From: an uncultured Clostridia bacterium
GTDB lineage: Bacteria; Bacillota; Clostridia; Christensenellales; Borkfalkiaceae
Assembly: GCA_944354265.1 (NCBI GenBank)
Contig: CALVPX010000007.1
Coordinates: 1-54,703, forward strand
Direction of reading: 5' to 3'
Length of the DNA: 54,703 nucleotides
Part shown: in pieces, positions 1 to 54,703 of the stretch
Numbering within the stretch: position 1 is the stretch's first letter
Layout: each line of letters begins with the position of its first letter
The notes under the pieces: generated by a model
What the model was told of the DNA's origin: nothing
The model's database searches: none
What the model saw: only the letters and a program-made list of their open reading frames with translations
Translations under genes and position numbers: made by a program

Positions 1-305
1 GGAATTCTCTTGATGATGCCTGCGTTGTTGACGAGGATATCGATTACGCCCACTTCCTTTTCGATTTTAGCGACCATCTCCTGAACGGCAGCTTCGTCGC
101 ATACGTTGCACACATAGCCGTGAGCTTCGATGCCGTCTGCCTTGTAGGAGGCGAGGCCCTTTTCTACGAGTTCGGGCTTGATATCGCAGAACGTGATGGT
201 TGCGCCTGCGGCAGCGAGACCCTTTGCAATGGCGTAGCCTATGCCGTAGGTACCGCCGGTGACCATGGCGACTTTACCGTCGAGTCTGAAATCTTCCATT
301 TTCAT
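1..305 (-). CDS. Short-chain dehydrogenase, gluconate 5-dehydrogenase-like (partial)
   Basis: N-terminal about 100 residues of a classical SDR oxidoreductase; the rest lies beyond the left window edge. A TGGTYGIG nucleotide-binding motif lies at residues 16-23, and the end visible here contains the NNAG motif of the Rossmann core. The wording around ILVNNAGIIKRI and the HGYVCNV segment resembles gluconate 5-dehydrogenases, which interconvert gluconate and 5-ketogluconate with NAD(P)H in the cytosol. The substrate is inferred only from this resemblance; 3-oxoacyl-ACP reductase-like SDRs are the alternative. The start at 305 is preferred because AAGGAG lies 10 nt upstream; a second ATG is at 299. 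A sigma-A type promoter lies at 349-377. Confidence 0.8.
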   Translation of the reverse strand, partial: MKMEDFRLDGKVAMVTGGTYGIGYAIAKGLAAAGATITFCDIKPELVEKGLASYKADGIEAHGYVCNVCDEAAVQEMVAKIEKEVGVIDILVNNAGIIKRI

Positions 306-348
306 AGTTAAAAATCTCCTTAAATGGTAATTTTTTCTGAACAATTTA

Positions 349-377
349 ATTATAGCACATTGACAACAAAAATACAA
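349..377 (-). promoter_or_regulatory. Sigma-A type promoter of the SDR gene
   Basis: On the minus strand, TTGTAT, 17 nt, then TATAAT, about 45 nt upstream of the SDR start codon. The -10 is perfect and the -35 matches partly. Confidence 0.5.
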
Positions 378-449
378 TGAAAAATTGTTGAATTTTTTGG
401 GGCAATTACATGCTCAGTATAACATATTGGGTGGGTGGGCGGGCACTTC

Positions 450-705
450 TGTCATGTTGAGCGGAGCAAGGAGCTTTAAGCGACAAGCGAAGTCGAAACA
501 TCTTGTTCGGTTTTAGCCCTGCAAGATACATTCGACTACGCAGGGTTTCACCCTGCTTCGCTCAGTATGACAATGGGCGGCGACGAACAAAAGAGAGCTG
601 CCGACCGAATTTTACTGTTAGATTTCTCCACTTCGCACCCTGCGGGTGCTCCGGTCGAAATGACACGGTGGGGCGCTTTGCGTGCCTTTGGTCGAAATGA
701 CAAGT
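450..705. repeat. Dispersed intergenic repeat (TCGAAATGACA / CTCAGTATGACA type)
   Basis: Intergenic sequence made of short recurring blocks (gtcat..tgagcg, gatacattcgact, cgctcagtatgac, tcgaaatgaca). The same blocks recur at 47052-47232 and 47940-48215. No plausible gene was seen here; the short open frames have no ribosome-binding site or coding character. It behaves like a dispersed repeat family of this genome, function unknown. Confidence 0.6.
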
Positions 706-766
706 AGCAATATTGGCAGCACTATTGACAATATACGCAATCAATGTTAAAATTAATTTAACAATT

Positions 767-807
767 CTCGGGCAAATGCGCATTTGCCTGTTGCAATTTT
801 GCCCCGA
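767..807. repeat. Palindromic hairpin
   Basis: Perfect 18-bp palindrome GGCAAATGC/GCATTTGCC at 771-788, inside a longer arm pair CTCGGGCA ... TGCCCCGAG (767-774 / 799-807). It precedes the longer hairpin at 824-914 and the lipoprotein gene at 992. It could be a structured leader RNA or part of a small repeat element. Confidence 0.45.
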
Positions 808-823
808 GGGTGCTATATTGTGT

Positions 824-914
824 TTGTCACGCAAACTGAATAATTTTCCTGATATATGGATACAATCGGCATATTGTATCTCTTTTTCCACATATCAGGA
901 AGTTTGCGTGACAA
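824..914. repeat. Long imperfect hairpin upstream of the LRR lipoprotein
   Basis: Perfect 14-bp outer arms (TTGTCACGCAAACT at 824-837, AGTTTGCGTGACAA at 901-914). They enclose a 13-bp pair with one mismatch (847-859 / 888-900) and an 8-bp apical pair (859-866 / 873-880). The whole could fold as one 90-nt stem-loop. No recognised riboswitch family; a MITE-like element or structured 5' leader are options. Confidence 0.5.
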
Positions 915-991
915 CAATCGGAGATACTATGCAGGGCGTGTCTTCGGTTGAAGGCGCGCCCTTTTAATTGCCCCGCAAAAGGAGAAAATGT

Positions 992-3132
992 ATGAAGAGA
1001 AAAATTTTACTCGTCCTGCTCGCCTTGGCAACAGTACTGTGTTTGGTTTCGCCCTGCCTGCATGTAACGGCAACAGCGGCGGAAATGAGCAAAACAGCGG
1101 TCAAACGGAGCAAACTCCCGACGACGAAGAGAACACTGATAATAACAACCCCGAACAAGGCGGGGAACAACAGCCTGAAGAACATATACATACATTTGAT
1201 ACAGCTTGGTCGTTTGATGCTACTCACCATTGGCATGCCGCTACCTGCGAACATACAGATGCAGTGACAGATAGAGCCGAACATAATATTGAAAACGGCA
1301 TATGCACTGTATGCAATGCCATTTTTGAAGGTACCGAAGGATTGGAATATACTTTATCCGATGACGGCACCTATTACATAGTTTCATATATTGGCACCGC
1401 AACTGATACCAACATTGTTATTCCCTCATTTTATAATAACATGCCCGTCAAAGAAATTGGTGACTATGCGTTCTATGGGTGCAAATCGCTTAAAAACATA
1501 GCTATTTCCTACGGTATTAAAAGTGTTGGTGCACAAGCGTTCGGTAATTGCTCCTCGCTTACAAGCTTATCTTTGCCTGATAGTGTTACAATCATTGGAA
1601 ATAACTCATTCTTTAATTGCTATGCACTTATAAGCGTTACTATTCCAAACAGCATTACAAGTATTAGTGATTATATGTTTCTAAATTGCAGCTCTCTTGC
1701 AAGCGTAATAATCCCCAATAGCATCACAAATATTGGCAATGGATCTTTTCAAAGTTGCAGGTCTCTTACAAGTGTAATCATTCCCGACAGCGTTACAAGC
1801 ATTGGCGATTGTGCATTCTATTATTGCGACCCACTTACAAGGGTTGTCATATCCAACAAAATCACATATCTTGGCGGTAGTGCATTTGATTCTTGCACAT
1901 CTCTTGAAAGTATAACTATTCCAGACAGCGTTACAAGCATTGGAGGTAGTGCGTTCTATAGTTGTTCAGCACTTAAAATTGTAACAATTGGCAATGGTGT
2001 TACTTCAATTGGCAATTATGCGTTCGAGAGCTGCTCATCTCTTAACAGTATAACCATTCCAGACAGCGTTATAACCATTGGCAACGGTGCATTCCTTGAT
2101 TGCGAATCACTTACAAGCGTAGCCATTGGAGAAGGTGTTACTTCCATTGGCGAGGATGCGTTTAGGGGATGCGAATCTCTTGAAGCTGTTTACATAACCG
2201 ATATTACGGCATGGTGCGGCATTGAATTTGGTTATGATAATTCAAATCCTATACAGTACGCTCATAATTTGCACTTAAATGGTGAACTTATAACCGACCT
2301 TGTAATTCCTGACGGTGTGATCAGTATTGGTTATTGTGCATTCGTAAATTGTTCTTCTATTACAAGCGTAACTATTCCAGAAAGCGTTACAACTATTGGA
2401 AATGATGCGTTTTGGGGTTGCACCTCGCTCACGAGCATTAGTATTCCAGATAGCGTTACAAGCATTGGCAGTAATATGTTCGCATATTGCGAATCACTTA
2501 TAAGCATTACAATTCCAGACAGTATTACAACTATTGGCAATTGGGCGTTCGAGGGTTGCACCTCGCTTGAAGCTGTTTATATAACAGATATTGCAGCATG
2601 GTGTAACATTGAATTTAATAGCTATAACTCAAATCCTCTGTATTATGCTCATAATCTTTATTTAAACGATCAGCTTGTAACCGTCCTCACAATTCCTAAA
2701 GGCGTTATAAACATTAACTCTATGGCGTTCAACGGGTGCACCTCACTTACAAGCATAACCATACCTGACAGTGTCACCTCCATTGGCAGTAATGCGTTTG
2801 AAAATTGCACCTCACTTTCAAGCATTGCCATACCCGACAGCGTTACAAGCATTGGAGAGGTCGCGTTCAATAATTGCGTCTCGCTTACAAACATAGTTAT
2901 CCCCGACAGCGTTACTTCCATTGGCGTTTGGGCGTTCGAGGGTTGCACCTCGCTGACAAGCATTACCATTCCCGACAGCGTCACTTCCATTGGTAGGAGT
3001 GCGTTCGAGAATTGCGACTCGCTTGAAACGGTTTACTATACGGGAAGTAAGGAACAATGGGATGAGATTGATTTTGGGCGATACAATGACGACCTTTTAA
3101 ACGCAAATATAGTTTATAACTACGAGGGGTGA
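992..3132 (+). CDS. BspA-type leucine-rich-repeat surface lipoprotein with frameshifted signal peptide
   Basis: Cell-surface protein of about 713 residues if one base is restored. The start at 992 lies 7 nt after GGAG and opens a typical lipoprotein signal peptide (MKRKILLVLLALATVLCL). The frame then shifts at 1045-1046, where TTGG appears in place of an expected TTGGG. After the shift the other frame gives GFALPACNGNSG, a perfect lipobox with the lipidation Cys, and runs open to 3132. The mature protein has an acidic low-complexity linker, a His/Cys segment (HWHAATCEH) common in Firmicute surface proteins, and about 20 BspA-type LRR_5 repeats (SLTSITIPDSVTSIG...AF..C). Such proteins usually mediate adhesion. 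The 988 ATG of the long frame lies only 3 nt after GGAG and lacks a signal peptide, so it is unlikely to be the start. Sequencing error, phase variation or a true mutation could explain the shift. Confidence 0.85.
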
Positions 3133-3178
3133 GATAATTTGAACCCTGCCGTTGCGCGGAAGCGCGACGGCTACCATT

Positions 3179-3217
3179 AATAAGCGGCGGCGCGGTTGCT
3201 TGCAACCGCGCCGCTTA
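3179..3217 (+). terminator. Probable terminator after the LRR gene
   Basis: GC-rich stem with arms AAGCGG..CGCGGTTGC and GCAACCGCG CCGCTT, with a 3-nt bulge, about 50 nt after the LRR stop codon. The T-tract is weak. Confidence 0.45.
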
Positions 3218-3259
3218 TTACTTGCGGCTTGCGGCAGGGGATATAATTTTTTGCGGGCG

Positions 3260-3288
3260 TTGACAACGGGCGGAGTATAATATATAAT
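3260..3288 (+). promoter_or_regulatory. Sigma-A promoter of the lipoprotein gene at 3327
   Basis: TTGACA at 3260-3265, 17-nt spacer, TATAAT at 3283-3288: a consensus promoter about 40 nt before the start codon. Confidence 0.75.
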
Positions 3289-3326
3289 ATAGGGGCAAAG
3301 GGCATATACCCTTTAAGGAGAATATT

Positions 3327-5090
3327 ATGAAAAAGAAGATTGCATTTATATGCGCGCTTGCACTCGGCGGATGTCTGATTTTGCCCGCATGCGCAAACAA
3401 TACTGCCGAAAGCGGCTACAGACAGCCCACCGATGAGGAGCTTGAACAGGTGTTGACCTCCATTGAGAGCGGAGATTTATTCGGCAACGGCGAGGGCAGC
3501 GACGTGACGGCGGGCCTTTCGGCCGAGGGTTCGTTTGAATTATCGACGGGCGTAACCGGCATGATAATTACGGTATCCGGCGAGTTTGACTATGACCTGA
3601 TGGTCACCGCCTCCTCGGTGGCGGGCGCGGGCAGCATGACGATGACTGCCGATACAACTGCCTCGGTGGACATATACAACGACGAGAGCTACATATACTT
3701 AAAGGCCCTTTCGGGCGGGCAGCAATCGGGCGCAAAGATTGCCATTGCCGACATCTTAAGTTCTATGGGCGGCACGGGCGGCTATATAACTGCCGCCTCA
3801 GAACAGTCGACGCCGCAGTTTTCGGTTGAATACTACAAGCAGATGGGCATAGACATCGGCATAGACACGAGCGACGGCACAAAGCTTAAATTTTCGGCCA
3901 ACGACGACTATTTTGCCGCCCTTGAAAGTCAGTTGGGCGGCGGCAGCATAACCGACAGCGTGCTTGAGATGTATTTGAATATCGACAGCAACGGCGTATT
4001 TGAACAGCTTTCCGTCACCATTGACATTGGCGCGGAGATGACCTATAACGGAGTTACGCAGACAATGAACATGGCGGGACAGTTTGTTGTAAACAATTCG
4101 GACGAGGAAGTTGTTCTGCCCGAAGAGATATACGACGAGACCCTCTATCCCCTGATAGACATGCAGCCCGATCTCCCTGAGGAAACGCCCGGGGAACAGC
4201 CGGGCAATGCGCCGCAATCGACCGCCGACGGCGTCGTCACCGCGATGAGTTACGGCGAGGCGGGCGACGACCTCATATACGACAACGCCACGGACAGCGT
4301 GATAGCCGTCGGCAAAAAGAACTACAAAGTTTACAATGCCGCAAGCGGCGAGTTGCTCTCCGAGGAGACAATGTCGACCGGCATCGAGTGCGCCGACGTT
4401 TGGAACGGCAAGCTGTGCTTGGGGTTGGGAGAAGCAAAGCAGATTAAAGTTATAAACCTTGAGAACGGCATAGACACGACTTTCACAACAGACATAACCG
4501 TGTACGACATAGCTGTTATGGACGACTGCATAGTCTTTTGCGACGGCGATCAACACTGCGAAGTTAAAAGCTGCGACTTTGACGGACAGAACATGACATC
4601 GCTGTGCGATTTGGTGTACTACCCCCTGCTCACCCCCAACCGCGACGACAACTACGTGTATGTGGTGGAGAGAAATTCGTCAAGCTGTGAATTTTTATAT
4701 ATAAACCTGAACGACGGCAGCTATATCAATCACGCCGATTTTTCGCAGTACGCCTATAATACCGAGCCCGCAAAATACGACGGGCAGTATGTGCACTTTG
4801 ACGGCAAGACGTTCGACAAGCTGACGGGCGAAAAAATAACTTCTGTTGAGATTGCAGAGCCATACCCCGCAGGTCCCGAAGAGCCCAAGGAGACCATATA
4901 TGTGGGCGAAAGGTACTCGCTTGTGCGCAGCGCCTACAACAACATGCTCATTTACGACAGGGAGGCAGACCAATTTGTTTACACCGCCGACCTGTACCCC
5001 GTAACCGCATATGAGCGCCCCGACGGCACCCTGCTTGTCACCTGTCATGCGCCGAGATATGCCGCAATCATCGACCTCTCCTCCCTTTAA
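3327..5090 (+). CDS. Lipoprotein with C-terminal beta-propeller-like region
   Basis: 587-residue predicted lipoprotein. The signal peptide MKKKIAFICALALGGCLI ends in lipobox LPAC, so lipidation at Cys22 and extracytoplasmic display are expected. Residues about 30-285 have a beta-rich, low-Cys character like LolA/LppX-type or DUF6612-type lipoproteins. After a Pro/Glu/Gln-rich linker near residues 285-300, residues about 305-587 contain blade-like repeats (DLIYDN..DSVIAVG, IKVINLENG, YVYVVERN, LLVTC) typical of YVTN/WD40-like propellers. AAGGAG lies just upstream of the ATG. It is single-gene, with its own promoter and terminator. Exact function unknown; ligand binding or envelope protein-protein contact is plausible. 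Confidence 0.75.
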   Translation: MKKKIAFICALALGGCLILPACANNTAESGYRQPTDEELEQVLTSIESGDLFGNGEGSDVTAGLSAEGSFELSTGVTGMIITVSGEFDYDLMVTASSVAGAGSMTMTADTTASVDIYNDESYIYLKALSGGQQSGAKIAIADILSSMGGTGGYITAASEQSTPQFSVEYYKQMGIDIGIDTSDGTKLKFSANDDYFAALESQLGGGSITDSVLEMYLNIDSNGVFEQLSVTIDIGAEMTYNGVTQTMNMAGQFVVNNSDEEVVLPEEIYDETLYPLIDMQPDLPEETPGEQPGNAPQSTADGVVTAMSYGEAGDDLIYDNATDSVIAVGKKNYKVYNAASGELLSEETMSTGIECADVWNGKLCLGLGEAKQIKVINLENGIDTTFTTDITVYDIAVMDDCIVFCDGDQHCEVKSCDFDGQNMTSLCDLVYYPLLTPNRDDNYVYVVERNSSSCEFLYINLNDGSYINHADFSQYAYNTEPAKYDGQYVHFDGKTFDKLTGEKITSVEIAEPYPAGPEEPKETIYVGERYSLVRSAYNNMLIYDREADQFVYTADLYPVTAYERPDGTLLVTCHAPRYAAIIDLSSL

Positions 5091-5111
5091 AAACCTTAAT
5101 ATATATTGAAC

Positions 5112-5150
5112 AGCCGTCGCGGCAATCTGCCGCGACGGCTTTAAAATTTT
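5112..5150 (+). terminator. Rho-independent terminator
   Basis: Stem AGCCGTCGCGGCA / TGCCGCGACGGCT with a 3-nt loop, followed by TTTAAAATTTT, 20 nt after the lipoprotein stop codon. Confidence 0.85.
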
Positions 5151-5205
5151 CTGCCGCAAAACAATAGTTAAAGAACGCATTCGAACTTACACAAAAAAAT
5201 TTCAC

Positions 5206-5234
5206 TTGACATTTCGGGTTTTACGGCATATAAT
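5206..5234 (+). promoter_or_regulatory. Promoter of the Mg2+ riboswitch-mgtA transcript
   Basis: TTGACA at 5206-5211, 17 nt, TATAAT at 5229-5234. The expected start of transcription, near 5241, falls directly before the M-box. Confidence 0.8.
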
Positions 5235-5243
5235 AAAGGTACA

Positions 5244-5390
5244 AATCGGTAGGTGAGGCTATTGCAGCGGATACGGACTGTTGCCGCAAAGTGAAGGAGA
5301 CTTCACGCGCTGGTATGAACAGGTTGCATCGATTCAAGGTGCAGCATAACACAGTTTCATTGCCCTGCAATGCTAAAACTCGGACGGAAA
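5244..5390 (+). promoter_or_regulatory. M-box (ykoK leader) Mg2+ riboswitch
   Basis: Contains the hallmark blocks of the M-box family: GGTAGGTGAGGCT at 5249-5261, GTTGCCGCAAA at 5280-5290, and a 3' segment with TGCTAAAACTCGGACG. The right distances and a terminator directly after it support the call. M-boxes fold around Mg2+ and switch off transporter expression when Mg2+ is plentiful, here by releasing the terminator at 5411-5443. The downstream gene, mgtA, fits this exactly. Confidence 0.9.
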
Positions 5391-5410
5391 AAGATTATCT
5401 GTAATTTTCC

Positions 5411-5443
5411 CCCGCGCATCGCCTGCGATGCGCGGGTTTTTTT
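5411..5443 (+). terminator. Riboswitch expression-platform terminator
   Basis: Perfect 12-bp stem CCCGCGCATCGC / GCGATGCGCGGG with a 2-nt loop followed by seven T, about 20 nt after the M-box. Expected to form at high Mg2+. Confidence 0.85.
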
Positions 5444-5454
5444 GAGGAGAACAC

Positions 5455-5547
5455 ATGGACAGTTGTTACAGTTACAATTTTATGACAGCTTTCGCGCTTA
5501 AGGAGAAAGAGACGGGCGGGCCCTGTTGGGGGCACGCGCGTATTTGA
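5455..5547 (+). CDS. 30-residue leader ORF in the mgtA 5' region
   Basis: Small ORF MDSCYSYNFMTAF... ending in GHARI, with AGGAG five nt before its ATG. It lies between the riboswitch terminator and a second terminator at 5564-5595, and its 3' end overlaps possible base-pairing to that second hairpin. Position suggests a translated leader that tunes readthrough, functionally similar to mgtL of enterobacteria, but there is no sequence similarity to mgtL that I can see. Expression is unproven. Confidence 0.5.
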   Translation: MDSCYSYNFMTAFALKEKETGGPCWGHARI

Positions 5548-5563
5548 ACGTGCTTCAGTTTTT

Positions 5564-5595
5564 GCGGCCGCTCCTTTGAGGTGCGGCCGCTTTTT
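5564..5595 (+). terminator. Second terminator in the mgtA leader
   Basis: Stem GCGGCCGCTCC / GGTGCGGCCGC with one mismatch, followed by TTTTT. It sits after the first leader ORF and before the second, so the transcript meets two terminators before mgtA. Confidence 0.75.
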
Positions 5596-5637
5596 ATTTG
5601 GCAATATTTTGCAGAAAATAAATTAAGGAGGTATTTT

Positions 5638-5733
5638 ATGGACTCAGGCAACGGCGCCCGGCAGAGCGCCACAACACACATTGATTATTCAGGCGCCGTG
5701 CCGGACAGTCAGGGCGGCGCGCCTGAAATGTAA
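5638..5733 (+). CDS. 31-residue ORF directly upstream of mgtA
   Basis: ORF MDSGNGARQSATTHIDYSG... ending in GGAPEM, with a strong AAGGAGG 6 nt before its ATG. It stops 36 nt before the mgtA start and shares the MDS start with the first leader ORF. No membrane segment or known domain. It could be a leader peptide or a small protein made with MgtA; the strong ribosome-binding site favours real translation. Confidence 0.55.
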   Translation: MDSGNGARQSATTHIDYSGAVPDSQGGAPEM

Positions 5734-5769
5734 ATGTGATTTACCAAAAAAACAAGGAGGTACACAGAC

Positions 5770-8484
5770 ATGAAAGGCAATGTAACCGCAAAGAAAAAAT
5801 TATCCGCCCGCAGAGCCCGCGAAAGGGCATTGAAGAGCGCGCTCGACAAGCACACTTCGGAGAGGTTGAAATACGCGACGACGCACTCGGTTGAGAGCGT
5901 TTTTAAGATGCTCGGCTGCGATGAACGGGGCATATGTGCGGAGCAACTTAAAGAGCGCAGGGAAAAGTACGGCGAAAACGTAATAAAGAGCGGCGCAAAA
6001 AAGCCGATGGCGCTGCGCATATTTGAAAGCTTTGTAAACCCCTTCTCCGCCATCTTGCTTTTGCTGGCGGCAGTTTCGGTTTTTACAGACATAATTTTTG
6101 CCGAACCCGGTGAGCGCAACTACGCGACGGTAATTATCATATGCGCAATGCTGCTGGTATCCGGCATAATGAAGCTGGTGCAGGACGCGCGCTCTGACAG
6201 TGCCGCCGAAAAACTGGCGCGCATGATAAACGCCACCTCCACCGTCCGCCGCGAAGAACAGCGGGAGATTTTGAACGAGGACATAATTGTGGGCGACATT
6301 GTGCTTCTCTCCGCGGGGGACATGATACCCGCAGACATGAGAATAATAAAGGGCAAAGATTTGTTTGTCAGCCAATCGGCGCTGACGGGCGAGAGCGAGC
6401 CCGTTGAAAAGACGGCAAAAAAGGACGAGCTTAAGGGCAAACCGCTCACCGACAGCGGCAACCTAGCATTTATGGGCAGCAACGTGATAAGCGGCAGCGG
6501 CGAGGGCATTGTGTTAGCCACGGGCAGCCGGACGGTGTTCGGCGGCATAGCCAAAACGCTCAACCGCAAGCCGCCCAAGACGCAGTTTGAAAGGGGGCTT
6601 GGCAAAGTTTCGTGGCTGCTGATACGCTTTATGCTTGTCATGGTGCCCGTCGTGCTGCTGATAAACGGCTTTACCAAGGGCGACTGGACGGAGGCGCTGC
6701 TGTTTGCCGTATCAGTTGCCGTAGGTCTGACGCCCGAAATGATGCCCATGATTGTAACTGCCGCTCTGGCGAAGGGTTCGGTTGCCATGAGCAAAAAGAA
6801 AGTTATAGTAAAAAAGCTCAACGCAATACAGGACCTTGGCGCCATAGACATTCTGTGCACGGACAAGACGGGCACGCTTACGCAGGACAGGGTTGTGCTT
6901 GAAAAGCACATGAACGTGCGCGGCGAGGAGGACGACAGGGTGCTGCGCCACGCTTGGCTGAACAGCAACTTTCAGACGGGACTGAAAAACCTTATAGACG
7001 TTGCGGTGACCGAAAGGTTTGCGCAGGTATTCGGGAGCGCATACGACGGATACTATACCAAAGTTGACGAGCTGCCCTTCGACTTTTCGCGGTGCAGAAT
7101 GAGCGTAATAATTTCCGACCCGGACGGCAAGCGGCAGATGGTGACAAAGGGCGCCGTTGAGGAGATGCTGACCTGCTGCTCCCACGCCGAGATTGACGGC
7201 AGAGTGGACAATCTCACCCCGCAGCTGAGGCAGTTTATACTTGAAAGGGCTGACGAACTCAACGCGCAGGGCATGAGGGTGATTGCCGTTGCGCAAAAGA
7301 GGGCGACCGGCGCGGCGGGCACATTTACGGTTGACGACGAGCGCGACATGGTGCTGATGGGCTACCTTGCCTTCCTCGATCCACCCAAGGAGACTACAGC
7401 AAGGGCAATTGAGGCCCTCAAGAGCAGCGGCGTAGACGTAAAGATTCTGACGGGCGACAACGACAAAGTTACGGCGTGCATATGCCGCAAAGTCGGCCTC
7501 GACGCGGGCGAGATACTGCTCGGCACGGACGTAGACGGCATGGACGACGGGGAGCTCGGCAGGGCGGCGGAGAGGATAACCGTGTTTGCAAAACTTTCTC
7601 CCGAGCAGAAGGCGCGCGTAATAAGCGCACTGAGAGGGCTCGGCCACACCGTGGGATATATGGGCGACGGCATAAACGACGCCGCGGCCATGAAGCAGGC
7701 CGACGTGGGAATTTCGGTGGACACTGCCGTGGACATAGCCAAGGAATGTGCCGACGTAATTCTGCTTGAAAAGGATTTGACCGTACTGCGCGACGGCATT
7801 GAGGAGGGCAGAAAGACATATGCCAACACGATAAAGTATATAAAGATGACGGCCTCCTCAAACTTCGGCAACATGTTTTCGGTGTTGATTGCAAGCGCCT
7901 TCCTGCCTTTTTTGCCCATGTCGGCAATTCAGCTGGTGCTCCTCAACCTCGTATACGACATCTCCTGCACGGCCATTCCTTGGGACAACGTGGACAGCGA
8001 TTTTTTGGCCGTTCCGCGCAAGTGGGACGCCTCCTCCATCAGCAGGTTCATGTTCTGGTTCGGGCCTGTCAGCTCTCTGTTTGACGTGATAACCTTTGCC
8101 GCCATGTACTTTTTGATTTGTCCCACGGCGTGCGGCGGAAACTTTTCCTCATTGGACGGGGCGACCCAACAACAGTTCATCGCCATATTCCGCGCAGGGT
8201 GGTTCATACAGTCGATATGGACGCAGACGCTTGTAATTCACCTTATAAGGACGCCTCGGCTGCCCTTTATCGCAAGCAGGGCATCGGCTTCCGTCACCGC
8301 ACTGACGGCCGCAGGCATTGCACTGCTGACTGCCCTTCCCTTTACTCCCGCAGGAGCAATGATAGGCCTTGGCCGCCCTCCCGCAATATTTTTTGCACTG
8401 CTTGCGTCAACGATAATCGGCTACATGCTTGCAGTCACTTTGATTAAAAAACTATATATAAAGAAGTACGGTGAGTTGCTTTGA
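5770..8484 (+). CDS. mgtA: Magnesium-translocating P-type ATPase
   Basis: 904-residue P3B-type ATPase, the usual length for MgtA/MgtB, importing Mg2+ across the inner membrane with ATP. Visible in order: cytosolic N-terminus, first membrane pair near residues 85-130, actuator motif TGES at 206-209, phosphorylation motif DKTGTLT at about residue 365 (Asp is phosphorylated), the MgtA-typical segment [18 protein letters not shown] near 560, GDGIND at 632-637, and a multi-helix C-terminal membrane domain ending in KKYGELL. The start has AAGGAGG seven nt upstream. Expression is set by the M-box riboswitch and leader terminators upstream. Followed by its own terminator. Confidence 0.96.
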
Positions 8485-8498
8485 AAAGGGCAAAATTA

Positions 8499-8530
8499 AG
8501 CGGGGCGCAGATTTTAATCTGCGCCCCGCC
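8499..8530 (+). terminator. Terminator after mgtA
   Basis: Strong stem AGCGGGGCGCAGATT / AATCTGCGCCCCGC between the convergent mgtA and the lipoprotein gene at 8569. Little T-tract, so it may serve both strands. Confidence 0.65.
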
Positions 8531-8568
8531 CCTCATATTACCGTGAGTTTATGCCGTCGCTCCTATAA

Positions 8569-11500
8569 TTAATTATTCCAAGCTATATAGAGGCTGCCGA
8601 TATAGGTTGCATTGTCACCGACGGTGCCCGTATGAAGCAGGCAGAAGCCGCCGTATGTGTTTGTGGTTATGTCTGCGGTGAGGTCCACTTCGGCTGCGTA
8701 GCCCTTGTCTGCAGCGCCGCTCGTCTGAGGCTGACTGCTTTCAACGTGGGCGTAGAGCTTGCCGTCCTCAGTCCAAACGCGGATTGTGCACTCGGTGAGG
8801 TAGCAGGACGACCTTACGGGCTCGCAAATCTCCTTGCTCTTGCCGTCGGCATACTGCATGAGTACGAAGTCGCAGCTGTCGCCGCTGGTCCTGTATATCC
8901 TGAGGCCGTAGCCGGTGAGCGTTTGGTTGTCGAACTTGATCATTATATCCATATACTGATAGTCCGAACCGAAGCCCTGCGAAGCCGTTTTGCCGGGTGC
9001 AACCTTCAAGGTGACGTCCATATCGCCGAAGCTGTCGCCGACGGGCGTGTACCTGAGTCTTGCGCCGCGCGCCGTCTGATAGATACCCGAATAGTCGAGG
9101 AAGCCGTTCTTGGCGCCCGTGCCGTATGACCATGCATTGTTGGTTACATCTGCGGGAGTCCACTTGCCGGCAACCTTGTCGGAGTACTTGCCGCTGACTT
9201 CGGTGCCGTCGAGAGGAATGTAGCCCTCCTGCGTGTCTGCAGGGCAGTAACCGTCAACCGTCCACATGCCCTCGATGAGTTGAGGCTGAGCCGCCGTTGA
9301 GAAGGTTGAGAAGTCTGTGGAGAGGGTATCCTTTACGGTGATGCCCGTCTGAGCCACGGGTGTTGTGCTTGTGACGATATCTGCCTCGGCATATTCAGAG
9401 CGTATGTGCTTTCTTTCGATGGAGACCTGCAGATACTTGCCCACATATGCCTGCTCGAGAGGTATGCTCTTGAGCGGTTCGCTGCCGCGGCCGACTGCTA
9501 TCTGTATGGGGTTGGTGCCCTGCGCGTCGTCGCAGATGTACCAAATAATTCTTGACATGTCAGCCCTTTCGCCGAGGTCGAGCTCGTAATCAACCTGTGC
9601 GGTTCCGTCGTCATTCTGTTTGATGACGGGCTGCGAGGTAAACTCGGGAGCGGGAAGGATTGTCGGCCTTACCGTGAGGGCGACAACGCCTTCAAGGCCG
9701 CTTGCATCCTTGGCGGTGACTATTACGAGGGCCGCCTCCTCGTCCTGATTGATGCCTTCTACGAGGCAGGTCTTGCCGTCTGCGGAGGGAGTGAGCTTTA
9801 CATGCTGTTCGTCGGCCTGTGAAATGCTCCACTCCACGTCGCCTGCGGCGGTGTAATCGGTGGACTGCGGTCCGAAGATGTCGTAGCCGAGGGTGACTGT
9901 GTCGGCACCCGATTCGATGGTGGCCTCAGTGACATATGTTGTTCCCCATGCGCTCTCGTTCTTGCTTGTGTAGGCTGTGAGCGAAGTGGGAACGTCGGTC
10001 GCGCCGAGGGAGGTGATTATTTCCTTCTGTCCGAGGGGATCCCAATCGTCGCTGCCGCGGAGAAGGTTGTATACGTTGTAGATTATGTTGCCGCTGCCGT
10101 CGACGACCTTATATGCCTTGAGGGCGTCCGTGCCTGTGATGTCGACGCCTGCGTCGGGGCTTCTGCCGCCGTCGTCAAAGGTTATCTGTTCGCCGTTGTG
10201 GGTGACGTTGGAGTAATAGCTGCGATATGTATCGCTCAAAATATCAGACCAACCGATGGTCACGGGCACGTCGTAGTCGCTTATGAACTGACTGTCGATG
10301 ACTACATAGGGGCTCTGCGCCTTGGAGAGGTACTGCTGAACGCTGTCGGAGACGTTGTAGTGAACTATCTCCATTGTGCAGTTCAAAAGCTTAGAACCGC
10401 CGGTGGAATACCAAGGCTTGCCGCTGTAGAATTCGAAGTCGCAGCCGAGGTAGACCGACTGTGAAGAGCCGTTGAGCGAGTCGTCGGTGCTCTCCATGTG
10501 GCAATTTACATAGAGGGCGCGCCCGCTGTTGTTGAAGGGCATCATGTTGAGGCGGCTGATGAAGTTGCAGTTTTCAGCATACAACTTGTCGCCGTTGTAT
10601 GAAGCTATCTGACCCTGCGTTACGTTGTCCGTCCTCTTGGGAACGTTGAGCGAGGGGTCGAGGGGATATACGAGGTCTACGTTGCAGTAGTCGCCGAAGG
10701 TTACGTTTCTCAAAGTGAGGCCGTCGCCCGTCACGCTGAACATCGTCCAGTTGCCGCCGTCGTAGCCCTCGTTATGGCCGTAGTTGCCGGCAATTACTAC
10801 GTTGTAAGGGTCGTCGGTGAGGCCTGTGATGTGCAGGTAATCGCAGTCGATATACATGCCGTAGGCTTCGGTTGTGGAGGTCGAGTTGGGATTATGTATC
10901 CAATAAACATAGGGAGCGATGTAGACTTCCATGGGGTCGGTCTCAGTGCCGTCCACAAGGTTTGCCATGGCCTGCTTGAAGGAATTGTATACATAGTCGT
11001 AGCCCTCTATCTGCTCGTCGGACAGTCTGCCGTCGATATAGATGGCCTTTTCGCCGAGGTCGATGGTCTTCTCCTCCCCTTCAAAGCCGTAAGTTACCTG
11101 AAGGCCGTCCTTGGACAGCGTTACGGGGTACTGAAGCTCTGCGGGATCTGCGCCCTTGGGCGTGAACGCGGCATACAGGCTGATATTTGCATTTACAGCG
11201 CCTGAGAAGTTATATTTTATTGTAGCCGCGCTGTCGGTATACCATGCGTCGAAGTCGTAGCCCGACTTTTCGGGAGACCAATCGAACGCCTGTTCGCCCT
11301 CCTTGACCGTCTGCGTGCGCAGCACATCGCTGCCGTCGTAGAAGGTGACGGTGTAGTAATTTGCCTGCTCGTCGCCTTCGGTGAACTTTGCGTACAGATT
11401 CATGTCTGAAGTGACCGCCGTGTTGAAATTGTATGCCTGAGTGCGGGCGCTGTCCGAATACCATGCATCGAACTCGTAGCCCGACTTTTCAGGCGTCCAG

Positions 11501-11700
11501 TCGAAAGCTTTGTCGCCCGACTTTACTGTAAGGGTCTGAAGCGACTCATCATTCTCACCGTAGTAAGTGACGGAATAATAGTTTTCCTGTCCGTCGCCGC
11601 CGGAATCGTCCTGAGGCGTGCAGGCAGCAAGAATGGACATGCTGAAAATAACGGCAAGCAGTACGCTCAGCCATTTCAGCTTTCTCTTTGTGTTTCTCAT
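8569..11700 (-). CDS. Large InlB-repeat lipoprotein with pectin-lyase-like beta-helix
   Basis: 1043-residue predicted surface lipoprotein. The signal peptide ends in lipobox LAAC (Cys about residue 27). Two InlB B-repeats follow (residues about 40-105 and 113-178; pattern YYSVTYYGEN...FDWTPEKSGYEFDAWY), which usually act as spacers or adhesion modules. Residues about 190-560 (KAIYIDGRL, MEVYIAPYVYWIHNP, LTLRNVTFGD, LYAENCNFISR, LLNCTMEIVH) look like a right-handed beta-helix of the pectin methylesterase/lyase type. Ig-like strands follow near 580-760. The last about 200 residues (ARLRYTPVGDSFGDMDVTL, YGLRIYRTSGDS) resemble a concanavalin/LamG-like carbohydrate-binding module. Role: probable polysaccharide binding or processing at the cell surface. 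Monocistronic, with a consensus promoter upstream. Confidence 0.8.
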   Translation of the reverse strand: MRNTKRKLKWLSVLLAVIFSMSILAACTPQDDSGGDGQENYYSVTYYGENDESLQTLTVKSGDKAFDWTPEKSGYEFDAWYSDSARTQAYNFNTAVTSDMNLYAKFTEGDEQANYYTVTFYDGSDVLRTQTVKEGEQAFDWSPEKSGYDFDAWYTDSAATIKYNFSGAVNANISLYAAFTPKGADPAELQYPVTLSKDGLQVTYGFEGEEKTIDLGEKAIYIDGRLSDEQIEGYDYVYNSFKQAMANLVDGTETDPMEVYIAPYVYWIHNPNSTSTTEAYGMYIDCDYLHITGLTDDPYNVVIAGNYGHNEGYDGGNWTMFSVTGDGLTLRNVTFGDYCNVDLVYPLDPSLNVPKRTDNVTQGQIASYNGDKLYAENCNFISRLNMMPFNNSGRALYVNCHMESTDDSLNGSSQSVYLGCDFEFYSGKPWYSTGGSKLLNCTMEIVHYNVSDSVQQYLSKAQSPYVVIDSQFISDYDVPVTIGWSDILSDTYRSYYSNVTHNGEQITFDDGGRSPDAGVDITGTDALKAYKVVDGSGNIIYNVYNLLRGSDDWDPLGQKEIITSLGATDVPTSLTAYTSKNESAWGTTYVTEATIESGADTVTLGYDIFGPQSTDYTAAGDVEWSISQADEQHVKLTPSADGKTCLVEGINQDEEAALVIVTAKDASGLEGVVALTVRPTILPAPEFTSQPVIKQNDDGTAQVDYELDLGERADMSRIIWYICDDAQGTNPIQIAVGRGSEPLKSIPLEQAYVGKYLQVSIERKHIRSEYAEADIVTSTTPVAQTGITVKDTLSTDFSTFSTAAQPQLIEGMWTVDGYCPADTQEGYIPLDGTEVSGKYSDKVAGKWTPADVTNNAWSYGTGAKNGFLDYSGIYQTARGARLRYTPVGDSFGDMDVTLKVAPGKTASQGFGSDYQYMDIMIKFDNQTLTGYGLRIYRTSGDSCDFVLMQYADGKSKEICEPVRSSCYLTECTIRVWTEDGKLYAHVESSQPQTSGAADKGYAAEVDLTADITTNTYGGFCLLHTGTVGDNATYIGSLYIAWNN

Positions 11701-11793
11701 CCTCTTATTTGCTCCTAAGGTAAATTGATCGGGGAAAGCTTACCCGTTCCTATTGCCGGATGAACAGGCCCTTGCCTACCCAACCTAAGATAA

Positions 11794-11821
11794 ATTATAA
11801 TCCAAAAAAGTGTTCTGTCAA
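11794..11821 (-). promoter_or_regulatory. Promoter of the InlB-repeat lipoprotein
   Basis: On the minus strand TTGACA, 16 nt, TATAAT, about 95 nt upstream of the start codon. The intervening leader has no motif I recognise. Confidence 0.75.
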
Positions 11822-11910
11822 TACTTTTTATAAAAAATTTCATTTTTTGTTAGTTATTACCACTATTCTTGTTAATTTTATCATGGTCAATAGTCAAACA
11901 AATTAAAAAC

Positions 11911-11950
11911 GGCACAGCCGCCCGCATTAAAAATGCGGGCGGCTGCGCCT
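11911..11950. terminator. Strong hairpin in the 11701-12315 intergenic region
   Basis: Arms GCACAGCCGCCCGCATT and AATGCGGGCGGCTGCGC with one mismatch and a short A-rich loop. It may terminate transcription entering from the right. The surrounding 11951-12220 holds no gene I can support; a 9-bp inverted repeat AAACGAATG/CATTCGTTT lies near 11993-12027. Confidence 0.45.
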
Positions 11951-12220
11951 TTGGAGCAAGAGATATTCCGCTGCGATTGCAGGTAACGCATAAACGAATG
12001 AAATTGAGATGGGCGGCATTCGTTTACGGTCGGCAAATATTACAGATAAAATGCAATGCTATGGTCATTCCCCGACGGGAAAAATTTTGTTGCGCAAAAC
12101 GCAAACCCGATGCCCTGCAACGCTCAAGCGGAAAAACCGTCGGAAAGATATTAATTTGCTTAATACCGGGGACCAATTAATATTCTAAATTTGCCCAAAT
12201 GAATTTGCAAGGGAATGACA

Positions 12221-12256
12221 TTTACATTTTGTAAATTTTGTTTTACATAATGTAAA
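12221..12256. promoter_or_regulatory. Tandem palindromic operator-like sites TTTACA-N3-TGTAAA
   Basis: Two perfect 15-nt palindromes, TTTACATTTTGTAAA (12221-12235) and TTTACATAATGTAAA (12242-12256), 21 bp centre to centre, i.e. two helical turns apart on the same face. This geometry is typical of cooperative repressor binding. They lie just downstream of the aldo/keto reductase, with no obvious adjacent target gene; the nearest gene read away from them is the lipoprotein starting at 11700. Confidence 0.5.
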
Positions 12257-12315
12257 GTTATAAACAAAAATAACTTTTGCATGCGGGCGCTGAACGACCC
12301 CTCGGCGCAAGCTTA

Positions 12316-13278
12316 TCAGAGCGCGCCGACGATTTTGTGGGGGACGTACAGCTCGTCGATATACGCCACGTCCTCGGCCGAAAGTTCGACGTTGAAGGCG
12401 GCGGCCGCGTCGTCGAGATACTTTGTCTTGGTGGCGCCGATTATGGGCGAGGTCACGCCCTTTGCAAAGTGCCATGCGAGGGTTATTGCCGTCATGGAAG
12501 TTGAATACTTTTGGGCGAGTTCGTAAATTCTTGCGGAAATTGCCTTGTCCTGCTCCTCCGTGGAGTCGTACTTGCCGCGCGCGGTCGTATCCGTCTTGCT
12601 GCGCATGGTGTCCGCCTCCCATCCGGGGCGGGCGCACCTGCCCGAGGCCAAGGGGCTGTAGGGCGTAAGCGCCACGTTCATCTGATTGCAGATGGGGATG
12701 AGCTCCCTTTCGTCCTCGCGATAGAGAGGGTTGTAGTGGTTCTGCATGGAGACGAAGGGCGTAAAATTGTTGTCGCGGGCGCACAGCTGCATGTTGTAGA
12801 ACTGATAGCCGTACATTGCCGAGGCGCCCAAAGCGCGCACCTTGCCCGCCTTGACCAAGCCGTTGAGCGCCTCCATGGTCTCCTCTATGGGGGTGCCGTA
12901 GTCGAAGCGGTGGATTATATATAAATCGAGGTAATCGGTGCCGAGGCGCTTGAGCGTGCCCTCGATTTCGCGCTCGATGGCCGCCTTTGAGAGGTGCCCC
13001 TCGTTGAAGTATACCTTAGAGGCGAGCACGACTTTGTCGCGCGCGACGTTGTTTTTGATTGCGCGGCCTAAATACTCCTCGCTCGTGCCCGCGGAGTAAC
13101 CGTTGGCGGTGTCGAAGAAGTTGATGCCGAGATCGAGTGCGTGCTTGATTATCTTTTCGCTCTCTTCGGGGTTCAAAGTCCATGCGTGCATCTTGCTTGC
13201 GGGGTCGCCGAAGCTCATGCAGCCGAGACACAGGCGCGAAACCTGTATGCCGCTGTTGCCGAGTGTTGCATATTTCAT
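12316..13278 (-). CDS. Aldo/keto reductase
   Basis: 320-residue NADPH-dependent (beta/alpha)8 oxidoreductase of the aldo/keto reductase superfamily, full length. The family features are visible: N-terminal LGNSGIQVSRLCLGCMSFG, catalytic Asp and Tyr in FFDTANGYS, Lys in VVLASKV, His in LYIIHRFD, and the C-terminal cofactor segment SPIIGATKTKYLDDA. It reduces an aldehyde or ketone of unknown identity in the cytosol. AAGGAGG precedes the ATG. It appears to be a single-gene unit with its own promoter. Confidence 0.92.
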   Translation of the reverse strand: MKYATLGNSGIQVSRLCLGCMSFGDPASKMHAWTLNPEESEKIIKHALDLGINFFDTANGYSAGTSEEYLGRAIKNNVARDKVVLASKVYFNEGHLSKAAIEREIEGTLKRLGTDYLDLYIIHRFDYGTPIEETMEALNGLVKAGKVRALGASAMYGYQFYNMQLCARDNNFTPFVSMQNHYNPLYREDERELIPICNQMNVALTPYSPLASGRCARPGWEADTMRSKTDTTARGKYDSTEEQDKAISARIYELAQKYSTSMTAITLAWHFAKGVTSPIIGATKTKYLDDAAAAFNVELSAEDVAYIDELYVPHKIVGAL

Positions 13279-13306
13279 TTAAAAAATCCTCCTTATGTCT
13301 GACTGT

Positions 13307-13336
13307 ATTATACCACTTTCCTCCCCCCCTTTCAAT
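13307..13336 (-). promoter_or_regulatory. Promoter of the aldo/keto reductase
   Basis: Minus strand TTGAAA, 18 nt, TATAAT with an extended TGG before the -10, about 30 nt before the start codon. Confidence 0.6.
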
Positions 13337-13422
13337 AGGTAATTTTTATTGAAAGGCCGCCGAAAAACTTATAATTTCTGAGCGCCGCATATGGCCGACG
13401 GGCAAACCGGCGGACAGACTGA

Positions 13423-13454
13423 GGCCTCCGCCGCAATAAACTGCGGCGGAGGCC
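13423..13454 (-). terminator. Terminator of the ABC exporter operon
   Basis: Perfect 13-bp stem GGCCTCCGCCGCA / TGCGGCGGAGGCC with a 6-nt loop, 29 bp beyond the stop codon of the second ABC gene. No clear T-tract. Confidence 0.55.
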
Positions 13455-13482
13455 ATTTGCCTTAAGGCATGACCGCAGATGG

Positions 13483-15285
13483 TCATTCCCCGGCGAACTG
13501 CGAATTGTAGAGGGTTGCATAGAAGCCGTTTTGGGCGAGTAGCTGTTCATGGTTGCCCTGCTCGACTATGTTGCCGTCGCGCATGACGAGTATGAGGTCG
13601 GCATTCTTTATGGTGGACAGCCTGTGGGCTATTACAAAGCTCGTTCGGCCGCGGGTGAGGTTATCCATGGCCTCCTGTATCTGCTCCTCCGTACGGGTAT
13701 CGACGTTGGAAGTCGCTTCGTCGAGGATGAGCATGGGCGCGTTCTCCACCATTGCCCTTGCGATGGTGATGAGCTGTTTTTGTCCGCCCGAAATTTCGTC
13801 GCCGTCCTCCACATAGTGCTCGAGGCCGCCCGGCTGCGTGGCGATGTAGTGGTCTATGCCGGCAGCCCTGCATGCGGCGCGCACCTGCTCGTCGGTGGCC
13901 TGCTTTGAGTAGACTATGTTTTCGCGCAGGGTGCCTTGGAACATCCATGTGTCCTGAAGCACCATGCCGAACAGGTCGTGCACTTCCTCGCGGGGCATAT
14001 CCTTTATGGAGACGCCGTCTATCAGAATGTCGCCGCCGCTGACCTCGTAGAAGCGCATGAGGAGGTTGACCATGGTGGTCTTGCCCGCGCCCGTGGGGCC
14101 GACGATGGCCACCTTCCATCCGGGCTCAACCTTTGCGGAGAAGTCGGGAATTATGACCCTGTCGTCGTTATAGCCGAAGCGCACATGCCTGAACTCCACT
14201 TCGCCGCGCACGCCTTGGGTCAGCTTGCGCGTCTTGCCGCTCTCGTCGGACAGCTCCTCCTCGTTGAGGAAGGCGAACACCCTGCCGCTTGCGGCAGCGG
14301 CGCTCTGCAGAACGTTGGCCGCCTGCGCTATCTGCGAAAGGGGGCTTTGGAAGAGGTTGACGTAGACGAGGAAGGCGGAGAGCGTGCCGAACGTTACGCC
14401 GCTTGCGGAGTCGCTTATCATTATGCCCGCCACCACGCAGACGGCGGCGTAGGCAAAGTAGGAGATGAAGTTCATTGCAGGCTGCATTATGCCCGAAAGC
14501 GCCTGCGAAAGGAAGGTGCTCTTTTTGAGCTGCCTGTTCGTCCTTTCGAAGTCGGCGCCCGTGCGGCCTTCGGCATTGAAGGCCTTTATTACGAGCTGAC
14601 CCGAATAATTTTCCTCGACCTTGCCGTTGAGGGCGGCGAGTTCGTCCTGCTGCTTTCTGAACTGCGGTTGAGAGAACTTCATTATTACGAGCAACAGCAC
14701 CGCCATGAGGGGCACTATTATGAGCACGGACAGCGCAAGCTGCCAACACGTTACGAACATGGCGATGAGCACGCCGATGAGCATACATACCGACTGCACC
14801 ACCATGGAAACGGCCTGTTGCATGGAGTTGCCTATCGTGTCCACATCGTTGGTCACCCTTGAGAGCGTATCGCCGTAAGAGTGGGAATCGAAGTACTTCA
14901 GGGGCACCTTGTTTATCTTTTTGGAGATATCCGAGCGCAGTGCGCGGCACATCTTCTGCGAGACGGTGGTCATTATATAGCTTGAAACATATGTGCACAG
15001 CGCGTTGCAGACGTAGAACACGATTAAAATTATCGCAAAGCGGGCTAGCTCGTTCATGTCTATGTTGACGCCTGTCATGGTAATTCCGCCCGTTATGACG
15101 TTCACGAGGTCGGAGAGCACCTGCGGCGCGTAGATGGATATTACAGTGCCCGCAACAGTAAACACAAGCGAAACTATTATGGGTGCGGCATATCTGCGCA
15201 TGAACGACAGCAGCTGTTTTATGTTCTTTGTAAATTCGCCCTTTTTCATTTGGGCGCCGTTATATCTTGCAGGTCTAGGACTCAT
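13483..15285 (-). CDS. ABC exporter, fused permease-ATPase (second half of a heterodimer)
   Basis: 600-residue half-transporter: a six-helix exporter membrane domain (about residues 30-330) followed by an ATPase domain with Walker A GPTGAGKTT, Q-loop VLQDTWMF, signature SGGQKQ, Walker B LILDEATS and the switch His in IAHRLST. The ATG at 15285 overlaps the stop of the upstream ABC gene (ATGA) and has AGGAGG in front; a longer reading frame upstream exists but would overlap deeply and lacks a site. Together with the gene at 15282-17018 it most likely forms a heterodimeric multidrug or peptide exporter. Confidence 0.93.
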   Translation of the reverse strand: MSPRPARYNGAQMKKGEFTKNIKQLLSFMRRYAAPIIVSLVFTVAGTVISIYAPQVLSDLVNVITGGITMTGVNIDMNELARFAIILIVFYVCNALCTYVSSYIMTTVSQKMCRALRSDISKKINKVPLKYFDSHSYGDTLSRVTNDVDTIGNSMQQAVSMVVQSVCMLIGVLIAMFVTCWQLALSVLIIVPLMAVLLLVIMKFSQPQFRKQQDELAALNGKVEENYSGQLVIKAFNAEGRTGADFERTNRQLKKSTFLSQALSGIMQPAMNFISYFAYAAVCVVAGIMISDSASGVTFGTLSAFLVYVNLFQSPLSQIAQAANVLQSAAAASGRVFAFLNEEELSDESGKTRKLTQGVRGEVEFRHVRFGYNDDRVIIPDFSAKVEPGWKVAIVGPTGAGKTTMVNLLMRFYEVSGGDILIDGVSIKDMPREEVHDLFGMVLQDTWMFQGTLRENIVYSKQATDEQVRAACRAAGIDHYIATQPGGLEHYVEDGDEISGGQKQLITIARAMVENAPMLILDEATSNVDTRTEEQIQEAMDNLTRGRTSFVIAHRLSTIKNADLILVMRDGNIVEQGNHEQLLAQNGFYATLYNSQFAGE

Positions 15286-17018
15286 AAGCCAAGTTCCTCC
15301 TTTGACAGCTGCGAAAGAGCTATCTCTCTGTAGACGTCGCACGTCTTTAAAAGCTGCTCGTGCGTGCCTTCGCCGACCGCCTTACCCTTGTCGAGCACGA
15401 TTATCTTGTCGGCGTCCATTATGGTGCCTATGCGCTGCGCGACGATGAGGTTTGTGGTGCCGCCGAGGTGCTCCTTTAAATTTTCGCGCACCTGTTTATC
15501 CGTCTTGTAGTCGAGCGCGGAGAATGAGTCGTCGAATATGATAATTTCGGGCCTGTTGGCGACGGCGCGGGCGATGGAGATCCTCTGCTTCTGTCCGCCC
15601 GAGACGTTCTTGCCGCCCTGAGAAATGGGGCTGTCGTAACCGCCCATTTCGCCGATGAAGCCGTCGGCCTCGGCAACTTTTGCCGCCTCGACTATGTCCT
15701 CGCGGCTTGCCTTGCCGCCGAAGCCTATGTTTTCGGCAACCGTGCCCGAAAACAGCACGCCCTTCTGCGGAACGTAGCCTATTTTATCGCGCAGGGTGCT
15801 CTGCTTGAGGTCCTTGACGTTGACGCCGTCGACGAGCACTTCGCCCTCCGTGGCGTCGTAGAAACGGGGCACGAGGTTTATGAGCGTAGACTTGCCGCTG
15901 CCCGTGCTGCCGATGAAGGCGATGGTCTGCCCCTTTTCCGCCCTGAAGGAGATGTGTTCAAAGACGGCGGCCTCCGCGTCGGGATAGCGGAAACTTACGT
16001 CCCTGAATTCAACCGTGCCCGTCTCGGTAGTGGGCTTTTCGGTTTGAGGGTCGGCGACCGACAGGGGCGTGGAGAGCACCTCGTTTATTCTGTTGGCGGC
16101 GACCTGCGCACGGGGCAGCAGGATGAACATCATCAACAGCATGAGGAAGGCCATGACCACCTGCGACGCAAGCGTCATGAAGGACACTATGGTCTGATAA
16201 TCTATTTGGCCTTCGTTCATCAGCGAGGCGCCTATCCAATAGATGGCGAGCGTCAGCCCGTTCATGACGAGCATCATGGCGGGGCTCATGAGCGCCATTA
16301 CCCTGCCCGTGAAGAGCTGCGTCTTTGTGAAGTCGTCGTTGACCTTATCGAACTTGCCCTGCTGATACCCCTCGGCGTTGTAGGCGCGGACGACGCGTAT
16401 ACCCGTAAGATTTTCACGCGTGACGCCGTTGAGGCGGTCGGTAAGCTTCTGCATGAGCTTGAACTTGGGCATGACGGCGAGCATTATTGCCGCAATGAAG
16501 ATTACGAGCACCACCACGGCCACTACAGTGGCGGCGGTCAGCTGCCAACTTGACGCATTGATTTTGCATATCGCCCATATGGCCATTATGGGCGCGTAGA
16601 TGAGCATGCGCAGCACGAGTATGTTGGCCATGTGTATCTGCTGAATGTCGTTGGTGGTGCGCGTTATGAGCGAGGCCGTGGAAAATTTGTTGACCTCGGC
16701 AATGGAAAAGCTTTCCACCTTGGAGTACACCTTGCTCCTGAGCGTGGCCGAAAGACGGCTTGCCACAAACGAAGCAGCAAGCCCCGAGGCCACCTGACAG
16801 AGCGAACTGCACACGGCGAACGCGAGCATGATGCCGCCTTCGCGCCATATGTCCGCAGTGGTGCCCACGCCCAAGGCGACGGCCTGAATGGCGCCGATAA
16901 TTGCCGATATTTGGTCTATGAGCTCCATGGTAAAGTACACCTGAGCCACGGTTATTCCCACAATGACCGCTATCAGCACCCAATCGAGCGCCTTTAAATT
17001 TTTATAAAGTTTAATCAT
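15282..17018 (-). CDS. ABC exporter, fused permease-ATPase (first half of a heterodimer)
   Basis: 578-residue half-transporter with six membrane helices (residues about 12-310) and a C-terminal ATPase: Walker A GSTGSGKST, Q-loop VPQKGVLF, signature SGGQKQ, Walker B IIIFDDSFSALD. The residue after Walker B is Asp (DDS) rather than the usual catalytic Glu, and the switch position reads VAQRIGT instead of AHR. So this half carries a degenerate catalytic site, as is common in heterodimeric exporters; the partner keeps DEATS and AHR. It overlaps marR by 8 bp and the next ABC gene by 4 bp. Confidence 0.93.
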   Translation of the reverse strand: MIKLYKNLKALDWVLIAVIVGITVAQVYFTMELIDQISAIIGAIQAVALGVGTTADIWREGGIMLAFAVCSSLCQVASGLAASFVASRLSATLRSKVYSKVESFSIAEVNKFSTASLITRTTNDIQQIHMANILVLRMLIYAPIMAIWAICKINASSWQLTAATVVAVVVLVIFIAAIMLAVMPKFKLMQKLTDRLNGVTRENLTGIRVVRAYNAEGYQQGKFDKVNDDFTKTQLFTGRVMALMSPAMMLVMNGLTLAIYWIGASLMNEGQIDYQTIVSFMTLASQVVMAFLMLLMMFILLPRAQVAANRINEVLSTPLSVADPQTEKPTTETGTVEFRDVSFRYPDAEAAVFEHISFRAEKGQTIAFIGSTGSGKSTLINLVPRFYDATEGEVLVDGVNVKDLKQSTLRDKIGYVPQKGVLFSGTVAENIGFGGKASREDIVEAAKVAEADGFIGEMGGYDSPISQGGKNVSGGQKQRISIARAVANRPEIIIFDDSFSALDYKTDKQVRENLKEHLGGTTNLIVAQRIGTIMDADKIIVLDKGKAVGEGTHEQLLKTCDVYREIALSQLSKEELGL

Positions 17019-17472
17019 CGGATATCTCCCGCAAATTTATTTGACTGTTTTTTTCGAGCGAGTTTACAAGTTTTTCGCCCAATGTGAGGAACTGTTCCTG
17101 CTCCTCCCCGTCGAACGCGCCAAGGGCGTGGGCTATAGTGCCGACAAGTTTGCACCTGCTTGCCGCCAAAGCCTCGCGCCCCTTTGGCGTTATTACCACG
17201 CTGACAGTTCTGCCCCGCTTTTGCCTGATAAGCAGCCCCTCCTCCTCGAAGGGCTTTATGAGGCGGCTGACGTTGGGCAGGGCAATGCCGCTTATCTTGG
17301 CTATGCCCGTCACAGTGACGGGTCTGCCGAAGCGCTTTTCGTAATCGCTGAGGCCGCCGAGGACCATGAGCTTTTTGTCGCCGTCGCTCATGCGCGATTT
17401 ATACCTGCGAATGCAGTCGTTAAAGCGGAAAAACAGCGAAGCGGCGCGTTCGGCACTGTGCATTTTATCCAT
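17011..17472 (-). CDS. MarR-family transcriptional regulator
   Basis: 153-residue winged-helix protein. The central VTVTGIAKISGIALPNVSR and the wing (GLLIRQKRGRTVSVVITPKGREAL) match the MarR family. It starts with GGGAGG upstream and overlaps the first ABC exporter gene, so it is the first gene of a marR-ABC-ABC operon. By family precedent it represses its own operon and is released by a ligand exported by the transporter. A palindrome upstream is a likely operator. Confidence 0.9.
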   Translation of the reverse strand: MDKMHSAERAASLFFRFNDCIRRYKSRMSDGDKKLMVLGGLSDYEKRFGRPVTVTGIAKISGIALPNVSRLIKPFEEEGLLIRQKRGRTVSVVITPKGREALAASRCKLVGTIAHALGAFDGEEQEQFLTLGEKLVNSLEKNSQINLREISDD

Positions 17473-17513
17473 TTGTCCTCCCTTATTTTATATAGTTCAA
17501 GCATTTTTAATAC

Positions 17514-17527
17514 TTATCAACTGATAA
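17514..17527. promoter_or_regulatory. Putative MarR operator
   Basis: TTATCA-AC-TGATAA palindrome about 42 bp upstream of the marR start, in the promoter region of the marR-ABC operon. Size and symmetry fit MarR-family sites. Confidence 0.5.
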
Positions 17528-17595
17528 CTATATAAACTGCCGCAAGGCGCCTTAAACGGCGGCACGATATATTCACAAACTTTTCATTGTCGAAC

Positions 17596-17628
17596 AAAAA
17601 AATCCGCGCATATGTGCGCGGATTTTTT
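17596..17628. terminator. Terminator of the polysaccharide operon (bidirectional)
   Basis: AAATCCGCGCA / TGCGCGGATTT stem with A-tract and T-tract on both sides. It overlaps the stop codon of the last operon gene and could also serve transcripts from the left. Confidence 0.8.
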
Positions 17629-18544
17629 ACCTATAAATAATATCACTGCTCTTGCCGCAGGATAAAATATTTTCTATGCCCTGTTTAAAAGTTGTATCCG
17701 GGCGCCAACCGATTGCGTTTATCAGACCTGATATGTCGGGGTCGAGGGTGACGGTGGGCTGATCTGTTGGCGTGGCAAACTGACAGACCGCCCCTCTGCC
17801 GCAAATTTCCTTGAGCTCCATAATGAAATCCTTCAAAGGGCGGGTATCCTCCGAGGCGACGTTGTATACGCCCTCAGGCACATCCTTTTGCCCCAAAAGG
17901 TAGAAGATTTTGCCCGCGTCCTTTTCATAGAGGTAGTTCCACATCTGCGTTGCGGCGGAGAACTGCGCGGGCTGACCCGCGCTGAATTGGCGGAGGGCGT
18001 ATTTAATCATGGTGTTTTCGCCGTCGTGTTCGCCGTAGACGCTGAAAATCCTCGTCCACACGCACTTAATGCCCAAATTTTGGCACAGTTTTGCGCCGAG
18101 TTTTCCCGCGGCGTACTTGGCTATGCCGTAGGATGTGACGGGCTGAACGCGCGTTTCGGGATAAATTCTCCCCGCATGTATGCCGTATTCGGCCTGTGAG
18201 CCCGCGCCGACGAATATTTTACAGCCGCACCTGTGGGCAAGCTCTATCCCGTCCAACGTATACTCCACGTTGTTCAAATGGGTGCGCGGGTCGTCGCGGT
18301 TGTCCTTGGAGGTGCCCGCCCACGCAAAGTGGTAGAACACGTCCGCGCTGTCGTCTATATTGAGCTCCTTTAAATTGTCAAGGTCGCACTGCACGACCTT
18401 AACAAGTTTATTCGAAGGTATGCGCCCGCTCTTTTCCGAGCTCTTGCGCGCTATGGCTATAACCTCCACACCGTTAGCGATACACTCATTAATGAGCGCC
18501 GCTCCCAACATGCTAGTTGCGCCCGTTATAATAACTCTCTTCAT
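17627..18544 (-). CDS. NAD(P)-dependent epimerase/dehydratase-family reductase (YerF-like position)
   Basis: 305-residue extended SDR. N-terminal GATSMLGAAL is the nucleotide-binding loop; the active site contains YGIAKYAAGK (Y-x3-K) preceded by a Ser/Thr-rich stretch. It is the last gene of the nucleotide-sugar operon, and its ATG overlaps the TGA of the ThDP enzyme by one base. In yersiniose pathways a reductase (YerF) reduces the side-chain ketone made by the ThDP enzyme YerE; this gene occupies that place. A C4 reductase or epimerase of a simpler CDP-dideoxysugar is the alternative. The reading frame has an earlier GTG at 18547, but the ATG fits the GAGGAAAA site better. Confidence 0.85.
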   Translation of the reverse strand: MKRVIITGATSMLGAALINECIANGVEVIAIARKSSEKSGRIPSNKLVKVVQCDLDNLKELNIDDSADVFYHFAWAGTSKDNRDDPRTHLNNVEYTLDGIELAHRCGCKIFVGAGSQAEYGIHAGRIYPETRVQPVTSYGIAKYAAGKLGAKLCQNLGIKCVWTRIFSVYGEHDGENTMIKYALRQFSAGQPAQFSAATQMWNYLYEKDAGKIFYLLGQKDVPEGVYNVASEDTRPLKDFIMELKEICGRGAVCQFATPTDQPTVTLDPDISGLINAIGWRPDTTFKQGIENILSCGKSSDIIYR

Positions 18545-20388
18545 CACTTTTCCTCTATGGGGTCAATGAACATATTGCCCAAAAACTCGTCGCGGGGCAG
18601 GAAGGGCGCCAAATCTTCCAACGGCGGCGAAACAAGAGTGCCGTCTGCAAGGCGCTTTGTGCTGCTCTTTGGCTCCCACACCTGAGATGTGTCGGTGAAA
18701 ATTTCGCAAATGGCATACCCTTCGATTGACAGCACCTTATCGACGACCTCCCTCATCTCATTATTGCTGTGCGCGCAGAAATAGGGATAACCGAAGGCCG
18801 CGGCAATCTTTGAATAGTCGGGAAAGGACAGATCGCCCGATTCCTCGCCTATGCCCACCTTTTTGCGGCCTGAAAACAGATTATTTTGGGTTATCCTTAT
18901 GCTGTGATAGCCCTGATTGTTTATGAGGAAGATTTTAACGGGCAGTTTGTTGCTGACTATGGTCTGCAGCTCCTGCAGGTTCATCATGATTGACCCGTCG
19001 CCTTCGAGGCAGATTGTAGAGCGGCGGCCGCCCGCATAGCACAGCCCTATGGCCGCGGGCAGGCCGTAGCCCATGCTTGCCACGGCGCTGTTGATTATAA
19101 AGCGCGTGCCCCTCTTGATTACATATGCCTGATGCCCCGCCACGCAGCAGGCGCCGTTGGAGACGGCGGTCAGACTGTCTTCGGGGAGCTTTGAGCTGAG
19201 ATAATCTATAAACGCATATACGTTGGCATACCCCTCCGCTCCCTGTCTATGCCTCGGCAGGCAGACGGGGTATTTTGCCTTCCAATTGAGGCAGGCATCC
19301 GTCCACACTCTGTTTACAAAAAGGGGCGTTTGGCTGTCACCCAATCTTTTGTCGAGCGCAGACAAGAAGTCTTTAGCGTCCGCCCAAACGGGCAGGTCGA
19401 CATGGATGGTGTGCTTTTTCATTTCGGCGCGGTCGATATCGACCATGATGACCTTTGCGGCTCGCGCCCATGTGGAGAAGCTGTAGCCCGTCTGTCGGAT
19501 GGATATGCGCGTGCCAATGGCAAGGACGAGGTCGCTGTTCTGCACGGCGAAATTGCCCGCCCGATCGCCCATATTGCCGCCCCTGCCGACATACAGGGGG
19601 TCGTCCGTCGACAGTAAATCTATGCTGTTCCAATAGGTGACGACGGGCACGCCGAGCTTGCGGATGACCTTGCAGAATTCATTATACCCGTCCGAAAGCC
19701 TTATGCCGCCGCCCGCATATATTACGGGGCGCTGCGCGGCCTTAATCAGCCCTATTACCTCATCAATGGTATGTTCATCCACTTTGGGCGGCAGTTCCCT
19801 ATCGTCCTCCGCGGGGTCGTAGCCCTTCAGGTCGTCTGTTTCTATATATCCGCCCTGAAAGTTGACGGGGATATCCACCCACACGGGGCCGGGGCGGCCG
19901 GTTGTTGCGAGGTGCCACGCCCTTTCGAGTATATAGCGGATATCCTTGGGGTTCTCCACCATGACGGCGTATTTTGTCATGGGGGTGACGCTCTTTACAA
20001 TGTCGTACTCCTGATCGCCGACGGCGCGCAGGGGGAGTCCTTCGGTAAAGCGGCTTGCGTATCTCGCCGTCGTGTCGTAGCGCACCTGACCGCTGACTAT
20101 GAACATGGGGATTGAGTCGAGCCAACCGCCGAGCACGCCCGTTATGGCGTTGGTGCCGCCGGGACCGGTGGTAACGCACACGGCGGCTATTTTATTCTCT
20201 AAACGGGCATAGGCCTCCGCCGCCATGGCGCAGGCCTGCTCGTGATGGTTATATACAACTTTGAGCTCTTCCCTATGCCCCAAGGCGTCGTTGAGGTGCA
20301 TTGCGCCACCACCCACCACGCTGAAACAGTGGGTCACGCCCTTGGATATGAGAAAATCAGCGACATAGTCGGCAAGTCTGCGCTTCAT
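18544..20388 (-). CDS. ThDP-dependent acetolactate-synthase-like enzyme (YerE-like)
   Basis: 614-residue thiamine-diphosphate enzyme with the three-domain acetohydroxyacid-synthase fold. The catalytic Glu is in NHHEQACAMAAEAYAR (E50), and the ThDP/Mg2+ motif runs from GDGS near residue 462 to the NNQGYHS segment. In a nucleotide-sugar operon with rfbF, rfbG and rfbH it most likely transfers an acetyl unit from pyruvate to C4 of a CDP-3,6-dideoxy-4-ketosugar, as YerE does in yersiniose synthesis; this is inferred from context. It is not in an amino-acid operon and no small regulatory subunit is present, which argues against branched-chain amino-acid synthesis. ATG at 20388 follows AGGGG with 5-nt spacing; a GTG lies two codons earlier. 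Confidence 0.88.
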   Translation of the reverse strand: MKRRLADYVADFLISKGVTHCFSVVGGGAMHLNDALGHREELKVVYNHHEQACAMAAEAYARLENKIAAVCVTTGPGGTNAITGVLGGWLDSIPMFIVSGQVRYDTTARYASRFTEGLPLRAVGDQEYDIVKSVTPMTKYAVMVENPKDIRYILERAWHLATTGRPGPVWVDIPVNFQGGYIETDDLKGYDPAEDDRELPPKVDEHTIDEVIGLIKAAQRPVIYAGGGIRLSDGYNEFCKVIRKLGVPVVTYWNSIDLLSTDDPLYVGRGGNMGDRAGNFAVQNSDLVLAIGTRISIRQTGYSFSTWARAAKVIMVDIDRAEMKKHTIHVDLPVWADAKDFLSALDKRLGDSQTPLFVNRVWTDACLNWKAKYPVCLPRHRQGAEGYANVYAFIDYLSSKLPEDSLTAVSNGACCVAGHQAYVIKRGTRFIINSAVASMGYGLPAAIGLCYAGGRRSTICLEGDGSIMMNLQELQTIVSNKLPVKIFLINNQGYHSIRITQNNLFSGRKKVGIGEESGDLSFPDYSKIAAAFGYPYFCAHSNNEMREVVDKVLSIEGYAICEIFTDTSQVWEPKSSTKRLADGTLVSPPLEDLAPFLPRDEFLGNMFIDPIEEK

Positions 20389-20397
20389 AAACACCCC

Positions 20398-21741
20398 TTA
20401 CGCATTGCAGGCCTCGATGATTACCTTGGCCATATAGTCGATCATATCGTCGGTCATGCCGGGATATACGCCCACCCAAAAGGTGTTGTTCATTATGAAA
20501 TCGGTAGCCGTCAGGTCGCCCGCCACCCTGTAGGCGTCCGTGCCGCGTATGGGGTCGAAACAGGGGTGCTTTATGAGGTTGCCGCTGAACAGAAGGCGGG
20601 TCTGTACGTTGTGGGCTTCGACATACTTTGTAATCTCGTTCCTGTCGAGCCCTCTTTCGGGGCGGACGGAGATGAGAAAGCCGAACCACGAGGGGTTGCT
20701 GCCCTCGGAGGGCTGAGGTAAAATTACTTTATCCTCTATGCACTCAAGAGCTTTATGCAATCTTGCCCAATTGTGGCGGCGGCGCTCGATGAACGAGGGG
20801 AATTTTTTGAGCTGTTCGCACCCTATTGCCGCCTGCATATCCGTGACTTTTAAGTTATAGCCGAAGTGGCTGTACACATATTTGTGGTCGTACCCTGCGG
20901 GCAGTTCGCCGTACCGACCGTCGAAGCGGTGGCCGCAGAAATTGTCGCGCCCCGAAGGGCAGATGCAGTCCCTGCCCCAATCCCTGTAGGAGAGAATTAA
21001 TCTGTTGAGTTTGGGGTCGTTGGTGTACACGCAGCCGCCCTCGCCCATGGTCATGTGGTGGGGAGGATAGAAGCTTGAGGTGCCGATATCGCCCCAAGTG
21101 CCCGTATACTTTGTAACGCCGTCTATGGTATACTCCGAGCCCAAGGCGTCGCAGTTGTCCTCAACGAGCCAAAGGTTGTGTTTATCGCAGAATTCCTTTA
21201 CTGCCTTTAAATCGAAGGGATTGCCGAGGGTGTGCGCCACCATTACGGCCTTGGTCTTTTCGGAGAGGGCGCCTTCGAGCTTTGTAACATCTATGTTGTA
21301 CTGAGGAACTGACACGTCGACAAAGACGGGCACGGCGCCGTACTGCAGTATGGGCGTGACCGTAGTGGGGAAGCCGCAGGCGACGGTTATGACCTCGTCG
21401 CCCCGCTTGATGCGGCGCTCGCCGAGTTCGGGGGCGGTTAAAGCCGAAAAGGCGATTAAATTTGCCGACGAGCCGCTGTTGACGAGGTGGGCAAACTTTA
21501 CGCCTATCCACTCGGCAAACTGCCTTTCAAATTGCTCGGCAAAGCGCCCCGTCGTCAGCCAAAAGTCAAGGGTGGCGTCGGTAAGCGCCATCATCTCCCT
21601 TTCGTCGTACACCCTTGCGGCGTAGGTTATTCTGTCGCCCTCTTTGAAGGGCTCTTTTTTTTGCTTAAAGGCGCGGTAGTATTCGGCGACTAACGCCTTT
21701 ATCTGCTCCCTCGCCTGCTGTTCGGTTTTATCTTCAAACAT
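20398..21741 (-). CDS. rfbH: CDP-6-deoxy-4-keto-glucose 3-dehydrase (RfbH/DdhC, E1)
   Basis: 447-residue PMP- and iron-sulfur-dependent dehydrase that removes the C3 hydroxyl of CDP-4-keto-6-deoxyglucose on the way to CDP-3,6-dideoxyhexoses. The aminotransferase fold is clear, but the usual PLP Lys is replaced by His (FYPPHHMTMGEGG, H229), the diagnostic change in E1 enzymes. A C259-x-C261-x7-C269 cluster, with C197 upstream, supplies ligands of the [2Fe-2S] centre. Start ATG at 21741 has GGAG 9 nt upstream and overlaps the flippase stop by 8 bp; the longer open frame to 21858 has no coding support. Full activity normally needs an E3 flavin reductase (DdhD), which I do not see in this operon. 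Confidence 0.95.
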   Translation of the reverse strand: MFEDKTEQQAREQIKALVAEYYRAFKQKKEPFKEGDRITYAARVYDEREMMALTDATLDFWLTTGRFAEQFERQFAEWIGVKFAHLVNSGSSANLIAFSALTAPELGERRIKRGDEVITVACGFPTTVTPILQYGAVPVFVDVSVPQYNIDVTKLEGALSEKTKAVMVAHTLGNPFDLKAVKEFCDKHNLWLVEDNCDALGSEYTIDGVTKYTGTWGDIGTSSFYPPHHMTMGEGGCVYTNDPKLNRLILSYRDWGRDCICPSGRDNFCGHRFDGRYGELPAGYDHKYVYSHFGYNLKVTDMQAAIGCEQLKKFPSFIERRRHNWARLHKALECIEDKVILPQPSEGSNPSWFGFLISVRPERGLDRNEITKYVEAHNVQTRLLFSGNLIKHPCFDPIRGTDAYRVAGDLTATDFIMNNTFWVGVYPGMTDDMIDYMAKVIIEACNA

Positions 21742-23326
21742 TATTGTTGTCTCCTTTATTGTCTTTGCCCGACCGGTCTGAATGCTCTCCCTCCTGCGCG
21801 GCGCCTTCTGCCTGCGCCCCTCTGCCCTTGAGTTTATTTTTAACTGAACCCAAAACATTTTTTGCGAGGAATATAAAAAACTTATCCCTGAGAAGCAGCA
21901 GCGTTACAAAATAGGCCGCAGCGCCGACCGCCGTTATGAGGATAAACGTCCATATGGAGTAGCCAAGATACATCTGCAAAAAGTATATGGGCACGAACAT
22001 TACGCCCGCGGAGAGGATATACTTCCAACTTGACAAGAGCACCTTTTTGAGCGAGAGGAATTTATGCCGCCACGCAAAGAATGCCAAGACGGCCGTGACC
22101 ATAACTTCGCACACGGCCGTGGCTATGGCCGCGCCCGTGGCGCCGAGTACGGGGATCAAGAAATAATTCAATAAAATATTTACGCCCGCCGCGCACAGGG
22201 TGGCGATAGTGGGATACTTTTCCTTGCCTATGGCGATGAACAGCTGATCGCCGAACACCACGCCGAAGCCGCTTGCAATAAACCGCACGGACATGACCTG
22301 CATCAACAGGGGGACTTCCTCGTAGCCGTCGCCCAAGAACCAACTGCTCAAGTTTTGGGAGAGCACGGCAAAGCCGACGATGAGCGGCACGCCTATCATC
22401 CACACATAGTTGCAGGCAAAGTACAGGTGTCTTTCAAGGCTGTCTTTATCGCCAGTCTGATAGTCGTGCGCATTGCGGGAAATCATTACAGATGAAATTA
22501 CTGTAACGAGCAACAGCGCCACGCTGTTTAATTTATATGCCTGCTCGTAGCAGCCGTTTTCGTAGTCGGGGTTAGCGGCCAAAAGGCCTATCATTGTCTT
22601 GTCGAAAACCGAATATATCGTCACCGCGAGCGTGGGCAAAAATATTAAAAAGGCGGGCTTTATGTGCCTGAGAAGCTGCAGTTCGCGCGGCTTTATAAAG
22701 GAAATGCGCTTAATTATTGCCGGCCACATGATTATGTTCGCCGCAATGGTGGAGACGGATATGAGCAGCGCGTACACCCACAGGTCGCCCTCGTCCTTTA
22801 CGAACACAAATATGCAGACGAGCGCCGCAACCTTCATTAAGATTGTCCTTATGGCGATGGCGCGGAAGTCCTCGTCGCCGCGGAAGAGAAACTGTATGTC
22901 GAAGGGGACGGCTATTACCTGAATGGATAAAATTAAAATGAGGTAATTATAGTTTTCACCGAACCCCACGGTGAATGTAATGGCATACAGCACGGCGAGC
23001 GCCGCAATGGTGGTGACGCTCTTTACTACAAACAGCTCCCAAAATACGCGGCTCTTGTTGTACTTGTCGTCCTGATAGCGTGCGATCTGCCTTTGGCCGT
23101 ACACGTCGAAGCCCATATTTGCAAAGAGAATGAAATATGTAATTATCGACGAGGCATAGCTGTACTGCCCGTTGCCCACCTCGTGCAGCACCCTTGCGAG
23201 GTAGGGCGTGGTGATGAGCGGGATGATGAGAGTGAGTATCTGCCCTATGAAGTTGTATATAAAATTCGACTTCAGCCCGCGCTTTTTTACGGGAGAATTC
23301 TTTACTTCAGGCTGAGAAAGCTGCAT
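21734..23326 (-). CDS. Polysaccharide flippase (Wzx/MATE-like)
   Basis: 530-residue inner-membrane protein with about 14 hydrophobic helices and the family N-terminus NFIYNFIGQILTLIIPLIT. It is expected to flip lipid-linked oligosaccharide units across the membrane. A 30-residue charged C-terminal tail (rich in Gly, Glu, Lys, Asp, Asn) is unusual. The start codon lies inside the end of rfbG (25 bp overlap), with AAGGAG only 2 nt upstream, so translation may be coupled. No polymerase (Wzy) gene is in the visible part of the operon. Confidence 0.92.
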   Translation of the reverse strand: MQLSQPEVKNSPVKKRGLKSNFIYNFIGQILTLIIPLITTPYLARVLHEVGNGQYSYASSIITYFILFANMGFDVYGQRQIARYQDDKYNKSRVFWELFVVKSVTTIAALAVLYAITFTVGFGENYNYLILILSIQVIAVPFDIQFLFRGDEDFRAIAIRTILMKVAALVCIFVFVKDEGDLWVYALLISVSTIAANIIMWPAIIKRISFIKPRELQLLRHIKPAFLIFLPTLAVTIYSVFDKTMIGLLAANPDYENGCYEQAYKLNSVALLLVTVISSVMISRNAHDYQTGDKDSLERHLYFACNYVWMIGVPLIVGFAVLSQNLSSWFLGDGYEEVPLLMQVMSVRFIASGFGVVFGDQLFIAIGKEKYPTIATLCAAGVNILLNYFLIPVLGATGAAIATAVCEVMVTAVLAFFAWRHKFLSLKKVLLSSWKYILSAGVMFVPIYFLQMYLGYSIWTFILITAVGAAAYFVTLLLLRDKFFIFLAKNVLGSVKNKLKGRGAQAEGAAQEGEHSDRSGKDNKGDNNNV

Positions 23327-24363
23327 ATCTCCTTGTCCATTTCCTGAGGGATATTACGGGGACAATCTAAATAAACCCTCGTCCACTCGACCGTCTTTTG
23401 AATTGTTTCGGCTATGTGCCAACGCGGCGTCCAACCGAACACACGCTTGATTTTATTGTTGTCGAGCTTTAAGAACGCCGCCTCGTGCGGGCCGCCGTCG
23501 TGCCTGTTTATCCACTCAGCACCGCCTCCCCACGCCTTGCAGAACATTGTTACCAACTCGCCCGTATTTACGCAGTCGCAGTCGTCGGGTCCGACGTTGT
23601 ACCACCCCTCATACTCCCTGTCGTTATACTGCCTTTGGGCGATTTCCAAATAGACAAACAGCGGCTCCAAGACATGCTGAAAGGGGCGTGTGGAATAGGG
23701 ATTACGGACGACTATCTTTTCGCCCCTCTCCACCGCACGCACGCAGTCGGGGATAATTCTGTCCTCGGCAAAGTCGCCGCCGCCTATTACGTTGCCTGCG
23801 CGGGCAGTGGATATTGCGCACCTGCCGTCCTGAAAGAATGACTTTTTATAGCTGTGCGTCACAAGCTCGCTGCACGACTTTGAATTGCTGTAGGGGTCGT
23901 AGCCGTCCAACGGCTCGTCCTCCTTAAAGGGGTGGTCGGGGATGTCGTCGTTTAAATACACCTTGTCCGTAGTCACATTCAAAAAGCTCTTTACGCTGTC
24001 GCACAAACGCACACATTCAAGAATGTTGACCGTGCCCATTACATTTGTTTCGTAGGTATAGCGCGGCTGACGGTAGGAAGCCCGCACTATGGGCTGCGCC
24101 GCGAGGTGAAGGACAATTTCAGGCTTGAACTCATCGAACACGCCTTTGAGCTTTTCATAGTCGCGTATGTCGCCTATGACGGAGGTCATGCCCCCCTCTA
24201 TTCCCGAAAGGTTGAAAAGGTTGGGATTTGTGGGCGGTTCAAGCGCATATCCGCAGACGGTTGCGCCCGCGCTTATGAGAATCTTGCACAGCCACGAGCC
24301 CTTGAAGCCCGTGTGACCCGTGACGAGCACTCTTTTATCTTTGTAAAAGGATAAATTTACCAT
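23302..24363 (-). CDS. rfbG: CDP-glucose 4,6-dehydratase
   Basis: 353-residue extended SDR that converts CDP-glucose to CDP-4-keto-6-deoxyglucose. Visible: VTGHTGFKGSWL nucleotide-binding loop, AAQPIVRASY (a family hallmark), catalytic TTDKVY, and YSNSKSCSE carrying the Tyr-x3-Lys pair (the Y of DGYDPYSNSK). The start at 24363 lies one nt after the rfbF stop and gives the usual family length; the upstream extension to 24417 reads a poor N-terminus through rfbF. Second step of the CDP-sugar pathway in this operon. Confidence 0.96.
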   Translation of the reverse strand: MVNLSFYKDKRVLVTGHTGFKGSWLCKILISAGATVCGYALEPPTNPNLFNLSGIEGGMTSVIGDIRDYEKLKGVFDEFKPEIVLHLAAQPIVRASYRQPRYTYETNVMGTVNILECVRLCDSVKSFLNVTTDKVYLNDDIPDHPFKEDEPLDGYDPYSNSKSCSELVTHSYKKSFFQDGRCAISTARAGNVIGGGDFAEDRIIPDCVRAVERGEKIVVRNPYSTRPFQHVLEPLFVYLEIAQRQYNDREYEGWYNVGPDDCDCVNTGELVTMFCKAWGGGAEWINRHDGGPHEAAFLKLDNNKIKRVFGWTPRWHIAETIQKTVEWTRVYLDCPRNIPQEMDKEICSFLSLK

Positions 24364-24364
24364 A

Positions 24365-25147
24365 TTATTTATTCCAAACCATCCACGGGGCGTTGTGCGT
24401 GGCGATGAGTTTTTCAAGCATATCCATTTCGCGCTTGGTGTCCATGCACTGCCAAAAGCCCTTGTGGCTGTAGCTCATAAGCTGACCCTCTGCGGCAAGT
24501 TTTTTAAGGGGCGCCTTTTCAAACACGGTGTCGTCCCCCTCTATATAGTCGAAAATTTGGGGTTCGAGCACCATATATCCCGCGTTTATGGGCACGCCGT
24601 CGAGGGCGCTCTTTTCGCGGAAGGAGTGCACGGCGTTGTCGCCGCCGATATCCAAAACGCCCTTCTGCTGCTGAAGTATGACCGACGTGAGCGTGGCGAT
24701 TTTGCCGTGGCTCTCATGAAATTTTACGAGCTCTTTAATGTTTACGTCGCACACGCCGTCGCCGTAGGTCATCATGAAGGTCTCGTCGCCTATATACTTT
24801 TGCACGCGCTTGATTCTGCCGCCTGTCATGGTGTTGAGGCCGGTGTCCACCACCGTCACCTTCCACGGCTCGCAATAGCGGTCGTGAATAATCATGTCGT
24901 TGCTGCCGTGAGTGAAGTCGAATGTCACGTCGCTGTTGTGCAGAAAGTAGTCGGCAAACCACTCCTTGATTACATGCTGCTTATAGCCCGCGCAGATAAT
25001 GAACTCGTTGAAGCCGTAGTGGGAATACTCCTTCATTATGTGCCACAAAATGGGCTTGCCGCCTATCTCTATCATGGGCTTGGGTTTAAATTGTGATTCT
25101 TCCGAAATGCGGGTGCCCAAGCCGCCCGCCAATAATACTACTTTCAT
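24365..25147 (-). CDS. rfbF: Glucose-1-phosphate cytidylyltransferase
   Basis: 260-residue nucleotidyltransferase that makes CDP-glucose from CTP and glucose-1-phosphate, the entry step to CDP-deoxysugars. The N-terminal LAGGLGTRISEES and KPMIEIGGKPILWHIMK give the nucleotide-binding signature and sugar-phosphate loop; MTYGDGVCDV carries metal-binding Asp residues. Length equals that of RfbF/DdhA. Its ATG overlaps the stop of the glycosyltransferase (ATGA), so the two are translationally coupled. Confidence 0.97.
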   Translation of the reverse strand: MKVVLLAGGLGTRISEESQFKPKPMIEIGGKPILWHIMKEYSHYGFNEFIICAGYKQHVIKEWFADYFLHNSDVTFDFTHGSNDMIIHDRYCEPWKVTVVDTGLNTMTGGRIKRVQKYIGDETFMMTYGDGVCDVNIKELVKFHESHGKIATLTSVILQQQKGVLDIGGDNAVHSFREKSALDGVPINAGYMVLEPQIFDYIEGDDTVFEKAPLKKLAAEGQLMSYSHKGFWQCMDTKREMDMLEKLIATHNAPWMVWNK

Positions 25148-26118
25148 TGCTCTTCACCGTTGTTGAAAATTGCCCTCTTTGCCCTTCTTATAAGTTTGAG
25201 CAGAGCTTTGGGGATTATAAGGGCCACGAACAGCTGCAGGCGGTTGCACGCCCTCATTTTGTTGAAATAGAACTTGTACTCCCTGTACAGGGAATAATCG
25301 AAGTTGTCGTGCGTCTTCCACCGCAGTAGGTTGGAAAAGGTCAAAAATCCCGTATGCCTGTTGGCGGTGGAAACTATAAACTGCTTGTCCCCTTCGCCGA
25401 GAACGCCGTCGCTTATGAGGTAAACGCTCTCGTAAAAGCTCTTCGTCCACGTCCTCATGGCCTGATGATTTAAAAACCAACCTGCGGCCTTCTTGTAGAT
25501 GTTGGGGTTCATGCTGACGATGCCCGCCGTGTAGAGGGGGCCGTGCGCATACTCGGCGAGCGTAGAGGGATAAATGAAGCCCTTTCCGTTATATTTTTGC
25601 ACCATTTCGTCCACATCTATGCGCCCGATGAGCTCCCTTCTGACGACCGAGCCGCCGTAGAGCGCCAAATACCAATAATTTTGCCTGAGGTATTTGCAGA
25701 TATCATCCTCCCCGCAGTCGGCGCGAACATATTTGTTGTAAAAATGCGCGTATTCGTCTATGGCGAGGTTGTAGACGGTGACAATTTCGTACTGCCTGTC
25801 GAGGCCTTCAATGAGGTGCAGCATGTTGTCTATGCGCACCACCCAACCGTCGCCCGCAAGCATGACATAGTCGCCCGTGCTGTTCTTGAGGGCGAGCAGA
25901 GTTTTTTTATCTACGCAGACCGAGCTGTCGTACCTGTAATAGCGCAGCTTTGTCCCGTAATATTTGTTCGACTGCACAATCGCTTTCGTGTCGTCGTTTT
26001 CGCTGCTGTCGTGCACGGACAGCACAAAATCAAGCGAGGCAAAATAATTTTGGTATTCGCCTAAAATATACTCGATAAGTTCAGGGTGATTGTAGGTCAC
26101 CAATACAATTTCAAACAA
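25144..26118 (-). CDS. Family 2-like glycosyltransferase
   Basis: 324-residue GT-A type glycosyltransferase. The N-terminus MFEIVLVTYNHPELIEYIL is typical of family 2. The DXD-like element reads AGDGW rather than a classical DXD, so the divalent-ion site is unclear. A basic, hydrophobic C-terminus (LFVALIIPKALLKLIRRAKRA) could attach it to the membrane. It starts with TTG at 26118, with GAGGTG five nt upstream; no ATG fits. It is the first gene of the seven-gene polysaccharide operon and probably adds the branched sugar or another residue to the repeat unit. Confidence 0.8.
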   Translation of the reverse strand: MFEIVLVTYNHPELIEYILGEYQNYFASLDFVLSVHDSSENDDTKAIVQSNKYYGTKLRYYRYDSSVCVDKKTLLALKNSTGDYVMLAGDGWVVRIDNMLHLIEGLDRQYEIVTVYNLAIDEYAHFYNKYVRADCGEDDICKYLRQNYWYLALYGGSVVRRELIGRIDVDEMVQKYNGKGFIYPSTLAEYAHGPLYTAGIVSMNPNIYKKAAGWFLNHQAMRTWTKSFYESVYLISDGVLGEGDKQFIVSTANRHTGFLTFSNLLRWKTHDNFDYSLYREYKFYFNKMRACNRLQLFVALIIPKALLKLIRRAKRAIFNNGEEQ

Positions 26119-26193
26119 TTGCGCACCTCAAAATTATTTATGCGGCGATGCGGCCGCCCTGAAAATGGGCAGAGAATTTTCCATAATTTTACT

Positions 26194-26203
26194 ATTATAC
26201 CAT
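26194..26203 (-). promoter_or_regulatory. Extended -10 promoter of the polysaccharide operon
   Basis: Minus-strand TGGTATAAT, about 75 nt before the first operon gene; the -35 is weak. Confidence 0.5.
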
Positions 26204-26477
26204 TTTAGTATACCACAGTATGAGGTCGTTAGCAATTCAAATGACAACAAAAGCGCACTTAACCCCATATAAATTTTGCCCTGAAAAGTTATATTTATTA
26301 TCCTTTTGGGCTCAAAAAACATACATTAAGTCAAAATTATCCAATATGATATTCATCCGTCCTCTGCCGCCGCTGAAAAATTTTTCCTATGCGTGTATGA
26401 TGGGAACCGATTTGGTCTTATACTAAAATACAGGATTTGTATTTTGGTTTAAATAAATCAAAAAAAGGAGGTCTTGC

Positions 26478-26777
26478 ATGAAAAATAATAATGAGTCGGG
26501 CGGGTTTGCCCTGCTATGCTGCTTTTTGGCCCTCGGTATATCGGCTGTAATCGCATTCATAACTTACTTGCTTCCCCTTATAAACAGCGGCATAGAGGTG
26601 AACGGCAATGTTATAGATATCCTCAATTTTATATTTAAAATTTCAGCACTCGTCGGTCTCAGCGCGGGCGCGCTTGCCTATGCTGCAAGAAGAGGATATA
26701 TTGTAAAAATACTGACTGCGCTCTTTGTGCTCGTCTTTGCCGTGGCAATTATTCTTAACATCATAGGAATAATCTGA
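26478..26777 (+). CDS. Small membrane protein, unknown function
   Basis: 99-residue protein with three predicted membrane helices (residues about 10-33, 48-66 and 74-98) and few charged residues. AAAAGGAGG lies 7 nt upstream of the ATG. It is monocistronic, divergent from the polysaccharide operon, and followed by a strong hairpin at 26838. No family recognised. Confidence 0.7.
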   Translation: MKNNNESGGFALLCCFLALGISAVIAFITYLLPLINSGIEVNGNVIDILNFIFKISALVGLSAGALAYAARRGYIVKILTALFVLVFAVAIILNIIGII

Positions 26778-26837
26778 ATTTTAAAGTAAAGATTCCGCAC
26801 TAATGCATAACCTTATAGCTCTATCAAAGCAGAACAT

Positions 26838-26876
26838 AAAAAAAGCGGTGCAAGGTGTAATCCTTGCACCGCTTTT
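26838..26876. terminator. Terminator beside a tRNA-Leu 3' fragment
   Basis: Stem AAAAAAGCGGTGCAAGG / CCTTGCACCGCTTTTT. It can end the small membrane gene on the plus strand. On the minus strand it directly follows a tRNA-Leu 3' end (26877-26897), the position of a tRNA terminator, so it may be the original terminator of this tRNA locus. Confidence 0.75.
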
Positions 26877-26897
26877 TGGTGCGGATAACAGGATTTG
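26877..26897 (-). repeat. tRNA-Leu 3'-end fragment (attachment-site scar)
   Basis: 21 nt identical to the CCA end, acceptor arm and part of the T arm of the tRNA-Leu gene at 46694-46778. After this the sequence diverges. Together with the 53-nt copy at 27086 it suggests an earlier integration at the same target. The following 26898-27043 has no convincing gene; it holds a 10-bp hairpin (TGAACAGCGG/CCGCTGTTCA) and an inverted copy of TAACAGGATTTG near 27018. Confidence 0.65.
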
Positions 26898-27043
26898 CGC
26901 CTTTGGCGGCGCGCCCCGGTGAACAGCGGGTGTCCGCTGTTCAGTTTGCGCGACAACTTTATTCCCCCTATCTGCTTCCGCACGCAAACTGCTCGCTCCC
27001 GCTCGCACCTCCACCCTCAAATCCTGTTAGTTTACTAATGCAT

Positions 27044-27090
27044 CACCAACACAAAGAGGACGGTTAAAAACCGTCCTCTTTGTGTTGGTG
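27044..27090. terminator. Perfect 22-bp inverted repeat at the left island end
   Basis: Arms 27044-27065 and 27069-27090 are exact reverse complements with a 3-nt loop. The right arm runs into the CCA end of the attL tRNA fragment. It occupies the place of a terminator for the tRNA-Leu copy on the minus strand. Confidence 0.55.
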
Positions 27091-27138
27091 CGGATAACAG
27101 GATTTGAACCTGCACGAAATAAATCACAGGATTCTAAG
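27086..27138 (-). repeat. attL: 53-nt tRNA-Leu direct repeat
   Basis: Identical to 46694-46746. The match begins at the CCA end and stops in the anticodon loop, where integrase strand exchange typically occurs. The rest of the tRNA is missing here, so this copy is not a functional gene. Confidence 0.9.
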
Positions 27139-27185
27139 GCAAGTGCACTTAAATTTTGTTAAAATTTAACACAGCAAAAATTATT

Positions 27186-27228
27186 AAAAACGGGCGGTTT
27201 TGAGCCAAAACCTGCTCAAAACCGCCCG
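27186..27228 (-). terminator. Terminator of the RT-nitrilase gene
   Basis: Perfect 15-bp stem CGGGCGGTTTTGAGC / GCTCAAAACCGCCCG with an 8-nt loop; on the minus strand followed by TTTTT. It lies about 130 bp after the RT stop codon. Confidence 0.75.
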
Positions 27229-27274
27229 AAATTACAACTTTTCAGTCCGCGCCGACTGCGTTTAAAATCAACAT

Positions 27275-27292
27275 CTTCCTTCAACTTCCCAA
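27275..27292. other. Candidate integrase arm-type sites, left end
   Basis: CTTCCTTCAA followed ten bases later by CTTCCCAA. The CTTCCCAA word also occurs as a helical-turn pair at 42008-42025 and 46629-46647, both next to element ends. Tandem short repeats near both att sites are typical of arm-type integrase or excisionase binding sites. Not proven. Confidence 0.4.
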
Positions 27293-27359
27293 ATGTTAAC
27301 AAATCAACACACCCGTCCCCCAGAATCCCTGGCGGACAGATTTTAGTCGCGGACTTAAC

Positions 27360-29993
27360 TTATATTTCTTCACTACCATCCACCTCCACATCCTCTAGTG
27401 GACAATCTAGATTATTATTCCTCCTTTCTTCAAAACGATTTTGTCCAGCAGAAAGAGGTTTAATCTTATTATATTGCGATTCACCATTATCTTCCTCAAC
27501 AGGTCTATATAAAGAAGGATTATCCGAAGCATCATAGAAATTTTGATCAATTTTATGATATTTTAAATTTTGACTCCTCAAAGCCTTAAAATCTACTTCG
27601 CCAATAACAAAGTAGTTATTTAATCCACCTTTTAGCTTGACAATATCCATAAATACATGACTGTATGGACCGCTTATTCGAGAATCTCCATAAATATTAG
27701 CGTTAGATTGTGCAACAAAACAGGATGCGTCTCTGACAAATGAAGACACTATATTAGAAAAATAATAAGTATCTTTATTAAATACTGGCATAAAAAGAAT
27801 CTCTATCTTATCACAAAGTAAAGCCCTGTCTTTTATACTGGTTGCCTCGTAGCAAGTCATTGTTGAATATTTGTAAACACCATTATCTATAACAATATAA
27901 TAAGGAATTTTTGCCTCTTGATACCCATAATTTTCTTCGAGACAAAATTCTCTTTCTGACGATGGAAAATAATTTTTCCATTTGAGTAAAGTTAGGTCTA
28001 ATTCATTATCGCGAATTAAGGTACAATTAACTAATTTATTGTCTAGTATAATATGTGTAAGTCCAGTAATTATTGAAATACCAATCTGACGACTATATTT
28101 TGCAATTTCAAGGGCGCAATTTGCGGGTAATGAAAACTCCGGAAACAGAATCATACTTGCCCCTGCATATTTTGCTTGTTTTATAAGCTGCTTAAACTTC
28201 TTTAGATTATATGATTTAGGAAATGTCCCGGCTATGTCAGTTTCTTTTAGATCGTCAAGAGAAAAATTCATATTGGCCACTGCTACCTTTACATTTTCAC
28301 AATCAGTTTCCAAAGTATCCTGTTTGATAATCAAATTAATTTTATCGATATTATTTATTTCACATAATTTGCTTATGCTAAAGCCATTTATTTTTTTGTA
28401 CAGATCAATAGCATGAGCTATCATATTCTCATCTATATGACTCGATTTTATTGTATAATAGAATGTTATCTCATCAAATGTGGTAACAAGTGGATACAGT
28501 TCATCTGTTTCATCTGAATCTATTTTATTAATATGTTCAATAATTCGGTCTTGACTAATATTACACAAAAGATACTTCTCATATCTTTTATCTGAATTTT
28601 TTGCAAAATTAAATTCTAAACGCAATGCTTTTTTAAGTTTATTTTCCGCATTTAAAAGTTCACCGCTATCAATATGCTCTATTTTTACTTCTGAAATAGC
28701 ACCATCAATACGCTCTTTAAAAAAACTTTTATCAAATTCCAATAAATTTTTCCAACAGCTATAAAGGTTAATTAAGTCACTATCAGTCAAGTTACGCACT
28801 TGCTCGTATTTTTCATCTTCTCTTGAATCAATGCAATTAATTAGCCTTTTCAAATAATCATGCTTATACATTGAATATTCATCAAAGTCATCTTCGTTAA
28901 AGTCCATTTCCTCAATAACATCCATTGACGGGCTGATTATTTTATTGATCTTCGCCTTCAAGCTGCTAAGTGGATACCCTGCCCTACGATAAATAAACTT
29001 TATTTTGTTATTATTAAGTATATACATACTATTATTACTAAGCGAAGTTTTTACATAATACTTATTATCTTGAATACCCCGGCGATTAAATATATTTCCA
29101 AATTTACTTTCAATTATTTTACTTGTTTCCACATTATCATCTGGGATAACCATAAGCAAATCATCAACATAGCGAGCATAGACGTCGCAGATCTTTTCCA
29201 TTTGTCTATCAAAATTTTCAAGCAAAAGATTAAAAATACAGGCAGATGAAAACAAGCCTATTGGTAAATGCACATGATTCTTTATTCTTTGAGCATCATT
29301 AGGTATAAGGTTGTCCAATATTTTAGAATAATATCGATACAAATTTTTTTCAAATTCATATATCGGGTTATCTCTATTTTCCCTTATGTGGTTATTTAAA
29401 AATTCATTTATATCAAAATATACATTATAGTAACTACGAGTAAAATCCATCTTTACTATAATTTTATTTTCATTTTTTGCGGGTCCGTCAAGATATTTAT
29501 ATACTTTATCTTTCCACAATTTATATTGAGAATGAAAATTTGCAAATAATAATTTATTCTCCAAAATATTTCCATCTTGATTCCCATTCTTAATTGCCCA
29601 TAAGCGTTTATCAAAGTCATTACCGAATGAGCACTCGCTAGATTCAATATTTTCAAAGAGATTTAACGTGAACAAGATATCGACAAGATAGAATTCTAAC
29701 GGCATATCAATAAATACATTAAAATTATCCACCGCTATTTGCCCATTATCTCCACGAACGCCATCCTTTTTAGGATAAATTAAATATGAAATTCTCTTGC
29801 CGCTTAACATATTATGTTTTTTGCTAAAAAGACCACGTAATTGTCCTGTCATTTTCGCAAATGTGTCTGCCTGAAGAGACTTCTCAAAATTAATAATTTT
29901 ATCTTTTAAGTAAGATGCCGGAGAAGTATAATATATATAATTTTTCAATTTTTGATAAGCCCATTTCAAAGAATTAGCATTAACCTCTATCAT
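27360..29993 (-). CDS. Reverse transcriptase-nitrilase fusion (DRT1/UG1-like antiphage RT)
   Basis: 877 residues. N-terminal reverse transcriptase of the retron/group II-like 'unknown group' kind: motif A KMDFTRSYYN (D183), motif B-like LPIGLFSSACIFN (243-255) and catalytic YVDD at 275-278. The C-terminal carbon-nitrogen hydrolase (about residues 565-820) carries an apparent Glu-Lys-Cys triad: LFPEFSLP (E619), LLKWKNYF (K671 or K673), TMTCYEA (C714). This architecture is that of DRT type 1 (UG1) and the related nitrilase-linked UG groups, which protect against phages; the mechanism of the nitrilase is not settled. The gene is much more AT-rich than its neighbours, stands alone between a terminator and HipBA, and has AGAGGA before its ATG. 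Confidence 0.9.
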   Translation of the reverse strand: MIEVNANSLKWAYQKLKNYIYYTSPASYLKDKIINFEKSLQADTFAKMTGQLRGLFSKKHNMLSGKRISYLIYPKKDGVRGDNGQIAVDNFNVFIDMPLEFYLVDILFTLNLFENIESSECSFGNDFDKRLWAIKNGNQDGNILENKLLFANFHSQYKLWKDKVYKYLDGPAKNENKIIVKMDFTRSYYNVYFDINEFLNNHIRENRDNPIYEFEKNLYRYYSKILDNLIPNDAQRIKNHVHLPIGLFSSACIFNLLLENFDRQMEKICDVYARYVDDLLMVIPDDNVETSKIIESKFGNIFNRRGIQDNKYYVKTSLSNNSMYILNNNKIKFIYRRAGYPLSSLKAKINKIISPSMDVIEEMDFNEDDFDEYSMYKHDYLKRLINCIDSREDEKYEQVRNLTDSDLINLYSCWKNLLEFDKSFFKERIDGAISEVKIEHIDSGELLNAENKLKKALRLEFNFAKNSDKRYEKYLLCNISQDRIIEHINKIDSDETDELYPLVTTFDEITFYYTIKSSHIDENMIAHAIDLYKKINGFSISKLCEINNIDKINLIIKQDTLETDCENVKVAVANMNFSLDDLKETDIAGTFPKSYNLKKFKQLIKQAKYAGASMILFPEFSLPANCALEIAKYSRQIGISIITGLTHIILDNKLVNCTLIRDNELDLTLLKWKNYFPSSEREFCLEENYGYQEAKIPYYIVIDNGVYKYSTMTCYEATSIKDRALLCDKIEILFMPVFNKDTYYFSNIVSSFVRDASCFVAQSNANIYGDSRISGPYSHVFMDIVKLKGGLNNYFVIGEVDFKALRSQNLKYHKIDQNFYDASDNPSLYRPVEEDNGESQYNKIKPLSAGQNRFEERRNNNLDCPLEDVEVDGSEEI

Positions 29994-30068
29994 AATTTCC
30001 TCTTAATGTAAAATGTTCAAATTTTGACCTGCAAAATATAATATTTAACAATTAATAAATTGCATTTA

Positions 30069-31157
30069 TTATAAATTATTTTTAACTTTTCCAATGATTC
30101 TCTTACACTTCTCAATATCCAAAGCCGTCTGGCGGGCGACTTCTAACAAATCTTTCTCCGCAGGATTGCCGCTGCCGGCTGCCGTCATCTCATGCTCGGC
30201 TTTATCGGGTGTGCAAGTTATATCGTAAAACGGAGACAACTCGTAACCGCCCAGCTTTTCGTCAAAAAGGAAGGCAAAATTTTTGCCGTGGTCGTCCTTA
30301 TTGCCGTAAAAAACGTTGAAGCACATTCTGCCGAAAGCCTCGTAAGAATCGCGTTCATCGGCACATATTCGCTGGGTAACCTTGATTAAATGGATATAAT
30401 CGAGGTTGGGAATTCTGTGTGAAGTCTCTAGGAGCGAGGATAGCGAAATCATGTGTACCCTCCCCTCAGGCGTTCTGTCAAATCGCTTTGCGCCGAAATA
30501 ACCCGAACAACTATCCGAAGGAAACAGTCGGCACTCATTTATATTCAACCCGCATTTTTTAGCGGCAAGATTTGCTTTATACTCCTCCTCGCCAATATCG
30601 GGAGGGTCAAGGCGGCAGGGGAATTTTACTATCCATTCATCGCCGTCAATTTTAATGTGCGCCTTGGGGCGGGCACCGCCGCTCGAACCGCCGAGGCTGT
30701 AAATTTCGTCGAGTGTTGCGCTATCTGCGTCGTCATTTAAAATGTCGTTTACTTCCCTGCATATCCGGTCAAGTTCGACTGTCTGCGCATAGTCCAGCTC
30801 GCTTTGATTGGGTTCAAAAGTAAGCCCGCCCAGCCCCTGACCGCTTATCAGCGTGAGTTTGGTGAGCGGAGACAGGCGGTTGTAATTTATGCCGCGCTTT
30901 GCCAGCATACGAACGACGAGAAGTTCGCCCCAACCGTCGGGCAGACAGTCGGCAAAAACACCGTAAAGCCCCTCGAATATGTCCTTTCTATTGATAAAAA
31001 CCCTGTCTTCAAGCGGCAGCGAAAAGGGGGATATGTTGAAGCCGTTTTTCAGCCATTTTTCGTCATACTGAAAGGCGATGCCCTCGTCGAGCTGAGCGAG
31101 ATACCCGACGGTTTTGCCGTTGTATTTTACAGTAAGTTTTTTGATATCGGTAATCAT
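30069..31157 (-). CDS. hipA: HipA-like serine/threonine kinase toxin
   Basis: 362-residue HipA-family protein. Residues 1-110 form the HipA N-terminal domain (LPDGWGELLVVRML). The kinase core shows the P-loop-like GGSSGGARPK (156-165), catalytic loop NVFYGNKDDHGKN (281-293) and the metal-binding YDIT (311-314). HipA kinases phosphorylate a translation component such as glutamyl-tRNA synthetase and cause growth arrest; the target here is unknown. It overlaps hipB by 4 bp. The pair sits between RT-nitrilase and the TIR operon and could stabilise the island or act in defence. Confidence 0.93.
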   Translation of the reverse strand: MITDIKKLTVKYNGKTVGYLAQLDEGIAFQYDEKWLKNGFNISPFSLPLEDRVFINRKDIFEGLYGVFADCLPDGWGELLVVRMLAKRGINYNRLSPLTKLTLISGQGLGGLTFEPNQSELDYAQTVELDRICREVNDILNDDADSATLDEIYSLGGSSGGARPKAHIKIDGDEWIVKFPCRLDPPDIGEEEYKANLAAKKCGLNINECRLFPSDSCSGYFGAKRFDRTPEGRVHMISLSSLLETSHRIPNLDYIHLIKVTQRICADERDSYEAFGRMCFNVFYGNKDDHGKNFAFLFDEKLGGYELSPFYDITCTPDKAEHEMTAAGSGNPAEKDLLEVARQTALDIEKCKRIIGKVKNNL

Positions 31158-31447
31158 AATTTTAAGTCCCTGATGTTTGTGACGGGCGGCTTTTTGAAGA
31201 GTTCGTTGAAATCTTCAAGGCAACCGAGCGCGTTGGCGATTTTCACGAGCGAAAGAAGGGATATTTCGCCCGTCTGCTCAAACCTGCGTATCGAACCATA
31301 GCTCACGCCCGTGCGCTCGGCAAGCTGCTTTTGGGTGAGCTTTTTTGCCTTCCTCGCCGCCTTTTCGCGCTTTACAAGCTCATATACCGTGCCCGTCAAC
31401 GACTGCGCCGGCACAAAATCGGATATATCAAATGTATTCTTAATCAT
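31154..31447 (-). CDS. hipB: HipB-like HTH antitoxin
   Basis: 97-residue protein with a Cro/CI helix-turn-helix (KKLTQKQLAERTGVSYGSIR..E) at about residues 38-66, followed by a tail. It precedes hipA with a 4-bp overlap. By family precedent it neutralises HipA and represses the operon; three CTAATATTTTA repeats directly upstream are likely operators. Confidence 0.92.
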   Translation of the reverse strand: MIKNTFDISDFVPAQSLTGTVYELVKREKAARKAKKLTQKQLAERTGVSYGSIRRFEQTGEISLLSLVKIANALGCLEDFNELFKKPPVTNIRDLKL

Positions 31448-31451
31448 AGTA

Positions 31452-31525
31452 CTAATATTTTAGCAATTTATTTTCATTTTATCGATATAATGCTAAAATA
31501 TTAGCGGTTATAATCTAATATTTTA
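31452..31525. promoter_or_regulatory. HipB operator region
   Basis: Perfect 14-bp inverted repeat CTAATATTTTAGCA (31452-31465) / TGCTAAAATATTAG (31491-31504), plus a third CTAATATTTTA at 31515. The repeats overlap the -10-like TAAAAT of hipB. Confidence 0.7.
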
Positions 31526-31526
31526 T

Positions 31527-31565
31527 TAAAAATGTGCGTGCGGCCTGCTTTTGCAGGCCACACGC
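31527..31565 (-). terminator. Terminator of the TIR2-ATPase-GNAT operon
   Basis: Stem GCGTGCGGCCTGC / GCAGGCCACACGC with one mismatch and a TTTT loop; on the minus strand followed by ATTTTT. It lies about 105 bp after the stop of the 960-residue gene; 31566-31669 shows no other feature. Confidence 0.7.
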
Positions 31566-31669
31566 TTGCGCTATAATAAATTGTACACAAAACCTAAAGG
31601 GTCCCGCAGACAAAAACATCAGCGGAGCCCTACCACTGCAAAGATAATCGTCTGCCGCGAAAGGGGGCA

Positions 31670-34552
31670 TCAGGTGTACTTTATCATCTTGAAATATTTT
31701 TCCTTATGGTTGTTCTCGCCCCTGTTGTCGTAGGCAGAAACATAGGGTATGAAGCCCATAAGGTTGTAGAGGCTCATCGCCGAGATGTTATTTTCGTAGA
31801 CGGACAACACAACGTTTACGCCCGTCTGCTTTTCGGCGACCCTTATGATATTGTTCAGCATACATTTACCGTAGCCGCGGTTACGGTAGCTTTCGTCCAC
31901 GCATATATCCGAGACATAGTAGTTGTCTCCTATGGCGTCGTTGAAGGTATCGCACAGGCTTTCAAAAGCTCGACAGGTTTCCTCGGTTATGGGCACCTTT
32001 GCTGCGTTGAAGGCGTTGACCATGACGCTTTCGTCCCATACGGGCAGGGTGCGGTAGAGTGTTGCCGCGGCGATTACACCGTTATCGGTCTTAGCGCTCG
32101 CAATGCGTAGCAGGCGCACATATTTTTTATTATAGACCGAGTGACCCTTATCGAAGAGAATTGTCAGCACCTTAACGGCATTTTCCATATTGCCGAACAT
32201 TCGTTGATATAAGATATCGGAGCAATATATCAGCTCGGCTGCCTTTTTGTAATCCGCCCTGTTTTCGAGCTGTTCAAACGAGGCGCTGACATTGGGCAGA
32301 TATGCGTTGTAGGGAATGATGTGGGGGTTTATCCACACATACTCCTCCCTGCCTGAACGGTTAGGAATATGCAGACATTTTTTGACGTTGGGCACGCAAT
32401 AATAGGCTTCGCCCGTGTGCAGAACCTCGTTGGAAATTATCTTTATCTTGAGGGCCTTCTTGCTTGTTTCGCTATCGACGGACAGATAGGCGTACCTGTA
32501 GCCGTCCTGCGACATGACGCTCTGCGAGCATATACCGATGACGGGGTATATCGCGCCCTCGATGGGGGCGTCCCTGTTGGGTGAACCATCGCGCATATAG
32601 CCGAGATACTCGCAAAAATTTTCCTGCAGTCTGTACAACCAAGAGTTAACCGAACGAACATCGCCGAACGAGGAGACTATGCGCTGTTTGAAGGAAGCAA
32701 GGATGTCGGAATTTATCAGTCCGCGCTTGCCCGTCATGTCGTAGAACTGCTCGTTCTTGTTTGTGTTACGCACGTTTAATGAGGCGTTGAGTTTTTCCAG
32801 CTCCTCGAAAGAATCCTCTACGAGCGCCTTCAGCTTGCCAAGCGTTCCGCTGTCGAGATCCTTTATGAGGCACATCGCGTTGTAGCGCTCGTAGATATTT
32901 CTGCGGGCGGTAGACGTGGTCTGGCGGAAGAAATCGTGGCTTATGTAAGACATCTGCTTATTCCCTGAGTCGGAGAAGAAGAGCATCTCGCTCTCCTCTA
33001 TATCCCTGATTTTCTGCTTGTCGTAATAGCTGAGCAACCCGTCGTAAAAGATAACTATAAACATGTTGAAGTTTATAATTTTATTGGCGTAGTAGATGAC
33101 CTTTTCCTTGGGGTTGAGGGATGTATTTTCGTAGACGCCGTTGATATCGTCCAAAATTTCTGTGACTGACGAGAGTGAATCGCTGAAAGACACGCTGACC
33201 TCGTTTGCGGTGAGCAGTTTTGTGGCAAAGAAGATGAGCGCCTGAACCTGACAGTTGACGATGTTATTTGTGTTCCTCAAGGTGAGTTTGCTTGTCGGGT
33301 CGCGGATTATTTCGTAAGTTTCCTCCAGCTTTCTGACGTTTTCGCCAAACCTGAGCCTGAAGGTGTTCTTTACCGCATTATAGCTTAAATCGGTATTTTT
33401 GAAGAGGTAGGTCAGAAGATTATATATGCCGACTTCGAGAAGCAGGAAGATAAAAATTTCGTCCCAATGGATTATTTGGGAATTGCCGAGCTTTTTGAAC
33501 ACCTCGCCATAATCGCCGCGATAGTGGTTATACACCTTTCTTTTGCTGTCGATGCTGATGAGGTCTGATATCGTCATTGCAAGATACTTTATGTACTTGT
33601 TGTCGACGAAAAAGAAATCCCTAAAAAAATAGTTATCACTGCCTCCCTGAACGTTAAAAAGGCGGTATTTGAGCATAAAGTCTTCTATCGCAGTGTCACT
33701 CTCCACGCAGACCTTATAATTTTTTATGTCAGTGTAGTCTGAAGAATGTTTGTTTATAAAAACAATTTTAAACTCCATTGTGGCGAACAGCGGGGCATAT
33801 TCGGCCGCGAGGAGCTGGTTCTTTTTGGGGTTATTCGTCGTGAACTTGCGCGGGTCGTCTATCCAGATGCCATACAGGTAGTCGATCTGCCCGTTTATTT
33901 CGGTCAGCAGTTCGTCAAGACTGATGGCCTCGCCGTCGACGGTGAGGCTGACCGTTCTGAGCGGTTTGTTGCAGTTTGGCAGGGGAACATATTCGGCGGT
34001 AGCGTTACCCAAAAACGGGAAGGCGCGGAAAAACTTTTTTAAGTTGTCGAAGCCAAACTGCGCGTCGTACCTGCTGGAGAGCATGCGCTTTTTGAGGGCG
34101 AAGATAAATTTGCTGAGGTCGTTGCCCAGCCCCGCAAAATTGAAGTAGCCATCCATCCCCACCTTTTTTATGAAGCCGTCGGCAGGGGAGAGAGACGAGT
34201 CAACCTGCAAGTTCAAAAGCACGTTTTCCACTAGGTTGAAGTCCAAGCGCCGCATGGAATAGCACTCGTCGAACATGTTGTATAGTCGCACCATGGAGTT
34301 TGAAAAGGACGATATCTCCAGGCTACGCTCCTCGGCGTTCAGCCGCTCGAACCACGCCTTGTAATTTACAAATTTTTTGTATGTTATGAGCGTGACCAAA
34401 TAGAGTGTGTTTTTGAAATAGTCAATATACTTGCCTATATTTGAAAGGAAAGAACTGCTGGCTTCGCCCGACTCAAAAATGATATCTCTGAGTACCTTAT
34501 CGGGAATGAGCCTAATTATTTCATTGCGACGCGCTGTCAATTCCTCTGTCAT
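31670..34552 (-). CDS. Large unknown protein with C-terminal GNAT acetyltransferase domain
   Basis: 960 residues. The first about 780 residues are mostly helical, without a family I recognise; they are rich in Phe, Tyr and Asn, with no transmembrane helix or nucleotide motif seen. The C-terminus (about 800-950) is a GNAT acetyltransferase: ISDICVDESYRNRGYGK-like acetyl-CoA loop at about 890-896 (RNRGYG) and NISAMSLYNLMGF. Last gene of a four-gene operon (TIR2, 671-residue protein, ParA-like ATPase, this gene). Its ATG lies inside the ATPase gene (32-bp overlap), with AAAGGTG upstream, which implies coupled translation. It could modify a target protein, tRNA or small molecule, with the N-terminal part acting as sensor. 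This is inference; the GNAT call is firm. Confidence 0.8.
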   Translation of the reverse strand: MTEELTARRNEIIRLIPDKVLRDIIFESGEASSSFLSNIGKYIDYFKNTLYLVTLITYKKFVNYKAWFERLNAEERSLEISSFSNSMVRLYNMFDECYSMRRLDFNLVENVLLNLQVDSSLSPADGFIKKVGMDGYFNFAGLGNDLSKFIFALKKRMLSSRYDAQFGFDNLKKFFRAFPFLGNATAEYVPLPNCNKPLRTVSLTVDGEAISLDELLTEINGQIDYLYGIWIDDPRKFTTNNPKKNQLLAAEYAPLFATMEFKIVFINKHSSDYTDIKNYKVCVESDTAIEDFMLKYRLFNVQGGSDNYFFRDFFFVDNKYIKYLAMTISDLISIDSKRKVYNHYRGDYGEVFKKLGNSQIIHWDEIFIFLLLEVGIYNLLTYLFKNTDLSYNAVKNTFRLRFGENVRKLEETYEIIRDPTSKLTLRNTNNIVNCQVQALIFFATKLLTANEVSVSFSDSLSSVTEILDDINGVYENTSLNPKEKVIYYANKIINFNMFIVIFYDGLLSYYDKQKIRDIEESEMLFFSDSGNKQMSYISHDFFRQTTSTARRNIYERYNAMCLIKDLDSGTLGKLKALVEDSFEELEKLNASLNVRNTNKNEQFYDMTGKRGLINSDILASFKQRIVSSFGDVRSVNSWLYRLQENFCEYLGYMRDGSPNRDAPIEGAIYPVIGICSQSVMSQDGYRYAYLSVDSETSKKALKIKIISNEVLHTGEAYYCVPNVKKCLHIPNRSGREEYVWINPHIIPYNAYLPNVSASFEQLENRADYKKAAELIYCSDILYQRMFGNMENAVKVLTILFDKGHSVYNKKYVRLLRIASAKTDNGVIAAATLYRTLPVWDESVMVNAFNAAKVPITEETCRAFESLCDTFNDAIGDNYYVSDICVDESYRNRGYGKCMLNNIIRVAEKQTGVNVVLSVYENNISAMSLYNLMGFIPYVSAYDNRGENNHKEKYFKMIKYT

Positions 34553-35450
34553 CTGCTATCACCTTTGCAAGCTTTTTAAATTTCCTCTGCGCTTCGGTTT
34601 CATCTTCGGCCAGTTTGTAAATTTCGGATTTCGTGAGCTCATACTCCTTGGCCTTGAGGCGCAAATTCGTCTCCTCGAATTTGAACAGCCTGACCTCGTG
34701 AATTCCTCCATCGTCTATTATGTCGGTAGTAACCTTGTTGTGACCCGCCTCCCCTGCAACGATAAGGTCGTCCTTTATTCTGCGCAGAATGTTTTCAATG
34801 CTGTATATCGTGCCTTCGGCCGAGGGCACGGCGTTGGGAACGATTATGTAATTCTTGTTGTCGAAGTTCTTCTGGCGGGCAATGAATTCCTTGGTGCCCT
34901 CCTTGAACTGCTTGGTTATCCTCATTGCGATGACGATTTTGTCGGAGATGCGCAGAGCCACGCTGGCCGGCAACTGTCCGCCCGCAGGGTTATCCATGAC
35001 CAGCGCCTTGCAGCCGAATTTTTCGAGCCGGTTGGCGAAACTTTCAAGCTCGACGTTGCGTCCGTCGTAGTTACTGTCGCCGTTGAGCTTTTGGTTTGAA
35101 TGAGCGGTTATGAAGAGGATATTGCCGTTCTTCTCCTCGCCGAGGCCGAGCATCTTGCCGACGGGTATCATCTTTCCGAGGATTTCCTCCTTGGTCGCAA
35201 ACGCGTCGGCGGTGATGTCCGTCTGGTTGAGAACCTTCACGATGTCGAGCTTGTCGGTGGTATCTGTCCCCTCGTCGACCAGAAGGTAGGAAAGGCCCTT
35301 ACTGTCTATGTCGAGATCGAGCACCACAACAGGCTCTTCGGGCGTTGCGCCGAGTTCGTCGGCGAGATAGGACACCGTATTGTAAAGCATCGATGTTCTG
35401 CCCGCGCCACCTTTATATGAAAAAAACGAAACTTTAAGCATATTACTCAC
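34521..35450 (-). CDS. ParA/MinD-like (SIMIBI) ATPase
   Basis: 309-residue P-loop ATPase. The deviant Walker A YKGGAGRTS (12-20) has the signature Lys of the ParA/MinD class but Arg in place of the usual second Lys. Later segments VVVLDLDIDSKGL and LVMDNPAGG match the switch I and Walker B regions. It is not beside a ParB gene and has no obvious DNA-binding tail, so plasmid partition is unlikely. It lies between the 671-residue protein (36-bp gap) and the GNAT protein (32-bp overlap). Such ATPases occur as switches or positioning factors in multi-gene conflict systems; here it is probably the regulatory engine. Confidence 0.88.
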   Translation of the reverse strand: MSNMLKVSFFSYKGGAGRTSMLYNTVSYLADELGATPEEPVVVLDLDIDSKGLSYLLVDEGTDTTDKLDIVKVLNQTDITADAFATKEEILGKMIPVGKMLGLGEEKNGNILFITAHSNQKLNGDSNYDGRNVELESFANRLEKFGCKALVMDNPAGGQLPASVALRISDKIVIAMRITKQFKEGTKEFIARQKNFDNKNYIIVPNAVPSAEGTIYSIENILRRIKDDLIVAGEAGHNKVTTDIIDDGGIHEVRLFKFEETNLRLKAKEYELTKSEIYKLAEDETEAQRKFKKLAKVIADDRGIDSASQ

Positions 35451-35486
35451 CTGTAATGTAAAAATTATTTTAAAAAGCCTTTGGGC

Positions 35487-37502
35487 TTAAAATTTGAACA
35501 ACTCTGTAAGTCTGGCTATGAGAACGTTTTTCTGTTGTTCGTCGCTGACGCCGCGTATGCTGTCCTTAATCTTGTCCGAAGTAGTGGCGTCAACTAGCGT
35601 AGAAAGAAAGAGTATGCTTTGTAGGCGCTTGTCAGTCACAAGCCTTGCCTTCATGGTCTCCTTCTCGGCATTGGTGCAGGTGAGCGCCTTTATTATGTAG
35701 TCAACGGCGTAGCCGAACTGCTCCTCGAAACAGCTTTCGAAGTATTGTCTGAAGTTTTTTTCGAAGAGTGACTGCGCCAGCTTTTCGACCTCGGTGTCGA
35801 GCGGCGAACGCTTGTTGAGCGCGTCGTTCAGCGCTATGTTGTACTTCTCCTCCCTGTCCTTGAGTTCCTTTTCGTACCTGACGCGCTCTGCAACGAGCTG
35901 GTCCGTCTTCTCCTTTACCTTGCCGCGTTGAATATCGGCGTCGAGGAGCTCCTTTTCGTACTTTTCGTAATACAGGTAGAAAGAGTCTATGGCATAGATG
36001 TAGTACAGATTATTGTTTACGCTGAAGCCCTCCTTGCGCCAGTACCAGCCATCAGGAGACTTGTTTTCGAGTATCCACACCAAGTTGTCGCGCATTTCCT
36101 TCTGGGGATATTTGATGATATAGTTGAATATCAGGTTGTACGTGTTACAGTACAGCGGAACGAGTTCATAGGGTGATATTGCGCTCTTTTTGCGCCAGTT
36201 CTGCATTATGTGGCTGACGCTGTCGGGACACCCGTCTTCGCCGAGGGAGAAGTTTTCTATCAGATCTTCCCGATTCTTGTCCTTATAGTCTATATATATC
36301 TTCTTTATGTTGGTGAGCGCGAACTGGATATTCTGGTATATGCTCGACTTGCCGACACTGAGATAGTCGTCGTCGATGCCAGCGTTGATGAGAATTGCGA
36401 AGGCGAACAGCGAGTTCATTATGTGGTTGTTTTTGCTGTTGCCGATCATGCCGACAGAGATTGGATTGAGGTTTTTATCGATATAGTCGAAGGATATGTT
36501 GACGTTATTCTTTCTCATCTTCGCTTCGATATATCTGCCCGCCGAAGCCGTCAGGCGACGGAATGTATCCAGCGTCTCCTTATTCTTGTTATAGAATTTT
36601 TTATCGCTGCAGTACTTTGCATACCTCTTTCTGTCTTCATCGCTTAGGTTGTTTTTGTTGCGGTCGCCGAAAAGCTCCGTTCCGTTGTCCATCGAATCAT
36701 AAAAATCCTCCATCGAGTTATAGATAGAGATGAATGCGTTGGTGCCGTAGTATGTGTAATATAACGACGTGTCATACTCTGAAGACTCGTCATCGGCGGG
36801 CTTTTGAAAGGCCCAGCCGCGGTGGGTAACCATAGAGCCGACGTTGGTTCTGCCGATTTTTTTGCCCTCGATTTCGTATACAAACTGATCTTCGTTGACG
36901 AGGGCTGCGTCGTTAAGCATCTTTGACGCGTCAATTACGAGCGTCTCCGTAAATTTGAGCAGGCCGGCCGCGGTTTCCACAATTTCGCCACGGATATTGA
37001 CAGTCGAAGGAAGCTTTGCGCCGCCTCCCGAAAACATGGTTTTCAGAAGATCGTCGCGCAGGTCGACGAACGTAGAGATGACTTTGGAAGCACTCTCCAC
37101 ATACGTTGTGATTTTATAGTCGGCGTTATCCCAATAAGGCGTAGCGTCGAAGACGATACCGCCTTCCTGATATATGCTGGCGAAGACTTTTTCGATGAGG
37201 CCGAAGTAGATGTCATTGTACTGGCTGATGTCGACGCCGAGAGACTTGAGTTCGAGGAAAGTGGACAGCGCCATTATGTGTGTGATTAGGCCGAATTTCT
37301 GCCTGTAATCCTTATCGTCCAACGGAAAGCTGCCAGCCTTTTTGTCGTAGAACTTTACAAAGTCCTTCAGAATTTTTGCACCGACTTTTTCCGCAGGCTG
37401 ATAGGCATATATCATTCTGTCACTGCCTGCACCAGGAATCCCCCCTATTTTGTTTTTGGTGATAATGTCGAGTACATCTTCGTAGTTGCTAGTGATTCCC
37501 AT
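35487..37502 (-). CDS. Unknown helical protein, possible alpha/alpha toroid plus coiled coil
   Basis: 671 residues, no family recognised. Residues about 1-510 contain many paired helices; the segment near 480-500 (ENKSPDGWYWRKEG) resembles repeats of alpha/alpha-toroid proteins such as terpene cyclases or glycoside hydrolases, but catalytic motifs are not evident. A charged coiled coil follows at about 524-560 (Lys/Glu/Arg-rich), then a C-terminal helical domain. It starts 3 nt after the TIR2 stop and precedes the ATPase, so it is probably a structural or sensor subunit of the same complex. Function unknown. Confidence 0.7.
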   Translation of the reverse strand: MGITSNYEDVLDIITKNKIGGIPGAGSDRMIYAYQPAEKVGAKILKDFVKFYDKKAGSFPLDDKDYRQKFGLITHIMALSTFLELKSLGVDISQYNDIYFGLIEKVFASIYQEGGIVFDATPYWDNADYKITTYVESASKVISTFVDLRDDLLKTMFSGGGAKLPSTVNIRGEIVETAAGLLKFTETLVIDASKMLNDAALVNEDQFVYEIEGKKIGRTNVGSMVTHRGWAFQKPADDESSEYDTSLYYTYYGTNAFISIYNSMEDFYDSMDNGTELFGDRNKNNLSDEDRKRYAKYCSDKKFYNKNKETLDTFRRLTASAGRYIEAKMRKNNVNISFDYIDKNLNPISVGMIGNSKNNHIMNSLFAFAILINAGIDDDYLSVGKSSIYQNIQFALTNIKKIYIDYKDKNREDLIENFSLGEDGCPDSVSHIMQNWRKKSAISPYELVPLYCNTYNLIFNYIIKYPQKEMRDNLVWILENKSPDGWYWRKEGFSVNNNLYYIYAIDSFYLYYEKYEKELLDADIQRGKVKEKTDQLVAERVRYEKELKDREEKYNIALNDALNKRSPLDTEVEKLAQSLFEKNFRQYFESCFEEQFGYAVDYIIKALTCTNAEKETMKARLVTDKRLQSILFLSTLVDATTSDKIKDSIRGVSDEQQKNVLIARLTELFKF

Positions 37503-37505
37503 AAA

Positions 37506-38525
37506 TCATTTCCTCCGGTTTATTTTATCGTCATCGAGCACGAGCACAAGCCTTACGCCCGCCGCAAACTGATTATTTTCATAATTTATGTATCCGTTCA
37601 GCGGACGGTTTGCCGAGTTATACAAAAGCAACTCTCCGTCATTGCCCCTTACCCAAAACGCACGGAAGCTCTGCGAGCGGCGGCTATCGGCATAGTCGGT
37701 AGGAACGGCCTCGCCAATCAAGTCGCCATAGGTATCTATTAGCGATTTTTTTATGAGGCAAAGACTGACGACCGACTCGTCTCCGTCGAGGCCGAATTTT
37801 TCCGCGTCGATATCCTCTATTGCTGAGTAATCGACAAAATCGAGGCAATATTTTGACACGAAGTACAGAAGATTTTTGTCGCGGCGGAACATCTCCCAAA
37901 CAATCGGCAACTGTTTTTCGCCATCGCCATGCGGATATGTGCCCAGGCTGTATTCGCGCAGCTTTTCGCCATCGCGACGAATATAGTTTGTGCCGCGCAT
38001 CTCAATCTGCCTGAGGTTGCTGGTGGCTCCGTTGTTGGCACAGAAAGCGAGCATTCTGTCGGCGCTGTCGTCGTCGGACAGGCACAGATAAAGCCTGTCC
38101 CCATTCTTCATTATGGACACGAAAGATGAGATATTGTTTCTGAACTCGGTTTCACAGAGGGCTATGAGTGCGTACTTATACTCGCTGTAGCCTATGAATA
38201 CGGGCAGAACTTCAAAATCATTGGTCGAACCAAGTTTTTTCAGCGCAAGGTCAAACTCCCTGAACACGGCCGAACTGACGAGCGAATTTTCGCTTATGAA
38301 AAATATTACGCCCCTGCAGTTTTCGGACTGGATGATGCTCTCCACCTCCTCATTCCACACGTCACCGTCGTTGAGCTCGGCGTCGTACCAATAATTTGCG
38401 CCGCCCTCATACAGGCGATGAAGATAGTTGAAGACAATATCCCTGTCCTTATGCGAATAGGATATGAAAACATATCTGTTGTTCCCGCCGCCGACGCGGT
38501 CGAGATATGTCATTGGCTTATTCAT
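37506..38525 (-). CDS. TIR-domain protein with DUF6273-like C-terminus (TIR2)
   Basis: 339 residues. The N-terminal TIR domain (about 17-125) begins YVFISYSHKDRD and carries VFREFDLAL, where E90 is the likely catalytic Glu of NAD+-cleaving TIRs. The C-terminal half (about 190-335) has LREYSLGTYPHG, LPIVWEMFRRDKN, LYFVSKYCLDF, FRAFWVRG and a final GVRLVLVL, matching the pattern of DUF6273 (usually G.YP, PI.W..L, L..S...LD, GVRP). Such a domain may bind a ligand and control the TIR enzyme. First gene of the four-gene operon: AAGGAG 7 nt before ATG and its own promoter at 38615-38643. Confidence 0.88.
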   Translation of the reverse strand: MNKPMTYLDRVGGGNNRYVFISYSHKDRDIVFNYLHRLYEGGANYWYDAELNDGDVWNEEVESIIQSENCRGVIFFISENSLVSSAVFREFDLALKKLGSTNDFEVLPVFIGYSEYKYALIALCETEFRNNISSFVSIMKNGDRLYLCLSDDDSADRMLAFCANNGATSNLRQIEMRGTNYIRRDGEKLREYSLGTYPHGDGEKQLPIVWEMFRRDKNLLYFVSKYCLDFVDYSAIEDIDAEKFGLDGDESVVSLCLIKKSLIDTYGDLIGEAVPTDYADSRRSQSFRAFWVRGNDGELLLYNSANRPLNGYINYENNQFAAGVRLVLVLDDDKINRRK

Positions 38526-38614
38526 AATTTACTCCTTAAGCTCATTCATGTGACAAAAACATGCCGTTGCGACATAAATTTACATTTTTTGCGCAAATTC
38601 ATCATTACAGCTTA

Positions 38615-38643
38615 ATTTTACCATATTAATCTATCTTTTGCAA
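38615..38643 (-). promoter_or_regulatory. Promoter of the TIR2 operon
   Basis: Minus-strand TTGCAA, 17 nt, TAAAAT with an extended TGG. It lies about 90 nt upstream of the TIR2 start codon and after the terminator at 38686-38719. Confidence 0.6.
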
Positions 38644-38685
38644 TAGTCAAAATAAAGAAAATCCGCATTTTGTTCAATAAATTTA

Positions 38686-38719
38686 AAAACTCAAACTTCC
38701 GCGCTGAAGTTTGAGTTTT
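38686..38719. terminator. Terminator between the TIR1-Nudix and TIR2 operons
   Basis: Perfect 14-bp stem AAAACTCAAACTTC / GAAGTTTGAGTTTT with a 6-nt loop and A/T tracts on both sides. It ends the TIR1-Nudix transcript, so the set is made from two transcripts. Confidence 0.85.
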
Positions 38720-38839
38720 AATAAATTTATGCATTTTGTTTTGGACTGATCAGCCATATGAACAGCCCGTATTCGCCGTAAATATCCGAAACTAATTACC
38801 GCATAACCATCCCGCGACAACCAATATTGCAGAGGTAAA

Positions 38840-39493
38840 TTATAATTTACCCTTAAATTGAGCAAACGCCACCGCGCTGAGAGAGTACCCGTCACATATT
38901 TCCCCGCAAAGCGCCATTTCGGCAAACTGCTCTGCAGTTACAAGACGGTAATCGGCAATTCCTTCTCTGTCGTCGTTATTCACGAATCGCACATCCTCGT
39001 CCGTCTCCGCAATATATATATCCGCCAATCCGGCACTTAGACCCGTATCTGCACAGACTGTGCCGAGATAGAAGAGGGCGATATTTTTCATGCCAGTTTC
39101 CTCGAATATTTCCTTGGCCGCGTTCTGTTCTGAGGATAACCATTTTTCGCCGAAGCCGCGCGGAATTTCCCACGAAAAACGCCTTAAACTGTGACGAAAA
39201 TGTTGCAACAGCAGAATTCGTTTGCGGCACAATATCAGCACGACAACCGCGCCTTTCTCCACCGCGGAGATTATTCTGATATATGTACCCACCGAGTTGT
39301 CGGGAAATATAACCGCGTCCCGCAACAACATAATATATTCGTCGCTGTATATGATGCCTGTTTCTTTACCGGTCTGCGCCTCAACCTTCGCTATCTGCTC
39401 GCGGTCTGTAATAATGTTTACGGCATTTTCTTCGTCCACATTTGTAAACAAGTCAGGACGTTGCTGCATGAGCTGTATGTAATCATTCTTCAT
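38840..39493 (-). CDS. Nudix hydrolase (ADP-ribose pyrophosphatase-like)
   Basis: 217 residues. The Nudix box lies at residues 113-135, running from GFGEKW to KEIFEETGM; the metal-binding Glu residues E128, E131 and E132 are present, while the first Glu of the consensus is Leu and the Arg is Lys. The preceding FSWEIPRG matches the ELPAG element of ADP-ribose pyrophosphatases. The start is ATG 39493, eight nt after GGAGG and inside the end of TIR1 (11-bp overlap), so the two are co-translated. Next to a TIR gene, the likely substrate is ADP-ribose, a cyclic ADP-ribose derivative or NAD+. It may make, erase or use a TIR signal; the substrate is inferred. Confidence 0.88.
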   Translation of the reverse strand: MKNDYIQLMQQRPDLFTNVDEENAVNIITDREQIAKVEAQTGKETGIIYSDEYIMLLRDAVIFPDNSVGTYIRIISAVEKGAVVVLILCRKRILLLQHFRHSLRRFSWEIPRGFGEKWLSSEQNAAKEIFEETGMKNIALFYLGTVCADTGLSAGLADIYIAETDEDVRFVNNDDREGIADYRLVTAEQFAEMALCGEICDGYSLSAVAFAQFKGKL

Positions 39494-41549
39494 CGTCATT
39501 CCCTCCGCTAAGACGGTCAATCAATTTATTCAACAGGAATTCCCCCTGTTCATGCGTGCGGCCGTTAAACAGTCTTATTTCTGTCAGGAACAGATTATTT
39601 TTCTCCTCACCATATTCGCCGCAGATATAATCTATGGTAAACAACTGCTTTCCGTTGCCCACAGGCAAATTGTTCTGTGTGAAGTATGGTTTTTTCTGCC
39701 CCGCGCGATATACGGCGTTGACCTGTTTGTTGCCGATGCGAAAAACAATAGTGACGGCGCCATCGACTCTTTTACAGCTCAACCCCATGTTACTATGAGC
39801 TATTTCATCAATCCATGCCGCATAGGCCTGCCATACAACTGCGATATAGTAAAAATCTATATCCCAATGTCCCGAACGGACGCCCGCCTCCTCTACAAGC
39901 CTTATATACTGTTCCCACTGAGGCAGAGTGCGGGCGGCAGCCACTTGCGACAGCGTCATCTCTCCGGCAAAGGGCATTATCAATTCAGTGAGAAATGATT
40001 GAGGACTGAATGAGCCCACCGCATATAATAATTCCTCCGCGGTAATCTCACGACCAGTCGGCATCAATTCATACAATGCCGTAGGGCTCAATGCGCTGTC
40101 GTAGGGAATAGTTATCTTTACGCCGTACGCATTTGCAAAATTAAGATTATAACGCATATCAATTATCTGCTTGAGTATGGCGGCAAACGGTTTTTGCCGG
40201 TCTATAAGACAATCGGGTACGGGAGTTGCGTCGCAGACAATGTTGTCCTTATAAAATTGCTCCCTGCTGTACCCATTATTAAATTCCTCCCTCGTATGAA
40301 TGGCGCGGCGCTGGATGTCTTTCCACTTCTTTTTAAAACGACTCTGTTCTTCGGCGCTCAGACCGAAACTTTCGCCTATCTGCAGTATCCTCTGCTCGTT
40401 TTCCGCCATGGTCACACAAAAATTATGGAAATATAAGCCGAGCGAATTTTCTGTCAGGCGGAAATTGGTAATGTCGTCGTCCCAATCCATGCGGAGGCAA
40501 TATACCGAGTGCTCCAGACAAAGGCGCGTCCACGCCGCCCAATCGACACTGCCATACCCCGCTTTATCAAAGGGACTTTTTTCTCTGTAGAGCACGAGCA
40601 CTATAGAGCCGTTTTCAATAAGGCGGCAAAACGCTTCATAGTCCGCACTGTCCAGCTTTGAATACCATTGGATAAACACAGCACTGTTCTGCAAAAAAGC
40701 TCTGTTCACTATGAGCTGACGGAAATGAAGAAGACTACGCAGAACCTCTCTGCCCTGGATTGAATTTCTCATCGCTTTGAGTTGCTCATCCTTAAGGCCG
40801 TTGCGCATAAAGCGCCGGTCTTCATAAAAGTATGTGGGCACCCATTGATTGTCCATGACAAGTGGATAGACCGCGTTTGAAGAAACCTCCCCTGAAGTCA
40901 CCTTGTAAAACTTCGCCTCCCTGCCATCTAGACTACAACAAACCAATTGGGGATTGGCATAACGGTATATATACATTCCGTCGTTATCGAGCGTGTAGTC
41001 GAAATTCTGGACCGATAAAGCGCTACTGTTCCACAGGGGTAGGCCCAGCTTTCTCCTCTTATCATCGTCAACAACGCCACAGTTCCAACATTCGGCGCCA
41101 ATAAGGCGGTTTATGAACCTTTCCGTCACTCCACCGTACAGCCACATGGCTAAATTCTGCCTGGAGGTAAGTGTAACTCGCACATCTGAGGGGAAATCTG
41201 AAATAGGTATCCTGTTCAGGAACACAGGTAAAATTACATACGAAGGATCTTGAGCCTTTAATTTTATTGCCATGCGCAATTCACGCATGACCTCTGTCCT
41301 GTTTTCACACCCGGCACCTAGAAATATCACGAACGCACGGCTACATTTTAGTCTTTCGTCTATTACCTCTCTCCAGTCGCTACCGGGTGCAATCCCTTCC
41401 CCCATCATATCATACCAGATGCGGAATCCATTGCCGCACATCGCCCTGATTATGCCTGATACAACGCGTATGTCCTCCCTGGAATAACTTATGAATATGT
41501 ATGGCTCTTTGTCATAGTAAACTTCCATGCTGCTATCGATAATCTCCAT
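39483..41549 (-). CDS. TIR-domain protein with large unknown C-terminal region (TIR1)
   Basis: 688 residues from ATG 41549 (GGAGG 5 nt upstream). The N-terminal TIR domain (about 16-125) has YIFISYSREDIR and a helix TEVMRELRMAI, where E90 is the likely catalytic Glu. The remaining about 560 residues match no family I know; they contain repeated aromatic-rich beta segments and short helices, no membrane span. An in-frame extension to 41657 runs through the promoter and is rejected. First gene of the TIR1-Nudix operon. By family precedent it may cleave NAD+ or make a cyclic nucleotide signal when activated by phage, with the C-terminal part sensing the trigger. Confidence 0.87.
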   Translation of the reverse strand: MEIIDSSMEVYYDKEPYIFISYSREDIRVVSGIIRAMCGNGFRIWYDMMGEGIAPGSDWREVIDERLKCSRAFVIFLGAGCENRTEVMRELRMAIKLKAQDPSYVILPVFLNRIPISDFPSDVRVTLTSRQNLAMWLYGGVTERFINRLIGAECWNCGVVDDDKRRKLGLPLWNSSALSVQNFDYTLDNDGMYIYRYANPQLVCCSLDGREAKFYKVTSGEVSSNAVYPLVMDNQWVPTYFYEDRRFMRNGLKDEQLKAMRNSIQGREVLRSLLHFRQLIVNRAFLQNSAVFIQWYSKLDSADYEAFCRLIENGSIVLVLYREKSPFDKAGYGSVDWAAWTRLCLEHSVYCLRMDWDDDITNFRLTENSLGLYFHNFCVTMAENEQRILQIGESFGLSAEEQSRFKKKWKDIQRRAIHTREEFNNGYSREQFYKDNIVCDATPVPDCLIDRQKPFAAILKQIIDMRYNLNFANAYGVKITIPYDSALSPTALYELMPTGREITAEELLYAVGSFSPQSFLTELIMPFAGEMTLSQVAAARTLPQWEQYIRLVEEAGVRSGHWDIDFYYIAVVWQAYAAWIDEIAHSNMGLSCKRVDGAVTIVFRIGNKQVNAVYRAGQKKPYFTQNNLPVGNGKQLFTIDYICGEYGEEKNNLFLTEIRLFNGRTHEQGEFLLNKLIDRLSGGNDDEE

Positions 41550-41598
41550 TATATCCTCCCTATGACTTTTTCGGCAAATAATATCGGATACTAAATTG

Positions 41599-41627
41599 AT
41601 TATAACATGCCTGCCACAAAAAATCAA
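41599..41627 (-). promoter_or_regulatory. Promoter of the TIR1-Nudix operon
   Basis: Minus-strand TTGATT, 17 nt, TATAAT, about 50 nt before the ATG at 41549. Confidence 0.7.
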
Positions 41628-41914
41628 CGGCTGAGCAATTTCATTATCGCCACACACTATCGGCGTAAGGGAGCGTTTTATAATAAGAGATACCCGCCCC
41701 TGACGGGCAAAACGAGCTCTCTGTCTGTCTTTTATGTTCTGAACCTTTCAATTTTCACAATATGGAAAAACACCTCAAGACTTCTTTTTTGGTAAAAAAG
41801 TTGCGGTTTAATATGACTTGATGATACAGGTCGCCTGAACAGACACGACCCGTTCGGCCGCTGGATGTTTTAAGGCACATTCACGTTTATTATAACAAAT
41901 TAGTAAAATTAAAA

Positions 41915-42026
41915 AACACAAAAAACGGGCGATTTTAAGCGAAATATGCCTCAAACCGCTCCAAAACAAGCATTTTTATCTTTGTCGAATTTACCTAAAA
42001 TCAGCAACTTCCCAAACCTTCCCAAA
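41915..42026. repeat. Internal copy of an element end
   Basis: Reads like a diverged copy of the left island end at 27180-27300: ACGGGCG.TTTT.AGC, then CCTCAAACCGC, TAAAATCA and CTTCCCAA words in the same order and spacing. It holds a helical-turn pair of CTTCCCAA (42008-42015 and 42018-42025). It may mark the left end of a second element (42.0-46.7 kb) placed beside the first. The rest of the 41628-42146 gap shows no gene I can support. Confidence 0.45.
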
Positions 42027-42146
42027 TCCATTTGATAAATTTTACTATCAGATTTGCGCACTATATAGTTGCAATACTCTAAGTAAATAATTTTATTGGC
42101 TGTTTCCGAAATTATTAAGCTACCAATTTCTCAGCATGTTAATAAT

Positions 42147-43193
42147 TTAATCACAAAATAAATCATTGAACTCGGGCAAATCCACATTTCTACGCAATAA
42201 AAAAATGTCAATGCTGCCCCCAAACTTTGAGTCGCAAAACACCTCTATTTCTACATCCAGCCAGCCCTTAAGTGATTTTGTCATATTACAATACCCTGTT
42301 GTGTCCAATACCTCTGGTAGCTCTAAGGACAACCTGCCATTTCCAATACATACATCTATATTATCAAGCAAAAACCGTGTTTCGACGCAACCGAAACGCT
42401 TTATAGGTTCTATGCTGTCACACAGTCCCAGAAGGAAAGAAAACCCATCTTTTGCCGAAAGTATGGAATGCTCGCCTCCTTTTACAAGCGACTCAAGACC
42501 AGCTTTTTTATATTCCTCTTTATGCTTATCATCTACCGTCCACATATTGTGTCACATTATAGCACGCGCGGCAATTTTATGAAGGTCGTATAGGGCAGTA
42601 CCATAATAGAGATTATTTCTCACCGTTGATCTATCATTTTTCAGAACTTCTTTAAACAGTTTTTGCAATTTCGAATATAGAATCATTCCGCCGACTATAC
42701 CATGGTCTGCAACTCTGTGCTTTCTCCTGTATTTATAATATTTTAACGCCAGAGGGAAATCGAGCTCGTCATAACACAATTTTTTATATTCATTACTCAT
42801 TCTGAATGGCGCACTACCTTCTTCATAGACATATCCGACGTCATGAAAAAGACAGGTCAGAAACCATGTATAGAGCCACGGATTTTTGCCATGCTTAGCC
42901 TCATCGTACACATTAATGCCAAAATCCCCAGAGCCATCCGAATAAAATTTCTCATGCAATGCAATACCCAAAAGATATGTCGATAAAATATGTCTACTTC
43001 TGTTTGCCGGTAACTGAATATTGCTGAGAAGAGATTGCTTCCCGCCGCAAGCAAAATAATCACTGATAAATTTCCATGGTTCATTTTCATCTTTTGATGT
43101 AATTGCCAAAAAAATATCAGATGCGCCATTGCTATAGTATTGCCACCTTTTACGATCTGTCGAAATACCCGAATATACCTCGCTTAATTTCAT
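42147..43193 (-). pseudogene. HD-domain protein interrupted by an in-frame TGA
   Basis: One reading frame of about 348 codons, cut by TGA at 42552-42554. The first part (213 residues) has HD-phosphohydrolase features: RHILSTYLLG (H68), FLTCLFHDVGY (H117, D118) and HRVADHGIVGG (H164). The frame then reads AARAIM-stop-HNMWTVDDKH and continues for 132 residues including LLGLCDSIEPIKRFG, a motif expected later in the same HD fold. The second part has no good ribosome-binding site. It is therefore one gene with a nonsense mutation, or a readthrough gene (TGA followed by C is a leaky context). Follows AbiH with a 64-bp gap. HD enzymes hydrolyse nucleotides or cyclic nucleotides, which would fit a defence role. 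Confidence 0.7.
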
Positions 43194-43257
43194 AATACAG
43201 CTAACCTGCCCTACAGCCCCGCATGGTCTATTAAAGGACTGTCAGTTTTTGATTAAT

Positions 43258-44952
43258 TTACACCCGGCCGACCAATTTGTTATACACCTCTTCGCCGATA
43301 TAATAATGTTGCAAGGCGTGTTTTACCGCATCGTTAAACAACATTTCCCCATCCAAGACAGAATATCCTCGAACACGATTATTATACACAAACAAAATCT
43401 TATCCGCTTGCAGATATATACTATCCAAGCTGTTATTAATCAGATCGCGCTGTGAGGGGTTTTGTAATTCATTTACAAAAATCCATTGCCCTTCTGCAAG
43501 GCGAAAAATAAATATGGACATTTTATAATAGTTCGTTACTACCAAATAATCGCCTGCAGGGGCAAAAACCATGGTATTTATATATTCAGAGAAATTAAAA
43601 CTAAAATGAGCCGATTTCTCCTTGTTGTATATCTGCAGATGTCCGCCTTCGACACTCGCACACCACGCTCCGTTTGCCGATGCTGTTGTTTTTTCTTTTG
43701 GCTTAGCCCTGCGGTTGACAACAGGCTCATACGTGCCAGATTTGAGTGTTGTCCTTATTTCGTCCGTACGGAACACAAAGACATTGTCATTTGCAATGCG
43801 TAATTGCTTTATTACCTCCGCCATATTTTGAAGATCAGCATTCCCATAGCAGCCAAAATACCATTTGACGCTATCTAAATCAGACACTCGCTTTGCTATC
43901 TCCGCAAAGTATGGCAAATCCGCTTTGGACATCGAATGCCCAATAACTATAATCTCTCTTATCGCATTTAAACTACTGAAAAAATTTTCGTGCTCTTTAA
44001 TTATTTTGTCGCAATGCTTAGTCAATGCATCATCATATTCAGATATTCTTGGGGTAACCATTTCTTTTGCCGCGACGAACAGCTCTCGTCTGTGCGCATT
44101 TTTTCTATATTTTGGCCCTCCGGAAACATTGTATAAATCCACATCGGCGTCATAGCTATGACCTATAATCAATTTTCCGTGCTTATTCTTTCTGCATCCG
44201 TGAATATAACAGATATTGCTACTCTGTACATTATACAATTGCTCAACGAATTCCGTATAATTAAAGCACAGAACCTTGCCGTCAACAAACATATTCTTTA
44301 GCGGTCGATCATCTGTACCTATTTTTAATGTATCAACCCACTTTGCAAGTTTTTTCGGCAATTGCTCGACCACATCATTCATTGGCCATGTTGCCAAGTC
44401 AAGAGCCCTATAGAACTCGGCGCCACCGCCGTCCTCACAGTAAGCCTCCATTGTGTCTAAGTGCGTACCCAGCATTTCAGCGCTACACATGAGGTCGACA
44501 TCAAACTGTGCAAGAGAATTTTCAAAATCAGACCATATATCCTTTGACTTAAGAAAGGATTCCAATGTTTCTCGCAACTTATTACTTTTTCCCATGGAGT
44601 CCCTGAAATTGTAGTAGCTCGACCTGACATTGTGCATCAGATCAAAGCCATTGCCGATAATATACAGCACGTCGTTACCGGCGGGACATATCTTGTCATA
44701 CGGGATGACATTGTAATTTTCAAGCTGTGTCAGAAAATTTATATACTCTTGTTTTCTCCGCTCGCTTTTAATTACCTCTTCCTTTTTTGCTCTTTCTTCT
44801 CTCTGATTTTCAACGGCCTTATGTATACAGTCGGGGCACATCCCCCAATATTTTTTATTCTTATATAAATCATATGACGCAAACACAACTTGCTCGCCAC
44901 ATAAAATGCACGGCTCACACTTCGCCTTAAATCCATTTTCATTAAGAGCCAT
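43258..44952 (-). CDS. AbiH-family protein with N-terminal zinc ribbon and C-terminal propeller-like domain
   Basis: 564 residues. A zinc ribbon (C15-x2-C18 and C39-x2-C42) is followed by a charged helix (45-72). The AbiH domain (about 94-385) starts with IIGNGFDLMHN, the diagnostic motif of the phage abortive-infection AbiH family, and later contains VLCFNYTEF, YIHGC and IVIGHSMSKADL. The C-terminal about 170 residues (GAWCASVEGGHLQIYN, YLVVTNYYKMSIFIF, SIYLQADKILFVYNN) look like WD40/YVTN blades, too few for a complete propeller. AbiH proteins abort phage infection by an unknown mechanism. Upstream partner of the HD-domain gene. Confidence 0.85.
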   Translation of the reverse strand: MALNENGFKAKCEPCILCGEQVVFASYDLYKNKKYWGMCPDCIHKAVENQREERAKKEEVIKSERRKQEYINFLTQLENYNVIPYDKICPAGNDVLYIIGNGFDLMHNVRSSYYNFRDSMGKSNKLRETLESFLKSKDIWSDFENSLAQFDVDLMCSAEMLGTHLDTMEAYCEDGGGAEFYRALDLATWPMNDVVEQLPKKLAKWVDTLKIGTDDRPLKNMFVDGKVLCFNYTEFVEQLYNVQSSNICYIHGCRKNKHGKLIIGHSYDADVDLYNVSGGPKYRKNAHRRELFVAAKEMVTPRISEYDDALTKHCDKIIKEHENFFSSLNAIREIIVIGHSMSKADLPYFAEIAKRVSDLDSVKWYFGCYGNADLQNMAEVIKQLRIANDNVFVFRTDEIRTTLKSGTYEPVVNRRAKPKEKTTASANGAWCASVEGGHLQIYNKEKSAHFSFNFSEYINTMVFAPAGDYLVVTNYYKMSIFIFRLAEGQWIFVNELQNPSQRDLINNSLDSIYLQADKILFVYNNRVRGYSVLDGEMLFNDAVKHALQHYYIGEEVYNKLVGRV

Positions 44953-44985
44953 ATCCCAACCCCTCCATGTCGCTGAGTAATTTAT

Positions 44986-45014
44986 ATTATATCACATAAC
45001 ACAGTTAAACACAA
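44986..45014 (-). promoter_or_regulatory. Promoter of the AbiH-HD operon
   Basis: Minus-strand TTGTGT, 17 nt, TATAAT, about 35 nt before the AbiH start codon. Confidence 0.55.
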
Positions 45015-45189
45015 CACCTCGGAATATTGAATTTGACAGATTATGACGAATGAGCCATTATGTTTTTTATACAAAGAGGCAGGTTGTCATTAACAACCCA
45101 CATTTATTCGTAATATTTTATGTTATATAATTCATTTCACTTATTTAATCTCTTTTTTAACGAATTAATTAAATTAAATACGCGCCGTA

Positions 45190-46392
45190 TTGGAAGCGAG
45201 TTTGAAAGCGAGCAAATACACTTTTGGCTACTACCCTTACAGCTATCTTGTCGGCAACGACGAAAACCGCACGGCAACCATAGACGAGCCTGCGGCGGAG
45301 GTCGTACGGAAAATTTATCAAATGCGAATCGAGGGGCTGTCGCCCTATCAGATTGCAAGGCGGTTATCCGACGAAGGCATACCCAACCCCACTCTGTACC
45401 GCACTAAAAAGGACGGAGGAAAAATCAACAGGCAATGTCCGCCTTGGTGGAGCCATAAAACGGTGAGAGACATTTTATCAGACACCACCTACAAGGGCTG
45501 TACGGTACAGCACAGGCGCTCTACCATTTCCTACAAGAACCACAATACCTATTGGCGACCGCAGGAAGAATGGATAGTAAAGCAAAACGCCCACGAACCT
45601 TTCGTGAGCGAGGAAATCTGGGAGAAGGCACGGGAAGTTGCCCGCTCGGTATCGCGGGCAAAGAGGACAAAGAGCGGCATAAACTTTCCGCTGTCCGGCT
45701 TTATCTATTGCGCCGATTGCGGACACAAGATGAAGATAGTTCATTCCAAGAAAAAGCTGAAAGACGGCAGGGAATACGATTGCGAGTGCTATATCTGCCG
45801 CACCTATGCAAATCTCGGCAAGAACTACTGCACCATCCACGCCATTCAGCGAACGGACATCGAAGCACTTGTGTTGGCGGACATCCGCTCCAAGTTCGAT
45901 TTCATTCTAGAGGACGAAGATGTGGCGAGGGAAGAATTTTTGAAAGGGAAGTCCAAACGCTCCGCCTCATCGCGGGCTGCCGATAAAAGACAGCTAAAAG
46001 CCAAGCACAAGCGCGTGGAAGAATTGGACGTACTAATTCGAAGCGCCTTCGAGGACAAAGTCTTAAAGAAGATGCCCGAAAACTTGTGCAACTCACTCTG
46101 CGAAAGCTATCAGGTGGAACAGCAGACGCTGAAAGCCGAGATAGCTGCATTGGAGAAAAAATTGCAGGAAGAGAGCAAGGATGAAGCCGAAGTCGAGGAA
46201 TATATCAGGCGAATAAAGCTGTATGGCAGTTGCCCCGAACTGACGAGGGAAATGTGCCTGCAACTGATTGAATTTATTACAATCGACGCAAAGACGGAAC
46301 GAAACAACCGCTGGCACTCCCATGCACCGAGAAACATTCATATCTATTACAAACTGATAGATAAGGAACGCGCAAAACCTAATTATAACTAA
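45190..46392 (+). pseudogene. Truncated large serine recombinase (catalytic domain missing)
   Basis: 400 residues from a TTG at 45190. It begins inside the recombinase domain (FGYYPYSYLVG, then EVVRKIYQMRIEGLSPYQIARRL), continues with the zinc ribbon (CADCGHKM ... C.C.CR.Y.N.GK..C) and a coiled-coil tail. The N-terminal resolvase domain with the nucleophilic Ser (about 150-180 residues) is absent, and stop codons close the frame directly upstream at 45166-45177. No ribosome-binding site is seen. It cannot catalyse recombination and is a relic from an element. Confidence 0.85.
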
Positions 46393-46410
46393 ATTTGCAT
46401 TCCATTTTGA

Positions 46411-46572
46411 GCGCGTTATAAAGAATGCGGGTGCAACCCCGAAGTTGTTATGAAATGGGTAGGGCATGAATACGACGAGGATGTGAAATCGAGCAAAGTT
46501 GACAGAGGGTACACAGACTATTCACAGGAATATGTGTTGAAAGAAATTAACAAAATTGACTATATTCTGTGA
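46411..46572 (+). pseudogene. Tyrosine integrase C-terminal remnant
   Basis: Between stop codons at 46408-46410 and 46570-46572 the frame reads ARYKECGCNPEVVMKWVGHE, then continues to a tail with DRGYTDYSQEYVLKEINKIDY. This is the last part of a phage-type tyrosine recombinase: the G-x-x-x-x-VV-x-K-W-x-GH motif with catalytic His, and a downstream Tyr. The position 120 bp from attR is where the integrase gene of a tRNA-targeting element normally ends. No upstream part is present; the serine recombinase relic abuts it. Confidence 0.75.
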
Positions 46573-46628
46573 AATATATACAAATTCACAAAATAACACC
46601 GATTTTACGTTAATTACAACAAAAACCC

Positions 46629-46647
46629 CTTCCCAATTCCTTCCCAA
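46629..46647. other. Candidate integrase arm-type sites, right end
   Basis: CTTCCCAA at 46629-46636 and again at 46640-46647, 11 bp apart, 50 bp inside attR. The same word is paired near the left end (27275-27292) and at 42008-42025. Confidence 0.4.
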
Positions 46648-46653
46648 AGCAAC

Positions 46654-46684
46654 AAAAAAGGCAGAAATTTTGTGAATTTCTGCC
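46654..46684 (-). terminator. Terminator of tRNA-Leu
   Basis: Stem GGCAGAAATT / AATTTCTGCC with a 5-nt loop; on the minus strand followed by TTTTTT. It lies 10 nt after the CCA end. Confidence 0.8.
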
Positions 46685-46693
46685 AAAATTGGG

Positions 46694-46746
46694 TGGTGCG
46701 GATAACAGGATTTGAACCTGCACGAAATAAATCACAGGATTCTAAG
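46694..46746 (-). repeat. attR: 53-nt direct repeat inside tRNA-Leu
   Basis: Identical to 27086-27138. It begins at the CCA end and stops in the anticodon loop, so the crossover site probably lies in the anticodon arm. Confidence 0.9.
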
Positions 46747-46778
46747 TCCTGCGCGTCTGCCAATTTCGCCATATCCGC
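46694..46778 (-). tRNA. tRNA-Leu (anticodon UAG), CCA encoded
   Basis: 85 nt with acceptor arm GCGGATA/TATCCGC, D arm GGCGAAATTGGCAGACGC, anticodon arm CAGGACTTAGAATCCTG with anticodon TAG, long variable arm TGATTTATTTCGT as in Leu tRNAs, T arm GCAGGTTCAAATCCTGT, discriminator A and encoded CCA. It reads CUA/CUN leucine codons. It is the integration target of the island, which lies on its 3' side and left the gene intact. Confidence 0.95.
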
Positions 46779-46800
46779 ATATTAAATTTGTATCCTCAGC

Positions 46801-46842
46801 CTCGCGCAAAACCGTGGCTTTTGCGCGAAAGAGGAGGAGCAA
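46801..46842. repeat. Dispersed hairpin repeat (CGCGCAAAA...TTTTGCGCG)
   Basis: CTCGCGCAAAA ... TTTTGCGCGAAAGAGGAGGAGCAA. A close copy is at 47943-47982 and a 5' part at 46951-46961. The arms can form a hairpin. Confidence 0.6.
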
Positions 46843-46904
46843 TCCTTAAAAGCGGCAAGCCTTGCCTTGGCAGGCTTGATGCAAAAGGGGATTTGCTCCG
46901 ACGA

Positions 46905-46961
46905 GTCTGCCAATTCCAACATATCCGCATATAAAATTTATATCCTTAGCCTCGCGCAAAA
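46905..46961 (-). pseudogene. Duplicated 5' half of tRNA-Leu with its upstream flank
   Basis: 57 nt with 51 matches to 46755-46811, covering the first part of the tRNA-Leu gene and its leader. The rest of the tRNA is missing. On the minus strand it lies upstream of the intact gene, between it and a possible promoter (TTGACT, 17 nt, TAAAAT near 46972-47002). It looks like a left-over of an earlier tRNA copy or integration event. Confidence 0.65.
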
Positions 46962-47051
46962 ATGTAGCGCACTTATTTTATTATAAACAGACATTAAAGT
47001 CAATTATTTGCATTGAGAGTGACTGAACGGTGTTTAATTTTTATTTCTCCT

Positions 47052-47232
47052 TGTCATCTTGAGCGTAGGGCGCAAGCTCGTAGTCGGGCTAGGAGGCGAA
47101 GCCGACGACGCTCTACCGAGGGGACCCCTTCAGGGGTTTCGGTAGTAGGATCTTGTCTGATATGAAACCGGACAAGATACATTCGACTGCGTTCGTCGCA
47201 TTTTGCTCCTCACTCCGCTCAGTATGACATAG
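47052..47232. repeat. Dispersed intergenic repeat, second copy
   Basis: Shares gatacattcgact, cgctcagtatgaca and gtcat-ttgagcg blocks with 450-705. It contains an inner inverted repeat GGGGACCCCTTCAGGGGTTTC. No gene in 46962-47270. Confidence 0.6.
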
Positions 47233-47270
47233 AGGAGCTATTTATTTAGAATACACACCTTTTGAGAACT

Positions 47271-47795
47271 CTAATTAGTATTTGCCTTGTTCCTATTTGA
47301 CTTTACAGCGTAGATTATGAGCTCGGCCGCCGCGAAGATGATGACGGCGAGGGCTATGCCTATGCAGTCGATGCCGATGTCGCGCAGGGTTGCAGAGCGG
47401 CCGGGAATGAAATATTGGTGGAATTCGTCCGTGCAGGCGTAAAAGAGACTGAAGCCGAAGGCGCACAGCGCCGAAAAGAGCACGCGCGACGGCCGCAGGC
47501 TGACCTTTATGCCCCACAGCGACGCCGATAGCGCATATGCCGAGCCGCCGAGGCACATATACAGAAAGATATGCGCAAGGTTGCGGATTTTTAGCCCGGC
47601 GAAGATGACCACGTCTGAAGCGGTCTGCCCGGGAGGGATATCTATGCCGAGCACTCCTAGCACCCACGCGCCGAAGCCGTTGCTTGCGCCCGACGACAGA
47701 TTGCCGTTCTGCGAGGAGAATATGAAAATTGTAATCATGACCGCGACTGTGAGAGCGGCCGAAACTGCGATTTTGACTTTACGGTTGGCGGACAT
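47271..47795 (-). CDS. VanZ-like membrane protein
   Basis: 174 residues with four or five membrane helices. Family features: FIFSSQNG with following Ser residues, RNLAHIFLYMCLG, and YACTDEFHQYFIPGRSATLRD. VanZ-like proteins are small inner-membrane proteins linked to glycopeptide tolerance or envelope stress, mechanism unclear. Monocistronic, between repeats; no strong ribosome-binding site upstream of the ATG. Confidence 0.88.
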   Translation of the reverse strand: MSANRKVKIAVSAALTVAVMITIFIFSSQNGNLSSGASNGFGAWVLGVLGIDIPPGQTASDVVIFAGLKIRNLAHIFLYMCLGGSAYALSASLWGIKVSLRPSRVLFSALCAFGFSLFYACTDEFHQYFIPGRSATLRDIGIDCIGIALAVIIFAAAELIIYAVKSNRNKANTN

Positions 47796-47939
47796 AGCAA
47801 TATTAATAAGTATATGCCAAAGGCGTAAATTTTGTGCAATTATGACGCCCCTTTTGTCATTGACGCGATTGCGCTTTCAGCGAACAATCGCTATTCCGTC
47901 GCTTTGCTCCTTACGACCGAATACGCATATTAGACCTTA

Positions 47940-48215
47940 ACACTCGCGCAAAACTGTAGTATTTGCGCGAAGAGGAGGGGCAACGTAGCAAAGTTGCAAG
48001 AAATGGTTACATTTCTTGTATAAAGCGAAGTTTGCCACGACGAGGAGAAATCTCGGAGCTGCCCATTGTCCGCGCGGAAACCGCGCGAGATACGTTCGAC
48101 TGCGCTCGAAATGACAATGGCAGCGACGGACAAAAGGGGCGTATAACATGACTACGTTCCCGCAGATTTCTCCGTGCGTTCGCTGTCGCTCACTTAGTCG
48201 AAATGACAGGGAATG
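47940..48215. repeat. Dispersed repeats, third cluster
   Basis: Holds a copy of the CGCGCAAAA hairpin (47943-47982), then gatacgttcgact, ctcgaaatgaca and agtcgaaatgaca blocks shared with 450-705 and 47052-47232. No gene seen in 47796-48230. Confidence 0.6.
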
Positions 48216-48230
48216 GCAATTGTAATTTGC

Positions 48231-48566
48231 TCAGTTTTTGTTGAGGGTGGCAATGATCAGCTCGTCGCACTTGAGCATTATTTGCAGGCACTCCAAAAGC
48301 AGCTGATTGGCCTCCCTGTCCAACCCCTTCCTCTTCATGCCGTCGTTGATGATGACGGCGGCGTAGTTGAAGGACGAGAAGAGATTTTTTAAGTACTCCT
48401 CTATGCTCTTGAAGTCGTCCTTGGCGGTGACGTAAAAATTGTAGACGTCCTGCAGCTTTTTACTAGCACCGTGAAAGACGGAGAGGTTTTTGTTGTGGTA
48501 AACGTCCTCTATGTCGTCGTTGAATTTATTTATAAGGTCTATCAAGCGAATCTGTTCAAAAGTCAT
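48231..48566 (-). CDS. Small hypothetical helical protein
   Basis: 111 residues, all-helical in character (IRLIDLINKFNDDIEDVYH, LLLECLQIMLKCDELI), no signal or membrane segment. The minus-strand GGGAGGGA lies upstream of the ATG. No family recognised. It sits between a repeat cluster and the rpoC terminator and is transcribed with the same polarity as rpoC. Confidence 0.65.
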   Translation of the reverse strand: MTFEQIRLIDLINKFNDDIEDVYHNKNLSVFHGASKKLQDVYNFYVTAKDDFKSIEEYLKNLFSSFNYAAVIINDGMKRKGLDREANQLLLECLQIMLKCDELIIATLNKN

Positions 48567-48650
48567 GCCATCCCTCCCTTTGCCACTATATTATATCACA
48601 ACAAAAGGCATTTGTAAAATTCGTACACCCCCATATATGCCCCGACGAAC

Positions 48651-48688
48651 AAAAAAATTAGCCCCGCGCACCTCAAGGTGCGCGGGGC
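48651..48688 (-). terminator. Terminator of the rpoBC operon
   Basis: Perfect 13-bp GC stem GCCCCGCGCACCT / AGGTGCGCGGGGC; on the minus strand followed by TAATTTTTTT, 30 bp after the rpoC stop. Confidence 0.9.
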
Positions 48689-48718
48689 AGTTTTCAGTTA
48701 AATTTACAAGTGTATTTT

Positions 48719-52402
<3,684 letters not shown>

Positions 52403-52417
52403 TCTTTCAACCTCCCT

Positions 52418-54703
<2,286 letters not shown>

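Follow-up and report, generated by a model that had tools for sequence, protein, structure and literature searches.

An unnamed candidate anti-phage operon, mostly of Clostridia, with a constant core, an exchangeable effector and an exchangeable enzyme

Thoeris, SAVED-TIR CBASS and TIR-short-Ago share with the operon described here a TIR protein carrying a catalytic-type Glu, which is likely the NAD+-consuming part. The operon lies in a window of 54,703 nucleotides (the whole stretch analysed, contig CALVPX010000007.1 of an uncultured Clostridia bacterium of the family Borkfalkiaceae), where the PADLOC matches of both TIR proteins cover the TIR domain. Among the six window proteins considered, the Thoeris ThsB match reaches just E 0.019 and 0.029 with a ThsA-type effector (SIR2-SLOG or Macro) absent (PADLOC), no CD-NTase of the CBASS type is matched (Pfam, PADLOC, NCBIfam), and there is no Argonaute match. 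Type III CRISPR systems with a CorA-type effector (SAM-AMP signalling) are alike in that the protein replacing TIR in some relatives of the operon matches the PADLOC CorA model (E 4e-10 in the one protein scanned, from locus L127), whereas no Cas10 label is found among the annotated module operon genes, and GMN, which we take to be the CorA hallmark, is absent from the four CorA-like sequences checked. By motif and profile match, the ATPase of the module falls into the same broad group as NCBIfam NF047398 and PADLOC PDC-M28B, the match to the latter covering only about 120 residues.

Described relatives also exist for other parts. Neofunctionalised SpeD proteins are arginine/ornithine decarboxylases (Li et al., 2023, PMC10407285); as far as the available text of that paper goes, they resemble those of the module as orphan SpeD without SpeE, in tandem SpeD-SpeD form and, in some cases, beside agmatine deiminase or agmatinase, and they differ in that the N-terminal half of the module SpeD mostly has Gly for Ser and that its gene sits within a TIR/CorA operon. 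MinD/ParA-like domains occur in another conflict system (PMC7159879), in whose available text no agmatinase or arginase is mentioned. RyR-domain proteins acting on ADPR signals are phage-encoded in the available text of PMC13232231; a protein sharing this domain (about 750 aa where complete) was observed near 6 of the 72 named core loci as a neighbour on MAG contigs, and none is labelled in the window. The four-gene set as such has no named match in PADLOC 2023, Pfam or NCBIfam, in keeping with the original prediction of an unnamed TIR-based system, for which no full PADLOC match was found. The set is not described in the open literature among the matches listed (titles and abstract starts), an earlier description being possible, and "KGGVGR" gave no literature match.

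Gene layout and boundary of the module

All six minus-strand open reading frames that had been predicted are present (Table 1), and the TIR, GNAT and NUDIX identities rest on Pfam matches above the curated cut-offs. Within the TIR2 operon the predicted spacing (3 bp, 36 bp and a 32-bp overlap) is correct, and the predicted 11-bp overlap of Nudix and TIR1 holds for a Nudix ATG at 39493, becoming 38 bp with the listed TTG start. The TIR1 frame extends to a GTG at 41657, which would give 724 aa.

Table 1. Features of the locus, in window positions.
Feature	Position	Strand	Basis or remark
960-aa protein (C750 + GNAT)	31670-34552	minus	ORF listing
GNAT domain fused to C750, exchangeable enzyme	31670..32272	minus	Pfam PF00583 E 1.8e-9; boundary approximate
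C750, core protein 3 (residues 1 to ~760 of the 960-aa protein)	32273..34552	minus	
Core protein 2, 309-aa ParA/MinD-like ATPase	34521..35450	minus	NCBIfam NF047398 and alignment
Core protein 1, 671 aa (HEL)	35487..37502	minus	model and homologues
Effector TIR2, 339 aa	37506..38525	minus	Pfam TIR_2, E90, phmmer
Promoter-like sites 5' of TIR2	38615..38650	minus	pattern match, weak
Terminator-like hairpin, Nudix/TIR2 gap	38686..38719	minus	14 pairs, 4 G-C
Nudix hydrolase, neighbour outside the module	38840..39520	minus	Pfam NUDIX E 3.8e-8
TIR1, neighbour outside the module	39483..41549	minus	688 aa from ATG

The six genes had been proposed to form one block, with recurrence in the same order in unrelated genomes as the suggested check. 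Four of them pass it: only TIR2, HEL (the 671-aa protein), the ATPase and the 960-aa protein recur together, and TIR1-Nudix does not follow. The two units lie 314 bp apart, and the gap holds a terminator-like hairpin and, on the minus strand, promoter-like sites, known from pattern matches only (terminator-like sites, 2 observed against 0.5 expected; promoter-like sites, 3 against 2.3, a weak excess). The C-terminal 518 aa of TIR1 found no match among 395 other sampled genomes of the order, its relatives sharing the TIR domain alone among the matches listed, and no relatives of TIR1 or Nudix were found in viral contigs. Profiles of Nudix and of the TIR1 C-terminal part match the window only, among the ORFs of 110 mapped stretches (L012-L021, L052-L071, L072-L151), so that the Nudix step envisaged within the system finds no support. 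Because of the hairpin and of a TIR1 C-terminal part without relatives in the order, TIR1-Nudix is, as far as sequence tells, a separate neighbour of a four-gene module.

The constant core and its recurrence

Comparison of sequences shows a constant core of HEL, a KGGxGR ATPase and C750. Searched up to E 1, HEL is unmatched in Pfam, PADLOC and NCBIfam; its AlphaFold2 model (mean pLDDT 87.9) predicts an alpha/alpha-toroid-like body with long C-terminal helices, for which the best Foldseek matches listed are GH76/AGE toroids, with a lowest E of 9.4e-4 and, among the top matches, a TM by target of mostly 0.45-0.63. The toroid fold is common to many functions, and a working glycosidase or epimerase was rejected on this weak and function-unspecific match. 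The predicted ParA/MinD-like ATPase stands as a KGGxGR-type variant (motif SYKGGAGRT in the alignment), its match to NF047398, the KGGVGR-motif variant AAA ATPase (57.1 bits, E 2.9e-15), staying below the curated 90-bit cut-off. C750 (model pLDDT 84.4) has homologues that stand alone after the ATPase, with lengths of roughly 710-890 aa; the 960-aa protein has no PDB match outside its GNAT part among the best 50 listed, and no PADLOC model scored better than E 0.03 in three HEL and three C750 proteins scanned. The GNAT protein, whose unknown region had originally been given a sensing role, is a core protein of about 760 aa with an exchangeable GNAT fused to its end, and for this reason a sensor role of the protein as a whole was rejected as worded.

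HEL and the ATPase lie side by side in 72 of the 80 named loci kept (the best 80 of 110 confirmed), mostly from Clostridia. This set was drawn with the ATPase motif, and therefore a tally of that motif is circular; searches with the 671-aa protein are independent of it. With HEL alone as query, 10 of 300 other genomes of the family match, with an ATPase homologue adjoining HEL in 10/10; at order level 25 of 396 genomes match (own genome included), and all 20 further genomes examined have the adjoining homologue, some of these loci being on the same contigs as named loci, so that the two sets of counts are not additive. In a phylum-wide sample the HEL profile matched 1 of 398 genomes, its own. 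No relatives were found of HEL in plasmids or viral contigs, of the ATPase alignment in viral contigs, of the 960-aa protein in phages, or of one C750 in plasmids.

In line with the predicted defence island, other defence genes lie beside the module in the window, AbiH and a DRT UG5-nitrilase reverse transcriptase. In the flanks of the loci, a PADLOC scan of 127 of the 526 distinct flanking proteins at E 1e-10 matched mad8 (4), mad3 (3), mad2 (3), Cas9 (1) and DrmC (1), a modest yield without a control set from which no enrichment is claimed.

Exchangeable effector and exchangeable enzyme

Across 73 loci, the window included, the effector is TIR in 61 and a CorA-like membrane protein in 8; the four loci outside these 69 are cut by contig ends. 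The TIR2 domain (about residues 18-113; Pfam TIR_2 E 1.6e-13, above cut-off) carries the catalytic-type Glu90. The prediction that E90 is kept in both window TIRs is correct and extends to 46/46 aligned TIR domains (the TIRs of the window together with 44 others, from proteins of 335-437 aa; those of about 590 aa and fused ones are left out). The C-terminal ~190 aa of TIR2 have detectable relatives only among TIR proteins of GNAT-type operons (phmmer), and TIR2 is probably an NAD+-consuming suicide enzyme. CorA-like homologues account for 12 ORFs in the mapped loci.

The main enzyme is more diverse: an orphan tandem SpeD/AdoMet-decarboxylase homologue in 43 of the 73 loci, a GNAT in 12, a PLP-dependent Orn/Lys/Arg decarboxylase in 6 and a radical SAM protein in 6. 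An agmatine deiminase or agmatinase accompanies SpeD in 18 loci, and all 18 loci with an agmatine-consuming enzyme have SpeD. The same C750-GNAT fusion is seen in the seven closest relatives of the window, a gene of its own encodes the GNAT in the next closest (L079-L082), and most other relatives have a SpeD-like decarboxylase in its place; therefore the GNAT is regarded as an exchangeable enzyme. On a HEL+ATPase tree of the 73 loci (unlabelled rows left out), the effector label changes 2 times, the main enzyme 3 and the agmatine enzyme 3. Each enzyme type was thus recruited about once, which leaves the convergence supported by a handful of events instead of by 70 loci.

Regarding the individual enzymes, the window GNAT has RNRGYG, presumably the acetyl-CoA-type motif, and [RQ]xxGx[GA] occurs in 10 of 11 GNATs tested (L072 being the exception). 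Its match to the PaiA spermidine/spermine N-acetyltransferase model NF053587 (32.2 bits) is below the 250-bit cut-off, and a RimI model outscores the spermidine-acetyltransferase model, both under cut-off; that it is a polyamine acetyltransferase is weakly supported. Two agmatine deiminase-like proteins reach 306.8 and 307.6 bits (E 1e-91) against TIGR03380, below its cut-off of 381.8 bits, with agmatine deiminases as the best PDB chains for that of L093; the agmatinase-like match (TIGR01230, E 1e-44) and the SpeD-like proteins are also below NCBIfam cut-offs, and the Orn/Lys/Arg decarboxylase matches PF01276 with E 9e-72. The deiminase Cys motif is kept in 14/15 (L101 lacks it) and the PLP Lys motif in 6/6, both of which we take to be active-site motifs.

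In the C-terminal SpeD half, Ser-His..His is found in 41/43 (Tyr replaces the second His in L113 and L131, both agmatinase loci) and the Cys motif in 43/43. The N-terminal half has Gly at the expected pyruvoyl Ser in 33/43 and keeps Ser in 10/43, so that by sequence it is not dead in every case. The active-type C-half reads SHIxxHY without the HTxP of the N-half; the Pro of HTxP may be the one that PMC10407285 marks as conserved in true AdoMet decarboxylases, and whose loss would point to a SpeD-derived arginine decarboxylase.

Possible working of the module

We tentatively favour, with slightly less than even confidence, a reading that makes TIR2-HEL-ATPase-C750::GNAT one variant of an unnamed and modular, probably anti-phage (abortive-infection) operon whose core gates the effector and where arginine/polyamine chemistry makes or edits a ligand. 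The anatomy of constant core, exchangeable effector and exchangeable enzyme is well shown, a defence role is likely, and the chemistry of the enzyme slot is what we infer. The core would sense infection or an amine ligand, the ATPase would be the switch that releases the effector, and a TIR effector would remove NAD+, or a CorA-like one open the membrane, so that the cell stops. With lower confidence, the slot enzyme may make, remove or cap an arginine-derived amine (agmatine, putrescine or similar) read by core or effector, the window GNAT perhaps acting by acetylation. The agmatine deiminase-, agmatinase- and Orn/Lys/Arg decarboxylase-like matches with their kept motifs were counted for this chemistry, and the absence of phage, plasmid and viral relatives in the searches run was counted against the explanation. 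At sequence level nothing links the GNAT specifically to amines, which speaks against the polyamine reading, and the radical SAM form and the asparaginase following the core in the archaeal locus L144 do not fit a strict polyamine theme. A stronger form, in which an arginine-derived amine (agmatine, putrescine or a capped derivative) is a dedicated immune ligand whose level is set by the exchangeable decarboxylases, deiminase, agmatinase or acetyltransferase, read by the toroid/ATPase/C750 core and answered by TIR or CorA-like killing, is a doubtful though serious candidate.

Slot enzymes might instead be second effectors: let loose by the core on infection, they would deplete arginine, ornithine or SAM, or asparagine in the archaeal case, alongside the loss of NAD+ to TIR. 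We consider this unlikely. In its favour, a decarboxylase paired with a deiminase or agmatinase would drive arginine breakdown to the end, the L144 asparaginase would fit, and most active-site motifs are kept; against it, a GNAT would be a poor drain, as would a radical SAM protein resembling peptide maturases, and pyruvoyl-dependent SpeD-type decarboxylases are considerably less efficient than PLP ones according to the available text of PMC10407285.

It is rather improbable that these enzymes modify arginine side chains or N-termini of a protein of the core or of the effector, licensing or restraining it in a maturase-like way. The radical SAM form is closest to PapB-type peptide maturases, below cut-off, the distant L139 core is followed by a gene resembling protein-arginine methyltransferases, and proteins are among the frequent substrates of GNATs. 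Agmatine deiminase, agmatinase and Orn/Lys/Arg decarboxylase are, on the other hand, small-molecule families whose presumed catalytic motifs are kept.

A reading of the SpeD forms as ordinary operons for polyamine biosynthesis plus regulators, the TIR being incidental, is very improbable, even though all three families, SpeD, agmatine deiminase and agmatinase, belong to the polyamine pathway. In the genomes examined (25 of 31 module genomes; the six left out carry radical SAM forms or fused or cut ones), SpeD is the sole AdoMet_dc match in 20/20 SpeD genomes, and in 18 of them spermidine synthase (PF01564) goes unmatched, the match of G089 being marginal and that of G763 clear, for MAGs 81-97% complete; the near-constant effector and the patchy distribution of the module also argue against it. 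Scarcely credible is a single TIR-TIR-Nudix system of all six genes, as originally proposed, which same-strand adjacency favours and which was rejected because recurrence, the TIR1 C-terminal search, the hairpin and the profile searches are all against it.

An unnamed multi-gene TIR system is thus defined by its core, not by its TIR. One operon type has recruited two decarboxylases unrelated to each other, two likewise unrelated agmatine-consuming enzymes and an acetyltransferase. Phages carry polyamine genes of their own (PMC9992855, available text), and should the slot enzymes turn out to set a signal, immune languages would comprise the chemistry of arginine and polyamines besides that of nucleotides.

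Recurrence of the four-gene operon and its setting

The six minus-strand ORFs named by the original prediction are all present, with the positions and gaps claimed for them. Both TIR proteins carry a TIR_2 domain (Pfam, E 1.6e-13 and 1e-13), the Nudix protein a NUDIX domain (Pfam, E 3.8e-8), and the 960-aa protein a GNAT domain at its end (Pfam, E 1.8e-9), preceded by ~760 residues referred to here as C750. For the 671-aa protein (HEL), searches up to E 1 gave no matches in Pfam, PADLOC or NCBIfam. The ATPase belongs to the ParA/MinD group as a KGGxGR variant (NCBIfam NF047398, E 2.9e-15, below that model's cut-off).

Co-occurrence of all six genes was borne out in part: TIR2, HEL, the ATPase and the core of the 960-aa protein recur, whereas TIR1 and Nudix do not. 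Among 301 genomes of the family searched with the 671-aa protein alone, HEL homologues were found in 10 of the 300 others, always adjoined by an ATPase homologue (10/10); on longer stretches, a C750 relative is found in 8/10 of these loci (these eight were aligned), being short in L021 and not detected in L019. An order-wide HEL profile search was positive in 25 of 396 genomes, the window's own included; the 24 others comprise four already collected and 20 newly fetched, and the ATPase adjoins HEL in all of the latter. A named-species scan with the ATPase alignment retained the best 80 of 110 confirmed loci, 72 of which hold HEL and ATPase within one gene run; among the other eight, the L122 sequence starts within the operon and the HEL of L139 is weak. 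Spacing in the core loci is -60 to 60 bp for HEL-ATPase (69/72) and for ATPase-C750 (58/65). Allowing for possible MAG binning errors, the 72 loci belong to Clostridia (59), Bacilli (6) and other Bacillota (3), with one each in Bacteroidota, Fibrobacterota, Spirochaetota (Treponema) and a Methanomethylophilaceae archaeon, and most isolate names suggest animal guts as the source.

The C-terminal 518 aa of TIR1 (39483-41039) are an orphan region, with no matches among the 395 other genomes of the order and, for the 515 aa tested, none in Pfam at E 0.1. The TIR1 matches listed cover the TIR domain only, and a terminator-like hairpin lies between Nudix and TIR2.

The block does lie within a defence island, as proposed, with AbiH, a DRT UG5-nitrilase reverse transcriptase and HipA in its surroundings. 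Together with the recombinase and tRNA-Leu, these possibly form an integrated element; rpoC/rpoB adjoin this mixed island (27360-31447 and 43258-46778). The 132- and 213-aa ORFs may belong with AbiH; the 213-aa ORF gave no Pfam matches and contains, by eye, an HD-like 'FHDVGY' string.

Features surrounding the six-gene block (window coordinates)
Feature	Position	Remark
DRT UG5-nitrilase reverse transcriptase	27360-29993	
HipA gene and HTH-like partner	30069-31447	HTH judged by eye
Two ORFs, 132 and 213 aa	42147-43193	
AbiH	43258-44952	
Serine recombinase	45190-46392	
tRNA-Leu	46694-46778	

Operon forms and their enzymes

Operon anatomy was tallied for the 72 named core loci plus the window (n = 73). 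The window row was entered by hand, and CorA in L130 and L131, SpeD in L130 and TIR in L082 were assigned by hand from maps, since a broken frame, opposite strand or wide gap had hidden these genes from the automatic run. The effector is TIR in 61 loci, CorA-like in eight and not seen in four (L089, L115, L118, L124), each cut by a contig end. The main enzyme is SpeD-like in 43, GNAT in 12, radical SAM in six and an Orn/Lys/Arg (PLP) decarboxylase in six; five of the six loci where none was seen (L085, L102, L104, L115, L143) reach contig ends, and in the sixth, the archaeal operon copy of a Methanomethylophilaceae MAG, an asparaginase/GatD-like gene occupies the decarboxylase position (L144:14429-15721). 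An agmatine deiminase (15) or agmatinase (3) is added in 18 loci, all with SpeD, and in the named set CorA-like proteins were seen in these loci only (8/8). By eye, the four CorA-like ORFs checked (L127, L117, L088, L101) have two hydrophobic stretches close to the C-terminus; none contains a GMN string. Among the 10 loci with TIR and deiminase, C750 is shortened to ~230-270 aa in eight (the first ~230 profile positions in 3/3 tested) and was not detected in L111 and L119. The PLP-decarboxylase form carries an additional CxxCxxCC protein, and its TIR is fused to C750 in 5/6 loci, no C750 match being found in L141.

A distant version in a Desulfuromonadales MAG (L139:8266-15171) comprises a HEL-like 576-aa protein (profile E 1.5e-11, filters off), an ATPase, a 241-aa protein, a CxxCxxCC protein, a 669-aa protein without known family and a protein-arginine-methyltransferase-like gene, a further arginine-related enzyme adjoining the core. 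Relatives of RyR-domain proteins lie near the operon in 6 of the 72 named core loci (L074, L075, L080, L081, L141, L144; partial in L074, split in L144); PMC13232231 describes phage RyR proteins as acting on cADPR signals.

The agmatine deiminase-like enzymes (TIGR03380, E 1e-91, 307 bits vs a cut-off of 382, two proteins) have agmatine deiminases as nearest PDB chains and the Cys motif in 14/15, L101 lacking it; the agmatinase-like enzyme matches TIGR01230 (E 1e-44, 153 bits vs 174, one protein). The PLP decarboxylase (PF01276, E 8.9e-72) is nearest to Orn/Lys/Arg decarboxylases in the PDB and keeps the Lys motif in 6/6; both are active-site motifs of these enzymes. An OKR-family decarboxylase match exists elsewhere in 22 of 25 genomes, and therefore the amine supply of these cells need not depend on the operon.

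The SpeD-like protein consists of two SpeD halves in tandem. Its C-half holds a Ser-His..His string in 41/43 (Tyr replaces the second His in L113 and L131) and F[ST]C in 43/43, the catalytic set stated in section 7 of PMC10407285 being Ser63, His68 and Cys83; in the N-half, Gly (33/43) or Ser (10/43) precedes His. The L109 protein had no PDB matches by phmmer at E 0.01. The operon SpeD is the sole AdoMet_dc match in 20/20 SpeD genomes examined, 18 of which gave no spermidine synthase match (search control positive in 11/14 control genomes). The same paper takes an anomalous SpeD to indicate arginine decarboxylase when SpeB or AguA/AguB is present next to it.

Structure models and descent

The AlphaFold2 model of HEL (64 sequences; mean pLDDT 87.9, pTM 0.80) best matches (alpha/alpha)6 toroids in the PDB by Foldseek (GH76, mannose isomerase, AGE epimerases), at a best E of 9.4e-4, the only one <0.001, and TM by target of ~0.45-0.63 in the top 25 rows, a hint of fold and not of function. 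For C750::GNAT (48 sequences; pLDDT 84.4, pTM 0.68) the best 50 matches align over 205-242 columns to GNAT or GNAT-like folds, including PaiA and a viral polyamine acetyltransferase but also many protein acetyltransferases; none is a fold relative of the C750 part.

On a tree of HEL plus ATPase (IQ-TREE quick, 877 columns, SH-aLRT support only), the window groups with L072 and L073, within an eight-locus set with GNAT fused to C750, itself within a 13-locus set of all 12 GNAT loci and the truncated L085, each at support 100; from this nesting, the window form appears to be one derived lineage. Changes of label number two for effector (minimum 1), three for main enzyme (minimum 3) and three for agmatine enzyme (minimum 2), and judging from these low counts the exchanges are few and old, not frequent.

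Proposed mechanism and novelty

Gene order, operon forms, conserved catalytic motifs and the defence neighbours in the window are direct observations, from which a mechanism may be proposed. TIR2 would be an NAD+-consuming effector restrained by the core of HEL, ATPase and C750, which could also drive a membrane effector in place of TIR, because a CorA-like form exists. The exchangeable enzyme would act on an arginine-derived amine, since enzymes of a single pathway, drawn from several unrelated families, come together in the same type of operon. Evidence against a strict version of this comes from the radical SAM form, the asparaginase of L144 and the unspecific GNAT. Alternatively, these enzymes might drain a metabolite or modify protein.

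TIR effectors are well known in themselves. Among the PADLOC 2023 models, none covers the HEL and C750 proteins scanned, and the literature matches listed name no such system; it is the core with its enzyme slot that seems to be new, and not the TIR effector, a stronger claim of novelty being reserved for the reading with an amine as ligand.
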